Origin: Ancylobacter crimeensis
Lineage (GTDB): Bacteria; Pseudomonadota; Alphaproteobacteria; Rhizobiales; Xanthobacteraceae
Direction: 5' to 3'
Assembly (NCBI RefSeq): GCF_023016805.1
Contig: NZ_JALKCH010000002.1
Span: 372,001 to 436,000 of the forward strand
DNA: 64,000 nucleotides
Shown here piece after piece: positions 1-64,000 of this stretch; positions within the stretch are counted from its first letter, which is position 1, and each line of letters begins with the position of its first letter. Position numbers and translations under genes: made by a program. The notes below the pieces were generated by a model. The model saw nothing but the letters and a program-made list of their open reading frames with translations, did no database searches and was not told the DNA's origin.

Positions 1-203
1 ACTCTCAACTGGGGAAAACGATCGTTTCGGCTCCGGGAGCACTTCGCGGGAGTCGATGCATATTGTAGCCTCCCCGTCGTCAGATACGACATCTCGTGCG
101 GCGGTAATATCCCCTAGTGGCGGCGTCAACCCGGCCAGCTTCTTGCTTTGGCCGGTCGGCGGGGGATTCTGTCGCTGCCGGTGACCGCGAAGGAGGCACA
201 GCG
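1..203. other. Upstream region of gcrA, no gene seen
   Basis: No credible coding frame is visible here. It contains two GANTC sites (50-54 and 165-169), the CcrM methylation motif that GcrA-type regulators read. It also contains an inverted repeat with 7-bp arms (131-137 and 149-155) lacking a T-tract. The gcrA promoter presumably lies here, but I cannot place it with confidence. Confidence 0.4.
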
Positions 204-713
204 ATGAACTGGACGGACGAGCGGGTCGAGCTGCTGAAACGCCTTTGGGCCGAAGGCCTGTCCGCGAGCCAGATCGCGGCGGAGCTGGGCGGGGTCACCC
301 GCAATGCCGTGATCGGCAAGGTTCATCGCCTTGGATTGTCCGGCCGCGCCAAGACCGTGGCCGCCCCGGCGCCGCGCCCGCGCAAGGCCCGGCCCACCGT
401 ATCCGCGCCGCTGCGGCCGCGTCCGATGGTGCAGGGCAATGTTGCCCTCGCAGTCGCGCCCGAGATGGACGAGGCCGAGCCCGAGGTGGCCGAGGAGCCG
501 GTCGCCAATGTCGTGCCGATGGGGCAGGGCTGCACCATCCTCGACCTCACCGAATTTTCCTGCCGCTGGCCGGTGGGCGACCCCGGCAAGGCGGATTTCC
601 ATTATTGCGGCTCGCGCACCATGACCGGGCTGCCTTATTGCTCCTATCACGCCCGCATCGCCTACCAGCCGGTGCAGGATCGCCGCCGCGACCGTCGCGC
701 GGTGCGCATCTGA
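204..713 (+). CDS. gcrA: GcrA cell-cycle regulator
   Basis: This 169-residue protein matches the GcrA family, alphaproteobacterial cell-cycle regulators that bind RNA polymerase sigma-70 and act at CcrM-methylated GANTC promoters. The N-terminal helix-turn-helix (residues 1-45) begins MNWTDERVELLKRLWAEGLS and continues with the typical SQIAAELGGVTRNAVIGKVHRLGLSGR type segment. A basic, Pro/Ala-rich linker follows. The C-terminal conserved region (about 108-150) carries the Cys-containing motifs CRWPVGDP and FHYCG. The ATG at 204 was chosen over an upstream in-frame ATG at 117 because GAAGGAGG lies just before it and the family starts with MNWTDERV. GANTC sites lie upstream. Confidence 0.95.
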   Translation: MNWTDERVELLKRLWAEGLSASQIAAELGGVTRNAVIGKVHRLGLSGRAKTVAAPAPRPRKARPTVSAPLRPRPMVQGNVALAVAPEMDEAEPEVAEEPVANVVPMGQGCTILDLTEFSCRWPVGDPGKADFHYCGSRTMTGLPYCSYHARIAYQPVQDRRRDRRAVRI

Positions 714-797
714 CGCGCCGTCCGTGCCGCATCGGACCGGTCGCGCGCGGCGCATTCCGGTGGCATGATCGGGCGCTCATGGGAGGGTGCCCGCCGC

Positions 798-1571
798 ATG
801 CTGTTCCGACCCGGCCGTCCTGCCGCGCGACCGAACCCTTCGCCTGACGTGCTGGCGCCCGTCGTCCTCAGCATTGGCGGGCGCGACGTGACCGTGACGC
901 TGCGGCGCAATCCGCGGGCGCTGCGCTATACGCTGCGGGTGCGCGCGGTCGAGCGCGACGTGGTGCTGACCGTTCCCCCGCGCGGCTCGGTGATCGAGGC
1001 CCACGCCTTCGCCCATCGCTACCGGGACTGGATCGCGACACGGCTCGCCCGCCTGCCGGATCGCGTGCTGCTTCAGCCGGGCGCCCGCATCCCCCTGCGC
1101 GGGGTCGAGCATCACATCGTCCATCGCCCCCATCTGCGCGGCACGGTCTGGATCGAGGCCGGGGAGGATGGACCGCTGCTTTGCGTTGCGGGGGAGGCGC
1201 CGCATGTGGCGCGACGCGTAGGGGATTTCCTCAAGCGCGAGGCCAAGGCCGACCTCACCATAGCCTCGCGTCGCCACGCCGCGGCACTGGAGGTTGCGAT
1301 CGGCCGCATCACTCTGCGCGACACCGCCAGCCGCTGGGGCTCCTGTTCGTCGAGCGGGGCGCTGTCCTATTCCTGGCGGCTGATCCTTGCCCCGCCGCAT
1401 GTGCTGGACTACCTCGCCGCCCATGAGGTCGCTCATCGCCGCGAGATGAACCACGGTCCGCGCTTCTGGGCCACGGTGAAGAGGCTTTGTCCCGGCTATG
1501 AGCGGGCGGAGGCGTGGCTGCGCAGCCATGGCGCCAGTCTGCACCGTTATGGCGAACGTGCCGCGCGCTGA
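798..1571 (+). CDS. YgjP/SprT-like metal-dependent hydrolase (DUF45)
   Basis: The 257-residue product belongs to the YgjP (DUF45) family of putative zinc metalloproteases of unknown substrate. The metal site is visible as HEVAH (209-213) with a third histidine in NHGPRFW (about 218-224). A conserved SRWGSCSS motif (178-185) precedes it, as is usual for the family. The start at 798 is preceded by GGGAGGG at 781-787; an in-frame ATG at 765 has no good ribosome site. The gene is convergent with the penicillin-binding protein gene, which ends 12 bp away. Confidence 0.85.
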   Translation: MLFRPGRPAARPNPSPDVLAPVVLSIGGRDVTVTLRRNPRALRYTLRVRAVERDVVLTVPPRGSVIEAHAFAHRYRDWIATRLARLPDRVLLQPGARIPLRGVEHHIVHRPHLRGTVWIEAGEDGPLLCVAGEAPHVARRVGDFLKREAKADLTIASRRHAAALEVAIGRITLRDTASRWGSCSSSGALSYSWRLILAPPHVLDYLAAHEVAHRREMNHGPRFWATVKRLCPGYERAEAWLRSHGASLHRYGERAAR

Positions 1572-1582
1572 AGGTCGCACGC

Positions 1583-3811
1583 TCAGGATTTGCCGAACAG
1601 CTTGTCCATCAGCCAGTCGTCGAGGCCGGGGGAGGGCGCCGCCGCGGGTGTGCTGCGTCCCGCTCCCACCGTGCCGGGCGGCAGCGGGTAGCTTCCTTGT
1701 GCCGGCGCCGGGCCGCCGGTGAAGGCCGGCTCGTCGGGCGCCTCGCCCGGCGCGCGTTCGGCCACGGCGGTGCCATAGGCGGAGGTGCCGGGCAGCACCA
1801 CGGGCGGCAGGCCTTCATGAGCGGTCTTCATCACCCGGCTCCAGATATCGACCGGCAGTGTCCCCCCGCTCGCCTTCTTCGTCGGTGAGGCGTCGTCATT
1901 GCCGAGCCAGACGCCGGCGATGTAGCGCCCGCTATAGCCGACAAACCAGGCGTCGCGCCAATCCTGGCTGGTGCCGGTCTTGCCGGCGATCGGCCAGCCC
2001 GGCAGGTCCGCCCGCTTGGCGGTGCCGCTGATGACGGTTTCCTGCAACATGTGGTTCATCATCGCCAGATGGGGCGGCGCGACCACCTGCTGGCTGCCGG
2101 CGGGGGCGGCATAGGCATAGAGCACCTTGCCTTTGCTATCCTTCACCTGCTGGATGACGTGGGGCGTGACCGAGGTGCCTCCATCGGCGAAAGGTGCGTA
2201 GGCCCCCACGAGCTCCAGCAGAGAAACCTCGGACGTGCCGAGCGCAATGGAAGGGTTGGGGTCGAGCTTGGAAGCGATGCCCAGCCGCTGCGCGGTCTTC
2301 ACCACCTCCGCCGGCCCGACCTCCAGCGCCAGCCGCACCGCTACCGTGTTCAGCGAGAGCGAAAGCGCGGTGGTCAGCGAGACCGGCCCGCGATATTCGC
2401 GGGAATAATTCTCCGGCTTCCACCCCTTGAGGTTGACCGGGGCGTCCTCACGGATGCTGTCGGGCGTCAGGCCACGTTCCAGCGCGGCGAGATAGACGAA
2501 CGCCTTGAAGGCAGAGCCGGGCTGGCGCTTCGCGGTGATCGCGCGGTTGAACTGGCTCTCCTCATAGGAGCGTCCGCCCACCAGCGCCCGCACCCCGCCT
2601 GTCATGTCCATCACCACCACGGCGCCCTGTTCGACGCCGTATTTGCCGCCGCTCTTCGCCAGCACGTCGGCAAGGCCTTTCTCGGCACTCGCCTGCACGG
2701 CGCGGTCGAGCGTGGTCTGCACCACGGCGTCGTGCTCGACCGGGCCGAGCAGCCGGCCGAGTTCGTCCATCACCCAGTCGGCGGCATAGCCGGCGAAGGT
2801 GGAGCTGGCGGTCTTGGCGACCGTGGCGGGCCTGGCGAGCGCGGTCTTCTGGGCCTCGGCGGTGATGAAGCCGGCCTCGCGCATCGCGGCCAGCACGATC
2901 TCGGCACGGTCCTGCGCGCCCTTGAGGTTGCGCGTCGGGGCAAGGGTGGAGGGCGACTTCACGAGGCCGGCCAGCATGGCGGCTTCCGCGAGCGTCACCT
3001 GTTTCGCCGGCTTGCCGAAATAGCGCTGCGCCGCAGCCTCGACGCCATAGGCGCCGGCGCCGAAATAGACCCGGTTGATGTAGAGTTCGAGAATCTCGTT
3101 CTTGCTGTATTTCCGTTCCAGCCAGATCGCGAGGATCGCCTCCTGGATCTTGCGGGAGAGGGTGCGTTCCTGCGTGAGGAACAGGTTCTTGGCAAGCTGC
3201 TGGGTCAGCGTCGAGCCGCCTTCGCGCAAGCGGCCGGAGGTGAGATTGGTCACCATCGCGCGGGCGAGGCCAAGCGGATCGACGCCGAAATGGCCGTAGA
3301 AGCGCCGGTCCTCGATGGCGACGAAGGCCTGCGGCAGATAGGCCGGCAACGCCTTGATCGGCACCGCCGCGCCGCGCATGTCGCCGCGCGTCGCGATGGT
3401 CGAGCCGTCGGCGGCGAGGATCGTGACGGTGGGCGGGCGCTCGGGAATGGCGAGGTTCTGGATCGGAGGAAGCTGCGTCACCTCATAGGCGACGAGCCCG
3501 GCGGCGCCGATGCCACCCCAGATCGCTAGCACGACGAGCCAGTAGAACAGCCGGCCGACGCCGAACCTGCGGCGCGCACGGGACGCACCGCGCCCCTGGC
3601 GTCGGTTCGGGCTTTTGCGGCGCGCGGGAATAAGGTCGTCCTCCGCCTCGTCGAAATGGTCGGAAAAGGCCTCCCCGCCGGCGTTCCGGGAGAAGCGCGA
3701 TCCGCCTGAGGGCCCGGCAGCGCGGTCCTCCGGCGAGAGGCGGAGGCCGGACATCGGCGTCGTGTCGAGCACCGGCTCGCGCCGTTCTCTCCCCTGCCGT
3801 CTGCCTGCCAT
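1583..3811 (-). CDS. Class A penicillin-binding protein (PBP1A family)
   Basis: This is a bifunctional murein synthase of about 742 residues. A basic cytoplasmic tail is followed by one membrane anchor (about 90-109). Next comes a GT51 glycosyltransferase domain with EDRRFYGHFGVD (catalytic Glu about 167) and the GGSTLTQQLAKNLFL motif. The transpeptidase domain has SxxK as SAFK (about 433), SLN (about 486) and KTGTS (about 611). The C-terminal tail is Pro/Gly-rich. A GTG at 3829 is an alternative start; ATG at 3811 matches the basic MAGRRQGRER start. A candidate CtrA box lies about 50 bp upstream, which would fit cell-cycle control of wall growth. Confidence 0.93.
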   Translation of the reverse strand: MAGRRQGRERREPVLDTTPMSGLRLSPEDRAAGPSGGSRFSRNAGGEAFSDHFDEAEDDLIPARRKSPNRRQGRGASRARRRFGVGRLFYWLVVLAIWGGIGAAGLVAYEVTQLPPIQNLAIPERPPTVTILAADGSTIATRGDMRGAAVPIKALPAYLPQAFVAIEDRRFYGHFGVDPLGLARAMVTNLTSGRLREGGSTLTQQLAKNLFLTQERTLSRKIQEAILAIWLERKYSKNEILELYINRVYFGAGAYGVEAAAQRYFGKPAKQVTLAEAAMLAGLVKSPSTLAPTRNLKGAQDRAEIVLAAMREAGFITAEAQKTALARPATVAKTASSTFAGYAADWVMDELGRLLGPVEHDAVVQTTLDRAVQASAEKGLADVLAKSGGKYGVEQGAVVVMDMTGGVRALVGGRSYEESQFNRAITAKRQPGSAFKAFVYLAALERGLTPDSIREDAPVNLKGWKPENYSREYRGPVSLTTALSLSLNTVAVRLALEVGPAEVVKTAQRLGIASKLDPNPSIALGTSEVSLLELVGAYAPFADGGTSVTPHVIQQVKDSKGKVLYAYAAPAGSQQVVAPPHLAMMNHMLQETVISGTAKRADLPGWPIAGKTGTSQDWRDAWFVGYSGRYIAGVWLGNDDASPTKKASGGTLPVDIWSRVMKTAHEGLPPVVLPGTSAYGTAVAERAPGEAPDEPAFTGGPAPAQGSYPLPPGTVGAGRSTPAAAPSPGLDDWLMDKLFGKS

Positions 3812-3863
3812 TCCACCATCCCATTCCACGCCGCGCGGGTAAACGAACCCTAAACCGCGCCGT

Positions 3864-3880
3864 TTAAAGCGCGGTTAAAC
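3864..3880. promoter_or_regulatory. Candidate CtrA-binding box
   Basis: The sequence TTAAAGCGCGGTTAAAC fits the CtrA consensus TTAA-N7-TTAA(A)C with exact spacing. It lies in the 135-bp gap between the end of glnD and the penicillin-binding protein start on the minus strand. CtrA is the known alphaproteobacterial cell-cycle regulator. Control of this gene is inference. Confidence 0.55.
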
Positions 3881-3946
3881 GTGGGGAATGCGGCACCGCC
3901 GCGACGTCATCGGGTAAATCCCGCGGCATGGCGGACAGGGGAAGGT

Positions 3947-6808
3947 TCAGCCCGCCTTTGCGCTCTCCGCCTCGTCCTCGGCGTCGAGCACATGCAGCAG
4001 CGCCCGGCGGATCGCCGAATGGCGCGCGGCCCCGACGATCTTCGCCCCCATCAGGTCGGTGACGTAGAACACGTCGACCGCCCGCTCGCCGAAGGTCGCG
4101 ACATGGGCGGAGGCAATGTTGAGGTTGAGGCGCGAGAGCGTCTGCGTGAGGCCGTAGAGCAGGCCGGGCCGGTCGAGGCCGGACACCTCGATCACCGTAT
4201 GGCGGTTCGACCAGGCGTTGTTGAGCGTCACCTCCGGTTCCACCGTGAAGGCGCGCGGCCGCTTCGGCAGGCGGCGGGCGACCACCTCGGGCAGCTTGAT
4301 CTCGCCGGAGAGCGATTTCTCGATCGAGGCGGAGATGCGCTCGGCACGCCGGATCTCGTCGGCGTCCTGATCGAAGGAGCGGGTCAGCGAGATGGTGTCG
4401 AGCGCGCGCCCGTCGGTGGTGGTGGTGATCTGGGCGTCCACGATGTTCGCCCCGGCCGCCGCACAGGCGCCGGCGATGACGGCGAGCAGCTTGGGATGAT
4501 CGGGCGCGAGGACGGTCAATTCGGTCACACCACGCGCCTGATCGGTCTGACTGGTCGTCGCGAGGGCACGCCCTTCGGCCTCCGCTTCGAGGATGAAACG
4601 GGCGTGATCGAGCTTATGGTCGAGGTCGACGCGCAGCCAGTAGGACGGGTAGTGCAAGGCCATGTAGCGCTCGAGCGGCGCCTCGTCCCAACCGCTGATC
4701 GCGCCGCGGAATTCGCGTTGCGCCCGTGCCACCCGCTGGTTGCGGTTGCTCTCGGAGAACCCGCCGGTGATGACCGGTTCGGTCTCGTGGTAAAGCGTGC
4801 GCAGGAGCTGGGACTTCCAGTTGTTCCACACGCCCGGCCCGACGGCGCGGATATCCGCCGTTGTCAGGATCAGCAGAAGCTTCATCCGCTCCAGATTCTG
4901 CACCACGGCGGCGAAATTCTCGATGGTCTTGCGGTCGGACAAATCGCGCGACTGTGCGATGGTCGACATGGTGAGATGCTGCTCGATGAGCCACGCAACC
5001 GTGTCGGTATCGGCATGGGAAAGCCCGAAACGCGGGCACAGCCGCCGCGCCACCTTCGCGCCGGCGATGGAGTGATCCTCCGGCCGGCCTTTGGCGATGT
5101 CGTGCAGAAACACCGCGACATAGAGCAATTGCCGGTTCTTGATCTGCCCCATCAATTCAATGGCGAGCCCAAGCTCGGGCCGGTCGCCACGCTCGATCTC
5201 GGTGAGGGTGCCGATGGAGCGGATGAGATGCTCGTCCACCGTGTAGGAGTGATACATGTTGAACTGCATCATCGCGACGACCTTGCCGAACTCGGGCACG
5301 AAGCGCCCGAGCACGCCGGTCTCGTTCATCCGCCGCAGCACGATCTCCGGCGTCTTGCGCGAGCACAGGACCTCGAGGAAGAGCTTGTTGGCCTCGGCAT
5401 CCTCCCGCACCTTCTGATCGATCAGCTTCAGCGAGCGTGTCGCTAGCCGGATCGCGTCGGGGTGGAAGGCGAGCTCGTGCCGGTCCGCCAGGTGGAACAA
5501 GCGGATGAGGTTGACCGGGTCGCGGTTATAGGCCTCGGGATCGGCGATGTTGATGCGGTCATGGTCGACGATGAAGTCGCGGCTCTCCTTCAGCGTGCGG
5601 CGCGGCGAAGAGCGCAGCCGCGCGATCATCCGGTTGAGCCGCGGCACCGGCTTGTCGTGCCGTTCTTCCAGCGCCGCTGAGACGATGGCGGTGAGATCGC
5701 CGACATCCTTCGCGACGAGGAAATAGTGCTTCATGAAGCGCTCGACGTCGCGCAGGCCGGGATGCGCGGTATAGCCGAGCCGCTCCGCCATGTCGCGCTG
5801 GACGTCGAAGGACAGGCGTTCCTCGGCCTTGCCGGCGAGAAAATGGAGATGACAGCGCACCGACCAGAGAAAATCCTCGCAGCGCCGGAAAATGACCGAC
5901 TCTTCGGCGGTGAACACGCCCTTTGCCACGAGTTCGCGGGTCTCGCGCACGCGATAGACATATTTTGCAATCCAGAACAGCGTGTGCAGGTCGCGAAGGC
6001 CGCCCTTTCCATCCTTCACATTCGGCTCGACGACATAGCGCGACTGGCCGCCCCGCTTGAGCCGCTCCTCGCGCTCGGCGAGCTTGGCGGCGACGAATTC
6101 GACCGCCGTGCCCTCAACCACTTCCTTGTCGAAGCGGCGGGTCAGTTCATCGTAGAGCGAGCCCGTGCCGACCACACGGCGGGCCTCAAGCAGCGAGGTG
6201 CGGATCGTCATGTCCGCCCGGGCCTGGCGGATGCACTCATCCACGGAGCGCGTGGCGTGGCCGACCTTGAGACCCATGTCCCAGAGCACATAGAGCATGG
6301 CCTCGGCGACGCTCTCGCCCCACGCCGTCTGCTTGTAGGGCAGGAGGAACAGGATGTCGGTGTCGGAGCCGGGCGCCATGAGGCCGCGGCCATAGCCGCC
6401 GATGGCGATGATCTCCATGCGCTCGGCGGTGGAGGGATTATCGACCGGATAGAGCACGCTCACGACCATCTCATGGACAAGCGCGATGATCTCGTCATGA
6501 AGCCGGGACAGGCGCTCGGCGCAGCGGCGGCCGGAGCCGTCTTCCATGAGCCAGCGTTCCGCAACCTTCTGGCCATCCTGGTAGATGCCCTTCAAGTACT
6601 TTGCCGCCCGGGTGCGCAGGCTGATGCCGCCGCCCACCGGGTGAGCCAGATAGTCCTCGCCCATGATCCGCAACTGGGCCCTGACGGCGTCTATGTCGAA
6701 CAGTTCGCGAAAGGGATGGTCGGAACGGCGGCGGCGGCGAATGTCGGTCATGAGCGGGTCCGGTCGCGGCAATCCTCCCGATGTATCCGATCCTGTCGCT
6801 TCCGTCAT
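3947..6808 (-). CDS. glnD: Bifunctional PII uridylyltransferase/uridylyl-removing enzyme
   Basis: The product of about 953 residues is GlnD, which uridylylates and de-uridylylates PII proteins in response to glutamine, controlling nitrogen assimilation. The nucleotidyltransferase motif GGYGRG...GSDTDILFLL is at about 137-156. The PNVKDGKGGLRDLHTL motif is typical of the family. The HD hydrolase domain carries FLHDIAKGRPEDHS (about 567-580). Two ACT domains follow at the C-terminus, including ELTVLAPDHPKLLAVIAGACAAAG and VIEVSGLDRPGLLYGLTQTL. ATG 6808 has GAGG six bases upstream; GTG 6835 is an alternative. Confidence 0.97.
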   Translation of the reverse strand: MTEATGSDTSGGLPRPDPLMTDIRRRRRSDHPFRELFDIDAVRAQLRIMGEDYLAHPVGGGISLRTRAAKYLKGIYQDGQKVAERWLMEDGSGRRCAERLSRLHDEIIALVHEMVVSVLYPVDNPSTAERMEIIAIGGYGRGLMAPGSDTDILFLLPYKQTAWGESVAEAMLYVLWDMGLKVGHATRSVDECIRQARADMTIRTSLLEARRVVGTGSLYDELTRRFDKEVVEGTAVEFVAAKLAEREERLKRGGQSRYVVEPNVKDGKGGLRDLHTLFWIAKYVYRVRETRELVAKGVFTAEESVIFRRCEDFLWSVRCHLHFLAGKAEERLSFDVQRDMAERLGYTAHPGLRDVERFMKHYFLVAKDVGDLTAIVSAALEERHDKPVPRLNRMIARLRSSPRRTLKESRDFIVDHDRINIADPEAYNRDPVNLIRLFHLADRHELAFHPDAIRLATRSLKLIDQKVREDAEANKLFLEVLCSRKTPEIVLRRMNETGVLGRFVPEFGKVVAMMQFNMYHSYTVDEHLIRSIGTLTEIERGDRPELGLAIELMGQIKNRQLLYVAVFLHDIAKGRPEDHSIAGAKVARRLCPRFGLSHADTDTVAWLIEQHLTMSTIAQSRDLSDRKTIENFAAVVQNLERMKLLLILTTADIRAVGPGVWNNWKSQLLRTLYHETEPVITGGFSESNRNQRVARAQREFRGAISGWDEAPLERYMALHYPSYWLRVDLDHKLDHARFILEAEAEGRALATTSQTDQARGVTELTVLAPDHPKLLAVIAGACAAAGANIVDAQITTTTDGRALDTISLTRSFDQDADEIRRAERISASIEKSLSGEIKLPEVVARRLPKRPRAFTVEPEVTLNNAWSNRHTVIEVSGLDRPGLLYGLTQTLSRLNLNIASAHVATFGERAVDVFYVTDLMGAKIVGAARHSAIRRALLHVLDAEDEAESAKAG

Positions 6809-6844
6809 GTGGCGCCTCGATTCTTCCGCGGACACATGCCATGC

Positions 6845-6875
6845 AAAAATGCCCGGCCAAAGAGGCCGGGCATTT
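6845..6875 (-). terminator. Rho-independent terminator of the PRC-barrel gene
   Basis: Perfect 12-bp arms AAATGCCCGGCC / GGCCGGGCATTT enclose a 5-base loop. Read on the minus strand, the stem runs into ATTTTTGC. It lies 25 bp after the stop of the gene at 6900-7436, in the leader of glnD. Confidence 0.85.
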
Positions 6876-6899
6876 CTTCTTGGTGGTCGTCGGTGGCGT

Positions 6900-7436
6900 C
6901 TACTGGGTCTTGGTTTCGCCGCTCGCCGCGCGTGCCTGCGCGAGGTTCTTGAATTCCGGCGCCTGATTCAGCTCTTCCTTGGTGAGGGAGACCACAATCT
7001 TTTGGCCGCCATCGGTAGGGGCCATGGTCAGGGAATCGAAGGAGACGGCAACGGGTTTTGCACCAATGCCGAGGAACCCACCGACATCGATCACCGCAGC
7101 CACCGCCCGACCGTCTTTCTCCATCACGAGATCACTGATCGAGCCAAGCTTCTCGTCATTGGACGTGACGACGGCGGTGCCGATCAGTTCGCTGCCCAGC
7201 CATTGGTCCGGAGCCTGCTGGCTTACGAACCTGGCCGTGGTGGGAGCGACCGTGGCGCTGGTGCCCGGCGCAGGGGCCGTCGGCATGGCTTCGGGCGGAG
7301 CGGTGGTCGACGGGTTTTCGGGCGCCACCACGGTCGGCGGCGTGGCCGGGGCCGGAGCGGCACTATGGGCCAAGGCGACGGCCGGGCTGAGGGCCAGAGC
7401 CGCTACGGCGGTCATGGTCACGAGCTTATTGGTCAT
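6900..7436 (-). CDS. Exported PRC-barrel domain protein
   Basis: The 178-residue product has an N-terminal signal peptide (MTNKLVTMTAVAALALSPAVALAHS), then an Ala/Pro/Thr-rich spacer. A PRC-barrel-like domain follows at about 80-150, recognisable by the GSISDLVMEKDGRAVAAVIDVGG pattern around residues 102-127. Such secreted PRC-barrel proteins are common in Hyphomicrobiales and their function is unknown. GGGAGAT lies just upstream of the ATG. An exact GGAAC-N16-CGTT sequence 60 bp upstream suggests transcription by EcfG, matching the stress locus next door. Confidence 0.85.
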   Translation of the reverse strand: MTNKLVTMTAVAALALSPAVALAHSAAPAPATPPTVVAPENPSTTAPPEAMPTAPAPGTSATVAPTTARFVSQQAPDQWLGSELIGTAVVTSNDEKLGSISDLVMEKDGRAVAAVIDVGGFLGIGAKPVAVSFDSLTMAPTDGGQKIVVSLTKEELNQAPEFKNLAQARAASGETKTQ

Positions 7437-7496
7437 CAGTCATCTCCCAGTTTCATTGATCCGTTTCGTCGGCATGGCAGCCGATCATGAAAGACC

Positions 7497-7521
7497 AACG
7501 CCTCGGAGATGATGATGTTCC
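7497..7521 (-). promoter_or_regulatory. EcfG-type promoter of PRC-barrel gene
   Basis: On the minus strand GGAAC (7521-7517) is followed after exactly 16 bases by CGTT (7500-7497). This is the alphaproteobacterial EcfG (general stress sigma factor) consensus. It lies about 61 bp before the ATG at 7436. Confidence 0.75.
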
Positions 7522-7545
7522 CTAACGTTATTTCATCGACATGCG

Positions 7546-7971
7546 TCAGAGAGAGGCAACACAGACGGTCAGTTCCTCCGTCGCACTGTTGGTACGCAGC
7601 GCACCGATGGAGGACAGGCAGCCGCGCGGTAGCGCATTGGTCCGCTCCCGCATTGGAGCGCTTCCCGTTGCTTTCTGGGCGACGACACTCTTCGACACGA
7701 TGGATGTCTGGGCGCTGGCGATCTCCGAGACGAGGGAGGCCGAGGTGCCGGGGACATGCGGCAGCGCAAGACGATCCGTCTTTCCGGCGTGGTTCACTTC
7801 ATTGATGGCCGGGCGCGTGACGACGATGCGTGGCATCTCCGCCGAACTGGTGGTCGCTGCAACCGCGCCGAGACCCGAAGCGACGAGGAGGAGGGGAACG
7901 GCTACGACAGCCATGCGCGCCGTACCCGAATGGCGGCGCAGAACGGCAGAACGGGGGGAAACGCGCAGCAT
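7546..7971 (-). CDS. Small putative exported protein, unknown function
   Basis: This 141-residue product is not recognised. A basic N-terminus precedes a hydrophobic segment (about 20-41, AVVAVPLLLVASGLGAVAA) that could be a signal peptide or anchor. The rest is polar and Ser/Thr-rich with two cysteines near the end (LPRGCLSS and VCVASL). GGGAGAGA lies 6-8 bases before the ATG. A possible EcfG promoter (GGAAC-N16-GGTT) lies 140 bp upstream. The gene sits between stress-locus genes in the same orientation. An opposite-strand frame overlaps it but lacks comparable signals. Confidence 0.6.
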   Translation of the reverse strand: MLRVSPRSAVLRRHSGTARMAVVAVPLLLVASGLGAVAATTSSAEMPRIVVTRPAINEVNHAGKTDRLALPHVPGTSASLVSEIASAQTSIVSKSVVAQKATGSAPMRERTNALPRGCLSSIGALRTNSATEELTVCVASL

Positions 7972-8108
7972 GGAAGTCTCTCCCTTTCGGACCGCCGCAC
8001 GTCACGTGGCTTCGCACGCGGCGCATTCATGATGCGCCGCCGGATAGCGGACGTTGGACCGGTTGAGATGTGGTGGGGCGCACGAGCTTCAGCGACCCGA
8101 TCGCACCT

Positions 8109-8135
8109 TTAACCTTCAAGGAAAGGTTAAGTTCC
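8109..8135 (-). promoter_or_regulatory. Possible EcfG-type promoter with overlapping inverted repeat
   Basis: GGAAC (8135-8131) is followed after 16 bases by GGTT (8114-8111), the same variant seen in front of nepR. The element overlaps an inverted repeat, TTAACCTT (8109-8116) and AAGGTTAA (8123-8130). The repeat could equally be a weak terminator of the kinase gene ending at 8191. Confidence 0.4.
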
Positions 8136-8190
8136 ACCGTCGAAAACGCAGCAATTTCCGGTACGATGAGAGGTGTGCCGTAAGCAGGTG

Positions 8191-9528
8191 TCAGCGCGAC
8201 GGGGTGAGGTGCTGTTGCGGCACGACGACGTGGCAGGCGACGCCGTCGAGGGCGAAGTCAAGCGTTACCTCGCCGTCGAGAGCCCGCGAAAGATTCCGCT
8301 CGATGACAAGGGAGCCGAAGCCGCGACCTTCGGGAGCGCGAACGGGCGGCCCGCCCTTTTCGACCCAGCTGAGGTCGATGCCGCCTCCATCTGCGAGCGG
8401 CCGGTGCTCCCACCGGATCTCGACATGGCCGCCGGGGACGGACAGTGCTCCATATTTCGCGGCGTTTGTGGACAGTTCGTGCAGGGCAAGGCCAAGATTT
8501 TGAGCGGCTTCCGGCTTCAGCATGAGGTCCGGCCCCTCGATCGTCACCTGGCTGCCGTCCTTGTTGAGGTGATGGCCGAGCTGCGAGCGTACCATCTCGG
8601 TGAGTGAGGCACCGTGCCAGCTCTCCTGCACAAGCAGGTCGTGCGAGCGCGCCAGCGCCTGAAGTCGTGCGCTGAACTGCTCGACGAAATCATCCGTGGT
8701 GCCGGCGTGGCGTGCGGTCTGCCGGGCCATGGCCTGGATGACCGCGAGCAGGTTCTTCGAGCGATGGGTCAGCTCGCGCATCAGCAGGCGTAGATGCCGT
8801 TCATTTTCCTTGCGGTCGGTCACATCAACCGCAGCACCAGTGAGGCCGACCGTGGCACCGTTGAGATCGCGCAGGGGCTCGATATGGACGTCGTACCAGC
8901 GCTTGCCGTCGGCCTCGTCGACCTCCACCTCGCCTTTGCGGGTCTCGTTGGTGGTGAGAGCTTCGCGCTTGAGCTCGTCGAGCGGTTTTGCATAGGCGGC
9001 ATCGAGGACGTCGATGTCGGTTGACCCCAAGACCTTTTCGATGGGAAGGCCGAAGATCGGTTTGCTCACCGAGGTGTAGTGCAGGTCCTTGTCCTGCGTG
9101 AAGATTGCGACATTGGAGCCTCGCAACGCCATCTCGTAACGTTGCAGAGCGCTCGCAAGTTCGAGGGTCAATCGCCGTTGTTCGCTCGCGACGGTGTCCG
9201 GCAGAGGCAGCTTTACGAGAGATTCGAAATGCGTCCACAGCACGATTGCGATGGACACCATGAGAACGGAGCCCACCAGCCGCACAGTGCTCTGCAGTCC
9301 CGCCACCACGCCGCTGTCGCCGAGCGATACCAGCACGGACAGGATTCCGAGGGTGAGGGCGAGGGCGGCAAACAACAGGGCCAGCCAGCGGGCGCGGGCC
9401 GGCAGGTTTCGGCGGATCCGGGTGAAGCGGAGAAGCCCGATGGAAATGGCAAGCGACGCGGCAGCGGTTATGAGCCGCGCCGCGTCATCTAGGTGGTTCA
9501 GTAGCCAGCCCATGCCCGGGACGCTCAC
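8191..9528 (-). CDS. HWE-type sensor histidine kinase of the general stress response
   Basis: The 445-residue protein has three predicted membrane segments (about 13-33, 47-70, 80-98), a cytoplasmic PAS domain (about 130-240) and an HWE/HisKA_2-type kinase domain. The phosphoacceptor His255 lies in MRELTHRSKNLLAVIQAMA and the N-box reads LALHELSTNAAKYGAL. HWE/HisKA_2 kinases are the usual PhyR-phosphorylating enzymes (PhyK-like). GTG 9528 overlaps the phyR stop by four bases, so the two are translationally coupled; ATG 9513 is an alternative. The missing periplasmic sensor domain suggests membrane or cytoplasmic sensing. Confidence 0.9.
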   Translation of the reverse strand: MSVPGMGWLLNHLDDAARLITAAASLAISIGLLRFTRIRRNLPARARWLALLFAALALTLGILSVLVSLGDSGVVAGLQSTVRLVGSVLMVSIAIVLWTHFESLVKLPLPDTVASEQRRLTLELASALQRYEMALRGSNVAIFTQDKDLHYTSVSKPIFGLPIEKVLGSTDIDVLDAAYAKPLDELKREALTTNETRKGEVEVDEADGKRWYDVHIEPLRDLNGATVGLTGAAVDVTDRKENERHLRLLMRELTHRSKNLLAVIQAMARQTARHAGTTDDFVEQFSARLQALARSHDLLVQESWHGASLTEMVRSQLGHHLNKDGSQVTIEGPDLMLKPEAAQNLGLALHELSTNAAKYGALSVPGGHVEIRWEHRPLADGGGIDLSWVEKGGPPVRAPEGRGFGSLVIERNLSRALDGEVTLDFALDGVACHVVVPQQHLTPSR

Positions 9529-10328
9529 GCGGTCGCGCGCTGCTCCCGGGGGCGTGCCTTGCGTTCGAAGAACAGCGCCTGGCTGATCACCGCCGCGACG
9601 GTGGAGGGCTGGAACGGCTTGGCAATGAGGAAGGCCGGCTCGGGGCGCACGCCTGTAAGGAAGCGCTCGGGATAGGCCGTGATGAAGATGACCGGCACTT
9701 CCACGCTCTCGATGAGTTCATTCACCGCATCCAGACCGGACGAGCCGTCGGCGAGCTGGATATCCGCCAGCACCAGGCCGGGCGTGCGCCGGCGGGCCAG
9801 AGCGACCGCTTCCGAATGTGTGCGGGCGATCCCGGTGACGCGATGGCCGAGGCTTTCCACCAGGCCTTCGAGGTCCAGTGCGATGAAAGGCTCGTCTTCG
9901 ATGATGAGCACATCGGTCGCGATCTCGGCGGCAAGTTCGCGTCCGGCATCCTCGACCAGACCCCGCAGCCGCGGAACGTCGATATCCAGCACGGTGGCGG
10001 CGTCCTGCTCGTCGAAACCCTCGAGAGACACCAGAAGGAACGCCTGGCGCACCAGCGGCGTTATGTGACCGAGCCGCTGCTCACCCCTCACGGCGGGCGC
10101 GGCCGGATCGACTTCGTTATTGATGGCGACAGAATTCCAGAGCCGGGTCAGCAGTCGATACAGGGAAACCCGCGTATCGACATTGCGGTCGAGGGAGTCC
10201 GGTTCGGCAATAAGGGCTTCGAGCAGCGCAGTGACATAGGCGTCGCCGGCCGATTGGCTGCCGCATAAGGCACGGGCATAGCGACGAAGAAAAGGCAGGT
10301 ATTGCGCGACCAGCTGCGATGTGCTCAC
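9525..10328 (-). CDS. phyR: PhyR anti-anti-sigma response regulator
   Basis: The 267-residue product is PhyR. Its N-terminal half (1-130) mimics an ECF sigma factor and captures NepR. The C-terminal receiver (about 138-260) has LIIEDEP, the phosphoacceptor in LVLADIQLADG (Asp189) and FITAYPERF with the late Lys in IAKPF. Phosphorylation exposes the sigma-like domain, freeing EcfG. The GTG start at 10328 was chosen because GGGGAGA precedes it and the protein then begins MSTSQLVAQYLPFLRRYARA, as in the family. It is divergent from nepR-ecfG and has its own EcfG-type promoter. Confidence 0.95.
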   Translation of the reverse strand: MSTSQLVAQYLPFLRRYARALCGSQSAGDAYVTALLEALIAEPDSLDRNVDTRVSLYRLLTRLWNSVAINNEVDPAAPAVRGEQRLGHITPLVRQAFLLVSLEGFDEQDAATVLDIDVPRLRGLVEDAGRELAAEIATDVLIIEDEPFIALDLEGLVESLGHRVTGIARTHSEAVALARRRTPGLVLADIQLADGSSGLDAVNELIESVEVPVIFITAYPERFLTGVRPEPAFLIAKPFQPSTVAAVISQALFFERKARPREQRATA

Positions 10329-10368
10329 AGACGTCTCCCCGATAGGTCGAAGGCTTAACGGGGAGCAT

Positions 10369-10393
10369 AACGCCGCCTCGGGCGCTGTGTTCC
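10369..10393 (-). promoter_or_regulatory. EcfG-type promoter of phyR
   Basis: GGAAC (10393-10389), 16 bases, then CGTT (10372-10369) on the minus strand, 41 bp before the phyR GTG. This is an exact match to the EcfG consensus and implies positive feedback. Confidence 0.8.
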
Positions 10394-10433
10394 ATGGCAT
10401 CGTGAAAAATCGTTCAAAAATGTTGCCGGCGCG

Positions 10434-10458
10434 GGAACCCGAAGGCGTGGAAGGGGTT
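10434..10458 (+). promoter_or_regulatory. EcfG-type promoter of nepR-ecfG
   Basis: GGAAC (10434-10438), 16 bases, then GGTT (10455-10458) on the plus strand, 53 bp before the nepR ATG. One base differs from CGTT. Autoregulation of nepR-ecfG is known in other alphaproteobacteria. Confidence 0.65.
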
Positions 10459-10510
10459 GGAGTGGGACCTGGCGGCGGACATCCGGATCTCCGGGCGCTT
10501 GGGAGGCCTA

Positions 10511-10795
10511 ATGTCGGGACGGAAGAGAATGGAAGACGAGCAGGCGGACGCCGGGGCCCTCGGGACCGGGGGGGCAACCATTTCCCAGTTGCGCAGAGGT
10601 GTCACGCCCGCGCCCGGAACTACACTCGGCCGCGATGTGCAGTCGAAAATCGGGCAGCATTTGCGGGCTATGTACGACGATGTCGTGAGGCAGGGGGTGC
10701 CCGACCGGTTCCTTGACCTTCTCGCACAGCTCGACGAGCCGGCGAACAGTGAAGGCAAGGATGGTAAGGCGTCGGGCGAGGGGAAGCAGCGGTGA
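10511..10795 (+). CDS. nepR: NepR anti-sigma factor
   Basis: This 94-residue protein carries the NepR signature IGQHLRAMYDDVVRQGVPDR followed by FLDLLAQLD (about 47-75), flanked by disordered, charged tails. NepR sequesters EcfG until phosphorylated PhyR competes for it. The ATG at 10511 follows GGGAGG; a longer in-frame start at 10457 has no ribosome site. The stop overlaps the ecfG GTG by four bases, ensuring coupled, near-stoichiometric synthesis of sigma and anti-sigma. Confidence 0.93.
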   Translation: MSGRKRMEDEQADAGALGTGGATISQLRRGVTPAPGTTLGRDVQSKIGQHLRAMYDDVVRQGVPDRFLDLLAQLDEPANSEGKDGKASGEGKQR

Positions 10796-11346
10796 GCACC
10801 TTCGATCCCGGCCTTCGAAAGGAAATCATCGAGGCTATTCCCAATCTGCGCGCCTTTGCCATTTCCTTGAGCGGCAGCGTCGACCGGGCGGATGACCTCG
10901 TGCAGGAAACGCTACTGCGGGCTTTCGCCAATATTTCGAGTTTCCGCCCGGGCACTAACCTCTCGGCGTGGCTCTTCACCATCCTGCGAAACCTCTTCCG
11001 CTCGGAATACCGCAAGCGGCGGCGCGAGGTTCCGGACAGCGACGGTGTGTTTGCCGCGACGCTCACCACCAATCCTGACCAGACCACGCATCTGGACTTC
11101 GAGGACTTCCGTTCCGCACTCGACCGCCTGCCGCCGGACCAGCGCGAGGCGCTTGTTCTGGTGGGAGCCTCCGGCTTTTCCTACGAAGAGGCTGCGGACA
11201 TCTGCCAATGCGCGGTCGGTACCATCAAGAGCCGGGTGAACCGCGCGCGTCGTCGGCTTGGTGAGATGCTGTCGATCGATACCATCGAGGATTTCGGGCC
11301 GGATCAGCCGACCCGTGCAGCGGTTGCTGCCATTCATCGTCCCTGA
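10792..11346 (+). CDS. ecfG: EcfG general stress sigma factor
   Basis: The 184-residue ECF sigma factor belongs to the EcfG (ECF15) group. The sigma-2 region contains DRADDLVQETLLRAFANISSF (about 31-51) and LSAWLFTILRN. The sigma-4 region contains LDRLPPDQREALVLVGASGFSYEEAA and CAVGTIKSRVNRARRRL. It starts with GTG inside the nepR stop (GTGA). Context of phyR, kinase and nepR fixes the assignment. A REP-like hairpin and a strong bidirectional terminator follow. Confidence 0.95.
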   Translation: MSTFDPGLRKEIIEAIPNLRAFAISLSGSVDRADDLVQETLLRAFANISSFRPGTNLSAWLFTILRNLFRSEYRKRRREVPDSDGVFAATLTTNPDQTTHLDFEDFRSALDRLPPDQREALVLVGASGFSYEEAADICQCAVGTIKSRVNRARRRLGEMLSIDTIEDFGPDQPTRAAVAAIHRP

Positions 11347-11373
11347 CGCCATTCATCACAATCTGACGCAGAC

Positions 11374-11405
11374 TCATCCCGGAGCGCGTTGGCGTTCCGG
11401 GATGA
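11374..11405. repeat. REP-like hairpin (CATCCCGGA family)
   Basis: Arms TCATCCCGGA (11374-11383) and TCCGGGATGA (11396-11405) form a perfect 10-bp inverted repeat after ecfG. A related core (ATCCCGGA/TCCGGGAT) recurs at 51113-51142. Confidence 0.6.
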
Positions 11406-11436
11406 TCTTGCATGTCGGTTCCGGTAAATGAGGACT

Positions 11437-11468
11437 AAAAAAACCCCGGAGGTTGCTCCGGGGTTTTT
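11437..11468. terminator. Bidirectional rho-independent terminator
   Basis: A run of A is followed by CCCCGGAG, loop GTTG, CTCCGGGG and then TTTTT. Because of the flanking A and T runs it can work both for ecfG (plus) and for the DUF1328 gene (minus), which converge here. Confidence 0.9.
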
Positions 11469-11482
11469 CCATTTGCGTCCTT

Positions 11483-11659
11483 TTAAATTCCGCTCGACCG
11501 GCCTCGGACCATGCCGAAGACCGCCGAAATAAGGAAAAGGACAATTGCGACGAAGAAGATGATCTTCGCGATGCCGATCGCCGTTCCCGCAATGCCGCCG
11601 AAGCCGAGCACTGCGGCGATCAGCGCGATGACGAGGAAAGTAACAGCCCAACCCAGCAT
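11483..11659 (-). CDS. DUF1328 small membrane protein (YtjA family)
   Basis: The 58-residue product is two hydrophobic helices with a short basic tail: [20 protein letters not shown], a glycine-rich turn, then [20 protein letters not shown]. This matches the DUF1328/YtjA family of stress-linked inner-membrane peptides of unknown function. The start at 11659 has GGAGG about eight bases upstream; a longer frame exists but is unconvincing. An EcfG-type promoter lies upstream, placing the gene in the general stress regulon. Confidence 0.88.
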
Positions 11660-11705
11660 GGAAAAACCTCCGGTCTGTCTGCGGACCTTGCCGCTTCGAT
11701 CAAGT

Positions 11706-11731
11706 AACGAACGAAACGTGCGGTAAGTTCC
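11706..11731 (-). promoter_or_regulatory. EcfG-type promoter of DUF1328 gene
   Basis: GGAAC (11731-11727), 17 bases, CGTT (11709-11706) on the minus strand, 47 bp before the ATG at 11659. Spacing is one base longer than at the phyR promoter but within the known range. Confidence 0.65.
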
Positions 11732-11750
11732 GCATCCGCAGCAGGAAGCC

Positions 11751-12656
11751 TCACGCCTGGTTGCGCGCCCGCAGGATGGGGCCGACGAGCCGGGCTTCGG
11801 CGACAAGCGCGGCGGTGATGGGCGTCATCGGGTCACGATCGAGCACGACCAGCCCGATCTCGTGCAGCACTTCCGGGTCGACGATGGGAATGGAGCGGAC
11901 CTTGGTGCGGAACGCGAACACATCCGCCAGCGAGGTCGGCACCACGCTTGCCCATTGGCCGGTGCTCACATGGGCGAGGAGGGCGATGGTGGAATTGGAC
12001 TCCAGCATCGGCGTGCCGGCATGGCCCGCCTGCTTGAGCTGGCGTTCCACGATGCGCCGGTTCTGCATGTCGGGGGTAAGCAGGCAGAGCGGCACCTGCC
12101 CGATTTCCTCCCACGTCACGCGCTCGCGATCGCCAAGCGAAGAATCGGCGGCGGTAAGGAAACGGTAGCCCTCCTGATAGAGTGGAACCGTTTTGACCCG
12201 GCCCAGCGGGTCGTTGTCCAGATAGGTGATGCCGGCGTCGGCTTCCAGATTCTCGATGAGCCGCAGCACTTCGTTGGAGGTAGCGGACATCAGGGTGAAA
12301 CGCACATCCGCATGCTTCTGGTGGAAAGGGGTGGTGAGCTCGGAGAGCATCGGCATTGCGGTCGGGATCGCGGCAATGCGCAGATGGCCGGAGAGGCCGC
12401 GCCGAAGTGAGGCGATCTCCTGTCGCATGGCACGGGCATCGCCCACGATGCGCCGCGCCCATTCCAGGGCGCGCTCGCCCTCGGTGGTGAAGCCGATGAA
12501 GCGCGACCCCCGTTCGACGAGGCGTACGCCGAGAGCTTCCTCCAACTGCTTCAGGCCGGCGGAGAGGGTAGGCTGGGTTACGCCGCAGGCCTCCGCGGCC
12601 CGGCCGAAATGGCGCTCCTTGGCCAGCGCCAGCAGAAGTTCGAAACGATCGAGCAC
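11751..12656 (-). CDS. LysR-family transcriptional regulator
   Basis: The 301-residue protein has an N-terminal winged helix-turn-helix (about 3-62, [20 protein letters not shown]) and a LysR substrate-binding domain (about 90-290). The target and co-inducer are unknown. The start chosen is GTG at 12656, preceded by GGGAAG and giving the typical beginning [17 protein letters not shown]; the open frame extends 54 codons further but without family similarity. The gene is downstream of rmuC in the same orientation and no obvious divergent target is present. Confidence 0.85.
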
Positions 12657-12756
12657 GCAAACGCTTCCCGGTGGATAAGCGCGCCTTTTAACAGATGCAC
12701 GGCCAGTTGCGAATTGGACAGATGTCAGGTTCGGCGCCGCCCTGATTTTAGAGGCG

Positions 12757-13953
12757 TCAGGTCGTGCGGCGTGCCGTCGCGAGACCGGCGAGCGTGGCAA
12801 GATCATCCTCGACACCATTGACCGGCGGCGAGCGCTCGAATTCGAGCTGGTCGATGCGTGCGCCCCGTCGGGCGATCTTGTCGGCGGAGATCAGGGCCTG
12901 GGCGACATCGTCCCCGACCTGGCCGAAATGACGCTGCAGATTGCCGACTCGCTCGCGCAGCCGCACCACATCCGCCACCAGAGCTCCGCATTCCGCCCGG
13001 ATGAGGTCGGCCTGCTCGCGCATACGGGCATCCTTGACGATGGCCTGGACCACCTGGATCGCCAGCATCAGCAGGGAGGGGGAGACGAGGATGACCCGCG
13101 CCCGGAAAGCACGCTGGATAACGTCGTCGAAATGTTCGTGCAGCTCGGCATAGACCGACTCGGACGGCAGGAACATCAGCGCGACGTCCTGCGTCTGGCC
13201 GCTCACCAGATAGCGTTCGGCAATATCGGTGATGTGCTTGCCGACATCCTGCTTCAGCCGGCTTTCCGCGTGTCGCCGCGTCTCAGCGCCGCTGGCCTCG
13301 CGAAAGGCTGTCACCGCTTCGAGCGGGAATTTGGAATCGATGAGCAGCGGGCGATGGTCGCCGGGCAGGAACACGGCGCAGTCCGCACGCCTTCCTCCCG
13401 GGAGGGTGAATTGGAAGGCGAAGCTGTCGCGCGGCAGTCCGTCCGCGACGATCGCCTGCAGCCGTCCCTCGCCGAAGGCCCCGCGCGCCTGCTTGTTGGA
13501 AAGTGTCTCGCGCAGGCTCATCACCTGCCCGGAGAGTTCGCCCAGACTCTGGCGGGCCTGGTCGACCAGCGCGAGGCGTTCGTTCAGACGGGCGAGATTC
13601 TCATGCGTTGCCTCGCTGGCGCGGGCGAGGCTTTCGCCCATGCGATGGCTCGTCGCGTCGAGCCGTTCCGCCACGGCGCGCGACAATTCGCTCTGGCGAT
13701 GGGTGAGAAGCTCGGCCATCGACTGCACGCGGCCGACCGTCTCGGACTGGATACGCGCGAGGTCGGCGAGCCGATCCTCGAGATCGAGCGCGCGCTGGTG
13801 TTGCTCGTCCGCTTCCGCCGCCCGCAGGCCTGCCTGCCGCCGGGTCGACAGCAGGAGCGTAAGGAGCAAAAGCAGGGCGCCGCCCGCGAGTGCCAGCAGA
13901 AGCTGGCTCGTGCGGACCAGATGCGTGCCGATCGAGAACAGGGGCTCGTCCAT
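12757..13953 (-). CDS. rmuC: RmuC-family DNA recombination protein
   Basis: The 398-residue product begins with one membrane helix (about 18-37), followed by a long coiled-coil region (about 40-150). The RmuC domain (about 155-350) contains [17 protein letters not shown] and the nuclease-like [11 protein letters not shown] and [14 protein letters not shown]. RmuC limits inversion at short inverted repeats in E. coli. The gene is divergent from def. Confidence 0.93.
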
Positions 13954-14066
13954 GGGCCTGCTCTAGCGCGTTTTCCGGCGTCTGGCGAACAAAAAGCGAA
14001 CAATATCGCGCCTGTGCCCTCATCTTCCTCGTTGACCCTCACCGGGCTCTCGCTTATCTGCCTGTC

Positions 14067-14591
14067 ATGCCGCAACGCCCGCTCGTCATTCTTCCCGATA
14101 GCCGTCTTCGTCTCACCTCGGACCCGGTCGTCCGCGTGGACGCAAAGGTGCGTTCGCTGGTCGAGGACATGTTCGAAACCATGTATGAGGCGCCGGGCAT
14201 CGGCCTCGCCGCCATTCAGGTCGGCGTGCCGGAACGCGTCATTACCATCGACGTGTCGCGCGAGGGCGAGGACAAGAAGCCGCTCCTCCTGATCAACCCC
14301 GAAGTGGTTGCCGAGTCGGACGAACGGTCCGTCTACCAGGAAGGCTGCCTGTCGATCCCCGAATATTACGAGGATGTCGAACGACCGGCGCGGGTCACGG
14401 TCCGCTACATGGATATCGACGGGGAGACCCGCGAGATCGAGGCCGACGGATTGCTCGCGACCTGCGTGCAGCACGAGATAGACCATCTCAATGGCGTGCT
14501 CTTCATCGATCATATTTCCAAACTGAAGCGCGATCGCGTGGTGAAGAAGTTCACCAAGCTGGCGCGCGAGCGCGAGCGGGACGAGCGCTAA
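14067..14591 (+). CDS. def: Peptide deformylase
   Basis: This 174-residue enzyme removes the N-formyl group from nascent proteins. All three motifs are present: [10 protein letters not shown] (44-53), EGCLS (92-96, metal ligand Cys94) and HEIDH (136-140, metal ligands His136 and His140). The ATG at 14067 gives the usual family start ([15 protein letters not shown]). It is followed 47 bp later by fmt, the normal def-fmt operon, so formylation and deformylation are co-expressed. Confidence 0.97.
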
Positions 14592-14638
14592 GCGGTTTCC
14601 CCGTTCACCCGAGTCCTGAACAAAGCCACAGGGGTAGC

Positions 14639-15556
14639 ATGCGCGTCGTCTTCATGGGAACGCCGGGTTTCTCGGTTCCGACACTGGCGGAGATCGTCGG
14701 CCGCGGGCATGAGGTCGTGGCCGTCTATACCCGCGCACCGGCGCCGGGAGGGCGGCGGGGCCTCGATCGGGTGCCCTCTCCCGTTCAGGCCGCGGCCGAG
14801 CGCTTCGGACTCCCGGTCTTCCATCCCGCTTCGCTGCGAACGCCCGAGGCTGCTGCTGCGTTTGCCGCTCATGAGGCAGACGTCGCCGTCGTCGTCGCCT
14901 ATGGCCTCATCCTCCCGCCGGCCATCCTTGCCGCGCCGCGGCTCGGCTGCCTCAATCTCCACGCGTCCTTGCTGCCGCGCTGGCGCGGCGCGGCCCCGAT
15001 CCAGCGTGCCATCATGGCGGGCGACCGGGAGACCGGCGTCGCGGTGATGCAGATGGAAGCCGGTCTCGACACGGGCCCGGTCGGTCTCATCGAACGGGTG
15101 GGGATCGAGCCCGACATGACGGCCGGCGAGCTGCACGACCGGCTGATGATCATCGGCGCGGACCTCATGGCGCGGGCGCTGTCGGCGCTCGATCGCGGGG
15201 GCCTCGTCTTCACGCCCCAGCCCGAGGTCGGCGTTGCCTATGCCGCCAAGCTCGACAAGGCCGAAACGCGGATCGACTGGAGCCGTCCGGCACAGGAAGT
15301 GCACGATCACATTCGCGGCCTGTCGCCCTTTCCCGGCGCGTGGTTCGACCTCGACGGGGCGCGCGTGAAGGTGTTGCGATCGGCGCAGGCGCAGGCGCAC
15401 GGCGAGCCCGGCATGTTGATCGATGACGGATTGACGGTCGCCTGCGGCGCGGGTGCCGTGCGTCTCGTCGAGGTGCAGAAGGCCGGAGCGCGTGCCATGC
15501 CGGCAGGGGAGTTCCTGCGCGGAACGGCGCTTCTCAAGGGGATGCGACTGGGATGA
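14639..15556 (+). CDS. fmt: Methionyl-tRNA formyltransferase
   Basis: The 305-residue protein formylates initiator Met-tRNA using 10-formyl-tetrahydrofolate. The N-terminal domain starts [16 protein letters not shown] and carries the active-site segment [20 protein letters not shown] (about 109-128), with the later [10 protein letters not shown]-like METGLDTG pattern seen as [10 protein letters not shown]. The C-terminal OB-fold domain follows. It lies directly after def and overlaps the next gene by four bases. Confidence 0.97.
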
Positions 15557-16017
15557 CCATGGCTGCGAATCAGAGTGTTACGGTGCGCCTTCTCGCCGCG
15601 CAGGATCGCGCCGCATGGGAGCCACTCTGGATCGGCTACCAGCGGTTCTACAAGGTCGCGCTGCCCCAGGCGACGACCGACACGACCTTCGCCCGGCTGC
15701 TCGATCCCGCTGAGCCGATGTGGTGCGGCCTCGGACTGGTGGATGGACGCCCCCTCGGCATCGTCCACTATATCCGCCATCGCACGACGTGGAATCCCGG
15801 CGACTACTGTTATCTCAACGATCTCTTCGTGAGCGAGGAGGCGCGGGGCCATGGGCTGGGGCGGGCGCTCATCGAGCATGTCTATGCCGAGGCGCAGGCC
15901 ATGGGTTGCTCGCGGGTCTACTGGCTCACCCATGAGACCAACGAGACGGCGCAGCGGCTTTATGATGCCGTTGCGGATCGTCCCGGCTTCATCCAGTTCC
16001 GCAAGAACCTGATGTGA
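15553..16017 (+). CDS. GNAT family N-acetyltransferase
   Basis: The 154-residue product is a GNAT acetyltransferase. The acetyl-CoA loop reads [17 protein letters not shown] (about 94-110) and the C-terminal [20 protein letters not shown] follows the family pattern. The substrate is unknown. Its ATG overlaps the fmt stop (ATGA), so it is translated with def-fmt, in the place where truA follows in many relatives. Confidence 0.88.
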
Positions 16018-16024
16018 AGGCGAA

Positions 16025-16052
16025 GACGGGGCCGGTGGTGCCGGCGCCCGTC
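16025..16052. terminator. Hairpin between convergent GNAT and peroxiredoxin genes
   Basis: GACGGG-GCCGG, loop TGGTG, CCGGC-GCCCGTC forms a strong GC stem with one mismatch or bulge. It sits between the stops of two convergent genes. There is no T-tract, so termination is only probable. Confidence 0.45.
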
Positions 16053-16071
16053 TCCTCGCATGTCGGACCGG

Positions 16072-16707
16072 TCAGTTGCCCGGCTGGGGAACGACGCGCA
16101 GATACGGCTTCAGCGTTTTCCAGCCATCCGGATACTTCGCCTTCGCCGCTTCGTCACTGACGGCGGGAACGATGATGACGTCACCGCCCTGCTGCCAGTT
16201 GGCCGGCGTCGCGACCTGATGTTCGGCGGTCAGCTGCAGGGAATCGATGACCCGCAGGATCTCGTCGAAGTTGCGCCCGGTGCTGGCCGGGTAGGTGAGG
16301 GTGAGCTTCAGCTTCTTGTCCGGCCCGATGATGAAGACGGAACGGACGGTCACGGTATCCGACGCATTCGGGTGGATCATGTCGTAGAGACCGGACACAG
16401 TTTTCTCGGTATCGGCGATCAGCGGGAAGTTCGGGGCATAGCCCTGCGTCTCGGCGATGTCGGCGGCCCATGTCTCATGGGCGTCCAACGGATCCACGGA
16501 AAGCCCGATCACCTTCACGTTGCGACGGTCGAATTCCGGCTTCAGCCGCGCGACCTGGCCGAGTTCCGTGGTGCAAACGGGCGTGAAGTTCCGCGGATGC
16601 GAGAACAGCACGCCCCAGGACGAGCCCAGCCAGTCGTGAAACCGGATCGGCCCCTCGGTCGTCTGCGCGTCGAAATCGGGAACGACATCGCCCAGTCGGA
16701 TCGTCAT
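16072..16707 (-). CDS. 1-Cys peroxiredoxin (Prx6-like)
   Basis: The 211-residue protein is an AhpC/TSA-type peroxiredoxin of the Prx6 class. The peroxidatic cysteine lies in FSHPRNFTPVCTTELGQVAR (about 36-55), and the long C-terminal extension to PNWQQGGDVIIVP and beyond is typical of 1-Cys enzymes. It reduces hydrogen and organic peroxides. ATG 16707 has AAGGAG upstream; an in-frame ATG at 16731 is less likely. The upstream region holds a palindrome near a TATAAT sequence. Confidence 0.93.
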   Translation of the reverse strand: MTIRLGDVVPDFDAQTTEGPIRFHDWLGSSWGVLFSHPRNFTPVCTTELGQVARLKPEFDRRNVKVIGLSVDPLDAHETWAADIAETQGYAPNFPLIADTEKTVSGLYDMIHPNASDTVTVRSVFIIGPDKKLKLTLTYPASTGRNFDEILRVIDSLQLTAEHQVATPANWQQGGDVIIVPAVSDEAAKAKYPDGWKTLKPYLRVVPQPGN

Positions 16708-16730
16708 CGTGCACTCCTTGTGCGTGTCCA

Positions 16731-16757
16731 AATAGTCTATTCAGATTGTATTATAAT
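16731..16757 (-). promoter_or_regulatory. Possible promoter and operator of the peroxiredoxin gene
   Basis: The minus strand contains TATAAT (within 16750-16757) followed by the palindrome AATAGACTATT (16741-16731), 24 bp before the ATG. A palindrome just downstream of a -10 box would suit a repressor site. No convincing -35 was found and the binding protein is unknown. Confidence 0.35.
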
Positions 16758-16799
16758 CGGGTATCAGGTCTTTGGAAGAGCCTTTCAAACTCACCACCT

Positions 16800-16824
16800 G
16801 GAACTCCGTACCGTGCTCGGCGTT
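16800..16824 (+). promoter_or_regulatory. EcfG-type promoter of glycine-zipper lipoprotein gene
   Basis: GGAAC (16800-16804), exactly 16 bases, then CGTT (16821-16824), 55 bp before the ATG at 16880. This is a perfect EcfG consensus at a distance from the phyR locus. Confidence 0.75.
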
Positions 16825-16879
16825 AATGGCCGAGCGGCCCGAAAGCGGGCGCCGCGATTCTGTCAGTCGGAGAGCACCC

Positions 16880-17137
16880 ATGTTGAGGATCATTGCCGTT
16901 TCCGCCCTTGCGCTCAGCGCTGCGGCCTGCACCACCACTGAGCAGCGCACCGCGGGCGGGGCGCTCATTGGCGGCGGCACCGGCGCTGTAATCGGCGGCA
17001 TCGCGGGCGGCGGCACGGGCGCGGCGATCGGTGCGGGCGTGGGCGCCGCTACCGGCGCTGTCATCGGCAATGCCACGTCTCCGCGTGAGTGCTATGCCCG
17101 CGACTCGTATGGCCGCACGGTGATGGTCCGCTGCTGA
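16880..17137 (+). CDS. Glycine-zipper lipoprotein
   Basis: The 85-residue precursor has a lipoprotein signal peptide ending LALSAAACTT (lipidated Cys about 18). Glycine-zipper repeats follow (GGALIGGGTGAVIGGIAGGG and GAAIGAGVGAATGAVIGN, about 28-68), predicted to pack as membrane-associated helices. Its short Cys-containing tail is ECYARDSYGRTVMVRC. Such proteins are outer-membrane or envelope-stress proteins of unclear function. The EcfG-type promoter upstream suggests stress induction. A terminator follows. Confidence 0.85.
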   Translation: MLRIIAVSALALSAAACTTTEQRTAGGALIGGGTGAVIGGIAGGGTGAAIGAGVGAATGAVIGNATSPRECYARDSYGRTVMVRC

Positions 17138-17157
17138 ACGTCGCCCATGCGAGTATG

Positions 17158-17183
17158 AACGGCCCCTCCGGGGGCCGTTTTCG
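17158..17183 (+). terminator. Rho-independent terminator
   Basis: AACGGCCCC, loop TCCG, GGGGCCGTT followed by TTTC, 20 bp after the lipoprotein stop and before the convergent regulator gene. Confidence 0.85.
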
Positions 17184-17196
17184 TATGTACCGGAGA

Positions 17197-17823
17197 TCAC
17201 TGGCTGGCCCACAGGATGCGGGCCAGCCAGGCGATTTCGTTGAGCTGCAGTAACCGGTCGGGGTGATCGGGATTGAGCGAGCGCAATTCGACGGTGCGCG
17301 CGGTACGTCGCTTCAGTTCCTTTGCCATCACCTCGCCGCCCCGGGTCTTCACGACGACCCGATCGCCGCGCCGCACGGCGGCGGTGGGCGAAACGACGAC
17401 GATGTCACCATCCCGGTAGAGCGGCATCATCGAGTCGCCGGAAATCTCCAACGCATAGCTGTTCTCGTCGCCCATTCCGGGAAAGGCGATCTCGTCCCAG
17501 GAACCGCCGGCGGGAAAGCCGGAATCATCGAAGAAGCCACCAGCCCCCGCCTGCGCCAAGCCGAGCAGAGGGATCGAGCGGCCGGCCGGCTTGCGCTCGC
17601 TGATGGTGTTCATGAAATCGTCAAGACTTTCCCCCGTCGCGGCGAGAATCTTGGCGATGCTCTCGGTCGAGGGCCAGCGTGCCCGCCCGTCCGGGGTGAT
17701 GCGCTTGGAGCGATTGAACGTGGTGGCATCCAGCCCGGCTTTCTTGGCCAGCGCGGACGGGCTCAGTCCGTTCCGTTCGGCCAACTGGTCCACCGCTTTC
17801 CAGATCTGCGAATGGGTGAGCAT
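17197..17823 (-). CDS. HTH transcriptional regulator with S24 (LexA/CI-like) peptidase domain
   Basis: The 208-residue protein combines an N-terminal helix-turn-helix (about 1-75) with a LexA/CI-type S24 domain. The catalytic Ser131 lies in SGDSMMPLYRDGD and the general-base Lys is probably Lys168 in EVMAKEL. A possible self-cleavage site is Ala92-Gly93 in LAQAGAGG. It is therefore a candidate DNA-damage or phage-type self-cleaving repressor, although conserved chromosomal versions occur in Hyphomicrobiales without phage. A perfect palindrome upstream may be its operator. Confidence 0.88.
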   Translation of the reverse strand: MLTHSQIWKAVDQLAERNGLSPSALAKKAGLDATTFNRSKRITPDGRARWPSTESIAKILAATGESLDDFMNTISERKPAGRSIPLLGLAQAGAGGFFDDSGFPAGGSWDEIAFPGMGDENSYALEISGDSMMPLYRDGDIVVVSPTAAVRRGDRVVVKTRGGEVMAKELKRRTARTVELRSLNPDHPDRLLQLNEIAWLARILWASQ

Positions 17824-17857
17824 GGCTTGAGGTTCCGCCAGAGGGGTGGAATATTAT

Positions 17858-17867
17858 CTATGCATAG
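17858..17867. promoter_or_regulatory. Palindromic operator candidate of the S24 regulator
   Basis: CTATGCATAG is a perfect 10-bp palindrome 34 bp before the regulator ATG. A related half-site TATGCCCTA follows at 17872-17880. It lies in an AT-rich gap between the regulator and the divergent DUF952-pyrD genes. Confidence 0.45.
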
Positions 17868-17939
17868 GAATTATGCCCTATTCGAATTCTTGTCCAGTCC
17901 CGCTTGCGCGCGGGGGCGGCTGGCTCTAGTGCTCGCGTC

Positions 17940-18305
17940 ATGACGAGCGTTTGTCCGAAGGCCGATATCATCTACAAGATCGCCCCTGCGCCTCTGTGGT
18001 GCCGGGCCGAGGAGGCGCGGCAGTTCGATGGAGCGCCGGTCGATCTGGCGGATGGCTACATCCATTTCTCCACGGCCGCGCAGGTGCGCGAGACCGCCGA
18101 GCGCCATTTCAAGGGCAAGCCCGACCTGCTGCTGATCGCGATCCGCACCGCGACGCTCGACCCTTCCGCGCTGCGCTGGGAGCGTTCGCGCGGCGGCGAT
18201 CTGTTTCCGCATCTCTATGGGCCGCTGCTCTTCGACGCCGTGCTGTGGGTGAAGCCCCTGCCGCTGGGACCGGATGGCCACCCCGTTTTCCCGGATCTCG
18301 CATGA
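17940..18305 (+). CDS. DUF952 protein
   Basis: The 121-residue protein belongs to DUF952, small proteins of unknown function with some resemblance to glutathione S-transferase-like folds. Typical segments are [17 protein letters not shown], the [20 protein letters not shown] motif (about 37-56) and [12 protein letters not shown]. The ATG at 17940 begins [14 protein letters not shown]. Its stop overlaps the pyrD ATG, as often seen in alphaproteobacteria, so it is co-translated with pyrD. Confidence 0.88.
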
Positions 18306-19378
18306 GCGCGCTGCTCGACCTTGCCCTGCTCTTCGCGCGGCTTGTCGACCCGGAGCGCGCCCATGGGATGGCCCTGAAGGCGCTGGCCTGCCTGCCGGCT
18401 CGTCCGCCCACAGCCGATGACGCCCGCCTCGGCGTGACGGCCTTCGGGTTGCGTTTTCCCAATCCGGTCGGCATTGCCGCCGGATTCGACAAGGAAGCCG
18501 AGGTTCCGGACGCATTGCTGGCGCTCGGCTTCGGCTTCTCGGAAGTCGGGACCATCACCCCGCGTCCGCAGCCCGGCAATGCGCGGCCGCGCAATTTCCG
18601 CCTGACCGAGGACCGTGCGGTGATCAACCGCTATGGCTTCAACAGTGGCGGCCACGGGCCGGCGCTGGCGCGGCTGAAGGCGCGGGCGGGGCGTCCCGGG
18701 ATCGTCGGCGTCAATGTCGGAGCGAACAAGGATTCGATTGATCGGGCAGGGGATTACGTCGCCGGCATCCGGGCCTTCGCCGGGGTCGCAAGCTATTTCA
18801 CCGCCAATGTCTCCTCGCCCAACACGCCGGGCCTGCGCGATCTGCAGGAGGAGAAGGCGCTCGACGACCTGCTCGCCCGCGTGATCGAGGCGCGCGATGC
18901 CACCGCACCGGGCATCCCGCTGCTCTTGAAGATCGCGCCCGATCTTGCCCTGCCGCATCTCGACGCGGTCGTCCTGGTCGCGCGCCGGCGCCGGGTCGAC
19001 GGCATGATCGTGTCCAACACGACCCTTGCCCGCCCGGCAAGCCTGCGCTCGGTCCATCGCGGCGAGACGGGCGGGCTCTCGGGCCGGCCGCTCTTTCCGC
19101 TCTCCACCCGCATGCTGGCCGAAACCTATCTGCGCGTGGAGCGCCAGTTCCCACTCGTCGGCGTCGGCGGCATCGACAGCCCCCAGACCGCATTGGCCAA
19201 GATCACGGCGGGGGCAAGCCTCATCCAGCTCTATTCCGGCCTCGTCTATGAGGGCATGGGCCTTGTCTCGCGGATCAAGGCAGGGCTGCTCGCGCGGCTG
19301 TCCGACGGCACGCCGCTCGACGCCCTGGTGGGCTCTGAGGCGGCCCGTCTCGTGGCGTCACCGTTCCCGACCGCCTGA
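18302..19378 (+). CDS. pyrD: Dihydroorotate dehydrogenase (quinone), class 2
   Basis: The 358-residue FMN enzyme oxidises dihydroorotate to orotate in pyrimidine synthesis, passing electrons to quinone at the membrane. The N-terminal helical extension (1-40) is the class 2 membrane-binding part. Motifs are [30 protein letters not shown], the catalytic Ser region in [14 protein letters not shown] and GLSGRPL, and the phosphate-binding [11 protein letters not shown] 18302 overlaps the DUF952 stop. Confidence 0.97.
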
Positions 19379-19383
19379 CGCCA

Positions 19384-19420
19384 GGACCTTCGGCACGGCA
19401 CGGTCTTCAGCCGAAGGTCC
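19384..19420. terminator. Inverted repeat between convergent pyrD and MATE genes
   Basis: GGACCTTCGGC (19384-19394) and GCCGAAGGTCC (19410-19420) are perfect 11-bp arms with a 15-base loop. The right arm encodes the end of the MATE protein. It is a likely terminator for pyrD. Confidence 0.5.
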
Positions 19421-20744
19421 GGCGCTCCAGCGTCGGCATCCGCAGCGCCTGGTAGAGGCCGCGTGCTGCAAGGAAACCGAGATAGGCGATCCACAGCCCG
19501 ACATTGCCGAGCGGCAAGGTGAGCCACCAGATCAACGCGAAGGTCAGCACCGCCGGAAGCATCAGGTTGCGCATGTCGCGCGACCAGGTCGCGCCGCCAT
19601 AGATGCCGTCATAGGCGAAGGCCGCGGCTCCGGCGAGCGGCGTGAGCGCAGCGAGCGGCAGATAGTCCCGCGCCAGCACCCGCACCTCCGCATTGGAGGT
19701 GAGCAGGTCCACCACCGCCCCGCCACCCAGCATGAGCAGCAGTGTTCCAGGCAGGGCGAAGCCGAAGCCCCAGCCGAGCACCATGCGCACCGCCCGCGTG
19801 AAGCCCGTCCGGTCGCGTGAGCCGACGCTCTGGCCGCAGACCTGCTCGGCGGCGGTCGAAAAGCCGTCGAGAAAGAAAGCGGTGACCATCGCGACATTGA
19901 GCAGCACCGCATTGGCCGCCAGCACCGCGTCGCTCTGCCGTGCGCCCTGTGAGGTGAAGAACAGCAGCACGCTCATCAGCAGGCCGGTCCGCACGATCAT
20001 GTTGGAATTGATGGCGACCGTCTCGATCATGCGCCGCCGGTCGAGCAGGAGGCGCCACGGCGTACGCCAGCCGCCGGTCACGCGCACCATCAGCCGGCGC
20101 GCCGCGATGAGGCCCGCCAGCGTGCCGCAGGCCTCGGCAAGAACGCTCGCACTCGCGGCACCGGCGATGCCGAGGTCGAAATGTAGGACCAGCAGTGCGG
20201 TCGCGACGGCATTCACGCCGGCGATGAGGATCTGCAGAGCAAGTCCGATATCGGTGCGCGCCAATCCGATGAGCCAGCCCAACAGCGCGAAATTGGCGAT
20301 GGCGAAGGGTGTCGAGAGAATGCGGATGCCGAAATAGAGCGTGGCCGCTTCGGTCACCGCCGGGCTCGGGCCCATGGAGCGGAAGGCGAGAGTGGCAATA
20401 GGCACGTGCACGAGGATGATCGCCGTGCCGATCGTGGCCGCCACCAGCAGGGCGCGAGCCAGCACTGCACGCATCTCGACCTGATCGGTCCTGCCGAGGG
20501 CCTGCGCGGTAAGGCCGGCAGTGCTGAGGCGGACCGCGCCGAACACCCAGAACACGAAGTCGAAAAGCAGCGCCCCGATCGCGACCGCGCCGAGCAGCAC
20601 CGCATCGCCGAGCCGGCCGATGGATCCGGTCGCGATGAGGCCGAGGATCGGCGTCGTCATCTCGGCAAGCGTCGCCGGCAGCGCTATGGAGAGAAAGCGC
20701 CTGTGTGTGACGACAGCGTAGCCCGCCGTCGCGGTGGTAGACAT
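19407..20744 (-). CDS. MATE family efflux transporter
   Basis: The 445-residue membrane protein has about 12 helices and belongs to the DinF-like branch of MATE antiporters, which export drugs or metabolites with Na+ or H+. Recognisable segments are IALPATLAEMTTPILGLIATGSIGRLGD near the start, LLGWLIGLARTDIGLALQI and FFLDGFSTAAEQVCGQSVGSR. The substrate cannot be told. It lies 42 bp downstream of the small membrane protein gene in the ligase operon and may be co-transcribed with it. Confidence 0.92.
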   Translation of the reverse strand: MSTTATAGYAVVTHRRFLSIALPATLAEMTTPILGLIATGSIGRLGDAVLLGAVAIGALLFDFVFWVFGAVRLSTAGLTAQALGRTDQVEMRAVLARALLVAATIGTAIILVHVPIATLAFRSMGPSPAVTEAATLYFGIRILSTPFAIANFALLGWLIGLARTDIGLALQILIAGVNAVATALLVLHFDLGIAGAASASVLAEACGTLAGLIAARRLMVRVTGGWRTPWRLLLDRRRMIETVAINSNMIVRTGLLMSVLLFFTSQGARQSDAVLAANAVLLNVAMVTAFFLDGFSTAAEQVCGQSVGSRDRTGFTRAVRMVLGWGFGFALPGTLLLMLGGGAVVDLLTSNAEVRVLARDYLPLAALTPLAGAAAFAYDGIYGGATWSRDMRNLMLPAVLTFALIWWLTLPLGNVGLWIAYLGFLAARGLYQALRMPTLERRTFG

Positions 20745-20786
20745 GGAAAGCGTCCCGGCAACAGGTCAGGGAGAAAGGATGAAGGA

Positions 20787-21056
20787 TCAGCGGAAGCCGC
20801 GGGCGAAGCGGAGCAGGATCCAGATCGGAATGACCACCACCGCACCGAGCAGGAAATAGCGCCAGAGCTTCTCGATGGTGCCGAAGCTGAAATCAAGCAG
20901 GTGATAGGCGAGCCGCCGGAGGCTGTTGAGGATGTCGAACGGATCAAGCCCGAGCGCGCTGAGAATGACGCCGGCCACCACGGAAAGCGCCACAAGCTGC
21001 AGCAGCACCCAGACGGGCGAGCCGCCCATGAAACGACCGATCGACTTGTCCGTCAT
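20787..21056 (-). CDS. Small membrane protein (DUF6460-like)
   Basis: The 88-residue protein has two membrane helices (about 17-36 and 62-82) with a connecting DPFDILNSLRRLAYHLLDFSF segment, a pattern seen in small Hyphomicrobiales membrane proteins now grouped as DUF6460. Function is unknown. The ATG at 21056 is one base from the DNA ligase stop, so it is likely translated with the ligase. A longer in-frame start (21095) would overlap the ligase gene. Confidence 0.75.
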   Translation of the reverse strand: MTDKSIGRFMGGSPVWVLLQLVALSVVAGVILSALGLDPFDILNSLRRLAYHLLDFSFGTIEKLWRYFLLGAVVVIPIWILLRFARGFR

Positions 21057-21057
21057 G

Positions 21058-22761
21058 CTACGGCTCCGGCTGCGGCGAGGATGCTGAGTTAGCACTTCTC
21101 GCCTCGGGAGGGGAGGGCGCCTCCGCCTTCAACAGGCGCTCCAGCGTCTCCAGCCGGTCGGCTTCGGCGGGAGGCTTGTCCCAGCGCAGCCTTGCGATGC
21201 GGGGAAAGCGCATCGCAAGGCCGGAGCGGTGCCGGGTCGAGCGCGCAAGGCCCTCGAACGCGACCTCCAGCACCAGCCCTTCGCTCAGCGTGTGCACCAC
21301 CTCGCGCACCGGGCCGAAGCGGTTCACCGTGTTCCGCCGCACGAAGCGATCGATCTCGGCGAGTTCGGCATCGGTGAAGCCGAAATAGGCCTTGCCGACC
21401 GGCACCAGTTCGCCTTCGGAGGTCCAGACCCCGAAGGTGTAGTCGGAATAGAAGGAGGAGCGCTTGCCGTGGCCGCGCTGGGCGTACATCAGCACGGCGT
21501 CGATGCTGTGCGGGTCATGCTTCCATTTCCACCACGGGCCTTTCGGACGTCCGGGCAGGTACGCGCTGTCGGCCCGTTTCAGCATGACGCCTTCCACGGC
21601 CTCGGCATCCCCGCCCGCCCCATGCGCTGCAGGGTCGGCGCGCGCCTCTGCCAGCTTCTCCCAGCTTGAGAAGGCGATCATCGGCGAGAGGTCGAGCCGC
21701 CCACCGTCATGGCGCGAGACGAGCTGTTCGAGCCGGGAGCGGCGTGTGTCGAAAGGCTGGTCGCGCAGATCCTCTCCCGCCTCCACGAGCAGGTCATAAG
21801 CCCGGATATGGGCCGGGAATTCGGCGATCAGCTTCGGCGTCACGCTTTTCCGGTTCAGGCGCTGCTGCAGCACGTTGAAGGACTGCACCCGTCCCTCGCG
21901 CAGCACCAGCAACTCGCCATCCACCACCCCGTCGAAGGCCAGCGCGTCGGCAAGATCCGGGAAGGCTCCGGAGATGTCCTCGCCGGTGCGGCTGTAAAGC
22001 CGCGTGACGACGTGGCCGGCAGGGTCATGGCCGCGTACCGCCTGAACCCTGATCCCGTCCCATTTCCACTCGGCGCGGTAGGAGGCGGGGTTGAGCGCGG
22101 CGAAATCGGCGTCCTCGATGCCATGGGCGAGCATCACCGGGCGGAACGGTGCGGGATCCGCCGTTTCCGGTTTCGCGCCGCGCCCTTCCACCCAGGCGAA
22201 GAGGGCTTCATAGGGCGGGCTGAGGCCGGGCCAGACCAGTTCCACCGCATCCGGCGTAACCTCCTGCGGGGTGCCTTCGCTCAGCGCCGCCACTGCCGTC
22301 TTGGCCAGCCGGGCTGAGACGCCGATGCGCAGGCTGCCGGTGATGAGCTTGAGCAGAGCCCAGCGGCCGGTCTCGTCGAGCCGGTCCATCAAACCGGCGA
22401 GCAGGGCCGGCAATTCGCCGCGGCCGAGCGTCGCGAAGGCGTCGATGACGGCGGAGAGCGTCGGCGGCTCCTCGTTCCGGCCATGCGGCGGGGTGGACCA
22501 CATCAGCGCAGCGGTCTCGGACAGGTCGCCCACATAGTCATAGGACAGCGCGAACAGCACCGGGTCGGTCCGCTCGGCGATGAGCTGGCGGATCAGGCCG
22601 GGCTTGGCATTGCGGAAGCTCAGCGCGCCGGTGAGTGCCGCAAGCGCCCAGCCGCGTTCGGGATCGGGCACATGGCGGAAATAATCGGCGATCAGCCGGA
22701 TCTTGCCGTTGCGGCGCGGCTCATAGACGAGGCGGTCGAGCAGGGCGGCGAAGCGGTTCAT
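21058..22761 (-). CDS. ATP-dependent DNA ligase (Lig of the Lig-Exo-Lhr-PE repair cluster)
   Basis: The 567-residue enzyme is an ATP-dependent DNA ligase of the type annotated as cisplatin damage response ligase. An N-terminal DNA-binding domain (1-200) precedes the adenylation domain, with nucleotidyl acceptor Lys233 in EWKWDGIRVQAV. Other motifs are SRTGEDISGAFPDL, GVVDGELLV, GVMLKRADSAYLPGR and WWKWKHDP. The OB-fold ends in RFPRIARLRWDKP. The ATG overlaps the exonuclease stop by four bases. It seals nicks in a dedicated repair pathway. Confidence 0.95.
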   Translation of the reverse strand: MNRFAALLDRLVYEPRRNGKIRLIADYFRHVPDPERGWALAALTGALSFRNAKPGLIRQLIAERTDPVLFALSYDYVGDLSETAALMWSTPPHGRNEEPPTLSAVIDAFATLGRGELPALLAGLMDRLDETGRWALLKLITGSLRIGVSARLAKTAVAALSEGTPQEVTPDAVELVWPGLSPPYEALFAWVEGRGAKPETADPAPFRPVMLAHGIEDADFAALNPASYRAEWKWDGIRVQAVRGHDPAGHVVTRLYSRTGEDISGAFPDLADALAFDGVVDGELLVLREGRVQSFNVLQQRLNRKSVTPKLIAEFPAHIRAYDLLVEAGEDLRDQPFDTRRSRLEQLVSRHDGGRLDLSPMIAFSSWEKLAEARADPAAHGAGGDAEAVEGVMLKRADSAYLPGRPKGPWWKWKHDPHSIDAVLMYAQRGHGKRSSFYSDYTFGVWTSEGELVPVGKAYFGFTDAELAEIDRFVRRNTVNRFGPVREVVHTLSEGLVLEVAFEGLARSTRHRSGLAMRFPRIARLRWDKPPAEADRLETLERLLKAEAPSPPEARSANSASSPQPEP

Positions 22762-23843
22762 GCCTCGACCCCGCTTCCGGTCGCCCCGCTTCCCGTCGCC
22801 CCGCTTCCCGGCGCCTCGCCTTCCGTTGCCGTGGCTGCTTCAGCTTCTTCCTCGCCATAGCCCACGAGATGCAGCGGACGAGCCCGCATGCCAGCCAGCA
22901 GCGCCCAATGCACCAGCGCGTCTTCCTGACCGTGGGTGACCCACAGCTCCTGGCATCCGGTCGCGAGGATGGCGTGCTGCAGGTCGTCCCAGTCGGCATG
23001 GTCGGAAATGATGAGCGGCAATTCGACCCCGTTCTGCCGGGCACGGGCGCGGATGCGCATCCAGCCCGAAGCGAAGGCGGTGACCGGATCGGGGAAGCGG
23101 CGCGACCAGATGTCGGTCATCGCGCCGGGCGGGCAGATGATGACGTTGCCAGCCAGCTCGGCGGGTTTGGCGTCGCGGGTCAGCCGCACCTCGCCGAGTG
23201 CGATGCCTTCACGCGCATAATAGGCTGTCAGCTTCTCCATCGCGCCGTGCAGGTAGATCGGCCGATCATGGCCGGCGGCGCGTAGCAGCGCCATCACCCG
23301 CTGTGCCTTGCCGAGCGGATAGGCGCCGACGAGATGCGCCCGCTCCGGGAAAAGCTCCAGCGACGACAGCAGCTTGGCCGTTTCCTGCGCCGGATCGGGA
23401 TGGCGGAACACCGGCAGGCCGAAGGTGGCTTCCGAAATGAAGACGTCGCACCGCATCGGCTCGAACGGCACGCAGGTCGGGTCGGCGCCCGGCTTGTAGT
23501 CGCCCGAGGCGACGATGCGCATGCCCTTCCAGTCGATCGCCACCTGCGCCGAGCCGAGGATATGTCCGGCCGGATGCAGCGTGATGCCGACGCCGTTTAC
23601 CTCCACCCGCTCTCCGAACGCGGCCGGCTGGCGCTGCCGGGTGAAGTCGGCGCCATAGCGGATCGCCATGATGTCGAGCGTCTCGCGGCTCGCGAGCACG
23701 GCACCATGGCCGGCGCGGGCATGATCGGAATGGCCATGGGTGATGACGGCGCGCGGCACCGGGCGGGTCGGATCGACATGAAAGTCGCCGGCCGGCGAAT
23801 AAAGCCCCTGCGGGGTGGAGATGAGAAGGTCTTCCGGGCGCAT
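22758..23843 (-). CDS. Ligase-associated DNA-damage-response exonuclease (MBL fold)
   Basis: The 361-residue product is a metallo-beta-lactamase/beta-CASP nuclease. The metal motif THGHSDHARAGHG is at 35-47, and GDYKPGADPTCVPFEP supplies the later Asp ligand. The homologous Exo is a known partner of this ligase type. The C-terminal tail (about 340-361) contains a five-residue repeat GSGAT encoded by three 15-bp units. It is the first gene of the minus-strand unit and is divergent from the methyltransferase gene. Confidence 0.93.
   Translation of the reverse strand: MRPEDLLISTPQGLYSPAGDFHVDPTRPVPRAVITHGHSDHARAGHGAVLASRETLDIMAIRYGADFTRQRQPAAFGERVEVNGVGITLHPAGHILGSAQVAIDWKGMRIVASGDYKPGADPTCVPFEPMRCDVFISEATFGLPVFRHPDPAQETAKLLSSLELFPERAHLVGAYPLGKAQRVMALLRAAGHDRPIYLHGAMEKLTAYYAREGIALGEVRLTRDAKPAELAGNVIICPPGAMTDIWSRRFPDPVTAFASGWMRIRARARQNGVELPLIISDHADWDDLQHAILATGCQELWVTHGQEDALVHWALLAGMRARPLHLVGYGEEEAEAATATEGEAPGSGATGSGATGSGVEA
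22771..22815. repeat. Three 15-bp tandem repeats in the exonuclease tail
   Basis: Units CCGCTTCCGGTCGCC, CCGCTTCCCGTCGCC and CCGCTTCCCGGCGCC are consecutive. They encode the GSGAT/GSGAT/GSGAT-like C-terminal tail of the exonuclease. Unit number could vary in frame between strains. Confidence 0.8.
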
Positions 23844-23897
23844 GCGGGAGCATATATAGGGCGCGCGCGGGGCTTTGCCCGCTTCGGACCGCTTCCC

Positions 23898-24839
23898 ATG
23901 TCAGCCGCCGCTGTCCCGCTTTTCCTCACCTCCGGCGACGCTGCGGTGGATCGCCGGCTCGACTGGGCCCGTGCCCTGCTGAACGAGGGCAATGCCGCAG
24001 ACGCCGCCGCGCTTCTTGCCGAGGCTGGCGAGCGGGCGCCGGAGTTCCTGCCGCTGTGGTTCCTGCTGGGGGAAGCCCGTGCGGCAACCGGCGACGTGGC
24101 AGGCGCGACCGAAGCCTTCCGCCGCGCGCTGGCGCTCGACCCCGAGGACCGGCTTGGCGCGGGCGCGCAGCTCGCCCGGCTGGCACCCGCTCAGAAAGGC
24201 GGCGCCGGCCTCAGCGCCGGCTATGTCCGAACCCTGTTCGACCAGTACGCCACCCGGTTCGATGCCGCGCTGGCCCGGCTGGATTATCGCGGGCCGGAAC
24301 TCATCGCCGCCGCGCTGGAGCAGGCCTGTGCCCGGCTCGGGCGGGAGGTCGTCTTTGCCCATGGCGTTGATCTCGGCTGCGGAACGGGGCTCGTCGGTGT
24401 GCGGCTCGCTCCCCAGGTCGGCCGGCTGTCCGGGGTCGACCTGTCGCCGAACATGATCGCGCTGGCGAAAGAGCGCGGCCTCTATGACGAGCTCGCCGTC
24501 GGCGACATGGTGGCGTTTCTCGTCGGTCGGCCGGCGGGCGACGCCGATCTCGTCTTTGCCGGCGATGCCTTCTGCTATCTGGACGACCTCGCCCCGGTTC
24601 TGGCGGAAAGCCGCCGCGTGCTGGAGCCGGGCGGGCTCCTTGCCTTCACGGTCGAGACGCATGCGGGCCCAGGTGTCTTGTTGCGCGACACCCTGCGTTA
24701 CGCCCATGCGCAGGCCTATGTCCGCTCTGTCCTCGCCGATGAAGGCTTCGAGCTGCTTCTGTGCGAAGCCGCCTCGACCCGCACGGAGAAGGGCGAGCCG
24801 GTGCCGGGTCTGGTGCTGGCGGCGCGACGGGGCGCCTGA
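23898..24839 (+). CDS. TPR-containing class I SAM-dependent methyltransferase
   Basis: The 313-residue protein has an N-terminal tetratricopeptide-like part (about 15-95, with ATGDVAGATEAFRRALALDPED) and a Rossmann methyltransferase domain. Motif I is VDLGCGTGLVGVRL (about 158-171), followed by LSGVDLSPNMI and the later LVFAGDAFCYLDDL. Substrate is unknown. It is placed inside the Lig-Exo-Lhr-PE repair set, divergent from exonuclease and 77 bp before the helicase, so it may modify a repair component or be a bystander. ATG 23898 gives the family-like start. Confidence 0.87.
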   Translation: MSAAAVPLFLTSGDAAVDRRLDWARALLNEGNAADAAALLAEAGERAPEFLPLWFLLGEARAATGDVAGATEAFRRALALDPEDRLGAGAQLARLAPAQKGGAGLSAGYVRTLFDQYATRFDAALARLDYRGPELIAAALEQACARLGREVVFAHGVDLGCGTGLVGVRLAPQVGRLSGVDLSPNMIALAKERGLYDELAVGDMVAFLVGRPAGDADLVFAGDAFCYLDDLAPVLAESRRVLEPGGLLAFTVETHAGPGVLLRDTLRYAHAQAYVRSVLADEGFELLLCEAASTRTEKGEPVPGLVLAARRGA

Positions 24840-24916
24840 GCCGACATCCCGCGCATGCCGGCGCCCCTGCGTATAAAGACATGGAACCTATGGTGAACCT
24901 CCGCTAGCGTCCGCGC

Positions 24917-27433
24917 GTGACGCCCGCATCCGACCACCCCGAACCCGACGCCGTCGGAGAGCTGCCCGCGCGCTTCCTCCGCTGGTTCGAGGCGCGGGGA
25001 TGGGCGCCGCGCGCCCATCAGCTCGAACTTCTCGCCAAGGCGCGCGCCGGTCGCTCCACCCTGCTTATCGCCCCGACAGGGGCCGGCAAGACGCTGGCGG
25101 GCTTCCTGCCGAGCCTCGTGGAACTGTCGGAGGGGCGCAACGGCCCTTCGCGCCTGCACACGCTCTACATCTCGCCGCTCAAGGCTCTGGCGGTGGATGT
25201 CGCCCGCAATCTGGAACGGCCGGCGGCGGAGATGGGGTTGCCGATCCGCATCGAGACCCGCACCGGCGACACGCCGGCCTCGCGACGCCAGCGCCAGAGG
25301 CGCGATCCGCCGGACATCCTGCTGACCACGCCGGAGCAGATCGCGCTCCTGCTCGCCTCCGCCGACGCGCCCCATCTGTTCGGCGGCCTCACCCGCATCG
25401 TGCTCGACGAACTCCATGCGCTGGCGGGCTCCAAGCGGGGCGACCTGCTGGCGCTTGGCCTCGCTCGTCTGCGGGCGCTGGCGCCTCACGTGCAGACCGT
25501 CGGGCTTTCGGCCACGGTCGCCGACCCGGACACGCTGCGCCGCTGGCTGGTGCCGCAGCCGTCCGGCGAGCACGCGATGGGTGATCTCGTCGTCGCGCCA
25601 GCGGGGGCGGCGGCCGATCTTTCCATGCTCGACACCGCCCGGCACCTGCCCTGGGCCGGGCACAGCGCGCTCCATGCGCTGGGCGAGATGTATCGCCTGA
25701 TCACGCAGCAGACCACTACGCTGGTTTTCGTCAATACCCGGATGCAGGCTGAGCTTCTGTTTCAGGAGCTTTGGAAAATCAATGAGTTGAACCTGCCCAT
25801 CGCCCTGCACCACGGCTCGCTCGATGTCTCCCAGCGCCGCCGGGTCGAGGCTGCGATGGCGGAAGGGCGGCTCAAGGCGGTGGTCTGCACCTCCTCGCTC
25901 GATCTCGGCATCGACTGGGGCAATGTCGATCTCGTCATCAATGTCGGCGCGCCGAAGGGGTCCTCCCGGCTGATGCAGCGCATCGGCCGCGCCAATCACC
26001 GTCTCGACGAGCCGTCGCGTGCGGTCATGGTGCCGGCCAACCGCTTCGAGGTGCTGGAGTGCCGCGCCGCGCTGGAGGCCGTCGCGGCGGGCGCCCAGGA
26101 CGCGAAGGTCGAGCGTTCCGGCGCGCTCGACGTGCTGGCCCAGCACGTACTCGGCATGGCCTGCGCGGGGCCGTTCCACCTCGACGAACTGCACCGCGAA
26201 GTCACCACCGCCGAGCCCTATGCCCTTCTGTCCTATGAGGATTTCGAGGCGGTGGTCGATTTCGTCGCCACCGGCGGCTATGCCCTGCGTGCCTATGAGC
26301 GCTTCGCCCGCATCCGCCGCATGAAGGACGGACGCTGGCGCGTCGCCAATCCGGCCGTGGCTCAGCAATATCGGCTCAATGTCGGCACCATCGTCGAGGC
26401 CTCGATGCTCAAGGTCCGGCTGGTGAAGGCCGGGCGGGGCGGCCGGGCGCGGATGGGGGGCCGGGTGCTCGGCGAGGTCGAGGAATATTTCGTCGAGACC
26501 ATGAGCCCCGGCGACACCTTCGTCTTCGCCGGGGAAGTGCTGGAATATCAAGCGATTGTCGAGGAAGAGGTGCAGGTGGTGCGCTCCTCCTCGACCGACC
26601 CGAAGGTGCCCTCCTATGCGGGCGGCAAGTTCCCGCTCTCCACCTATCTTGCCGCCGGGGTCCGCTCGATGCTGGCGAGCCCGGACCGCTGGCCAACGCT
26701 GCCCGAACAGGTCGCGGACTGGCTCGGCATGCAGCGCCTGCGCTCGCGCCTGCCGGGGCGGGAGGACCTGCTGGTCGAGACCTTTCCGCGTGGCGGGCGG
26801 CATTATCTCGTCGCCTATCCCTTCGAGGGCCGGCTCGCCCACCAGACGCTGGGCATGCTGCTGACGCGGCGGCTTGAGCGGGCGCGGCTGCGCCCGCTCG
26901 GCTTCGTCGCCAACGACTATGCCCTTGCGGTATATGGAATTTCCGATATTTCTCTGGCCGTCGCCCAGGGCCGGCTCGACCTTGCCGAGCTGTTCGACGC
27001 CGACATGCTGGGCGACGATCTGGAGGCCTGGCTCGCCGAATCCGCGCTGATGAAGCGCACCTTCCGGCAATGCGCGATCATCGCCGGGCTCATCGAGCGG
27101 CGCTTTCCCGGCAAGGAGAAGAACGCCCGGCAGGTGACGATGTCGAGCGATCTCGTCTATGACGTGCTGCGCTCGCACGAGCCGGGTCACGTGCTGTTGC
27201 GGGCCGCCCGGCAGGACGCCGCCACCGGGCTTCTGGACATTCGCCGGCTCTCCGACATGCTGAACCGCATCGCCGGACGAATCGACCATGTGCCGCTCGA
27301 CCGGGTGTCGCCGCTCGCCGTGCCGGTGATGCTGGAGATCGGCCGCGAGGCGGTGTTCGGGGAGGCGGCGGAAGCGCTGCTGGCGGAGACCGAGGCGGAG
27401 CTGATCGAGGAGGCGATGGGTGCTGGCCGATGA
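24917..27433 (+). CDS. Lhr-type DEXH helicase, ligase-associated
   Basis: The 838-residue superfamily 2 helicase has Walker A APTGAGKT (52-59), Walker B DELH (164-167), TLVFVNTRMQAELLFQELW and the arginine-finger motif QRIGRANHRLD. The Lhr-core C-terminal winged-helix and DUF4145-like domains follow. Lhr-core enzymes are 3'-5' translocases. This is the ligase-associated clade. It starts with GTG at 24917 and overlaps the phosphoesterase gene by 14 bp, so the two form an operon. Confidence 0.95.
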   Translation: MTPASDHPEPDAVGELPARFLRWFEARGWAPRAHQLELLAKARAGRSTLLIAPTGAGKTLAGFLPSLVELSEGRNGPSRLHTLYISPLKALAVDVARNLERPAAEMGLPIRIETRTGDTPASRRQRQRRDPPDILLTTPEQIALLLASADAPHLFGGLTRIVLDELHALAGSKRGDLLALGLARLRALAPHVQTVGLSATVADPDTLRRWLVPQPSGEHAMGDLVVAPAGAAADLSMLDTARHLPWAGHSALHALGEMYRLITQQTTTLVFVNTRMQAELLFQELWKINELNLPIALHHGSLDVSQRRRVEAAMAEGRLKAVVCTSSLDLGIDWGNVDLVINVGAPKGSSRLMQRIGRANHRLDEPSRAVMVPANRFEVLECRAALEAVAAGAQDAKVERSGALDVLAQHVLGMACAGPFHLDELHREVTTAEPYALLSYEDFEAVVDFVATGGYALRAYERFARIRRMKDGRWRVANPAVAQQYRLNVGTIVEASMLKVRLVKAGRGGRARMGGRVLGEVEEYFVETMSPGDTFVFAGEVLEYQAIVEEEVQVVRSSSTDPKVPSYAGGKFPLSTYLAAGVRSMLASPDRWPTLPEQVADWLGMQRLRSRLPGREDLLVETFPRGGRHYLVAYPFEGRLAHQTLGMLLTRRLERARLRPLGFVANDYALAVYGISDISLAVAQGRLDLAELFDADMLGDDLEAWLAESALMKRTFRQCAIIAGLIERRFPGKEKNARQVTMSSDLVYDVLRSHEPGHVLLRAARQDAATGLLDIRRLSDMLNRIAGRIDHVPLDRVSPLAVPVMLEIGREAVFGEAAEALLAETEAELIEEAMGAGR

Positions 27434-28169
27434 GTGCAGTGTGGTGGATGATGAGTCCAGAGGGCGTGAGGCGGAGGATCGCATCGCGCTCGCCGGGGCC
27501 GAACTGGTGCTCGACCCTTTCGGCGCGGTCTACCTCCCGGCCGAGCGGGCGCTGATCGTCGCCGACCTGCATCTGGAAAAGGGCTCCGCCTTCGCCGCGC
27601 GCGGAGTGCCGTTGCCGCCCTATGACAGCCGCGCCACGCTTGCCCTGCTCGCCCGTCTCGTCGAGCGCTGGCGGCCGCGCGTTCTGGTGCTGCTCGGCGA
27701 TACCCTCCATGACCGCCGCGCGGGCGCCCGGCTCGGCGAGGTGGAGCGGGCCGCGCTCGCGGCGCTGTCGCGCGGGCGGGAGCTTGTCTTCATTGCCGGC
27801 AATCACGATCCCGACCCGGTACCCGAGCTCGGCGGCATCCATCTCGCGGCACTGAACCTCGGTTCGCTGGTGCTGCGGCATGAGCCGGGGGCTGTCGGGG
27901 ACGGGGAGGGGGAGCTTTCCGGCCATTACCACCCCGTCGCCCGGCTGGTACGGCGGGGGCGGGCGATCCGGCGGCGCTGCTTTGCCGGCGATGCGCGGCG
28001 GCTGGTGCTCCCGGCGCTCGGCGCCTATGCCGGCGGGCTCAATATCCGCGATCCCGCGCTCGCCGCGCTGTTCGCGGGCCCCTACACGGCCTATCTCACC
28101 GGGCCGGTGCGCACCTACCGCATCGCGCACCATGCCTGCGTGCCGGACGGACGGCAGCTTGCCGGGTAG
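27420..28169 (+). CDS. pdeM: PdeM-type metallophosphoesterase, ligase-associated endonuclease
   Basis: The 249-residue calcineurin-like protein is the PE component of the Lig-Exo-Lhr-PE cluster; homologues are Mn-dependent DNA nucleases. Metal motifs are ADLHLEKG (48-55), LLGDTLHD (91-98), AGNHDPDP (126-133) and GHYHPVA (about 172-178). It begins with GTG at 27420 inside the helicase gene. Its TAG stop lies at the very start of an interspersed repeat, which suggests that the present C-terminus was set by the repeat. Confidence 0.92.
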   Translation: MLADECSVVDDESRGREAEDRIALAGAELVLDPFGAVYLPAERALIVADLHLEKGSAFAARGVPLPPYDSRATLALLARLVERWRPRVLVLLGDTLHDRRAGARLGEVERAALAALSRGRELVFIAGNHDPDPVPELGGIHLAALNLGSLVLRHEPGAVGDGEGELSGHYHPVARLVRRGRAIRRRCFAGDARRLVLPALGAYAGGLNIRDPALAALFAGPYTAYLTGPVRTYRIAHHACVPDGRQLAG

Positions 28170-28266
28170 AGCCACTCATCGTTTCACGGAATCGCTGAAT
28201 GGCTCGAACGTGTTGACTGGTCGCATTCTCTTCGCGCGAACCGGTATCCACTTCGCTGGAAAATGC
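28167..28266 (+). repeat. Interspersed repeat, copy 1
   Basis: The element starts TAGAGCC, overlapping the pdeM stop, continues through TCATCGTTTCACGGAATCG, and ends with the GCGAACCGGTATCCAC motif and AAAATGCTC. An inverted second copy lies at 41491-41582. The two share the ends and order but differ in the middle. Confidence 0.8.
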
Positions 28267-28289
28267 TCTGGCGGCGACGGGTAACCGCC

Positions 28290-31200
28290 TCAGGACCTCG
28301 ACAGCGCACCGTTCGGATCGGCGCGGTCCCAGGCCGGGTCGCGGGCGGCGACGTTCGCCGGGTGGCTCGCCTGCACCGGCTGGAAGCGGGCCGCTTCGAG
28401 GCGGGCCTGCGCGAGCTGGGCCGGGTCCAGCCGGGCGGCGATCTCGTCGCGGCGGCGGGCGGCTTCCGGGTCGCCCTGTGCGGCGGCGATGGCGAACCAG
28501 CGCCAGGCGGCGGCGAGGTCGCGCTCCACGCCGATGCCGCGGGCATGGAGCACGCCGAGATTGTACTGGCTGTCGCGCACGCCGCGCTCGGCGGCGCGGC
28601 GATACCATTGCGCGGCGCCGCGCGGGTCGGCATCCGGGCCGTCCTCGCCGAGCATCACCGCATAATTGTGCATCGCCTTCACATTGCCGGCCCCGGCGGC
28701 GGCGGCATAGAGCGCGCGGGCGCGGGGCACGTCGCGTGGCAGGCCCTCGGCGCCGTGGTCGAGCAGCACAGCGAGCCGGTAGGTTGCCGGAACCGAGCCA
28801 TGGGCGGCGGCGCGGGCGAACCAGCGGGCGGCTCGCGGGGCGTCGGGTGCGACATCGGTGCCCTCGGCATAGCGCAGGCCGATTTCATAGGCTGCCGCCG
28901 GATCTCCGGCGAGCGCCGCCTGCCGCAGCCCGGCATTGCCGATGTCGGGGGTGAAGTCGGCCGTGGCGGGGGACGCAATCGTGCTCGGCGCCGCGCGGGT
29001 TGCGTCGGTGTCGGCCGGCGTGGCGGGAAGCGCGGATGTCGCCGAAGCGACCAGCGGCGCGGCGCGGGCGGCTTCCGGCGTGCGCGCGAGCAAGGCGGCG
29101 GGCAAGGCGTCGCTGTCGGTCGCGGTCGCGGCGATGGCGTCGGAGGCGGCGACGACCATCCCGGCGGGGTCTGTCGCGCCATCCTGCGGGGTGGCGGCCA
29201 TGGCCGTTGCGATGTCGCCGGCGGCGGCATCGGTGGTCGCGGCAAGCGGGGCTTCGGTGCGGATGGCGGGCGCTGCGGCGGTTTCCTGCGCGCTGTCGCC
29301 CAGCCAGATCAGCCGGATGTCGGCCAGCGCCCTGAGCGCCGGCTCGCCGACCGCACCATAGGTGAGGACGCCGCCGGCGCTGAGCAGCACGGCGATGAGC
29401 CCTGCGCGTCGCAGCAGGCGCACCAATGCGGAGGGCCGGCGCGGCATCTCGACGGCCTCGCCATCCGCTTCGTCGAACACCTCGACCACGGTGTGGGCCT
29501 GCACCGCACGGCGGGCGGCGGCGATGAAATCGCTGCGCGTCGGGGGCGGCGGACCCATCTCCTCCGGCGACGCGGCACGCCGGGCCGGGTGGCCGGCATC
29601 GCGCGAGGGCGGCGTTGCGACGGCGGACATCGCGCTCGCCGCGGACGCCGGCATCCTCGCCGTCGCCTCACTCGTTCCCGCGCTGCCGGGGCGGCCGGGC
29701 CGGGGAGCGCCCGAGCCGGGTTCGAGGGGCAGATCGTCGATGGCTCCGGCTTCGTCTTCACCTTCCTGCCCGCCTTCCCGAGCCGGGCGGGCGGAGTTGT
29801 GGGGCATTGGTGCGGCCGTCGGCTGGCCGGCCGCGGACATGCCGGTGATGAGGTCGGGCGGGTTCGTGGCGGGAGAGCGTTCCGGGCGGGTCTCGATCTC
29901 GTCGGCCGTGGCGCCGGCTTCCGGCCCGGCCGCAGCCTCCATGGCTTCCAGCGCCTCGATCAGCGCGGCGCGGGCGGGGCGGCCGCTGGCGAGGCCGTCA
30001 TCGACATCCGGGAAGGGCGGTTGCAGCGAGGCGATGCGGTCCACCACCCGTTCCAGCGTCTCATGCACGGCTTCCAGCGTGTCATGGGTGCGGCGGGCAT
30101 TGCTGTCCTGTCGGGCCTCGAGGTCGGCCAGCTCGCGGCGCACATCGGCAAGGCCGTTCGCCGGCAAGCCGGGCGGCATCGTGGCGGCGAGCGCCAGGGC
30201 CGCGGCGCGGGCCTTCTCCTCGGCGGCGGACAGCGCGGCGGCGCGGGTTTCCTCCATCTGGATGAACAGGTCGTCGAGCGCGCGCTCGATGCCGCCCAGC
30301 GCGGCGAAGCGGGCATCGGTGGCGGCCATCTTCTCGGCGATGACGCCGAGCTGCTGGCCGAGCGCGTCCAGCGCGGCTTCCCCGGCCGAACCGTCATGGG
30401 CTTGCGGGCGCGCGAGGTCTTCCATCCGCTCCATCAGGCCGTCGAACATCTTCGCCATGCCGTCCGGGGCAAGCCGGCCGAGATCGGCGAGAGCGGACTG
30501 GGCGAGCGCGGACTGGATGTCGTCGAGCCGGGCGGTGAGGTCGTCCGGCAGCACCGCGACCGGGGTGGCCGTCTGCTCCCGCACCGCGGCGATCTCGGCG
30601 CCGAGCGCGGCGAGGCGGGGCTCGATGCCCTCGACGACACCCTCGACGACCCCGTGCAGCACGCCGTCCATCACCCCCTCGACGACGCCGTCCACGATCC
30701 GGCTCTCGGCTGGCGCGATCTCGTCCAGCTTCAGCACCAGCAGCGCCACCTGCTCGGCGAGCCGGCGCACCGCATCATTGGAAAGGGCCCGGCCCACGAG
30801 GTCGCGCAGTTCGGCGACCTCGGCCTGAAGACGGGCGATGGCGAAGCCGTCCACGGTCTTGGCGTTGAGGAGGTCGACCTTGCGGACGATCTGCTCCAGC
30901 GCGCGGGAGAGGCTCTGGCCGTGCGCGGGGCGCGCCTGCTCCAGCGTGCGGCGCAGCGCCTCCAGCGTGTCGACCAGCGCGTCGCGGCCGCGGGTTTCGG
31001 CGTCGGTGCGCTCCAGCCGGTCGGCCAGCTCGAAGGTCGCATGCTCCAGCGCCTCGACCACCGGGCGCGGGGCGAGGCCGTCCAGCGTGCCGCGCAGATC
31101 GTCGATCTCGCCGCGCAGGCTGTCGAGCTCGGCATCCGGGGCCTGGCGCCGCATCTGGCTCATCTCGTCGGCCAGCTCGGCGATGCGGGCCTGAAGGCCG

Positions 31201-31949
31201 GCTATGTCGGAACGGGGCGAGTCCGCCGGGCGGGACGGACGGCGCGCGGTTTTCTTCTCCGGCGCGGGCGCGGCTTGCGGCTGCGGCGCAGCGCGGGCCG
31301 GGGCGGAAGGCGGCGCGGGAGGCGCGGGCGCGGCGATCCGGCTGCGGCTTTCACGCAGGCGCGCCTCATAGCTCATCGGCTCGGCGGCATAGGTGCGCCC
31401 GGTGGTGCCGGTGCCCGCGACCGCGCGGGCCTCGGCAAGGCGCTGGCGGGCCATCTCCTCCAGACGCTCGTTCAGGCGACGCACCGTCTCGTCGAGATGG
31501 GACGCAGCGGCGGCGCTGCCTTTTTCCGGGTCTTCCAGCAGCCGCTCGATCCGGGCGTTCAGAGCCTCCAGCGCCGCGCCCAGCCCGTCGCGATGGCCTT
31601 CGGCCTGCGGGCGGGTGCGGGGCGCGGGCGGACGGGGGGCGGGGGAGGCGGCCTCGCCGCGGGGCGCTGCCGGCTCGCTGCCGCCGCGCTGCTGTGCCAG
31701 ACGCTCGATCTCGGTGGCCAGCTCGCGCACGCGGCGCTGCAATTCGGCCGGCGGCTGGCCGGCGGGGGAGCTCTCGCGCGCGGGAGAAGGGGGTGTCGCG
31801 CGGCGCACCAGCGCGTGCAGCTCGCCGGAAGCGAGCTTGTCGCGCAGCCAGTCGGCCAGCGGAACATCGGCCCGGCGGGCCGCGTCGCGCAGGGCCATCC
31901 AGGCCTCGGCATCCATCTGGTCGCTGTGCGATGGCGCGCCCTGCTTCAC
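28290..31949 (-). CDS. PodJ-like coiled-coil, membrane and Sel1-repeat protein
   Basis: This 1219-residue protein begins with a conserved segment (DAEAWMALRDAARRADVPLA, about 13-32) and continues with long coiled coils to about residue 660. A Pro/Ala-rich linker and one membrane helix (about 848-868, LIAVLLSAGGVLTYGAVG) follow, then periplasmic Sel1/TPR repeats near the end (AAAYEIGLRYAEGTDV, YNLGVLHARGIGVERD). The architecture resembles PodJ, the polarity factor that recruits pole-specific proteins, but no C-terminal peptidoglycan-binding domain is visible. The GTG at 31949 follows GGAGA. An internal tetrapeptide repeat lies around residue 430. Confidence 0.85.
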   Translation of the reverse strand: MKQGAPSHSDQMDAEAWMALRDAARRADVPLADWLRDKLASGELHALVRRATPPSPARESSPAGQPPAELQRRVRELATEIERLAQQRGGSEPAAPRGEAASPAPRPPAPRTRPQAEGHRDGLGAALEALNARIERLLEDPEKGSAAAASHLDETVRRLNERLEEMARQRLAEARAVAGTGTTGRTYAAEPMSYEARLRESRSRIAAPAPPAPPSAPARAAPQPQAAPAPEKKTARRPSRPADSPRSDIAGLQARIAELADEMSQMRRQAPDAELDSLRGEIDDLRGTLDGLAPRPVVEALEHATFELADRLERTDAETRGRDALVDTLEALRRTLEQARPAHGQSLSRALEQIVRKVDLLNAKTVDGFAIARLQAEVAELRDLVGRALSNDAVRRLAEQVALLVLKLDEIAPAESRIVDGVVEGVMDGVLHGVVEGVVEGIEPRLAALGAEIAAVREQTATPVAVLPDDLTARLDDIQSALAQSALADLGRLAPDGMAKMFDGLMERMEDLARPQAHDGSAGEAALDALGQQLGVIAEKMAATDARFAALGGIERALDDLFIQMEETRAAALSAAEEKARAAALALAATMPPGLPANGLADVRRELADLEARQDSNARRTHDTLEAVHETLERVVDRIASLQPPFPDVDDGLASGRPARAALIEALEAMEAAAGPEAGATADEIETRPERSPATNPPDLITGMSAAGQPTAAPMPHNSARPAREGGQEGEDEAGAIDDLPLEPGSGAPRPGRPGSAGTSEATARMPASAASAMSAVATPPSRDAGHPARRAASPEEMGPPPPTRSDFIAAARRAVQAHTVVEVFDEADGEAVEMPRRPSALVRLLRRAGLIAVLLSAGGVLTYGAVGEPALRALADIRLIWLGDSAQETAAAPAIRTEAPLAATTDAAAGDIATAMAATPQDGATDPAGMVVAASDAIAATATDSDALPAALLARTPEAARAAPLVASATSALPATPADTDATRAAPSTIASPATADFTPDIGNAGLRQAALAGDPAAAYEIGLRYAEGTDVAPDAPRAARWFARAAAHGSVPATYRLAVLLDHGAEGLPRDVPRARALYAAAAGAGNVKAMHNYAVMLGEDGPDADPRGAAQWYRRAAERGVRDSQYNLGVLHARGIGVERDLAAAWRWFAIAAAQGDPEAARRRDEIAARLDPAQLAQARLEAARFQPVQASHPANVAARDPAWDRADPNGALSRS
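30633..30707 (-). repeat. Valine-glycine tetrapeptide repeat in the PodJ-like protein
   Basis: The minus strand here encodes VVEG VMDG VLHG VVEG VVEG within the coiled-coil region. The 12-bp-like DNA units are similar (gtcgtcgag-type), which fits expansion by slippage. Confidence 0.7.
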
Positions 31950-32393
31950 CTGTGGTCTCCAGATCCCCCGCCGTGCCGGCGGCTGCGCCGGGCACGCGAA
32001 TCGCCGCCGTTCTCACGCGGATTCGTGGAACCCACTTTTCGCCGGCTTGGTAAACGCGGCGTTAAGGCGGTCGCGACAATTGGAAGGGGCGCTGTCCTCC
32101 CCTAACGGCAGGTGGCCGCGGAGGTGCGGGGTTACGCCGAACGGGCGATTTGACAGATTGCCCCTGCCGCAAGGTTAAGTCAGGGCAGCTAACCTATGGT
32201 TCGGGGCCGCGTTGGCCCAAATTGAATGCCTAATGGTAACAGAGGCTTAGGTGCCCGTTTAACAGTAACTTTCCCTAACGTCTGGTGCGACTTTCTCCCC
32301 TAGCGGCAACCGGTCTGCAAGCATGGCTCCACATTCCGACACGCCCTTCACGCCGCCTCGACCGAGCTGGCGCAACGAACCGGAGCCGATCCG
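31950..32393. other. Intergenic region between podJ-like and merR genes
   Basis: No gene is seen. It holds the divergent promoters. Near-CtrA sequence TAAA-N7-TTAA is at 32051-32065 and an inverted repeat AGGTTA/TAACCT is at 32172-32195. Neither is strong enough to call. Confidence 0.4.
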
Positions 32394-32816
32394 ATGGATT
32401 TCAATGCCTACGATGCCGACCGCGCCCTCGACGCCCGCACCGGCAGCGAGCCGCAGTACTTCACCATCGGCGATCTCGCCCGCGAGTTCGGCGTCACGCT
32501 GCGCGCCCTGCGCTTCTATGAGGACAAGGGCCTGCTCGAGCCGCGTCGCGAGGGCCTGACCCGCCTTTATAGCGGCGCCGAGCGCTCCCGTCTCAGCATC
32601 ATTCTCAAGGGCAAGAAGCTCGGCTTCACCCTTGCCGAGATCAAGAGCATGGTGGCGCTGCGCGAAGGCGGCCCGGTTCCGCAGGGCGGGCTCGCCCTGA
32701 CCCGCGAGAAGTGCGTCGAGCAGGTGAGCCTGCTGGAGCGCCAGAAGGCCGAGATCGACGAGGCGATCGGCGAGCTTCGCCAGATGGTCGCCGCCTTCCC
32801 GGCCCGCGCGGCCTGA
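32394..32816 (+). CDS. MerR-family transcriptional regulator
   Basis: The 140-residue protein has a MerR winged helix (about 22-90): YFTIGDLAREFGVTLRALRF, YEDKGLLEPRREGLTRLYS, then KGKKLGFTLAEIKSMVALRE. A C-terminal dimerisation helix (about 100-133) follows. There is a single Cys (KCVEQV, about 111), so a classical metal site is not evident. Its position divergent from the PodJ-like gene is shared by several Hyphomicrobiales. The target is unknown. Confidence 0.88.
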   Translation: MDFNAYDADRALDARTGSEPQYFTIGDLAREFGVTLRALRFYEDKGLLEPRREGLTRLYSGAERSRLSIILKGKKLGFTLAEIKSMVALREGGPVPQGGLALTREKCVEQVSLLERQKAEIDEAIGELRQMVAAFPARAA

Positions 32817-32860
32817 GGCTGCGCACGGCCGTCTTACCTCATCTCCAGCGTTTCCCTGTC

Positions 32861-32899
32861 GCGGCACCGCCGGCTTACCGGCCGGTGCCGCTTTTTTTT
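32861..32899 (+). terminator. Rho-independent terminator of the merR gene
   Basis: GCGGCACCG and CGGTGCCGC arms enclose an inner GC stem and are followed by TTTTTTTT. It lies about 45 bp after the stop codon. Confidence 0.92.
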
Positions 32900-32969
32900 C
32901 GTCTTGGAAGCGTCGCTGCGCGGGCTTAACTAGGTTTTCCGGCCCTCTCCGGCTGCGAGGCGATGTTCG

Positions 32970-33587
32970 ATGTTCCGCACGCTCGACTACTATTTCTCCA
33001 TCCACAGCCCCTTCGCCTTCCTCGGCAACGAGGCGCTCGCCGAGATCGCGCGCCGCCACGAGGTGCAGGTGGTCTATCGCCCGGTCCTGCTCGGCCCGCT
33101 GTTCGACGAGACCGGTGGACTGCCGCTCGGCAAGCGCCATCCCGCGCGCCAGCGCTACCGGCTGGTAGAGATGCAGCGCTGGCAGGAGCGGCGCGGCGTC
33201 GCCTTCAACCTGATGCCGCTGCACTGGCCTTTCGACCCCGCGCTGGCCGACCGGCTGGTGATCGCGGCGGTGGAGGCGGGGTTCGATCCCGGCGCTCTGG
33301 TGGGCCGGCTGTTCGCCGCGGTGTGGCAGCGGCAGGAAAATCTCGCCGAAACGGCGACCCTGCTCGCGGTGCTGCAGGAACTCGGCCTGCCGAGCGACAT
33401 ATTGGTGGAGGCCAGCGGTCAGAAGATCGCCGGGCTTTATGAGGAAAACCGCCGCCGCGCGGTGGAATCCGACGTGTTCGGCTCGCCCTCCTATGTCCTC
33501 GACGGCGAGGTGTTCTGGGGACAGGACCGGATCGAACTGCTCGAACAGGCGTTGTCCTCGCGCCGGCGGCCCTATCGGCCGGGTTGA
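32970..33587 (+). CDS. 2-hydroxychromene-2-carboxylate isomerase family protein
   Basis: The 205-residue protein is a DsbA-fold, kappa-class glutathione transferase relative of the HCCA isomerase family. The N-terminal DYYFSIHSPFAFLGNEALAE contains the Ser of the active-site SP motif in place of the DsbA CxxC. VFGSPSYVLDGEVFWGQDRIELL (about 170-192) carries the conserved cis-Pro and C-terminal motif. Native isomerases act in naphthalene catabolism, but no such genes are nearby, so another thiol-dependent role is likely. Confidence 0.88.
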   Translation: MFRTLDYYFSIHSPFAFLGNEALAEIARRHEVQVVYRPVLLGPLFDETGGLPLGKRHPARQRYRLVEMQRWQERRGVAFNLMPLHWPFDPALADRLVIAAVEAGFDPGALVGRLFAAVWQRQENLAETATLLAVLQELGLPSDILVEASGQKIAGLYEENRRRAVESDVFGSPSYVLDGEVFWGQDRIELLEQALSSRRRPYRPG

Positions 33588-33645
33588 GGCAGGCGTTGCC
33601 TCGTTCCGCCGGCGGTTGCTCTGGCGGTTTCTCAAGGAGGTTTCG

Positions 33646-34446
33646 ATGCGTTGGTCCCTCGTCCCGACCCTTCTGGTCCCCGCTCTTCTCGTTTTCGCCG
33701 GGCCTGTGGCATCGGGCGCCCATGCCCAGTCCGCCGAGGATGCGCCCGGCTATGGCGACAGCAACGCGAGCCCGCCCGCGGCGGGCCGCGGGGAGCACGA
33801 TCAGCAGGACGGACGTGGTCGGCAGGACTGGTACGGCCGGCGGGACTGGTCGCAGGACTGGCGCGGGCAGTTGGACGGCCATCCGCTCGGCCGTGCCGGC
33901 ATGCAGGCTGGGCGCTTCACCCTCCAGCCGGTGGAAGGCGGGTTGATGCGGCTCGACGCCCGCACCGGCGCCATGACCTTCTGCGCCGCGCGCGGGCCCT
34001 CCGCGGGACCCGCCGGAGGCTGGAGCTGCGCCCTGGTGCCGGAGGAGCGCAGCGCCTATGAGGCCGAGATCGCCCGCCTCAATGCCCGTATCGCCGCCCT
34101 GCAGCGCGACGCCGTCCCGCAGGTGATGGCGCCGCCGCGCGAGCGCGAGGATGCCGCGCCCGACGACGACACGCCCGACGATGCCGGCCCGGACGGCAGG
34201 GCGACCCCGCATGCGGATGGCCGCCCAGACGATGGGACGGGGAAGGGCGGGCGAGGGCAGGAACCCTCCGCCGGCCAGTCCACTTCGCCGGACGAGGCAC
34301 GAGCCCAGGCCGCCTTCGACAAGGCGATGAAGCTCGCCGAGGACGCCTTCCGCCGCTTCAGCGACATGGTGCAGCGGCTGCGCGAGGATGCCGACACCCC
34401 GGCCGCGAAGGCGCCGGACCGGCCGGAGGGCGAAGAGAAGCTCTGA
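33646..34446 (+). CDS. Exported Asp/Pro-rich protein of unknown function
   Basis: The 266-residue product has a signal peptide (about 1-28, ending GAHAQS) and is not recognised. A Trp/Arg/Asp-rich stretch (about 55-80) precedes a small conserved-looking region GRFTLQPVEGGLMRLDARTG with TFCAARG and WSCAL, whose two cysteines may pair. A short coiled coil (EAEIARLNARIAALQ), an Asp/Pro-rich spacer and a final helical segment follow. AAGGAGG lies just before the ATG. It may be envelope-associated. Confidence 0.75.
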   Translation: MRWSLVPTLLVPALLVFAGPVASGAHAQSAEDAPGYGDSNASPPAAGRGEHDQQDGRGRQDWYGRRDWSQDWRGQLDGHPLGRAGMQAGRFTLQPVEGGLMRLDARTGAMTFCAARGPSAGPAGGWSCALVPEERSAYEAEIARLNARIAALQRDAVPQVMAPPREREDAAPDDDTPDDAGPDGRATPHADGRPDDGTGKGGRGQEPSAGQSTSPDEARAQAAFDKAMKLAEDAFRRFSDMVQRLREDADTPAAKAPDRPEGEEKL

Positions 34447-34464
34447 GGCGGAAGCTCTGAAGGT

Positions 34465-35580
34465 TCAGCAGGCCGACAGGAAGGCGCCGACCCGCGCCAT
34501 CGCCTGGTCGGCCAGCGTGCCGGGGAAGCCGACGAAGACGTGGCAGCCGCCGGGATAGACCGCCAGTTCCGCCCCATTGCCGGCAGCGAGCCAGCGCGGG
34601 GCCATGAACAGGGTGTCGTCGAGCAGCGAATCGCGGGTGCCGATGGTGAAGAGCGCCGGCGGCAGGCCCCGCACGTCGGCATAGAGCGGCGAGATGTCGG
34701 TGTCGGCGAGGTCGCCGCCCGCGCGCAGATAGTGGCCGACGAAGACATTGATGTCGCGCGTGGTCAGAACCAGCGGCTCGGTGCCCCAGTTGCGGGCGCT
34801 CGGGGTGAGGCCGAGATCGTAGCACCCGGCATTGAGGCTCGCGGCGCGGAACGGGGTGAGCCCGTGGCGGTCGCGCAGCCGCAGCAGCGTGGCGACGGAC
34901 AGGTTCGCGCCCGCCGATTCGCCGCCGATGGCGAACCGCTTGGTGCCGAAGCGGGCAGGGCCCTCCTTCACCAGCCACAGTGCGGCGGCCTCGCAATCGT
35001 CCGGGCCGGCGGGCCAGGGCTCCTCGGGCGCCAGTGCATAATCCACCGAGACCACGGCGAAGCCGCTGCGCTCGACGATGCGCTGGTTGAGCGCATCGTT
35101 CTCCCGCGCCGAGCCGAGGCACCAGCCGCCGCCATGGATGTGGAGGTAGACGCCCTTCGGCGTCGCCCCGACGGGCGTGAGGATGCGCAGCGCGAGCGGG
35201 CCGCGCGGGCCGGGAATGTCGATCACCTGCGCCAGCGGGCTCTCCGGCGGCAGCGGGAAGCGGCCCTTCCCCTCCAGCCGGATCTTGCGGATCATCGCCA
35301 TTGGATAGATCCACGGATCGGCCACGCCCTCCATCGCCTTCACGATGGCCGCGTTCACCGCCCGCGTGTCGGGCGCGATCGCCTCCGGGCGGAACAGGGC
35401 GGGGTCGACGAGCAGGGGGGAGGTCGGCTGGAGCGGAGAGCTGTCGGACATTCGCACGGGCCTTGCCGGTTCGGCGGCGGAAGAGGGGCGATGCCGTTCG
35501 GCCGGGCCGGCCGCCGGAATCGGCTGATGTTCCGTCAGCATGGCGGTATCGGGGGCGGTTCGGGAAGTGGTCTCGTCCAT
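34465..35580 (-). CDS. Alpha/beta hydrolase (HSL-type esterase)
   Basis: The 371-residue hydrolase belongs to the hormone-sensitive-lipase group. The oxyanion motif is HIHGGGWCLGS (about 165-175), the nucleophile lies in IGGESAGANL (Ser about 235), the acid in TIGTRDSLLDD and the histidine in YPGGCHVFVGFP. A Pro/Ser-rich N-terminal extension of about 75 residues is probably disordered. ATG 35580 has CGGAG upstream; the true domain would also be reached from an ATG about 43 codons later. Substrate is unknown. Confidence 0.88.
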   Translation of the reverse strand: MDETTSRTAPDTAMLTEHQPIPAAGPAERHRPSSAAEPARPVRMSDSSPLQPTSPLLVDPALFRPEAIAPDTRAVNAAIVKAMEGVADPWIYPMAMIRKIRLEGKGRFPLPPESPLAQVIDIPGPRGPLALRILTPVGATPKGVYLHIHGGGWCLGSARENDALNQRIVERSGFAVVSVDYALAPEEPWPAGPDDCEAAALWLVKEGPARFGTKRFAIGGESAGANLSVATLLRLRDRHGLTPFRAASLNAGCYDLGLTPSARNWGTEPLVLTTRDINVFVGHYLRAGGDLADTDISPLYADVRGLPPALFTIGTRDSLLDDTLFMAPRWLAAGNGAELAVYPGGCHVFVGFPGTLADQAMARVGAFLSAC

Positions 35581-35792
35581 GGGCAGCTCCGTTTCAGGGG
35601 GCGTTGGGGCCGGGAATGGGCGGCGGGGAGGGTCGGCGGGGAAGACCGGACAGGTGCGCGGTACGGGGCGCACGGGCCCGAACGCTGGCGCGAGGCGGCG
35701 GTTTCCGCCAGATTTCACGCGGCGGGAGAGGCCGGAGGGCTCATCGCCGGCTAAGGATGTCCGCCAGACTGGCAATGGAGGATGACGAGAGC

Positions 35793-36269
35793 ATGGCCGG
35801 ATCCGAACGGCTCATCACCCGCGGCGCCCCCCGCCGGACCCCGGTGACCCGCCGCGTGACCACGACGCTCGCGGTGCGCACCCGCCCGCGCGGCTTCATC
35901 GACATCACCCGCGAGGTGGCCGCCTTCCTCGCCGAGATCGGCGCCGGGGACGGCGAGGTGAGCTTGTTCTGCCGGCACACCTCGGCCTCGCTGACCATTC
36001 AGGAAAACGCCGACCCGGACGTGCGCAGCGACCTTCTCGACGCGCTGGACCGGCTGGCGCCCACCGATGCCGGCTGGGTGCATGACCTCGAAGGGCCGGA
36101 CGACATGCCCGCCCACATCAAGGCCATGCTCACCGGGCTCAACCTCGCCGTGCCGGTGATCGCCGGGCGGATGGCGCTCGGCACCTGGCAGGGGCTTTAT
36201 CTCATCGAACATCGCGCACGGCCGCATCTGCGTGAATTGGTTGTGGCCTTCGTCGGCGATGGCGACTAA
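35793..36269 (+). CDS. yjbQ: YjbQ family protein (UPF0047)
   Basis: The 158-residue protein belongs to UPF0047/YjbQ, some of which complement thiamine-phosphate synthase mutants. Typical motifs are GFIDITREVAAFL, LFCRHTSASLTIQENADPDV (about 58-77), DDMPAHIKAML and GRMALGTWQGLYLIEHR. In-frame ATGs at 35757 and 35775 are alternatives; 35793 follows GGAGG with spacing of about ten. It lies between divergently arranged esterase and regulator genes. Confidence 0.9.
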   Translation: MAGSERLITRGAPRRTPVTRRVTTTLAVRTRPRGFIDITREVAAFLAEIGAGDGEVSLFCRHTSASLTIQENADPDVRSDLLDALDRLAPTDAGWVHDLEGPDDMPAHIKAMLTGLNLAVPVIAGRMALGTWQGLYLIEHRARPHLRELVVAFVGDGD

Positions 36270-36421
36270 ACCTGCACTTTAGTCGAGGTTCTCAACCGGG
36301 GATGGGTCGTCCGCGCGCCGACACCGGCTTGCCGCCCGTTTTCGAGGGAATCAGGATCGGTGGGGCGGTTCCTCGCGCGCGCAGGTGCAGGGACGCGGCA
36401 AGGCAAGAGGGTCGGTAGCCA

Positions 36422-37093
36422 GTGGACGCGACGACGAGTTTCCGGCTGGTGATCGCGGACGATCATCCCATGTTCCGCGGCGCGCTGCGCGAGGCGGTGG
36501 TCCGTTCGTTCCCGGACGCCGCGCTGTTCGAGGCCGGCGCCTTCGACGAACTGCAGGGCCTGCTGGAACGCGAGGACGACATGGATCTCGTCCTGCTGGA
36601 TCTCACCATGCCCGGCGTGCGCGGCTTTTCCGGCCTCATGTATCTGCGCGCGCAATATCCCGGCGTGCCGGTGATCGTGGTCTCGGCGAATGAAGACCCC
36701 GGCGTCATCCGGCACTGCATGGAGTTCGGCGCCTCCGGCTTCATCCCCAAGACCAGCTCGGTGGACACCATGCGCGCCGCCATCGCCGCGGTGCTGGAAG
36801 GCCGGCTGTGGACGCCGCCCGACATCGACCTTTCGGCCGGCGCCGACAAGGAAACCCGTGCCCTCGTCTCCCGCCTCGCCACCCTCACGCCGCAGCAGGT
36901 GCGGGTGCTGATGATGCTGTCCGAAGGCCTGCTCAACAAGCAGATCGCCTATGAGCTGAGCGTCTCCGAGGCGACGGTGAAGGCCCATGTCTCCGCCATC
37001 CTCCAGAAGCTCGGTGTGGAAAGCCGCACCCAGGCGGTGATCGCGGCCTCCAAGATGGAAGCCGGCAACTGGTCGTCCTCGGTCGCGGGGTGA
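36422..37093 (+). CDS. LuxR-type response regulator, CrbR/ErdR-like
   Basis: The 223-residue regulator has a receiver (about 7-125: LVIADDHPMFRGAL, phosphoacceptor Asp in LVLLDLTMPGVRG, SANEDPG, IPKTSS) and a LuxR/NarL helix-turn-helix (about 155-215: LTPQQVRVLMMLSEGLLNKQ, then IAYELSVSEATVKAHVSAIL). The output domain strongly resembles CrbR/ErdR, which controls acetyl-CoA synthetase and acetate use with an SSS-linked kinase. Exactly such a kinase lies 780 bp downstream on the opposite strand. It starts with GTG and overlaps the methyltransferase gene by four bases. Confidence 0.9.
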   Translation: MDATTSFRLVIADDHPMFRGALREAVVRSFPDAALFEAGAFDELQGLLEREDDMDLVLLDLTMPGVRGFSGLMYLRAQYPGVPVIVVSANEDPGVIRHCMEFGASGFIPKTSSVDTMRAAIAAVLEGRLWTPPDIDLSAGADKETRALVSRLATLTPQQVRVLMMLSEGLLNKQIAYELSVSEATVKAHVSAILQKLGVESRTQAVIAASKMEAGNWSSSVAG

Positions 37094-37854
37094 GCACCGG
37101 GTCGTCGAACGCGGCTGCGCCCACCACCGACGGATGGGCGGAATCGGCTCACGCCTGGATCGTCGAGCAGGGTGAGGCCGGGGACTACGGACGGCGCTTC
37201 GTGCTGGACCGGCCGATGACGGCGCGCATCGCCGGTCGCGATTTCCGCACCGCGCTCGATGTCGGCTGCGGAGAGGGCCGCTTCTGCAGGATCATGCAGG
37301 CCCTGGGCCTCGCCACCACCGGCATCGACCCGACAGAGGCCCTGCTTGCCCGTGCCCGCACGCTCGATCCCGCCGGCGACTACCGCAGCGGACGGGCGGA
37401 AACACTCATTGAGGCGCTCGAGTCCCTCGGCACAGCCCCGCCGGCCTTCGATCTCGTGGTGAGCTATCTCAGCCTGATCGACATTCCCGACCTGCCGCGC
37501 GCGCTGGAACAGATGGTGGCCTGCATGTGCCCCGGAGGTACGCTGCTGATCGCCAATCTCAACGGCTACAGCACCGCCGGCCAGCCGCAGGGCTGGACCC
37601 GCGATCCCGATGGCCGGCTGCGTTATGCGATCGACGACTATCTGGAGGAGCGGGCGATCGCCGTGGGCTGGCGCGGCATCAATATCCTCAACTGGCACCG
37701 CCCGTTGGAAACCTATATGCGCCTGCTGCTCGGCCTCGGGCTGCACCTGCGCCATTTCGCCGAGCCGGCGCCCGAGGGCGGCGACCCGGAAAAGGCGGCG
37801 CGCTATCGCCGGGTTCCCTATTTCCACATCATGGAATGGCAGAAGCCGGGCTGA
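37090..37854 (+). CDS. Class I SAM-dependent methyltransferase
   Basis: The 254-residue protein has a Methyltransf_11/25-like fold. Motif I is ALDVGCGEGRFCRIM (about 55-69), motif II region GIDPTEALLARAR and a later SYLSLIDIPDLPRALEQM with PGGTLLIANLN. The substrate is unknown. Its GTG start lies in the stop of the response regulator gene (GTGA), so translation is coupled. It is convergent with the hybrid kinase gene, with stops 19 bp apart. Confidence 0.88.
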   Translation: MSTGSSNAAAPTTDGWAESAHAWIVEQGEAGDYGRRFVLDRPMTARIAGRDFRTALDVGCGEGRFCRIMQALGLATTGIDPTEALLARARTLDPAGDYRSGRAETLIEALESLGTAPPAFDLVVSYLSLIDIPDLPRALEQMVACMCPGGTLLIANLNGYSTAGQPQGWTRDPDGRLRYAIDDYLEERAIAVGWRGINILNWHRPLETYMRLLLGLGLHLRHFAEPAPEGGDPEKAARYRRVPYFHIMEWQKPG

Positions 37855-37872
37855 ACGTTCTGCGTTTCCGCC

Positions 37873-40800
37873 TCACTCCGCCGCGTTGCGCATCACCTGC
37901 CATTGCGCCAGCAGCGCGCGCAGCGCGGCGGGGCGAAGCGGCTTGTTCAGCACATCCATCTCGGTCTCGCGCGCGAGCTCGCGCACCTTCTTCGAGCGGT
38001 CGGCGGTGATCAGCACCGCGCGCAGATCGCCGAACTTCCAGCGCAACTGCTTGGTGGTCTCGATGCCGTCGAACTCGTCGAGATGGTAGTCGATCAGCAG
38101 GATGTCGGGGATCGCCTTCTGGTCGCGCAGCGCGGTCAGCGCGCCGGCCCCGTCGGGCGCCTTCACCACCCGGCAGCCCCAGCCGCCGAGCAATGTCTCC
38201 ATGCCGTCGAGGATGGCCGGCTCGTTGTCGATGCACAGCACGGTCAGCCCGTCGAGCCCGGCGGCGGGGGCCGGCGGGGGCGGTTCGGGCCGCGCGGATT
38301 CGGGGATCGGCGGGGCGCCGGCCAGCTCCACGGAGAACTGCGTGCCGCGCCCGACGGTGGAGGCCAGCTTGATCGGGTGGTCCAGCACGCGGGCCAGCCG
38401 TTCCACGATCGACAGGCCGAGCCCGAGCCCGCGGGCCTGCCGCGCGCCCTGGTCGAGCCGCTGGAACTCCTTGAAGATCAGCTTCTGCTTGCCCTGCGGA
38501 ATGCCCGGCCCGGTATCGTAGACATGCACCCGCACCCTGCCGCGCCGCCGCCGCACGCCGATCAGCACCCGACCGGAGGGGGTGTATTTGATGGCGTTGG
38601 AAATGAGGTTCTGCAGCAGCCGGCGCAGCAGCCTCCGGTCGGAGCGCACGGCGAGCGAACTCGGCACGAAGGTCAGCGCCAGTCCGCGTTCCTTGGCGAG
38701 CGGGGCGAACTCGACCTCGAGCTGCAGGAAGATGTCCTCGATGCGGAAGGGCGCGAAGTCCGGCTTCATCGCGCCGGCGTCGAGCCGGGAAATGTCGAGC
38801 AGCGCGCCGAGGATCTCCTCCACCGCCTCCAGCGAGGCGTCGACATTCTTGGCGAGCCGCGCCTCCTCGCCCTCCGGCGCGCGTTCGACGAGGCTGGTGG
38901 CGTAGAGCCGGGCGGCGTTCAGCGGCTGCAGGATGTCGTGGCTGGCGGCGGCGAGGAAGCGGGTCTTGGAGAGGTTCGCTTCCTCCGCCCCGGCCTTGGC
39001 GGTGGCGAGTTCGGCGTTCAGGTGCTCCAGCGCCTTGGTGCGCTCCTTCACCCGGCGCTCCAGCGTCTCGTTGGCACGCTCCAGCGCTTCGGCAGCCTCG
39101 ACGCTCGGGGTGATGTCGGTGAAGGTCACTACCGCCCCGCCATCGGGCATGGCGTTGACGCGCACCTCCATCACCATGCCGCGCGGGGACAGCCGCTCCA
39201 GGAAGGTGGCGTTGCGCCGCGCGTAGCGGCCGAGCCGCTCGCGCACGATCTCCTCCACCGGGCCGGGGCCGTAGAGCCCGGCGCTGGCCGAGACGCGCAG
39301 CATCTGGTCGATGCCGACGCCGATCCGCACCACTTCGGCCGGCAGGTCCAGCATGTCGCCGAACTGCCGGTTCCAGCACACGAGGCGCAAATCACGGTCG
39401 AACACGGCGATGCCCTGCCGCACATGGTCGAGCGCGGTTTGCAGGATCTCGCGATTGTACTGGATGGCGGCGGAGGCGTCGTCGAGCAGCTTCAGCGCCG
39501 CCTTGGTGGAGACGGTGCGCTTCTTCAGGAGCAGCGACAGCACGAGCCGCGAGGAGGAGGTGCCGATCGCCGAGGCCAGCAGGTGTTCGGCATAGCGGAT
39601 GAGCTGGAAGTCGGCCTCGCGCCCCGGCTCCAGCGACACTCCGCGCATCGCCGACACGCTGTCGAACGAGGCGCGGGTGCGCTCCTCGCCGAGATAGCGC
39701 GCCACCGTGCCGATCAGCTCCTCCACCGTGACCGGCGAGCGCCACAGCCGGAAGCTCGGCACGGCGGCGGAGCGCTCGGCATCGACGAAGAGGCTGGCCT
39801 GAAGCCGCTCGATCGGCTTCGGCCGGGTCATCAGCGAGACCGCGACCAGCAGCAGCAGGTTCACCGACAGGCTCCACAGCACCCCGTGGGTAAGCGGCGC
39901 CGCGCTGAGCCCGAACAGGCCCTGCGGGCGCAGGAAGGCGAGGCCGAACGGGCCGTTGCTGACGATCTCATGGGCGAACAGCCCGGTGTCGATCAGGCTC
40001 GGCAGCAGCAGGGTGTAGGCCCACAGCGCGGTGCCCGCGGCGATGCCGGCGATGGCGCCCCTGGCGGTGGCGCCGCGCCAGGCGAGGCCGAGCAGGAAGG
40101 CCGGCCCGAACTGTGCCACCGCGGCGAAGGAGAGCAGGCCGATCTGCGCGAGCTGGGCCTCGCCGCTGAAGCGGTAATAGGCATAGGCCAGCAGCAGGAT
40201 GACGAAGATGGCGAGCCGCCGCACCGTGAGCAGCGTACCGCCCATATCGGCGCCCATGTCCGTTCCGCTGCCGGCGCGCCCGCGCACCATCAGGGGCATG
40301 ACGATGTGGTTCGACACCATGACCGCCAGCGCCACCGTCTCGACGATGACCATGGCGGTCGCCGCCGAGAGCCCGCCGACGAAGGCGAGGAGCGCCAGCG
40401 CCTTGGCGCCCGACGCCAGCGGCAGCGCCAGCACATAGAGGTCGCCGTCGATGAAGCCGGGCGGAAAGGTGACCATGCCGGCGATGGCGATCGGCACCAC
40501 GAACAGGTTGATGAGCACCAGATAGAGCGGGAACAGCCAGGAGGCGGTGCGCACCTCCTGCTCCGAGGTGTTCTCGACCACCGCGACATGGAACTGGCGC
40601 GGCAGCATCAGCACCGCAAAGGCGGAGAGCACGGTCATCGTCACCCAGCCCGAGAGCGAGGTGCCGGAGACGACAGCTGGCAGCACGCTCTTGACGCTCG
40701 CCTGTTCCACCAGGTCCATCGGACCGTGGAACATGATGAAGGTGACGTAGAGCCCGACCCCGAGGAAGGCGACCAGCTTGACGATCGATTCGGTCGCGAT

Positions 40801-41382
40801 CGCCAGCATCAGCCCTTCCTGATGCTCGGTGGCGTCGATGTGACGGGTGCCGAACAGCACCGCGAACACCGCCATGGCACAGGCGATGATGAGGGCGAGG
40901 TCGCCTGCCGCCGGCTGGTTGAGCCCCAGCCCCTCGAAATCTCCCAGCATGGCGAGCAGCGAGCCCGACACGGCCTTCAATTGCAGGGCGATATAGGGCA
41001 GCGCCCCGCCCATCGCGACCACCGCCACCAGCGCCGCCACCCCCTGACTCTTGCCGTAGCGGGCGGCGATGAAATCGGCGATGGAGGTGATGTTCTGCGC
41101 CTTGGCGAGCCGGATAACGCGGATGAGGAGCGGCGTCGCCAGCGCCAGCACCAGCACCGGGCCGATATAGATGGTGAGGAAGTCGAGCCCCTGCGTGGTC
41201 GCGAGCCCCACCGAGCCGAAGAAGGTCCAGGAGGTGCAGTAGACCGCCAGCGATAGCGCATAAATATAGGGCCGCCCGCGGCCGCTGGCCCGCGGCCTCC
41301 GGCGGTCGCCGAAGGAGGCCACCGCGAACAATATGCCGACATAGGCGAGCGCGGCGGCGATGATGACCCAGCCCTGAAGCAT
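37873..41382 (-). CDS. Hybrid sensor histidine kinase with N-terminal SSS transporter domain (CrbS-like)
   Basis: The 1169-residue protein starts with about 13 membrane helices of a sodium:solute symporter domain (1-500; NITSIADFIAARYGKSQG). A PAS domain (about 640-740) and coiled coil follow. The HisKA domain has the phosphoacceptor in AAASHDILQPLNAARLYA, the ATPase has LISNAIKYTPSGRVLI and DTGPGIP, and a C-terminal receiver has VLCIDNEP and LLIDYHLDEFDG. CrbS/MxtR-type kinases with this layout sense acetate or related nutrients and control acs through CrbR. The LuxR-type regulator just beyond its stop is the likely partner. Confidence 0.92.
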   Translation of the reverse strand: MLQGWVIIAAALAYVGILFAVASFGDRRRPRASGRGRPYIYALSLAVYCTSWTFFGSVGLATTQGLDFLTIYIGPVLVLALATPLLIRVIRLAKAQNITSIADFIAARYGKSQGVAALVAVVAMGGALPYIALQLKAVSGSLLAMLGDFEGLGLNQPAAGDLALIIACAMAVFAVLFGTRHIDATEHQEGLMLAIATESIVKLVAFLGVGLYVTFIMFHGPMDLVEQASVKSVLPAVVSGTSLSGWVTMTVLSAFAVLMLPRQFHVAVVENTSEQEVRTASWLFPLYLVLINLFVVPIAIAGMVTFPPGFIDGDLYVLALPLASGAKALALLAFVGGLSAATAMVIVETVALAVMVSNHIVMPLMVRGRAGSGTDMGADMGGTLLTVRRLAIFVILLLAYAYYRFSGEAQLAQIGLLSFAAVAQFGPAFLLGLAWRGATARGAIAGIAAGTALWAYTLLLPSLIDTGLFAHEIVSNGPFGLAFLRPQGLFGLSAAPLTHGVLWSLSVNLLLLVAVSLMTRPKPIERLQASLFVDAERSAAVPSFRLWRSPVTVEELIGTVARYLGEERTRASFDSVSAMRGVSLEPGREADFQLIRYAEHLLASAIGTSSSRLVLSLLLKKRTVSTKAALKLLDDASAAIQYNREILQTALDHVRQGIAVFDRDLRLVCWNRQFGDMLDLPAEVVRIGVGIDQMLRVSASAGLYGPGPVEEIVRERLGRYARRNATFLERLSPRGMVMEVRVNAMPDGGAVVTFTDITPSVEAAEALERANETLERRVKERTKALEHLNAELATAKAGAEEANLSKTRFLAAASHDILQPLNAARLYATSLVERAPEGEEARLAKNVDASLEAVEEILGALLDISRLDAGAMKPDFAPFRIEDIFLQLEVEFAPLAKERGLALTFVPSSLAVRSDRRLLRRLLQNLISNAIKYTPSGRVLIGVRRRRGRVRVHVYDTGPGIPQGKQKLIFKEFQRLDQGARQARGLGLGLSIVERLARVLDHPIKLASTVGRGTQFSVELAGAPPIPESARPEPPPPAPAAGLDGLTVLCIDNEPAILDGMETLLGGWGCRVVKAPDGAGALTALRDQKAIPDILLIDYHLDEFDGIETTKQLRWKFGDLRAVLITADRSKKVRELARETEMDVLNKPLRPAALRALLAQWQVMRNAAE

Positions 41383-41490
41383 CAGGTCTCCGGCGGGATA
41401 GGAAATGGTGCGGCACTCCGGTCAGGCGCGACACACGATGGTGTAGGACGTTTCCTCCGCGCCGTCACGCCGCTCCGGCAAAGCCTTTCC

Positions 41491-41582
41491 GAGCGACGTG
41501 GATACCGGTTCGCGTGAAGAAGATGCGCCCCGTCAATACGTCAGAACACGTCATCGATTCCGTGAAACGATGAATGGCTCTA
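41491..41582 (-). repeat. Interspersed repeat, copy 2 (inverted)
   Basis: Read on the minus strand it begins TAGAGCC at 41582, continues with ATTCATCGTTTCACGGAATC and ends near GCGAACCGGTATCCACGTCG. Its TAG is the stop codon of the GNAT gene, mirroring copy 1 at pdeM. Confidence 0.8.
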
Positions 41583-42101
41583 GCCGGCACCGAACGCGGC
41601 ATGGAAGGCGACCGCGCCGGTCGGCGCCGGCCCGCGGAAGATCACGCGCTGAAAATAGCCGGGCGGCACGCCGGGGAAGGTGAGCAGGGGATCGCAGGTG
41701 AAACCGAAGCGGCCGTAATAGGCTGGCTCGCCCAGCACGACGCAGCCCTGGGCACCCGCCGCCCGCAGAAGGGCGAGCCCGCGCGCGACGAGGGCCGTGC
41801 CGATGCCGGAACGCTGCCGGTCGGGCCGTACCGACAGCGGGCCGAGCCCATACCAGCCGGCCCCGCCGCTTTCCGGCGCGACCGGCGAAAAGGCCACGTG
41901 CCCGACGAGCGCGTCGCTCTCCCGCGCCACCAGAGACAGGGTCAGTGCATCCGCAGCGCGCAGCGCGTCGACGATGGCGGCCTCGGTTCCCGAACGGTGT
42001 GGGGCGGTGGCGAAGGCGTCACGGGTCAGCCTGTGGATGGCGGGGCCGTCGTCGGGCGCTTCGGGGGCGATGGTGAGCGGCAGGGCGGCGATGGCGGGCA
42101 T
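41580..42101 (-). CDS. GNAT family N-acetyltransferase (YhbS-like)
   Basis: The 173-residue product is a GNAT acetyltransferase resembling YhbS. The acetyl-CoA motif is LSVRPDRQRSGIGTALVARG (about 91-110), followed by VLGEPAYYGRFGF (about 123-135), which is typical of this branch. Substrate is unknown. The ATG at 42101 was chosen because the family similarity begins right after it; the open frame extends another 221 codons with no support. Its TAG stop belongs to an intergenic repeat. Confidence 0.87.
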   Translation of the reverse strand: MPAIAALPLTIAPEAPDDGPAIHRLTRDAFATAPHRSGTEAAIVDALRAADALTLSLVARESDALVGHVAFSPVAPESGGAGWYGLGPLSVRPDRQRSGIGTALVARGLALLRAAGAQGCVVLGEPAYYGRFGFTCDPLLTFPGVPPGYFQRVIFRGPAPTGAVAFHAAFGAG

Positions 42102-42518
42102 GACTGGCGGCAACCTTCGCAGATCTGAGGGATCGCAGGGGAAAGGACGCCATAGCACGGATGCGCGCAGGATAAGGGCGCGGGCGGAAAAACGATGCGG
42201 TTGGGCGTGGACACGTGCGGGGGAAGGTCGCGCATTATGACCCGTCATCCATGCCAGGCGAGGTAATGGGGTGCAGCGGGTGAGCCGGCATGGCCGCCGC
42301 GGGGCCGGGCAGGACAACATGCGCCGGCGGATGACGGGCACGGCATGGCAAGGTGGGCAAAGGGGTGTGCGGCGCAGCGCTTCATCCGATCGCGCCCTTG
42401 ATCCCGGTGCGCTCTCGAAGCACAGTCCCGCGAGGTGCCATGCGACATTGTGTCGGGCACAGGATGCGCGCGGCGCCCGGGCGATTCGGGTGGCCGCTGC
42501 GATGGGAGGCGGGACGCG
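42102..42518. other. Intergenic region upstream of mscL
   Basis: About 417 bp between divergent GNAT and mscL genes. Only short, unconvincing frames are present. No promoter consensus, tRNA or repeat was recognised. Confidence 0.5.
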
Positions 42519-42938
42519 ATGCTGAAGGAATTTCGGGAATTCGCCGTTAAGGGGAACGTGGTCGATCTCGCCATCGGCGTGATCATCGGCGCCGCGTTCG
42601 GCGCCATCGTCACCTCGATCGTGTCGGACATCTTCATGCCGATCGTCGGCGCGATCTTTGGTGGCCTCGATTTCTCCAACTACTTCCTGGCGCTTTCCAA
42701 GAACGTCACCGCCGGCTCGCTGACCGCGGCCCGCGAGCAGGGCGCGGTGCTGGCCTATGGCCATTTCATCACCGTCGTCATCAACTTCCTCATCATCGCC
42801 TGGATCCTCTTCATGGTGGTGAAGGGCATCAACCGCCTGCGCCGCGCGCCTGCCGCCGAGCCGGCCGCCCCTCCGCCGCCCACCAAGGAAGAGGTGCTGC
42901 TGACGGAAATCCGCGACCTGCTCGCCCGCAGGGTGTGA
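42519..42938 (+). CDS. mscL: Large-conductance mechanosensitive channel
   Basis: The 139-residue protein opens under membrane tension to release solutes during hypo-osmotic shock. The N-terminal amphipathic [20 protein letters not shown] leads into helix 1 with [20 protein letters not shown] (about 22-41). The second helix reads [20 protein letters not shown]. The C-terminal cytoplasmic bundle ends [25 protein letters not shown] lies just upstream of the ATG; an in-frame ATG at 42435 adds unrelated residues. Confidence 0.97.
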
Positions 42939-42944
42939 GCGCGT

Positions 42945-42973
42945 CGGGGCGGCGCAGGCAGCGCGCCGCCCCG
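42945..42973 (+). terminator. GC hairpin after mscL
   Basis: CGGGGCGGCGC (42945-42955) and GCGCCGCCCCG (42963-42973) form an 11-bp perfect stem six bases after the stop codon. No T-run follows, so it may need Rho or act as an RNA-stabilising end. Confidence 0.5.
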
Positions 42974-43125
42974 CGGCCCGACGACGTGCGGCACCGATCA
43001 GCGCCCGCGATATCGGGCATGAACGCTTTTCATGACCGCCCGGCGCTGCGAAGGGTTATCCTGCCCGCGCCGCCATGGCCCGCTCTTCCGGGGCCGGCGC
43101 CCTGAAACGCCTGCGGGAACCCCAC

Positions 43126-44346
43126 ATGCCGTCATCCGCCGCCGTGCCGTCCTCGCCCTTCGTGCAGCAGTCCCCGCTGCTCGACCACGTGCGGCCCGCC
43201 GCGCTCGCCCTGCCGGAAAGCGGCATCGTCGAGGTGATGAACTACGGGCGCGAACGGCCCGGCATGATCCCGCTCTGGGCAGGTGAGGGCGACCTGCCGA
43301 CGCCGTCCTTCATCGCCGAGGCGGCGACCCGCTCGCTCGCCGCTGGCGAGACCTTCTACACCTGGCAGCGCGGCATCCCGGAGCTGCGCGCGGCGATCGC
43401 CCGCTACATGGCGGGGCTCTACGGCCTGCCGGACGACCCGGAGCGCTATTTCGTCACCGGTTCGGGCATGCAATCCATCCAGATCGCGCTGCAGCTCACG
43501 GTTTCCGCCGGCGACGAGGTCATCATCCCCGCCCCCGCCTGGCCAAATGCGGCGGCGGCGGCGGAGGTGGCGGGCGCGCGTCCGGTCTTCGTGCCCTTCG
43601 CCTTCGACGAGACGGCCGGCTTCTCGCTCGATCTCGGCCGGCTGGAGGATGCCGTCACCCCGCGCACGCGGGCGATCTTCATCAACACGCCGGCCAACCC
43701 GACCGGCTTCGTCGCCGACCGGGCGACGCTGGAAGGCGTGCTCGACATCGCCCGCCGGCACGGCCTGTGGATCATCGCCGACGAGATCTATGGCCGCTTC
43801 TTCTACGCGGCGGGCGAGGGCGGGCGGGCGCCATCGTTCCACGACGTGATGGAGCCCGAGGACCGCATCCTGTTCGTGCAGACCTTCTCCAAGAACTGGG
43901 CGATGACCGGCTGGCGCATGGGCTGGCTGGAGGCGCATCCCTCGCTCGGCCCGGTGATCGAGAACCTCATCCAGTACGCCACCTCCGGCGTCGCCGCCTT
44001 CATGCAGCGCGCCGGCGTTGCCGCCCTGGAGCGCGGCGAGGGCTTCGTCGCCCACCAGATCGAACGGGCCCGACGCGGGCGCGACATCGTGGCCGACGCC
44101 GTTCTCGCCACCGGGCGGGTGCGTGCGGTGAAGCCGCCGGGTGCGTTCTACCTGTTCTTCGGTGTGGAGGGCGAGACCGACATGCGCTCGCTCGCTTTGC
44201 GCCTGATCGACGAGGCCAATATCGGCCTCGCCCCCGGCACGGCCTTCGGCCTCTACGGCGAACGCTTCATCCGCATGTGCTTCGCCCGCGGCGAGGTGCA
44301 GCTCACCGAAGCGACCGAGCGGCTGGTGACGTGGCTGGTGAGGTGA
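43126..44346 (+). CDS. Class I/II pyridoxal-phosphate aminotransferase
   Basis: The 406-residue enzyme is a fold-type I aminotransferase of the aspartate aminotransferase group. The phosphate-binding loop lies in VTGSGMQSIQIALQL, NTPANPTGFV supplies the Asn/Pro motif, IIADEIYGRFFY the Asp and Tyr, and the Schiff-base lysine is in FVQTFSKNWAMTGWRMGW. The C-terminal Arg lies in ERFIRMCFARG. The amino donor is unknown. ATG 43126 was preferred to an upstream ATG at 43075, since the latter lies without a ribosome site. Confidence 0.9.
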   Translation: MPSSAAVPSSPFVQQSPLLDHVRPAALALPESGIVEVMNYGRERPGMIPLWAGEGDLPTPSFIAEAATRSLAAGETFYTWQRGIPELRAAIARYMAGLYGLPDDPERYFVTGSGMQSIQIALQLTVSAGDEVIIPAPAWPNAAAAAEVAGARPVFVPFAFDETAGFSLDLGRLEDAVTPRTRAIFINTPANPTGFVADRATLEGVLDIARRHGLWIIADEIYGRFFYAAGEGGRAPSFHDVMEPEDRILFVQTFSKNWAMTGWRMGWLEAHPSLGPVIENLIQYATSGVAAFMQRAGVAALERGEGFVAHQIERARRGRDIVADAVLATGRVRAVKPPGAFYLFFGVEGETDMRSLALRLIDEANIGLAPGTAFGLYGERFIRMCFARGEVQLTEATERLVTWLVR

Positions 44347-44355
44347 GGGCGAGAC

Positions 44356-45135
44356 TCAGGCGGAGCGCTCGCTCGCAGGATTGGCGATGATGTCGTAGGT
44401 GAAATGGGCCTCAAGCTCCGCCGCCCGGCCACCGAGGAAAGAGCAGGCGCCCGGCAGCGCCATGTCCGGGAAGCGCCGGGCCAGATGCCTCAGCCCGCGC
44501 CAGTAGCGCTCCGTGACCTTGCCGTGCGAGTAATGCTGGAATGCGAGAGGAAGAACGAAGACCGGCAGGCCGCAGCTTTCCTGCGCGCTCATCGACAGCG
44601 CCTCGGCGTAGAGGTCGAAGGTCAGTTCCTCGTCGAAGCGCAGGCCCGGATGGTTCCTCAGCACGCTAGTGTGGAGGAGAATGCTCTGGCAGTCGAGCGT
44701 ATCGACCCAGACCGGGGCGGAAATCGGCAGTCCGACCTGTATCCCCCCGGTGCCGTCCTTCCGGCTGCAGCAGTGCTCGCCATGGCCGATCGGCAGATGC
44801 CCCTGCATCTTCACGCCGAACGTGCCGTAGATCGCCTCCCGCCGGAGTCCCGCGGTCTTGAAGACGGGCCCCTGCACCTCGAAATCCTCATGGACGAAGA
44901 ACAGCCAAGCATCCTCGTCGAGATGGCGGCGGATGATCTCGTTGTAGAGCGTCGACAGGCCGGCCTTGCGGACGCGGTTGTCGATCAGTTCGACCTGATA
45001 GCCGTGCCAGCGTTCGTTTCGCGTGAAGAAACGGGTGGCCATCTCCTCGTTCACGAAGGGCACGAAGACGCGCAGCCCGTCGCCGTCGCGTTCGCCGGCG
45101 TCCGCCGTTGCCATGTCGATGGGAACCTTGCTCAT
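44356..45135 (-). CDS. Glycosyltransferase-like protein (GT2-like fold)
   Basis: The 259-residue product resembles the GT-A-like family 2_5 (PF13712 type): RVFVPFVNEEMATRFF, LSTLYNEIIRRHLDEDAWLF, then FVHEDFEVQGP, where HED takes the place of the DxD-type motif. A C-terminal region has HYSHGKVTERYWRG. It probably transfers or recognises sugars in a surface polysaccharide, judging by its neighbours. Its ATG overlaps the stop of the HAD gene by four bases. Catalytic activity cannot be shown from sequence. Confidence 0.65.
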   Translation of the reverse strand: MSKVPIDMATADAGERDGDGLRVFVPFVNEEMATRFFTRNERWHGYQVELIDNRVRKAGLSTLYNEIIRRHLDEDAWLFFVHEDFEVQGPVFKTAGLRREAIYGTFGVKMQGHLPIGHGEHCCSRKDGTGGIQVGLPISAPVWVDTLDCQSILLHTSVLRNHPGLRFDEELTFDLYAEALSMSAQESCGLPVFVLPLAFQHYSHGKVTERYWRGLRHLARRFPDMALPGACSFLGGRAAELEAHFTYDIIANPASERSA

Positions 45136-47186
45136 TTGGCTTTCCGGCGCTGGTAGCGGCGTAGCGCGAGCCAGTGGCCGATCTTCAGCGGATGAGCGCG
45201 CATCTCGTTCCGCCAGTCCAGTTTGTCGAGGTCTGGCCGCACCGCCAGCCGTCGCAGATGGGAGGGCGCGATGGCCTCATAGGCCCGTACCATCACGGTG
45301 GCGCGCAAGGTCGTCTGGCTGCTTTCGCCACCCGTCAGGGTGAGTTGGCCGCCTCGCCGCAAGGCGAGCGCCTCGACCGGAACCGAGCGGCTCCAGAAAG
45401 AGCCGATCGTGGCCCATTGGCTGTGGCCGACGCCCGGCGCATGGGGAATGTCGGCGAGCGCGGCGAATTCCCGCAGGGTCGGTGCGGCGGCGAGCTGGGA
45501 GAGGCTGTCGCGCAGCATGGTGCGCAGTTCATCGGCGCGCGGCAGCATCGCCCGGTCGCGGATGTCGCGCAGGAAGTCCAGCGCCCCGGCCTCGACCGTG
45601 GCGACGGCAAGGCCGCGCATGGTGTCGCCAGCGGAATTTTCCTCCTGCGCAGGGGCGATGGTTCCGTCAATCCGGCGCAGCCCGGTGAAAGCGGGGCGGG
45701 TATCGGAAAAGACGAGTTCGAGAATCTCCAGCGCGCTGGTCAGGATCTGCTCGACCGACGCGGGCTCGCCGCGGTCGAACAGGTAACCGCTCAGCCCCTT
45801 GCGGTGGTAGCCGCCGGACTGGATGCCGACGAAATAGGCCTTGAAATCCGGGGAGACGAGCCGGTCCAGCGCACGGAAGCTGGTGAGCCCCCAGCCGACA
45901 TCGACGATGGCCGTCTTCGCCGGATCCGGGCCGACCCACCCATCGAGATAGTCGGTCAGCAGCGTGCGCTCGGCGGCGGCGGCTGTCGCGAGGGGCTCAT
46001 GGAAATGCGCCTTGAAAGCGGTCATCGACATGGGGCTGTCGAGGAGCGGATGACCGGCAATGGCGGCAGCGTCGAGCCCCAGCCAAGTCCAGAAGGCACG
46101 CGGGGTCGCCTCGCCGGGCAGGCCATCGAAGATGACGCGGTCAACCAGCGCCGGGTCGTCCTTGAGCAGAGGGAAGACCACGAGCCGGCGGGAAAACGGC
46201 ATGACCGCATAGGGCGGCACGTCGAGCTCGAGAATATCGAGCGCCTTCGCGACGATATAGCCGTCGCGCGCCAGCAGGGTCAGTCGCTCGACACCATCGC
46301 GTGCCGCCATCTCGGCAATGTAGCGACAGAAACCGAGCAGCAGCGGCCCGGCCGCCGCATAGCCGAACAGATAGAGGTCCGGCACGCCCGGCGCGAGATG
46401 AGGCATGCGGGCGGCGATCTGACCATCCACCAGCGAATCGGCGAGCGACCCCTCGCGCCTGTTGAGATCGCAGAACGGGGCGCCCGCCTCGCGGACGCAT
46501 TCCGTGCGCGAGCGCACATGCACCGCGGTGACGCCGCATTCGAGCGCGTGGCGCACGTCGGAGACCGGGTTATCGCCGAAATGCAGGATGTCGCCGGGGG
46601 CGACATTCTCCTCGCGGGCGACGAAGGGATAGATGCGGCGATTGAATTTTCCGAGCGCCGGGTCGCGATGGTCGGCGGAGGCATAGATGCGGTCCACCGC
46701 GATTCCGTTGGCGGCGAGCAGCGCGCCGATCTCGACCCCGGTCAGATACATGTCGCTGATCGCGATGATCCGCTTGCCGCGGGCGCGCGCATGCTCCACC
46801 AGCGCGACGACCGCCGGGTCGCGGTAGAGAAAGAGGCGCTCGGCGGCGAGCTCGTCCTGCGGGCCGACCGGTAGGCCGGGCAGCAGCTCGCGCAGCACGT
46901 CGTAGATCTCGACGAGCAGCACCTCCGGCGAATCGGCGGTGCCGAAGCGCCGGCGCGCCAGCCATTCCGCCTTCTCCCGTGACGCGGCGAAATCGGCGAT
47001 GCCATGCGCCTGCTCGATATGGCGGAACACGTCGACCGGCCGCGACAGGCGGCGGGCCAAAAGGGTGTCGAACACATCGAAGGAAATGACCGCGTGCCGA
47101 TCGATCAGCGCCTCGACGGACGCGGTCATGCGACCCGTCCGGTGGGCCAGATCGTTCGACGCTCGATCGTTCAGCGCAGGCGTCAT
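45132..47186 (-). CDS. HAD-superfamily hydrolase-like protein of polysaccharide loci (COG5610 type)
   Basis: The 684-residue protein has an N-terminal HAD phosphatase domain with all motifs: nucleophile Asp in ISFDVFDTLLAR (about 34-45), IIAISDMYLTG (about 140-150), a Lys in GKFNRRIYP and the metal Asp in FGDNPVSDVRHAL. A larger uncharacterised C-terminal part (250-684) follows, as in COG5610 proteins linked to O-antigen and capsule genes. The substrate is unknown. It is co-translated with the glycosyltransferase-like gene and divergent from the RgpF-like gene. Confidence 0.8.
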   Translation of the reverse strand: MTPALNDRASNDLAHRTGRMTASVEALIDRHAVISFDVFDTLLARRLSRPVDVFRHIEQAHGIADFAASREKAEWLARRRFGTADSPEVLLVEIYDVLRELLPGLPVGPQDELAAERLFLYRDPAVVALVEHARARGKRIIAISDMYLTGVEIGALLAANGIAVDRIYASADHRDPALGKFNRRIYPFVAREENVAPGDILHFGDNPVSDVRHALECGVTAVHVRSRTECVREAGAPFCDLNRREGSLADSLVDGQIAARMPHLAPGVPDLYLFGYAAAGPLLLGFCRYIAEMAARDGVERLTLLARDGYIVAKALDILELDVPPYAVMPFSRRLVVFPLLKDDPALVDRVIFDGLPGEATPRAFWTWLGLDAAAIAGHPLLDSPMSMTAFKAHFHEPLATAAAAERTLLTDYLDGWVGPDPAKTAIVDVGWGLTSFRALDRLVSPDFKAYFVGIQSGGYHRKGLSGYLFDRGEPASVEQILTSALEILELVFSDTRPAFTGLRRIDGTIAPAQEENSAGDTMRGLAVATVEAGALDFLRDIRDRAMLPRADELRTMLRDSLSQLAAAPTLREFAALADIPHAPGVGHSQWATIGSFWSRSVPVEALALRRGGQLTLTGGESSQTTLRATVMVRAYEAIAPSHLRRLAVRPDLDKLDWRNEMRAHPLKIGHWLALRRYQRRKAK

Positions 47187-47584
47187 CGAATGTTCAACCT
47201 TCTGGAACCGTCACGGCTATAGGCTCTTCGCCATGGCAAGGGCTAGCGTCGGCGGGGCTTACTACCGGTTTCGGAGCGGAATATGTCGAGCCAGCGCGCC
47301 ATCGTCCATCCTGCCGCCGCCAACCGATGCAGCCACCTTCCGCAGCGGGGCCGGCGCCCGGTCGAGGTTGCGTTGTGGACGTGCGGCGAGGAGTTGCTAA
47401 TTATTCCGGAATTCCCTTCATATCCCGACAAACGCATAGCTATATGAGCCGGATATGGCGAAGTGCTCCCACATCCGGGAGATGCGTGCCGGAGCGTTGG
47501 ATGTCGGCGTATCGGATGATGGAAGGACAGCATCCCGAACAAGCCGGGCCGCGCGCCGCCGCGCGGGCGCGGCGCTAGCTGCTC
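47187..47584. other. Divergent intergenic region between HAD and RgpF-like genes
   Basis: About 398 bp without a supported gene. It must contain promoters for both surface-polysaccharide genes. It includes a relatively AT-rich segment around 47396-47445 (GAGTTGCTAATTATTCCGGA region), unusual for this window. No consensus could be assigned. Confidence 0.45.
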
Positions 47585-49819
47585 ATGGGCAAGGTCTTCA
47601 CGCTTCCCCCCAGGCGCCGCGCCGGCCGCGGGCTGGTGGCCCGGCTGGCCGCCATCGCGCTCTATCCGCGTTCCTCCGCTTTGCGCCGCTCCTTCCGCAA
47701 CAGCGCCTTCGCCGCACAGATCGACGCCGGGTGCGGCAAGGCGCTGTCGGATTTCCTTTTCCTGCACGCCGGCGCAGCCCTGATCGAGCGCATGGCCGGG
47801 CAGGACTGGCTGGGCGTATCCGCCCGGCACCGACTGGCGGGACTGGCGGAGCAGCGGCACGCGCGTTTCGTCGCACGTTATGGCGAACGACCCTTCGTCG
47901 CCCGACGCCGGCTCTACAGCGAGCAGGTGCGCCACCTGCCGATCGGCCCGGCCGCGGCGGCGGCGCCCGAGGGCGCGGGGCGGCTCTGCGTCGTGCTGCA
48001 TGCCTATTACCTTGATACCGCCGAGGCGATTCTCGGTAAGCTGCGCCATCTCGGCCGGCCCTTCGACCTTCTCGTCGCGACCCCGGCCCAACAGGTGGAT
48101 GCGGTGGCGGAACTGTGCCGCCGCCTGCTGCCCGGCGTGCCGGTGCAGATCGTGCCCGCGCGCAACCGTGGCCGCAATTTCGGGCCTATGCTGGTGGAGA
48201 TGGCGCAGGAGATCCTCGGCCACGACCTGTTGCTGCATCTCCACACCAAGCAGTCGCTGCGCACCGGGCGGGTGCAGGCGGCGTGGTGCAACCACATCCT
48301 CGACCATCTGGTCGGCTCGCCGGAGGTGGTTGCCACGATCCTCGGGGCCTTCGCACGCGAGCCGCGGCTGGGGCTGGTCGGCCCCTTCAGCTTTTCCGAC
48401 ATTCCCTATTGGTGCCATCACTGGATGTCGAACGCCGAGGCCGCGGAGCGGCTGTTCGCGCGTCTCGGCGTCGCCGATTATCCGCGCGACGGGCTGCTGG
48501 ACTTTCCCGCCGGCGGCATGTTCTGGGCTCGGGTGGAGGCGCTGCGCCCGCTTCTCGCGGCCGGCTGGGACTACGAGGATTTCGAGCCCGAGCCGCTGCC
48601 TGCCGACGGCACGCTGGCCCACGCGATCGAGCGTGGGGTGACGGTGGTCGCCAATGCGGGCGGCTATCTTTATGGCGAGACCGATCTCGAGACCCGCACC
48701 CTGCGGATCGGGGATTCGGAAAAGAACGTCACGGCCCATTTCGCCGCGACCGGGGACCAGATCCGCACGCTGTTCGAGCGTGCCGACAGCGTGTCTCTCG
48801 CCTTTGCCGGCGCGCTGTTCACGCCTCTGGCCGTGCATCCTCAGGATGTGCGCGCCGCATCGGCGTGGCTGGGAACGCGCGCGGCTGCCGGATCGCACGG
48901 CGAGGCGCTGGAACATGATCTCGCGGCAGGAGTGCTCAAGCCGCGAGAGGCGGTGCTGGCGCTGGTGCGTGGCCTTGCCGCGCAGGGCAAGCACCTGCTC
49001 ATCGTGAATGACAGCGGTCGCGACGATGCCTTCGTCCGCGCGATGCTGGAGCGCCAAGGGTTGGACGGCGTGTTTGCGCAAACGCTGCTGCCCACACCCG
49101 ATGGCCTCGTCCGGCCGGACGGCACGCTCTGGCAGCCGGTTGGAGAGGGGGTGAAGGGGCGCTACCGCCATGTTCATGTCGGCGCTGATCCGCGCACCGA
49201 TCTGCAGTATGCTGCGAACCTCGGCTTCCAGCCCATGCCGGCGGTCGATGTGGCGACGCTGGCCGATCTGCGCGGCGCATTGCTGCCGGCGGCCTGGCGC
49301 AGCCGCTCCCACGACTGGGTGGACGGCGTATTGCTGGGGCCGTTGGTTGCCCGTATCGGCAATGATCCGTTCGGGCCGTCGCCGGCGTCGGCCTTCCGGT
49401 TCACGAATGCGCGGGAATTCGGCTATTGCACGCTCGGGCCGGCGCTGGCCGTTCTGGTGACGGCGCCGGGCACCTTCGCCGATCTTCCCGGCATGCGGCG
49501 TCTGCGTCACCGCGTCGAGGAGAGCGATCCCGCCGTCCCGCCCGTCGAGGGCGAGGCGGTGGCGGAGATCGGGGGCTCGCTCGACCGGCTGCTGCGCCTC
49601 GTGCTCGACCCGAAGGATGAAGACGGCGTGCTCGCCGCGCTGCGCGAAGGCGCGCAAGACTATGTGCTGGACCTCGTTGCTGCCTATGGCGCGCCGATCC
49701 TCGCCGCTCCGTTCGACCGCAACCTCGCCTTCGCTACCGGCCGTCATTGGCTCACCGGCCGATGGGAGATACCGGGCGAGATAAGGGATCTGCTGGAGCC
49801 GGAGCGCATGCCTCCATAG
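47585..49819 (+). CDS. RgpF-like glycosyltransferase fused to a degenerate HAD domain
   Basis: The 744-residue protein has a rhamnan-synthesis RgpF-type domain (about 130-370): VVLHAYYLDTAEAILGKL, VPARNRGRNFGPMLVEMA, LLLHLHTKQSLRTGRVQAAW, then FPAGGMFWARVEAL. The C-terminal part (about 400-560) follows the pattern of the neighbouring HAD protein, but the nucleophile loop reads SLAFAGALFTPLAVHPQDV, without either catalytic Asp. Downstream, LLIVNDSGRDD and HVGADPRTDLQYA match HAD motifs II and IV. It likely builds a surface polysaccharide; the HAD part is probably structural. Confidence 0.8.
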   Translation: MGKVFTLPPRRRAGRGLVARLAAIALYPRSSALRRSFRNSAFAAQIDAGCGKALSDFLFLHAGAALIERMAGQDWLGVSARHRLAGLAEQRHARFVARYGERPFVARRRLYSEQVRHLPIGPAAAAAPEGAGRLCVVLHAYYLDTAEAILGKLRHLGRPFDLLVATPAQQVDAVAELCRRLLPGVPVQIVPARNRGRNFGPMLVEMAQEILGHDLLLHLHTKQSLRTGRVQAAWCNHILDHLVGSPEVVATILGAFAREPRLGLVGPFSFSDIPYWCHHWMSNAEAAERLFARLGVADYPRDGLLDFPAGGMFWARVEALRPLLAAGWDYEDFEPEPLPADGTLAHAIERGVTVVANAGGYLYGETDLETRTLRIGDSEKNVTAHFAATGDQIRTLFERADSVSLAFAGALFTPLAVHPQDVRAASAWLGTRAAAGSHGEALEHDLAAGVLKPREAVLALVRGLAAQGKHLLIVNDSGRDDAFVRAMLERQGLDGVFAQTLLPTPDGLVRPDGTLWQPVGEGVKGRYRHVHVGADPRTDLQYAANLGFQPMPAVDVATLADLRGALLPAAWRSRSHDWVDGVLLGPLVARIGNDPFGPSPASAFRFTNAREFGYCTLGPALAVLVTAPGTFADLPGMRRLRHRVEESDPAVPPVEGEAVAEIGGSLDRLLRLVLDPKDEDGVLAALREGAQDYVLDLVAAYGAPILAAPFDRNLAFATGRHWLTGRWEIPGEIRDLLEPERMPP

Positions 49820-49921
49820 GCGAGGGGCCATGCGGCACGCCATGCCCAGTCGACCGGAATGAGGTCGGCCGCCTTGACCTCACTCCTGCTTCGGGCCATG
49901 GACCGCGCATCCGAGGTGCCC

Positions 49922-51037
49922 ATGGCCAGTCTGCCGAAGCCGCCCTTTCATCGCCTTTCCCGAGAAACCCTCTCCCGCCTGTTCGTGACCCTCGCCATTG
50001 CCGCAGCGGGCGGAACGCTGTTCGCGTGGATCGGCATGCCGGCGGGCTGGCTTTCCGGGGCGCTGGTCGCCACAGCCGTCGCCGCGCTGGGTGGACTGCC
50101 GGTCGGCATTCCGTCGCTGGTGCGGCAGGCGACCTTCATCGTGCTCGGCACCTCGATGGGCTCGGCGATCTCGCCCGACACGCTGCGCGGCATCACCTCA
50201 TGGCCGGTGACGATGCTGGTGCTGCTGGCCTCCGTGCCGGTGATGATGGCGGCGGTGGTGTTCTATCTGGTGCGGATCGCGGGGTGGGACCGGCGCAGCG
50301 CCTTCTTCGCCGCCGCGCCCGGCGCGCTGTCCGCGGTGCTGGTGATGGCCGAGACCAGCGGAGCCGACACGCGGCGGGTGGTGTTCGGCCAGTCGTTGCG
50401 GCTGTTCGTCCTCGTGGCGCTGCTGCCGGCGGCCCTCGGCGGCCTCGGTCACCAGCCGGCGGGCACGCTGCCGATCACCGAGGTGGTGCCGGACCTCGTG
50501 AGCCTTCTCGCCTCGCTCGGCGTCGGTATCGCGGGAGCACTCATCGCCGAGCGGGCGCGCTTTCCCGGCGGAGCGATGGTGGGAGCGATGCTGGCGAGCG
50601 GTCTGGTGCATGGCGCGGGGCTGCTCTCCGGCCGGCTGCCCGATGCGTTCCTCATCGTCGGCTTCGTGATTCTCGGCGCCAATACCGGCAGCCGCTTCGC
50701 CGGCACCCGCATGGAGACGCTGCGGCGTTTTCTGGTCGACGCGCTGGCGGCGCTCGCCATCGCGACCGCGATCTCGGTCGGCTTCGCCGTGCTGGGCGCC
50801 TTCCTCGCCGAGGAGCCGCTGGTGAAGGTGCTGGTGGCCTATGTGCCGGGCGCGCTGGAGGCGATGACGATCATGGCCTTCGTGCTGGGCATCGACCCGG
50901 CCTTCGTCGCCGCCCACCATCTCGCCCGCTTCGTCGGCCTGTCGCTCGCCATCCCGCTGGTTGTGCGGCTGTTCTTCGGCCCTGCGGTGGTGCCCTCGGA
51001 GAATGTCGATCCCGATCCGGGCGAGGCGAAGGATTGA
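49922..51037 (+). CDS. AbrB-family inner-membrane protein
   Basis: The 371-residue protein has about ten membrane helices and a duplicated core with motifs WLSGALVATAVAALGGLP and FPGGAMVGAMLASGLVH, each near GMPAGWL or LVHGAGLL. This matches the AbrB/ammonia-monooxygenase-like membrane family (PF05145), of unknown and possibly transport function. The regulator-like name in databases is misleading because no DNA-binding domain is seen. In-frame starts at 49859 and 49898 are alternatives. Confidence 0.85.
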   Translation: MASLPKPPFHRLSRETLSRLFVTLAIAAAGGTLFAWIGMPAGWLSGALVATAVAALGGLPVGIPSLVRQATFIVLGTSMGSAISPDTLRGITSWPVTMLVLLASVPVMMAAVVFYLVRIAGWDRRSAFFAAAPGALSAVLVMAETSGADTRRVVFGQSLRLFVLVALLPAALGGLGHQPAGTLPITEVVPDLVSLLASLGVGIAGALIAERARFPGGAMVGAMLASGLVHGAGLLSGRLPDAFLIVGFVILGANTGSRFAGTRMETLRRFLVDALAALAIATAISVGFAVLGAFLAEEPLVKVLVAYVPGALEAMTIMAFVLGIDPAFVAAHHLARFVGLSLAIPLVVRLFFGPAVVPSENVDPDPGEAKD

Positions 51038-51112
51038 CGGACGCGTGCGTCGCCATCCGCAAGAGAGCGCAGGCCGGGTTGGTGGGAAGGGATGTCGTCC
51101 GGGCGGCGCGCG

Positions 51113-51142
51113 ATCCCGGATCGGCCTTGGGCCGTCCGGGAT
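51113..51142. repeat. REP-like hairpin between convergent genes
   Basis: ATCCCGGA and TCCGGGAT arms enclose a second stem CGGCC/GGCCG, giving one near-perfect 28-base hairpin. It sits between the stops of the AbrB-like gene and hemA and could serve as terminator. The arms match the hairpin after ecfG. Confidence 0.65.
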
Positions 51143-51165
51143 GACGAGAGGGAACGAGGCGCGCC

Positions 51166-52392
51166 CTATTCCGCCGCCTCGGCGCGGGTGACGAAGGCGA
51201 GGCCGAGCCGGGTCCACACATCCACCAGCGCGTCGGCGAGCCGGGCCACCAGCGCGTCGTCGTGGAACGGGCCGGGCGTGATGCGCAGGCGCTCGGTGCC
51301 GCGCGGCACGGTGGGATAGTTGATCGGTTGGATGTAGATGCCGTGCTCGTTCAGCAGCAGGTCGCTTGCCGCCTTGCAGAGCGTCGCATCGCCCACCATG
51401 ACCGGCACGATATGGGTGTCGGTCACCATCTGCGGCAGGCCGGCGGCGTCCAGCGCGGCCTTCACCTTGGCGACCTGCGCATGCTGGCGGGTGCGCTCGC
51501 CGGCGGAGGCCTTCAGATGGCGCACCGAAGCGGCCGCGGCGGCGGCCACCGCCGGAGGCAGCGCGGTGGTGAAGATGAAGCCCGGCGCATAGGAGCGTAC
51601 CGCGTCCATCACCGCCGCCTTGCCGGTGATGTAGCCGCCGACCACGCCGAACGCCTTGCCCAGCGTGCCCTCGATCACGTCAACCCGGTGCATCACCCCG
51701 TCGCGCTCGGCGATGCCGCCGCCGCGCGGGCCATACATGCCGACTGCGTGGACCTCGTCGAGATAGGTCATGGCGTCGTATTTTTTCGCAAGGTCGCAGA
51801 TCGCGCCGATCGGCGCGACATCGCCGTCCATCGAATAGACGCTCTCGAACACGATCAGCTTCGGCCTGTCGCCGGCGGCCTTCAGCAGCTCTTCCAGATG
51901 GGCGAGGTCGTTGTGGCGGAACACCTGCTTGTCGCGGCCGGCCTGCCTCACGCCCTCGATCATCGAATTGTGGTTGAGCGCGTCCGACAGCACGAGGCAA
52001 TCGGGAATCAGCCGCGCCAGCGTCGAGATGCCGGTCTGGTTGGACACGTAGCCGGAGGTGAAGACGAGGCCGGCCTCCTTGCCGTGCAGGTCGGCGAGCT
52101 CGCGCTCCAGCTCGACCACGGCGTGGGAGTTGCCGGAAATGTTGCGGGTGCCGCCCGCCCCGGCGCCGGCCTTGCGCGCGGTCGCGCACATCGCCTCGAC
52201 GACGGCCTCGTGGCAGCCCATGCCGAGATAGTCGTTCGAGCACCAGATGACGATGTCGCGCGGGCCGTCCGGTGTGTGCCACACGGCGTGGGGAAAGCGG
52301 TCGGCGGCGCGTTCGATCTCGGCGAAGGTGCGGTAGCGGCGTTCACGACGCAGCGTGTCGACGGCGTCCTCGAAAAAGCGTTGATAGCTCAT
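51166..52392 (-). CDS. hemA: 5-aminolevulinate synthase
   Basis: The 408-residue PLP enzyme condenses glycine and succinyl-CoA to 5-aminolevulinate, the first tetrapyrrole step in alphaproteobacteria. It starts [20 protein letters not shown]. Motifs include [45 protein letters not shown] and the Schiff-base lysine in [17 protein letters not shown]. The ATG at 52392 matches the family start; the longer open frame upstream is unsupported. It lies downstream of the His-rich gene, 261 bp away, in the same direction. No clear FNR/FixK site is visible. Confidence 0.97.
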
Positions 52393-52653
52393 GGCGCATC
52401 CTGGTCGCCCGCGGGCGAAGGCTGGCGGGAGGCGTGAAAGGGTTGTTTTCGGGCCACCTTGAACTTTGGAGACGTTCCGATCAAGGCGCGGAGCCGCAGC
52501 CCGGACCTGCGGGGCGCGATGATGCTGGGCATGGGCAGGCTGCGCCAATTCGTTAGCGCGCAAGGGGTTGCGCGTTCAATTGGTCATCTCGTCCATGGGT
52601 GGCCCGGCGCGCGGCGCGGCGATCGGGCGCGCCGGGGGCATTGCCGTGCCGGC

Positions 52654-53163
52654 TCACGAATGCGCGAGCAGACGGACCTCTGCGAGGCTCAGCGGGCGGG
52701 GCGCGCGGCCGTCGAAATAGACGAAGCGCAGGGTGCGGCGGCGCGACACCATTGCCGCCGGCAGCGGGTCGTAGCGGAACGAGCCGCCGCCGAGATGGGG
52801 CATGACCGCGCCCATGTCGGTCGCCTCCTGCGTCTCGACGCGCAGCAGCGCGAGCCTGGCTCCGTCGGTCGCCACCGCCTCGAAGGGAATGTTGGCGAGC
52901 CGCAGGAAGGAGGTCGGGTCGCTGGCCGAGCCGAAGCCCTCGACGAAGGCCTTCTCGACCAGATCGAGATCCGGCTCCTCGTGGACGTGCTCCTCCGCCG
53001 GCGGCTGGGCCGGCAGATGCGGGGTCTGCCACTGCGCGGCCCGCCGCGGCCCGTGGCCGTGATTGTGGCCGGGGCCGTGGGAAGGGTCGTGGGAGTGGGA
53101 ATGGGCGTGGGAATGCCCGCCGTCGCCATGGTCGTGCTGGTGATGATCGTGGCCGCGATGCAT
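52654..53163 (-). CDS. Histidine-rich protein, putative nickel chaperone of guanidine hydrolase
   Basis: This 169-residue protein is not from a family I can name. Its first 38 residues contain 15 histidines (MHRGHDHHQHDHGDGGHSHA and onward), a typical Ni or Zn buffer. After a Pro-rich linker, residues 65-160 form a compact domain with DLDLVEKAFVEGFGSASDPT, SFLRLANIPFEAV and TLRFVYFDG. It has no cysteine pair, so it is not HypA, and no GTPase motif, so it is not HypB/UreG. It lies 113 bp after the guanidine hydrolase gene on the same strand, suggesting metal delivery to that enzyme. The role is inference. Confidence 0.8.
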   Translation of the reverse strand: MHRGHDHHQHDHGDGGHSHAHSHSHDPSHGPGHNHGHGPRRAAQWQTPHLPAQPPAEEHVHEEPDLDLVEKAFVEGFGSASDPTSFLRLANIPFEAVATDGARLALLRVETQEATDMGAVMPHLGGGSFRYDPLPAAMVSRRRTLRFVYFDGRAPRPLSLAEVRLLAHS

Positions 53164-53276
53164 GGCGGTGTCCTCGATGAAACGTCGTCCCGGCCGTAGC
53201 ACCGGGATCGCGCGGCTGTCAGGGAGCGGGCGGGCGATGCCGGCTCGGCCCGCGGCCGTGCGGGCGGTGCCGGCCC

Positions 53277-54491
53277 TCAGAAGCTCACCGGCTTGTCGAT
53301 GATGTGCTTGTGCGCGCCGAGCTTGCCATGCGCCACCATAGAGCCGAGGGCTTCCACCACCACGCGCAGGCCGAACAAAGCGGTGATGTCGGAGGTGTCG
53401 TAGGGCGGGGAAACCTCCACCACCTCCAGTCCGCACAGCCCTTCGGCGGCGACGAGGCCGAGGATCTTCAGCGCCTCGCGCGGCAGGAAGCCGCCCGGTT
53501 CCGGCCAGCCGGTGCCCGGCACGAAGCCGCAATCGATGCTGTCCACGTCGAAGGAGATGTAGACCGCGTCGGCGTCCTTCCAGGCGAGTTCGAGCGCGAT
53601 CTCGGCGGTCTTCTCCAGCCCGATCTTCTCGATATCGTCGATGGTCAGCACATTGGTGCCGCGCTTCCTCGCTTCCTGCACGCCGTAGCGCGGCACCTGC
53701 CAGCCACCGATGCCGAGCTGCACGAGGTTCTTGGGCGAGACGTTCGGCAGGTTGGTCGCCCAATACCAGGGCGTGGTGTGCATCCGCTCGTCGAGATCCT
53801 TCTCCTGGATGTCGATGTGGCGGTCGAAATGGATGATGCCGATGCGCTTGGAGGTGCACTCGGCGATGCCGCGCACGCAGGGAAAGCCGATGGAATGGTC
53901 GCCGCCCAGCATGATCGGCAGCGCGCCGGAGGAGAAGACGTGGCTGACGCCGCGCGAGATCTGGTCGAAGCTCTTTTCGAGATTGGCGGGGATGGTGAAC
54001 ACGTCGCCGACGTCGCACAGCGTCATCTGCTCGCGCAGATCGACGCCCAGCTCGTAATTATAGGGCGTGTACAGCGCCGAGATGCGGCGGATGCCCTGCG
54101 GCCCGAAGCGGGTGCCGGGGCGATAGGTGGTGCCCGAGTCGAACGGGATGCCCAGAACCGCCGCGTCATATTTGCCGACATCGCGGACATTCTCGACATA
54201 GGGCGCCTTGAGGAAGGTGTTGATGCCGGCGAAATGGGGCAGCTCGCCGCGCGCGAAGGTCGGGATCGACCGGTCGGTGATCGAATCCGCGCCGGGCAGG
54301 CCCATGTCGAGCGCCCATTGCTGCTCCTTGCGCCAGCCGGATTCGGACAGGCCTTCTTCGGCCTCCAGCGCCTTCCAGCCCTGCATCCCCTTGATCTCGA
54401 AATTGGGATGGTGGCGGCGGCTGGGCTCGGGCCGGCGGGCGAGGCCGGCGATGCGGTTTTTGCGGGTACGGTTGAGCGGAGCGCAGTCCAT
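53277..54491 (-). CDS. gdmH: Guanidine hydrolase (GdmH-like ureohydrolase)
   Basis: The 404-residue protein belongs to the arginase/agmatinase superfamily. Metal ligands lie in GGDHS (196-200), DRHID (223-227) and SFDVDSID (313-320). It differs from agmatinase by a long N-terminal extension (about 1-100) and by the block ERMHTTPWYWATNL...QLGIGGWQVPR (235-268), which I associate with Ni-dependent guanidine hydrolases (guanidine to urea and ammonia). A guanidine-I riboswitch in its leader supports this strongly. ATG 54491 follows GAGGAGA; ATG 54515 is an alternative. Guanidinopropionase or another guanidino substrate is possible but less likely. Confidence 0.87.
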   Translation of the reverse strand: MDCAPLNRTRKNRIAGLARRPEPSRRHHPNFEIKGMQGWKALEAEEGLSESGWRKEQQWALDMGLPGADSITDRSIPTFARGELPHFAGINTFLKAPYVENVRDVGKYDAAVLGIPFDSGTTYRPGTRFGPQGIRRISALYTPYNYELGVDLREQMTLCDVGDVFTIPANLEKSFDQISRGVSHVFSSGALPIMLGGDHSIGFPCVRGIAECTSKRIGIIHFDRHIDIQEKDLDERMHTTPWYWATNLPNVSPKNLVQLGIGGWQVPRYGVQEARKRGTNVLTIDDIEKIGLEKTAEIALELAWKDADAVYISFDVDSIDCGFVPGTGWPEPGGFLPREALKILGLVAAEGLCGLEVVEVSPPYDTSDITALFGLRVVVEALGSMVAHGKLGAHKHIIDKPVSF

Positions 54492-54606
54492 GCGGGTTCT
54501 CCTCGCCAGATGCATCGGAACAGATGCCTGCGCTGCGGAGAGGCGAAGGAGGGCGACGAGGCCGCCATTCCGCCGCCGCGACCCGCCTCGCGACGCCTGC
54601 TGGGCT

Positions 54607-54722
54607 TGCCTCCCGGGCTTTTGTCCCGCCGTGGACCCGACGCGCCAAGGACCGTGTGGCCTGTGCTGCCGGGCTGTCCCTCTCGGACCAGCCGCGGGAC
54701 GCTGCCCGCCGGAACCCTAGGA
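54607..54722 (-). promoter_or_regulatory. Guanidine-I (ykkC) riboswitch
   Basis: The leader RNA on the minus strand shows the diagnostic conserved blocks of the guanidine-I aptamer in order: CTAGGGTTCCG (54720-54710), CTGGTCCGAGAG (54691-54680) and GGGACAAAAGCCCGGGAG (about 54627-54610), separated by pairing regions. It lies 115 bp before the gdmH ATG. The aptamer class activates genes when guanidinium binds. A downstream segment CTCCTTCGCC (54551-54542) could pair with the GGCGAGGAG ribosome site (54507-54499), a possible translational switch. Confidence 0.92.
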
Positions 54723-54889
54723 ACGACGCGAGCCTAGCAGCGGCCGGCGGATGAGCGGAAGCCCCGATTTGCGGCAGAAGGCGAGGCAGGACGCTGAAAG
54801 TTTCGGCGCGCTGAAAGGCTCGGTGCCCGGAAGGATGAGGGCCCCGGGATGGACCGGGGCTCCTGCCGCTGCTCGGAGCGGACGGGCGG

Positions 54890-55531
54890 TCAGAGCACGC
54901 CGGTCAGCAGGCCGACGCCCGCCACGGCGACGAACGCGCCGACGATGCGGGTGAGGTGCGGTGCGCGGTTCTCGCCGATCCGGCCGATGGCGATGCCGAT
55001 ACCGATGCCCGCCAGATGCAGCAGGGCCGTCGCCAGCATGAAGCCGGCCGCATAGCCGGCGCCGGACGCATCCGGCGGCATCTCGGCTCCGTGGGCATGG
55101 CCGTGGAAAATCGCGAAGAAGCCGACCATCGCCATGGCAAGGCCGAGGGGCCATTCCTTCCAGTCGAGCGCGACGGCGGCACCGAGCGCGATCACCGAGG
55201 CCGCGATGCCGATCTCGACAAACGGAACCTCGATCCCGGACATGCCCAGCGCGCCACCGACCGCCATCAGGGTGACGAAGGCGGCGGGTACGGCCCACAG
55301 CGCCCGCCCGCCCAGATTGGCGGCGAAGATGCCGACGGCCACCATCGCCAGAATATGGTCGATGCCGCCGATCGGGTGCAGGAAGCCATGGACGAAGCCA
55401 TGCGTGTCGCCGACGCCGGTGTGAGCGAAGGCGAGCGAGGGGCTGAGCGCGAAGAGGCCCGCGAGCGGGCCGCGCAGGCGGCGGGCGAGGGAGGACGGGC
55501 CGACAGAGGAAGACTGGCCGACAAAGGACAT
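54890..55531 (-). CDS. HupE/UreJ-type nickel transporter
   Basis: The 213-residue membrane protein has a signal peptide ending SLAFAHTG, then the family motif HPIGGIDHILAMVAVGIFAAN (about 52-72) and about six helices. A late FHGHAHGAEMP motif (about 143-153) and the first HTGVGDTHGF give conserved His residues. HupE/UreJ proteins import nickel for hydrogenase or urease. Neither is present in the window, so the nickel probably serves the guanidine hydrolase next door. ATG 55531 was chosen; the alternative 55537 codon is TTG. Confidence 0.9.
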   Translation of the reverse strand: MSFVGQSSSVGPSSLARRLRGPLAGLFALSPSLAFAHTGVGDTHGFVHGFLHPIGGIDHILAMVAVGIFAANLGGRALWAVPAAFVTLMAVGGALGMSGIEVPFVEIGIAASVIALGAAVALDWKEWPLGLAMAMVGFFAIFHGHAHGAEMPPDASGAGYAAGFMLATALLHLAGIGIGIAIGRIGENRAPHLTRIVGAFVAVAGVGLLTGVL

Positions 55532-55738
55532 GGACAACCCCGTGGGTGGGCAGGCCGCCTTCGGGAGACCCCGGTGCGTACGTCTGCGGACAAGCGACTG
55601 GCGCGGGTCAGCATAGGAACGAGCCGGGGGTCGTCAATGCCGTCGCGCGAGGATGGAGGGCCGGCCCCGAACCCGGAGCCCGGCATGGATGTGAAGGCAA
55701 GCGCCGTGCCGGACAGCGGATGCCGGGGGAGCGGGGCT

Positions 55739-56386
55739 CTATTTGGTCCCGAAGATGCGGTCGCCGGCGTCGCCGATGCCGGGCACGATATAGCCGTGGT
55801 CGTTCAGGTGGCTGTCCACCGCCGCGGTATAGACCGGCACGTCGGGGTGCGCCTCGTGGAAGGTCTTCAGCCCTTCCGGCGCGGCGATGAGGCAGACGAA
55901 CTTGATCGACTGGCAGCCCGACGCCTTCACCTCGGACACCGCGGCGGCGGCGGAGTTTCCGGTCGCCAGCATGGGATCGAGCACGATGGCGGTGCGCTCG
56001 GAAATGTCGCGCGGCAGCTTGAGATAATACTCCACCGCCGCCAGCGAGACCGGGTCGCGATAAAGTCCGACATGACCGACACGCGCCGCCGGCAGGATGT
56101 CGAGCATGCCCTCCAGAATGCCACCGCCTGCGCGCAGCACCGAGACGAGGCAAAGCTTCTTGCCGGCCAGCACCGGCGCCTTCATCGCCGTCAACGGCGT
56201 TTCGATGTCGATCATCTCCAGCGGCATGTCGCGCGTGACCTCATAGGCCAGCAGCATGCTGATCTCGCGCAGCAGCAGCCGGAACTCGTTGGCCGGCGTG
56301 CGCGAGCGGCGCATCAGCGTCAGCTTGTGCTGGATCAACGGGTGGTCGACGACGAGGGTGGTGCCGGAGGCGGTCGCGTCTGTCAT
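55739..56386 (-). CDS. upp: Uracil phosphoribosyltransferase
   Basis: The 215-residue enzyme makes UMP from uracil and PRPP. Motifs are [27 protein letters not shown] (about 80-94), the PRPP loop [16 protein letters not shown] (about 135-150) and the uracil-binding [16 protein letters not shown] near the end. It is divergent from the URC1-like gene. In the URC pathway uracil is first turned into UMP by this enzyme, so besides salvage it probably feeds uracil breakdown. Confidence 0.97.
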
Positions 56387-56723
56387 GTGGGCGTCGGCTC
56401 GCTGTGATCGGGTCGGGGACGGCGACGGGCCGGGGATGTGGCCGCGGATTCGTCTGGCGCAGCATGTTCCGGCGGCAAGGCTCTTTCAACGTTTGCCGAG
56501 CATGCTTCGCGCGACAGCGTAAACGCAAGGCGACGCCGGCAGGCGGACGCAGATGAGTTGGGCCCGCGCGGGCGCGGTCCCTTTCGCGAAAGGACTGATG
56601 CGGCGCAGCAGCGTGCCCCGGTGTTTCGCCCTCTTGCGCGGTTGCGCAAATCGGGCTCTGCTACGTCGCTTCCCTGATCCGGTGGCGGTGCCCGCGCCGC
56701 GCCGGAGAGAAGCGAGTGAGCCC

Positions 56724-58190
56724 ATGTCGGCACGTGTCGAGCCTCTTGAGACGCCTGAGTCCGTGGCTTTCCCGGCAGTCCTGCCGGCCGGCGCCCCGGC
56801 ACCCGCGACGGCGGACCTCCCGCACCCCCTTTCCGAACGTGCCCTTGCGGACTCCGGCGCCGTGCCAGACGCGACGGCGGGTGACGCCGCCACGCCCGGC
56901 GTCATCGCGGCCACACCCTCTGCCGCCGGCGCCCCGCTCGCCGGCGCGAAGCCGCCGCGCCACATCGTGCTCACCTCGCACGGGGCGGCGACCGGCGTTT
57001 CCGCCGCGGCGCCGGCGCTGCACTGGGGGGCGCCGGATGCCGCGACCCGCGGCCCGGTGGTGGCGACCCTCACCGATCCGAGACACCGCAACGCCATCGG
57101 CACCCATGCCGGCGGCTATTCGGTCTATCGCGCGCTCGCCATCGCCGCCGGCTCGCTCACCGCCGATTTCCGCGCCGACCTCACCAACACCGCCCCGTCC
57201 GACGCCATCGGACCGCATCCGCAATGGGGCGACGCCGGCAAGATCGTCTCGCTCGACCCATGGGGCCATATGGTGGGCGAGGCCTTCGCCCGCGAGCTCG
57301 CCGCGGGCATCGACGTGCGCCCGACCATCGCCATCACGCGTGCCCATATCGACATGCCGGAAATTCGCGACGCGATCCGCGCCGGGCGGCTGAAGATCGA
57401 CGGGGACATCATCGGCCCCAAGGGCGACGTGCGCGTCACCAAGGCGGCGATCGACCCGGTGTGGTACCTGCCCGGCATTGCCGAGCGCTTCGGCGTCTCG
57501 GAAGGGCGGCTCCGGCGCGATTTGTTCGAATATACCGGCGGCATGTTCCCCGAGCTCGTCACTCGCGGCGACCTCAAGGTGTTCCTCCCCCCGATCGGCG
57601 GCATGACGCTGTATATGTTCGGCGACGTGTCGAAGATCGGCGACAACGTCACCCCGCTCGCCTGCCGGGTGCATGACGAGTGCAACGGCTCGGACGTGTT
57701 CTCCTCCGACATCTGCACCTGCCGGCCCTATCTCGCCCACGGCATCGAGCTGTGCGTGGAGATGGCGCAGAAGGGCGGCACCGGGCTCGTGGTCTACAAC
57801 CGTAAGGAAGGCCGGGCGCTCGGCGAGGTGACGAAGTTCCTCGTCTACAACGCCCGCAAGCGGCAGGAGGGCGGCGACCTGCCCGACACCTATTTCAAGC
57901 GCACCGAATGCGTCGCCGGCGTGCAGGACATGCGCTTCCAGGAACTGATGCCCGACGTGTTCCACTGGCTCGGCATCCGCCGCATCGACCGCTTCGCCTC
58001 GATGAGCGACATGAAGTTCAACGCGCTGGCCCGCGCCGGCATCGATGTCGTGGAGCGCGTGCCGATTCCGGACGACCTCATCCCCCCGGATGCACGGGTG
58101 GAGATGGAAGCCAAGGTCTCGGCGGGTTATTACGGCGCCGGCTTCCAGAGCCAGTATGACAGGACGCAGGGGCGGGGGCTCAAGGAGTGA
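56724..58190 (+). CDS. URC1-like GTP cyclohydrolase II homologue (uracil catabolism)
   Basis: The 488-residue protein is a RibA-type GTP cyclohydrolase II homologue of the URC1 group, acting in the URC uracil breakdown pathway. Zn-binding cysteines are kept in CRVHDECNGSDVFSSDICTC (about 312-331). GLVVYNRKEGRALGEVTKF resembles the RibA catalytic region. An Ala/Pro-rich N-terminal extension (about 1-75) precedes PPRHIVLTSHG. It differs from RibA by the long central region. It lies between upp and the DUF1688 gene, the fixed URC arrangement. Confidence 0.88.
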   Translation: MSARVEPLETPESVAFPAVLPAGAPAPATADLPHPLSERALADSGAVPDATAGDAATPGVIAATPSAAGAPLAGAKPPRHIVLTSHGAATGVSAAAPALHWGAPDAATRGPVVATLTDPRHRNAIGTHAGGYSVYRALAIAAGSLTADFRADLTNTAPSDAIGPHPQWGDAGKIVSLDPWGHMVGEAFARELAAGIDVRPTIAITRAHIDMPEIRDAIRAGRLKIDGDIIGPKGDVRVTKAAIDPVWYLPGIAERFGVSEGRLRRDLFEYTGGMFPELVTRGDLKVFLPPIGGMTLYMFGDVSKIGDNVTPLACRVHDECNGSDVFSSDICTCRPYLAHGIELCVEMAQKGGTGLVVYNRKEGRALGEVTKFLVYNARKRQEGGDLPDTYFKRTECVAGVQDMRFQELMPDVFHWLGIRRIDRFASMSDMKFNALARAGIDVVERVPIPDDLIPPDARVEMEAKVSAGYYGAGFQSQYDRTQGRGLKE

Positions 58191-58245
58191 GCCCGTTCAT
58201 CTCCGCACGCGATGCGGGGCGCCCCTTCATGAGAGCAGTAACGAG

Positions 58246-58548
58246 ATGGCCGGCGACAACGACGATTATGTGTATGACGAGGCAACCGGCGAGTGGCGCC
58301 CGGCCTCCGAGGTGAAGGCCGAGGCGGCCGCCGCCGCTGCGGTACGCGATGCCTCCGGCAACGTGCTTGCGGATGGGGATTCCGTGGTGCTGGTCAAGGA
58401 CCTGAAGGTGAAGGGCGCAGGCCAGACGCTGAAGCAGGGCACGGTGATCCGCTCGATCCGCCTCACCGACAATCCGGAAGAGATCGACTGCCGCCACGAG
58501 AGCATCAAGGGTCTGGTGCTGCGCACGGAATTCGTGCGCAAGCGGTGA
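58246..58548 (+). CDS. PhnA-domain protein without zinc ribbon
   Basis: The 100-residue product matches the C-terminal PhnA/YjdM domain: VRDASGNVLADGDSVVLVKD (about 33-52), then LKVKGAGQTLKQGTVIRSIR and VLRTEFVRK. The N-terminal zinc ribbon of full-length PhnA is replaced by an Asp/Glu/Ala-rich segment with no cysteines. Despite the name, PhnA proteins are not established in phosphonate use. It lies between the two URC genes, 55 bp after URC1, so co-expression is possible. Confidence 0.82.
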   Translation: MAGDNDDYVYDEATGEWRPASEVKAEAAAAAAVRDASGNVLADGDSVVLVKDLKVKGAGQTLKQGTVIRSIRLTDNPEEIDCRHESIKGLVLRTEFVRKR

Positions 58549-58561
58549 GGGACGACCTCGC

Positions 58562-58609
58562 GAGGGGACGATGCGGCGAGAGGACGATGCGGCGAGAGGA
58601 CGATGGGGC
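58562..58609. repeat. Three 16-bp tandem repeats
   Basis: Units GAGGGGACGATGCGGC, GAGAGGACGATGCGGC and GAGAGGACGATGGGGC follow the PhnA-domain stop directly. No coding role is apparent. Confidence 0.8.
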
Positions 58610-58745
58610 TTTCGTTCCCCTCACCCCGCTCTCTCTTCCACGGGGAGAGGGGGGCAGTCCGCGCCGCGCTCGGGGCCGGCCGGGTTGCGCCGGTGCTCCC
58701 TGAAAGCTTCTCTCCGGCGGGGCGCGAAGGCTGTGCCCCTGAACG

Positions 58746-58778
58746 CCCTCTCCCCACCGGGTGAGGGTGGGGAGAGGG
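58746..58778. repeat. Hairpin repeat in the gap before the DUF1688 gene
   Basis: CCCTCTCCCCACC (58746-58758) and GGTGGGGAGAGGG (58766-58778) are perfect 13-bp arms with a 7-base loop. A related CTCACCCC...GGGGAGAGG sequence lies at 58620-58654. The 330-bp gap 58549-58877 contains no gene. Confidence 0.65.
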
Positions 58779-58877
58779 GGAAGGCCGGTTCCCGGAGATC
58801 CCGACCCGACCCTTCCCTCCCGGCCCTTTGTCTCCCGAACCCCCATCGGGTTTTCGCCTCATAGGAACCCGCCCCGC

Positions 58878-60107
58878 ATGACCCCACCCGAGCTTGCCGC
58901 ACTCCGTTCGCCCGCCGCCGTCCGCGCTCGCTCGCACCGCGTGCTTGATCACGTGCGCGCCGGGCGCTCGCCGCATTTCACGCTGGACGAGGCGGCGCTG
59001 GGCACCGTGGCGGATTATGTGGTCGCGGTGTGCCGGCAGGATTATCCCACCCTCGATATCCCCTATCACAGCCGCTGGCGGCACTTTTCCGCCGGCGGGA
59101 TCGACCGCTTCGCCGTTCTGGCCGAAGGTCCGCTCGCCGGACAGGACGCACGCGCGCGGGCGCGCACCATGGTCGATCTCGCGGTGGTCAGTGTGCTGCT
59201 CGACGCCGGGGCGGGGGATGCGTGGCGCTATCACGAGCCGCACGGCCTTAGCATCGGCCGCTCGGAAGGCCTCGCGGTGGCGAGCCTCGCCATGTTCGCG
59301 GCGGGCGGTTTCTCCTCCGACCCGGCCGAACCGCTGCGCGTCGATGCGGCCGGGCTGATCGGCATCGACGCGGCGACGCTGGCGCGCTTCTTTCAGGTGA
59401 GTGCGGACAATCCGCTGGTCGGGCTGGAAGGGCGCGTCGCGCTGCTCAATCGGCTCGGCCATGCCCTCGGCGCCCGGCCGGACCTGTTCGGCGACGGCGT
59501 CGCCCAGCCCGGCGGGCTGGTCGATGCGCTGGCGGCGCACGCGCCGCTCGGCAAGCTGCCCGCCGCCGGCATCCTCGCCGCGCTGCTCGACGGGTTGGCC
59601 CCGATCTGGCCGGCTGGGCTGGTGGCGGAGGGCGTGGAACTCGGCGATGTCGGTCGCCACCCGGCGATCCTCACCGGCGACCTTTCGGAAGGGCTGGTGC
59701 CGTTCCACAAGCTCTCGCAGTGGCTCACCTATTCGCTGCTGGAACCCTTCGAGGCCGCGGGCTTCGCGGTGACCGGACTCGACGACCTCACCGGCCTGCC
59801 GGAATACCGCAATGGCGGGCTGTTCATCGACCTCGGCCTGCTGGTGCCGCGCGCGCCGCTCGATCCGGGGCGGAAGCACCCGGTAACATCCGAGATCGTC
59901 GTGGAGTGGCGCGCGCTCACCGTCGCGCTGCTCGACGTACTGGCCGATGCGGTGCGCGAAAGGCTGGGTCTGTCGGCGAAGGCGTTCCCGCTCGCCAAGC
60001 TGCTGCAGGGCGGCACCTGGACCGCCGGCCGCCGCATCGCCGCCGAACGCCGCCCTCCGGCGGGGCCGCCACCGCTGGCGATCCTGGCGGACGGCACGGT
60101 GTTCTGA
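58878..60107 (+). CDS. URC4-like DUF1688 protein (uracil catabolism)
   Basis: The 409-residue protein is a DUF1688 member, homologous to yeast URC4, required in the URC uracil degradation pathway. Conserved parts are SPAAVRARSHRVLDHVRAGR near the start, IPYHSRWRHFSAGGIDR (about 55-71), WRYHEPHGLSIGRSEGLAVA (about 115-134) and LIPFHKLSQWLTYSLLEP (as VPFHKLSQWLTYSLLEP). The C-terminus reads GGTWTAGRRIAAERR. The exact reaction is unresolved; it acts on ring-opened pyrimidine-nucleotide intermediates. ATG 58878 gives the family start. Confidence 0.9.
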   Translation: MTPPELAALRSPAAVRARSHRVLDHVRAGRSPHFTLDEAALGTVADYVVAVCRQDYPTLDIPYHSRWRHFSAGGIDRFAVLAEGPLAGQDARARARTMVDLAVVSVLLDAGAGDAWRYHEPHGLSIGRSEGLAVASLAMFAAGGFSSDPAEPLRVDAAGLIGIDAATLARFFQVSADNPLVGLEGRVALLNRLGHALGARPDLFGDGVAQPGGLVDALAAHAPLGKLPAAGILAALLDGLAPIWPAGLVAEGVELGDVGRHPAILTGDLSEGLVPFHKLSQWLTYSLLEPFEAAGFAVTGLDDLTGLPEYRNGGLFIDLGLLVPRAPLDPGRKHPVTSEIVVEWRALTVALLDVLADAVRERLGLSAKAFPLAKLLQGGTWTAGRRIAAERRPPAGPPPLAILADGTVF

Positions 60108-60477
60108 AGGAGCGTTTCTTCAGCCTTCATTCCTCATGGCCGAAGCAGGCCGGCCATCCACGCCTTCGAGCGGGCCGGCGTCCCCAGTCCGACGCATGGA
60201 GCCCCGGGCTAAGTCCGCGGTTGCGGACGGCCGGAGCCGATTCGGGATCGCGTGCGGCGGGCGGCTCCTTCATCGGTTGGGCAGGGCTGCATCGGAAGCC
60301 GATCCTGGCTCTCCGCTGCGCTGCCGCCGGCGCGACGGCGGATAGAGGGCCTCCGCAGCCGGTTCACGGCATCTCCATCCCACACGCCGTCATGGCCGTC
60401 ATAGCCCGGCCATGCACGTCGTGCGGGATGGCGACAGGGGGAGGGGATAGGCCGGCCTTTCCTGCCCTATGCAGGCC
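60108..60477. other. Intergenic region with two TCATGGCC-type hairpins
   Basis: About 370 bp between convergent genes without a supported frame. It holds two copies of a related short hairpin, TCATGGCC...GGCCATCCACG at 60134-60164 and TCATGGCC...GGCCATGCACG at 60389-60418. Both look like dispersed intergenic repeats rather than coding sequence. Confidence 0.55.
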
Positions 60478-61473
60478 TTAGTCGAGCTGCGCGCCGGAGG
60501 CCCTCACGATGGGTGCCCATTTCGCCAGCTCGGCCTTTACATGAGCGTCGAGCTCGGCGGGGGTGGAGCCGACGACGGTGGCGCTGAAGTCGGCGAGCTT
60601 GGCCTGCACGGCCGGATCGGCGAGCGCGGCATTCGCGGCCTTGTTCAGCTTCTCGATGGCGGCCGCGGGGGTGCCGGCGGGAGCGAACAGGGCGTTCCAG
60701 GTGTAGGTCTCGTAGCCCGGAATGGTCTCGGCGATGGCCGGCACGTCGGGGAAGGAAGTTGCCCTCTTGGCAGTGGTCACGCCGAGCGCGCGCAGCTTGC
60801 CGCTCTTGATGTGGCCGGCCGACGAAGGAAGGTTGTCGAACATGATCGGCACCTGCCCGGCCAGCACGTCGTTCAGCGCCGGGCCGGCGCCCTGATAGGG
60901 AATGTGCTGCATCTGGACGCCCGCCATGCTCTTGAACAACTCGCCGGAGAGATGCAGCGGCGTTCCGTTGCCGGACGAGGCATAGCTGTACTTGTCGGGA
61001 TCCTTCTTCAGGAGGTCGATCAGCTCGGCGACCGTGTTGGCCGGAAACTCGGGATTGACCACCAGCACGTTCGGCACGATCGCGAGCAGCGAGATCGAGG
61101 CGAAGCTCTTCACCGGGTCATAGGGCATCTTCTTGTAGAGCGCCGGGTTCAGCGCGTGGGTCGCGACGGTGCCCATCAGGATGGTGTAGCCGTCGGGGGT
61201 CGCCTTGGCGACGGCCGCGGCCCCGAGATTGCCGCCGGCCCCGCCGCGATTCTCCACCACCACGGTCTGGCCGAGCTCCTGTGTCATGCGCTGCGCTATG
61301 AGCCGGCCGACCAGATCGGTCGAGCCGCCCGCGGCGAAGGGCACCACCAGCGTGATCGGGCGCGTGGGGAAGTCCTGGGCGAACGCGGGCGCGCCCGGCA
61401 GCAGGCCGAGCGTGGCGCCGAGCGCGACGCCGGCAAGCGTGCCGGCAAGGCCGGCAAAGACCGAACGAAGCAT
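60478..61473 (-). CDS. Bug-family tripartite tricarboxylate transporter receptor
   Basis: The 331-residue exported protein is a Bug/TctC-type solute receptor. A signal peptide (about 1-32, ending GAPAFAQ) precedes FPTRPITLVVPFAAGGSTDL (about 34-53), the ligand-binding loop. TVVVENRGGAGGNLGAAAVA, DGYTILMGT and IPYQGAGPALNDVLAGQV complete the family pattern. TctA/TctB membrane partners are not in the window, so this is a probable orphan receptor, common in beta- and alphaproteobacteria. The ligand is unknown. ATG 61473 has GGGAGAA upstream. Confidence 0.92.
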   Translation of the reverse strand: MLRSVFAGLAGTLAGVALGATLGLLPGAPAFAQDFPTRPITLVVPFAAGGSTDLVGRLIAQRMTQELGQTVVVENRGGAGGNLGAAAVAKATPDGYTILMGTVATHALNPALYKKMPYDPVKSFASISLLAIVPNVLVVNPEFPANTVAELIDLLKKDPDKYSYASSGNGTPLHLSGELFKSMAGVQMQHIPYQGAGPALNDVLAGQVPIMFDNLPSSAGHIKSGKLRALGVTTAKRATSFPDVPAIAETIPGYETYTWNALFAPAGTPAAAIEKLNKAANAALADPAVQAKLADFSATVVGSTPAELDAHVKAELAKWAPIVRASGAQLD

Positions 61474-61801
61474 TGATGTTTCTCCCTGATGTGCTGTCAT
61501 CTTGTCGGGTGACTATGCGTCAGGGTGCGGCATCCGGCGCGCGTGCTCAACCCAAAGCGGCGCGTCTGCGACCAATGGCCGAGAGGCCCCGCAGAATTGC
61601 GTACAATCGAAATCAGGATTGGGTGCAATGTGGCGCTTTGGAGTGCCGCGCCTGCCCAATTCTTGTGCGAAGCGCCGGGCGGCTCGCGCCGTGCGCGTCG
61701 AGCGGCTCTCGCGCCGTCGCGCCCGCCTCCGCCTTTCCCGCTTGGCACATGGCTTGCGTTCACATGACCTGCGTTTGACGCGCGAGAGGAGCCGAAGCCG
61801 G

Positions 61802-62902
61802 ATGAGCAAAGGCGCGGATATCGAGCTGGTGAGCGTCACCAAGCGCTATGGCGCGGCGCTGGCGGTGGACAACATCTCGCTGAAGATTCCGGCGGGCACC
61901 TATTGCTGCCTGCTCGGCCCCTCCGGCTGCGGCAAGACCACGACGCTGCGCATGATCGCCGGCCATGAGAGCGTGTCGAGCGGCGACATTCGCCTCGGTC
62001 CCTCCGTGGTGACGGACCTGCCGCCGGCCAAGCGCGGCACCGCGATGATGTTCCAGAGCTACGCGCTGTTTCCCCATCTCGACATCGTCGACAATGTCGC
62101 CTTCTCGCTGAAGATGAAGGGCGAGGACAAGGCGAGCCGCCGCGCCCGCGCGCTCGACATGCTGAAACTGGTGCAGATGGATCATCTCGCCGAGCGCCGT
62201 CCCGCCCAGCTTTCCGGCGGCCAGCAGCAGCGCGTCGCGCTCGCCCGCGCGCTGATCACCGACCCCCAGGTGCTGCTGCTCGACGAGCCGCTCTCCGCGC
62301 TCGATCCCTTCCTCAAGATCAAGGTGCGCCAGGAGCTGAAGCGGCTCCAGCTCCGGCTCGGCATCTCCTTCATCCACGTCACCCACAGCCAGGAGGAGGC
62401 GATGGCTCTTTCCGACCTCGTGGTGGTGATGAATGGCGGCAGGATCGAGCAGGCGGCGAGCCCGCGCGAGGTCTTCAACCGTCCCGCCACCGCCTTCGTC
62501 GCCCGCTTCATGGGCGACCATAACGTGCTGGAGGGCCGGGTCACCGCGGTGAACCCGCAGGAGATCGCCTTCGAGGTCCCGGGCGGCGCCCGCTTCGCCG
62601 TGCCCGCCCGCGAGCTCGACGAGCCGATCGCACCCGGCGCGCCCCTCGCGATCGCCGTGCGCACCGACCGGGTGCGCCTCGCGGACGACGCTCCCGCTGG
62701 CTGCGGGCTGACCGGGCTGGTGCAGAACATCGAATATCACGGCCAGAAGGTGCAACTGGCCCTGTCGGCGCCCGGCGTCGACGAGTTCTCGGTGCAACTG
62801 CCCGAAAGCCAGTTCTTCGCCAAGCCGATGAACATCGGCGACGCCGTGCCGCTCGCCTGGACGGCGCAGGACGTCCACATCCTCCGGCCCCCGGCGGCCT
62901 GA
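61802..62902 (+). CDS. PotA-like ABC transporter ATP-binding protein
   Basis: The 366-residue ATPase energises import of a polyamine-type or related solute. It has Walker A GPSGCGKTTT (about 39-48), Q-loop MMFQSYALFPHL, signature LSGGQQQRVALARAL, Walker B LLLDEPLSALD and the H-loop THSQEEAMALSDL. A C-terminal TOBE domain (about 285-362) follows. ATG 61802 starts MSKGADIELVSVTKRYG. It is followed by a PotD-like binding protein. Permease genes are expected beyond the window. Confidence 0.93.
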   Translation: MSKGADIELVSVTKRYGAALAVDNISLKIPAGTYCCLLGPSGCGKTTTLRMIAGHESVSSGDIRLGPSVVTDLPPAKRGTAMMFQSYALFPHLDIVDNVAFSLKMKGEDKASRRARALDMLKLVQMDHLAERRPAQLSGGQQQRVALARALITDPQVLLLDEPLSALDPFLKIKVRQELKRLQLRLGISFIHVTHSQEEAMALSDLVVVMNGGRIEQAASPREVFNRPATAFVARFMGDHNVLEGRVTAVNPQEIAFEVPGGARFAVPARELDEPIAPGAPLAIAVRTDRVRLADDAPAGCGLTGLVQNIEYHGQKVQLALSAPGVDEFSVQLPESQFFAKPMNIGDAVPLAWTAQDVHILRPPAA

Positions 62903-62976
62903 CGCCGGCCGGCCCCCAGACAGACTGCCCTCAATGCTGCCAACGCCAAAAGACGGAACCTTCGGGAGAGGCTGAC

Positions 62977-64000
62977 ATGACCAAGACGATCGACACGACC
63001 GGCGCCGGAAAGGGCGCCAAGGGCGCTGCGAAGGCGGCGACGGGCCTGAGCCGCCGGCAGCTCCTGAAGGGCGCTGCGGGTGCGGCCGGCCTTGCCGCGG
63101 GCTCCGGTGTGGTCACCGGCTTCCCCACCATCTGGGCGCAGAACCCGATCACGCTCCGCCAGTTCGGCACCGGGGTGTCGAACCTCAACGCCATCGCCGA
63201 GAAGTGCAAGGCTGACCTCGGCATCACCCTGCAGATGACCGCCCTCGATTCCGATGCGGTGTCGCAGCGGGTTGTGACGCAGGCCAACAGCTTCGACATC
63301 GCCGACATCGAATACTGGATCTGCAAGAAGGTGTTCCCGGCCGGCACGCTTCAGCCGATGGACGTGAAGAAGATCAAGTATTACGACCAGATCGTTCCGA
63401 TCTTCACCACCGGCAAGCTCACCCCGGACAGCAAGATCGCGCAGGGCACGGCGCCGAACACCGTGGGCTTCGTTGAAGGCCCGGACTCCAAGACCTTCGC
63501 CAAGGCGCCCACCCAGTGGATGACGCTGATCCCCACCATCTACAATGCCGACACCCTTGGCATCCGCCCGGACCTTGTCGGCCGCCCGATCAAGAACTGG
63601 AAGGACATCCTCGACCCGGCCTTCAAGGGCAAGACCTCGATCCTGAACATCCCGTCCATCGGCATCATGGACGCGGCGATGATCTGCGAGAGCGCCGGTC
63701 TCATCAAATATGCCGACAAGGGCAACATGACGAAGAAGGAGATCGACTTCACCATCGATTTCCTGATCAAGACCAAGAAGGACGGCCAGTTCCGCGCCTT
63801 CTGGAAAACCTTCGACGAGAGCGTGAACCTGATGGCCTCGGGCGAGGTCGTCATCCAGTCCATGTGGTCGCCGGCGGTGGCGGCGGTGCGCTCCAAGGGC
63901 ATTCCCTGCGTCTACCAGCCGCTCGAGGAAGGCTATCGCGCCTGGGGCGGCGGCCTCGGCATCGCCCGGCACCTCAAGGGTGCCGAGCTCGACGCCGCCT
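62977..64000 (+). CDS. PotD-like extracellular solute-binding protein (partial, runs off window)
   Basis: The gene starts at ATG 62977 (after GGGAGAGG) and continues past the window end. The first 341 residues show a twin-arginine signal with LSRRQLLKGAAGAAGLAAGS (about 24-43), ahead of QNPITLRQFGTGVSNL. The mature part resembles spermidine/putrescine-type binding proteins (group 1 extracellular solute binding, with GEVVIQSMWSPAVAAVRSKG). Tat export suggests a folded product. Substrate is unknown; the neighbouring URC genes make a nucleobase or amine possible but unproven. Confidence 0.88.
   Translation, partial: MTKTIDTTGAGKGAKGAAKAATGLSRRQLLKGAAGAAGLAAGSGVVTGFPTIWAQNPITLRQFGTGVSNLNAIAEKCKADLGITLQMTALDSDAVSQRVVTQANSFDIADIEYWICKKVFPAGTLQPMDVKKIKYYDQIVPIFTTGKLTPDSKIAQGTAPNTVGFVEGPDSKTFAKAPTQWMTLIPTIYNADTLGIRPDLVGRPIKNWKDILDPAFKGKTSILNIPSIGIMDAAMICESAGLIKYADKGNMTKKEIDFTIDFLIKTKKDGQFRAFWKTFDESVNLMASGEVVIQSMWSPAVAAVRSKGIPCVYQPLEEGYRAWGGGLGIARHLKGAELDAA

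Follow-up and report, generated by a model that had tools for sequence, protein, structure and literature searches.

The window, a stretch of 64,000 nucleotides from Ancylobacter crimeensis, carries on its minus strand a hupE/ureJ gene, a guanidine-I riboswitch, gdmH and a gene for a histidine-rich protein, in that order. This single-strand arrangement was put forward in the original prediction and is confirmed by matches to PF04955, RF00442 and PDB structures. The hupE/ureJ gene (54890..55531, minus strand) encodes a 213-residue protein of the nickel (or cobalt) importer type, matching PF04955 with E 5.5e-57 and 192.6 bits against a cut-off of 23. The riboswitch aptamer (54608..54731, minus strand) scores 72.3 bits, the gathering score of RF00442 being 63; it is the sole Rfam match at gathering within the window, and the same riboswitch is present at 19 of 22 related loci. 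Since hupE lies upstream of it, the importer gene is probably outside riboswitch control, while gdmH and the histidine-rich gene are probably within its reach; a simple scan found no minus-strand terminator after the riboswitch. Control of hupE by a B12 riboswitch was rejected, as the window contains no such Rfam match. Furthermore, hupE is a looser associate of the locus than the histidine-rich gene: relatives of it occur at 5 of the 22 named loci with that gene, in the window and at locus L054, there directly downstream of the histidine-rich gene. The original prediction placed hupE in one nickel-supply system with its neighbors; its presence in the window agrees with this, but its position upstream of the riboswitch and its low recurrence make the tie looser.

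The gdmH gene (53277..54491, minus strand) encodes a 404-residue protein of the ureohydrolase family (PF00491), the best PDB relatives of which are 7esr/7oi1 (E 2.9e-162) and 9fek (1e-156), with the next best at 2e-51. It is thus nearer to proven guanidine hydrolases than to agmatinases, for which the NCBIfam models scored below cut-off. The motifs GGDHS, DRHID, DVDSID and PGTGWPEPGG are all present, covering the tryptophan region and the residues that we take to bind the metals of the binuclear site; the W-type motif is found in at least 60 of 64 GdmH-clade sequences. Entries 7OI1 and 7ESR represent the guanidinase of Synechocystis and 9FEK that of N. inopinata; the same paper describes the active-site tryptophan region as Trp305/Trp313 (PMC11410670). 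Judged from its sequence, the enzyme of the window is GdmH-type and hence a predicted Ni-dependent guanidine hydrolase.

The histidine-rich protein and its family

The last gene of the series (52654..53163, minus strand) encodes a protein of 169 residues, 15 of them histidines within residues 1-38, as was first noted from the open reading frame. Among the 338 stop-to-stop reading frames of at least 100 residues in the window, it is the only one with at least 12 histidines in any 38 residues. The N-terminal tail (residues 1-41; 53041..53163) starts with MHRGHD, contains GHN at residues 32-34 and is predicted to be disordered, with block means of pLDDT of 43-53 over residues 1-40. It is followed by an AAQWQTPH motif (residues 42-49; 53017..53040) and by a conserved alpha-alpha-beta C-terminal domain (residues 62-169; 52657..52980), predicted to be globular and modeled with a mean pLDDT of 85.0 and a pTM of 0.68.

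The protein belongs to no known family. At E ≤ 1 it matches no model in Pfam or NCBIfam, the PDB offers nothing credible, and a scan of 24 family members at E ≤ 1 recognized no Pfam domain of any kind. Histidine composition probably explains a single Pfam Zip match (E 0.58), one NCBIfam UreE match (E 0.78) and the hits of a few of the 24 members to four NCBIfam families (best DmeF at E 0.0058, Ni/Co efflux at 0.056). In the PDB, Lmo0131 was matched weakly by sequence (E 0.058), but no longer once profiles were used. Foldseek against the PDB returned nothing usable for the whole model (best E 0.34) and, with the isolated core as query, no fold match at E ≤ 0.05 (best E 0.076, TM 0.25).

Alignments indicate that the family is defined by its conserved C-terminal domain of about 100 residues, while the tail varies. 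Tails drift freely in length and sequence, being short in L026 and absent in L029, and at least five tail histidines are kept in 62 of 65 members; the histidine richness noted originally is therefore common but does not delimit the family. AQWQTPH is invariant in the 20 rows of alignment A1, and the 35 type-a members carry QWQTPH (32) or QWQVPH (3) where type-b members mostly have HLHSH before the core. No histidine or cysteine is invariant across the cores, which thus offer no obvious metal site. At loci other than the window, 53 of 65 predicted mature N-termini have histidine at position 2, as do 31 of the 39 clusters formed at 75% identity; the median histidine fraction in the remaining tail is 0.27. 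This is a count that depends on predicted starts and on the rule for N-terminal methionine removal and is partly expected in a histidine-rich tail. An ATCUN-type N-terminus, with histidine at position 3, was dismissed, as only L020 fits it under the start rule. Carriers of the family include Ancylobacter, Sinorhizobium fredii and Limimaricola.

Partnership with GdmH

A GdmH-clade enzyme was found in 41 distinct genomes from four overlapping samples, with the partner gene directly downstream in all 41. The enzyme is encoded in 7 of 289 genomes of the class sample (73-100% identity), 7 of 398 of the phylum sample, 17 of 145 of the window's order and 16 of 145 of the order of G505, and in each sample the partner occurs in the same genomes. 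Before 2 more distant enzymes were set aside in the class and 4 in the window's order, the raw GdmH matches at E ≤ 1e-70 numbered 9 and 21, respectively. The chance of identical sets is 3e-15 for the phylum, 2e-22 for the window's order and 1e-21 for the order of G505, with genomes taken as independent, their relatedness ignored and the GdmH clade drawn afterwards. As these searches scored only the best candidates per genome, with upper limits of 9 to 25, faint partner relatives elsewhere could be missed.

Homologues found independently in named genomes all adjoin gdmH (22 of 22). The co-occurrence count suggested in the original prediction thus came out clearly in its favor. At the 65 compiled loci the two genes are always adjacent and on the same strand, with gaps of -11 to 217 bases, and among 11 plasmid records with gdmH the partner is present in exactly the seven alphaproteobacterial ones. 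Partner types a and b pair with two GdmH groups, and the distances between GdmH enzymes and those between partner cores correlate with r 0.92 over 63 of the 65 loci (two with partial GdmH were dropped), without species-tree control.

In the samples searched, the only exception to the confinement of the partner to gdmH genomes is G125, which holds a decayed partner remnant of about 80 residues and no gdmH at E ≤ 1e-70; in every intact case examined the partner adjoins gdmH. The four actinomycete plasmid records with gdmH-like genes have no partner on the record, and of these enzymes L064 and L066 possess the GdmH tryptophan motif, L064 also the riboswitch, which indicates that GdmH-type enzymes can exist without the partner. 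The partner is absent as well from six alphaproteobacterial genomes (G064, G079, G686, G722, G724 and G778) with a distant GdmH-like enzyme at 54-57% BLAST identity. The five of these enzymes with a readable end show PGTGT or PGTGS and not the GdmH tryptophan motif, all six contain a histidine-rich insert, and no guanidine-I riboswitch was found in the five stretches scanned (L042 and L104-L107, L105 having only 1.4 kb upstream). They first came up as misses and were set apart after being seen; we treat them as a sister enzyme group (L041, L042, L104-L107).

The partner might instead be a lasting subunit or a folding or stability factor of GdmH, with the tail incidental or merely tuning. MefH-alpha is described as requiring a second, non-catalytic subunit, MefH-beta (PMC11399263), and it is the C-terminal domain rather than the tail of the partner that is conserved and co-diverges with GdmH; an 11-base gene overlap at several type-b loci suggests coupled translation. 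We nevertheless regard this reading as unlikely, given the retention of tail histidines in nearly all members, the recurrence of hupE at some partner loci and the report that the N. inopinata guanidinase, a homohexamer resembling Synechocystis GdmH, was active when produced without such a protein (PMC11410670).

Proposed nickel delivery and known loading systems

The genome of the window (4.30 Mb, 99.87% complete) yielded no HypA match and no HypB above cut-off, only two weaker matches; hyp genes elsewhere in the genome, for which the original prediction had allowed, were thus not found. It has five cobW-fold GTPase matches, of which four were typed as three CobW-family proteins and one UreG, the only nickel GTPase found there; the fifth has E 1e-4. 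Of 12 carriers tested, 8, the window's genome among them, lack HypA, and in the other 4 HypA and gdmH are on different contigs; HypB exceeds the cut-off in 3 of the 12. In 14 of 15 genomes tested, G064 (68% complete) being the exception, a HypB match falls short of the cut-off with 64 to 85 bits; it was typed as UreG in G000 and G096, the two genomes where it was examined. The ureG gene of G096 is situated some 3 kb upstream of gdmH, and together with the status of UreG in the window's genome this suggests that urease factors might serve GdmH. These matches could be taken to mean that the partner couples GdmH to urease for nickel or urea, with UreG as the GTPase, or else that it handles another metal (Mn, Zn or Co) for GdmH; histidine-rich HypB is reported to bind several metals (PMC7055735), and the N. 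inopinata guanidinase from E. coli to contain Ni and Mn, one of each per subunit (PMC11410670). We find either version very improbable, as the Ni-dependence of GdmH and close relatives is in print and the partner is confined to gdmH genomes in all four samples, which were scored for GdmH and the partner.

GdmH is activated by nickel chaperones (PMC11399263, PMC12186494). In Synechocystis, GhaA/GhaB of the HypA/HypB type are encoded with GdmH under a guanidine-I riboswitch, in line with what the original prediction said of cyanobacteria (PMC12186494, PMC12930504), and HypA/HypB are encoded in metformin hydrolase operons, with hupE downstream in the cluster. These proteins are described as needed for enzyme activity (PMC12186494, PMC12930504, PMC11399263), and activation of MefH/DmgH as having required co-expressed HypA/HypB (PMC11399263). 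The partner is likewise encoded beside a Ni-ureohydrolase, but is one protein, not two. It is no HypA homologue: profile comparison by hhalign against three HypA gave a probability of 0.1, PF01155 with its two CXXC pairs is missing in that the 24 members have no Pfam match, and the window's protein contains no cysteine. Nor is there any Pfam match at E ≤ 1 to the P-loop NTPase domain of HypB, UreG and CooC, which bears out the earlier statement that the window protein, cysteine-free and without Pfam match, has neither Cys pairs nor a GTPase motif. HypA and the partner do have a histidine at position 2 in common (MHRGHD in the window), a residue reported to be critical for Ni binding by HypA (PMC7055735); this is resemblance, not homology.

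Similar in build is CooJ of Rhodospirillum rubrum, a small operon-borne protein with a histidine-rich end, encoded beside a nickel enzyme, whose mutants need added nickel (PMC6006190). However, CooJ has its histidine-rich stretch at the C-terminus and acts together with an ATPase, CooC; as regards sequence, the comparison with CooJ extends to the Pfam and NCBIfam scans. Histidine-rich UreE and histidine-tailed HypB also join a nickel-binding tail to a folded domain (PMC7055735), although no UreE domain was matched by Pfam in the 24 members. A role in nickel storage and buffering has been put forward for the histidine-rich tails of HypB (PMC7055735), and a reservoir or detoxifying buffer induced together with GdmH, rather than a specific inserter, would accommodate the free drift of the partner's tail. 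Such a buffer would hardly need a conserved 100-residue domain co-diverging with one enzyme and should not stay confined to gdmH genomes, and we give this explanation little credence.

The partner adjoins a Ni-enzyme gene in the slot where HypA/HypB act elsewhere, and this leads us to favor a role in nickel loading. We propose that alphaproteobacterial GdmH is accompanied by a previously undescribed protein family, with the 169-residue protein as its prototype, and that this family probably loads, or helps to load, the nickel of the enzyme. Of the novel nickel chaperone originally predicted, the dedicated partnership is observed; nickel delivery in place of HypA/HypB is what we infer as the best reading of the sequences. 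Ni(II) would be imported by HupE, and guanidine, on binding to the riboswitch, would switch on both gdmH and the partner gene. The disordered tail may then gather Ni(II) and hand it on via the N-terminal amine and the histidine at mature position 2, GHN and the short pre-core motif (QWQTPH or mostly HLHSH), whereupon the C-terminal domain would dock on apo-GdmH and the ion reach the active site. A GTPase, with UreG as the candidate present, may participate. The products of GdmH would be urea and ammonia, the former presumably consumed by urease, as the genome contains ureG.

More tentatively, a single protein of new fold, not an NTPase, may replace HypA/HypB altogether, combining a HypA-like N-terminal histidine site, a histidine-rich collector and a GdmH-docking domain into an independent, minimal system for inserting nickel into a ureohydrolase. 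The sister group, with its histidine-rich loop inside the enzyme, would look as if the collector could act in cis or in trans. The nickel insertion systems covered in PMC6006190 share NTP hydrolysis, which counts against the proposed loading role, as do the partnerless actinomycete records and sister enzymes, the missing tail of L029 and the core without an invariant histidine or cysteine. The partner family might be a nickel-insertion system without a dedicated NTPase.

How GdmH-type enzymes obtain nickel without HypA/HypB is a question raised in print for comammox bacteria, in which no dedicated loader was detected and the loading mechanism was called unclear. Their guanidinase, when E. coli produced it with no chaperones added, showed activity yet was only partly Ni-loaded (PMC11410670), another point against the loading role. 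The partner family would be a concrete answer for alphaproteobacteria, not for comammox. It provides a testable role for a nameless 'hypothetical protein' and predicts that co-expression gives fully active enzymes. In alphaproteobacterial genomes, frequently ones that lack the standard nickel-loading proteins, this histidine-rich partner probably supplies GdmH with its nickel.

The guanidine hydrolase locus and its histidine-rich partner

The four elements named in the original prediction are all present on the minus strand at the coordinates proposed: in order of transcription, a hupE/ureJ gene (55531-54890), a guanidine-I riboswitch (54731-54608), gdmH (54491-53277) and, last, the gene of a histidine-rich protein of 169 residues (53163-52654), hereafter the partner, for which the count of 15 histidines within residues 1-38 was likewise confirmed. 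By sequence the enzyme is a GdmH: in a phmmer comparison with the PDB the E values were 2.9e-162 for 7esr/7oi1, 1e-156 for 9fek and only 2e-51 for the next family; PMC11410670 describes these entries as the guanidinases of Synechocystis (7esr/7oi1) and N. inopinata (9fek).

Searches of Pfam and NCBIfam with the partner gave nothing at E<=1, and a weak PDB match (E 0.058) was not reproduced with profiles. In the AlphaFold model of the full-length protein the tail is disordered and the core folded; modelled alone, the core has a mean pLDDT of 85.0 and a pTM of 0.68. Foldseek found nothing for the partner models in the PDB at E<=0.05, which may reflect either a new fold or a model of insufficient accuracy.

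A G+C-rich gap of 113 bases (53164-53276) separates gdmH from the partner gene in the window. Among L001-L013, the named loci closest to the window, nine of 13 likewise have a gap above 100 bases, while in many distant relatives, unlike the window, the two genes touch or overlap. In two loci (L007, ~5758-5871; L055, ~2860-3029) it contains sequence resembling dispersed intergenic repeats, with a reading such as MAGLDPAIHV...GSSPGMT.

Co-occurrence of the partner with GdmH

A search of named genomes with the small protein as sole query yielded 22 loci, and gdmH (84-97% identity) lies directly upstream on the same strand in every one. The riboswitch was found in 19; the other three (L014, L018 and L022) each have less than 2 kb upstream of gdmH. 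Kinship puts the source organism probably close to Ancylobacter: locus L053, from a genome of the window's genus, agrees with L009 of Ancylobacter polymorphus in the start of the partner, the gene spacing and the GdmH identity. Outside the named loci it was present in 4/6 gdmH stretches of the class sample (L043 and L047 being without) and in 3/3 plasmid stretches.

Among the 289 genomes of the class sample, gdmH-like matches occurred in nine, seven of them at 73-100% identity, and the partner in those same seven, with one remnant in genome G125. In the phylum sample (398 genomes) gdmH was found in seven genomes and the partner in the same seven. The window's order (145 genomes) gave gdmH-like matches in 21 genomes, 17 of them at 74-100%, and the partner in the same 17; the order of genome G505 (145 genomes) gave gdmH in 16 and the partner in the same 16. 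Over these four samples, which overlap in membership, 41 of 41 distinct genomes with an enzyme of the GdmH clade also have the partner; the co-occurrence that the original prediction had proposed to count is thus borne out, both here and at the 22 independently retrieved partner loci. The query was profile A1 of the partner family for the class sample and A2 for the other three, and scoring was confined to the top candidates of each genome (no more than 12, 9, 25 and 25 in the four samples), so that faint relatives elsewhere could be missed; cyanobacterial and Nitrospira genomes lay outside all searches.

Eleven plasmid records carry gdmH-like genes and seven carry the partner, these being exactly the alphaproteobacterial ones (five from Sinorhizobium fredii, one each from Limimaricola variabilis and Rhodobacteraceae SC52); in two, whose gene tables hold entries, the partner is annotated "hypothetical". 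Across the 65 compiled loci, which include probable duplicates across collections, gdmH and partner are always encoded on the same strand and lie -11 to 217 bases apart. These results show a GdmH-dedicated, previously undescribed partner family: among the matches listed in a search of the open-access literature, supplements excluded, we found no description of it, and no paper there joined the guanidine riboswitch with histidine-rich, or guanidine, riboswitch and nickel chaperone. The remnant in G125 (L040, ~6119-6364) comprises ~80 residues of the C-terminal domain, adjoins genes resembling those of ABC transporters and is probably a decayed copy; no gdmH was found in that genome.

Partner types and enzymes without a partner

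In alignments A1 and A2 some 100 residues of the partner form a conserved domain, preceded at the N-terminus by a variable tail rich in histidine. Two types go with two GdmH groups: type a (35 of 65 loci; GdmH 83-97% identical to the window's) carries, ahead of the domain, QWQTPH in 32 members and QWQVPH in 3, and type b (30 loci; GdmH 70-80% identical) has HLHSH in 22; GHN occurs in 55 of the 65 members. Distances of GdmH and partner core correlate with r 0.92 (63 loci, uncontrolled for the species tree), with means of 0.12 within a, 0.18 within b and 0.27 between for GdmH, and 0.40, 0.43 and 0.71 for the core.

The tail holds at least five histidines in 62/65 members, with fewer in L026 (short tail), L029 (tail-less, MPHDAAPEPG preceding the core) and L084 as started at ATG. 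The initiating methionine is removed before small residues; mature N-termini were predicted on this basis, translation being taken to start at the earliest in-frame ATG close to the stop codon of gdmH. Histidine then occupies position 2 in 53/65 proteins and in 31/39 clusters at 75% identity; L084, which might instead start at a GTG, is included among the 53 on the basis of its ATG. For six of the 12 exceptions (L004, L007, L014, L015, L020, L024, L028, L055, L081, L082, L083, L089) a later ATG would give MH or MPH. At loci with an 11-base overlap of the two genes, the end of gdmH partly fixes the MPHD start; MPHD also occurs without overlap (L025, L026, L029, L086, L088, L091, L093, L094).

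On four actinomycete plasmid records with gdmH-like genes (L064, L065, L066, L070) the partner was not found, indicating that not every GdmH needs it. Of the three read at the Trp position, L064 and L066 have the motif and L070 has Thr. The N. inopinata enzyme is active from E. coli without partner, though poorly loaded, according to PMC11410670. The L064 stretch (7825-15433, a Rubrobacter indicoceani plasmid) holds a guanidine-I riboswitch, gdmH, a sodium:solute symporter, a formamidase gene on the opposite strand and urease genes, with no partner and no annotated hypA/hypB.

Six alphaproteobacterial genomes encode a GdmH-like enzyme of 54-57% identity without partner (L042 ~7193-8428, L104 5082-6350, L105 1362-2564, L106 4963-6180, L107 5677-7077, L041 2537-3312). 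The GdmH Trp is replaced by Thr or Ser in 5/5 readable cases, a His-rich insert follows HTTPW(Y/F)W in 6/6, and no guanidine-I riboswitch was found in the five stretches scanned. In L107 the reading frame begins His-rich and a hupE relative adjoins. We take this group to be a sister enzyme that includes its own His segment, perhaps another Ni-ureohydrolase with a nickel-collecting loop built in.

Hyp proteins and a probable role in nickel delivery

The original prediction left open whether hyp genes lie elsewhere in the genome, and as far as the assembly goes (4.30 Mb, 26 contigs, 99.87% complete) none were found: HypA had no match, and the HypB model had two, both below the cut-off, at sites that a domain scan assigned to UreG and a CobW-family GTPase. 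In the 12 alphaproteobacterial carriers covered by the hyp counts, HypA was absent from eight; a hypA-hypB pair was found in G365, G148 and G600 and a partial HypA in G124, always on a contig other than that of gdmH. Elsewhere, hypA and hypB are among the genes frequently in operons with such enzymes (PMC8390497). Thus the partner stands where Hyp proteins stand elsewhere. In genome G096 the HypB model has a weaker match about 3 kb upstream of gdmH; this is UreG (L043, 2649-3209, with gdmH and partner at 6171-7945), making genes of urease maturation and guanidine hydrolysis neighbours there.

MefH and DmgH are reported to require Ni and co-expressed HypA/HypB, GdmH to be likewise activated by nickel-delivery proteins, and the metformin hydrolase genes to be followed by hupE (PMC11399263, PMC12186494). 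Relatives of hupE lie near the partner in the window and in 5/22 named loci, and directly downstream of it in L054. The nickel site of HypA depends on His2, a nickel-buffering role has been suggested for the tails of HypB (PMC7055735), and mutants of CooJ need extra nickel (PMC6006190). Given the Hyp position, the nearby hupE relatives and these comparisons, we consider nickel delivery to GdmH the likeliest role of the partner, and a fairly probable one.
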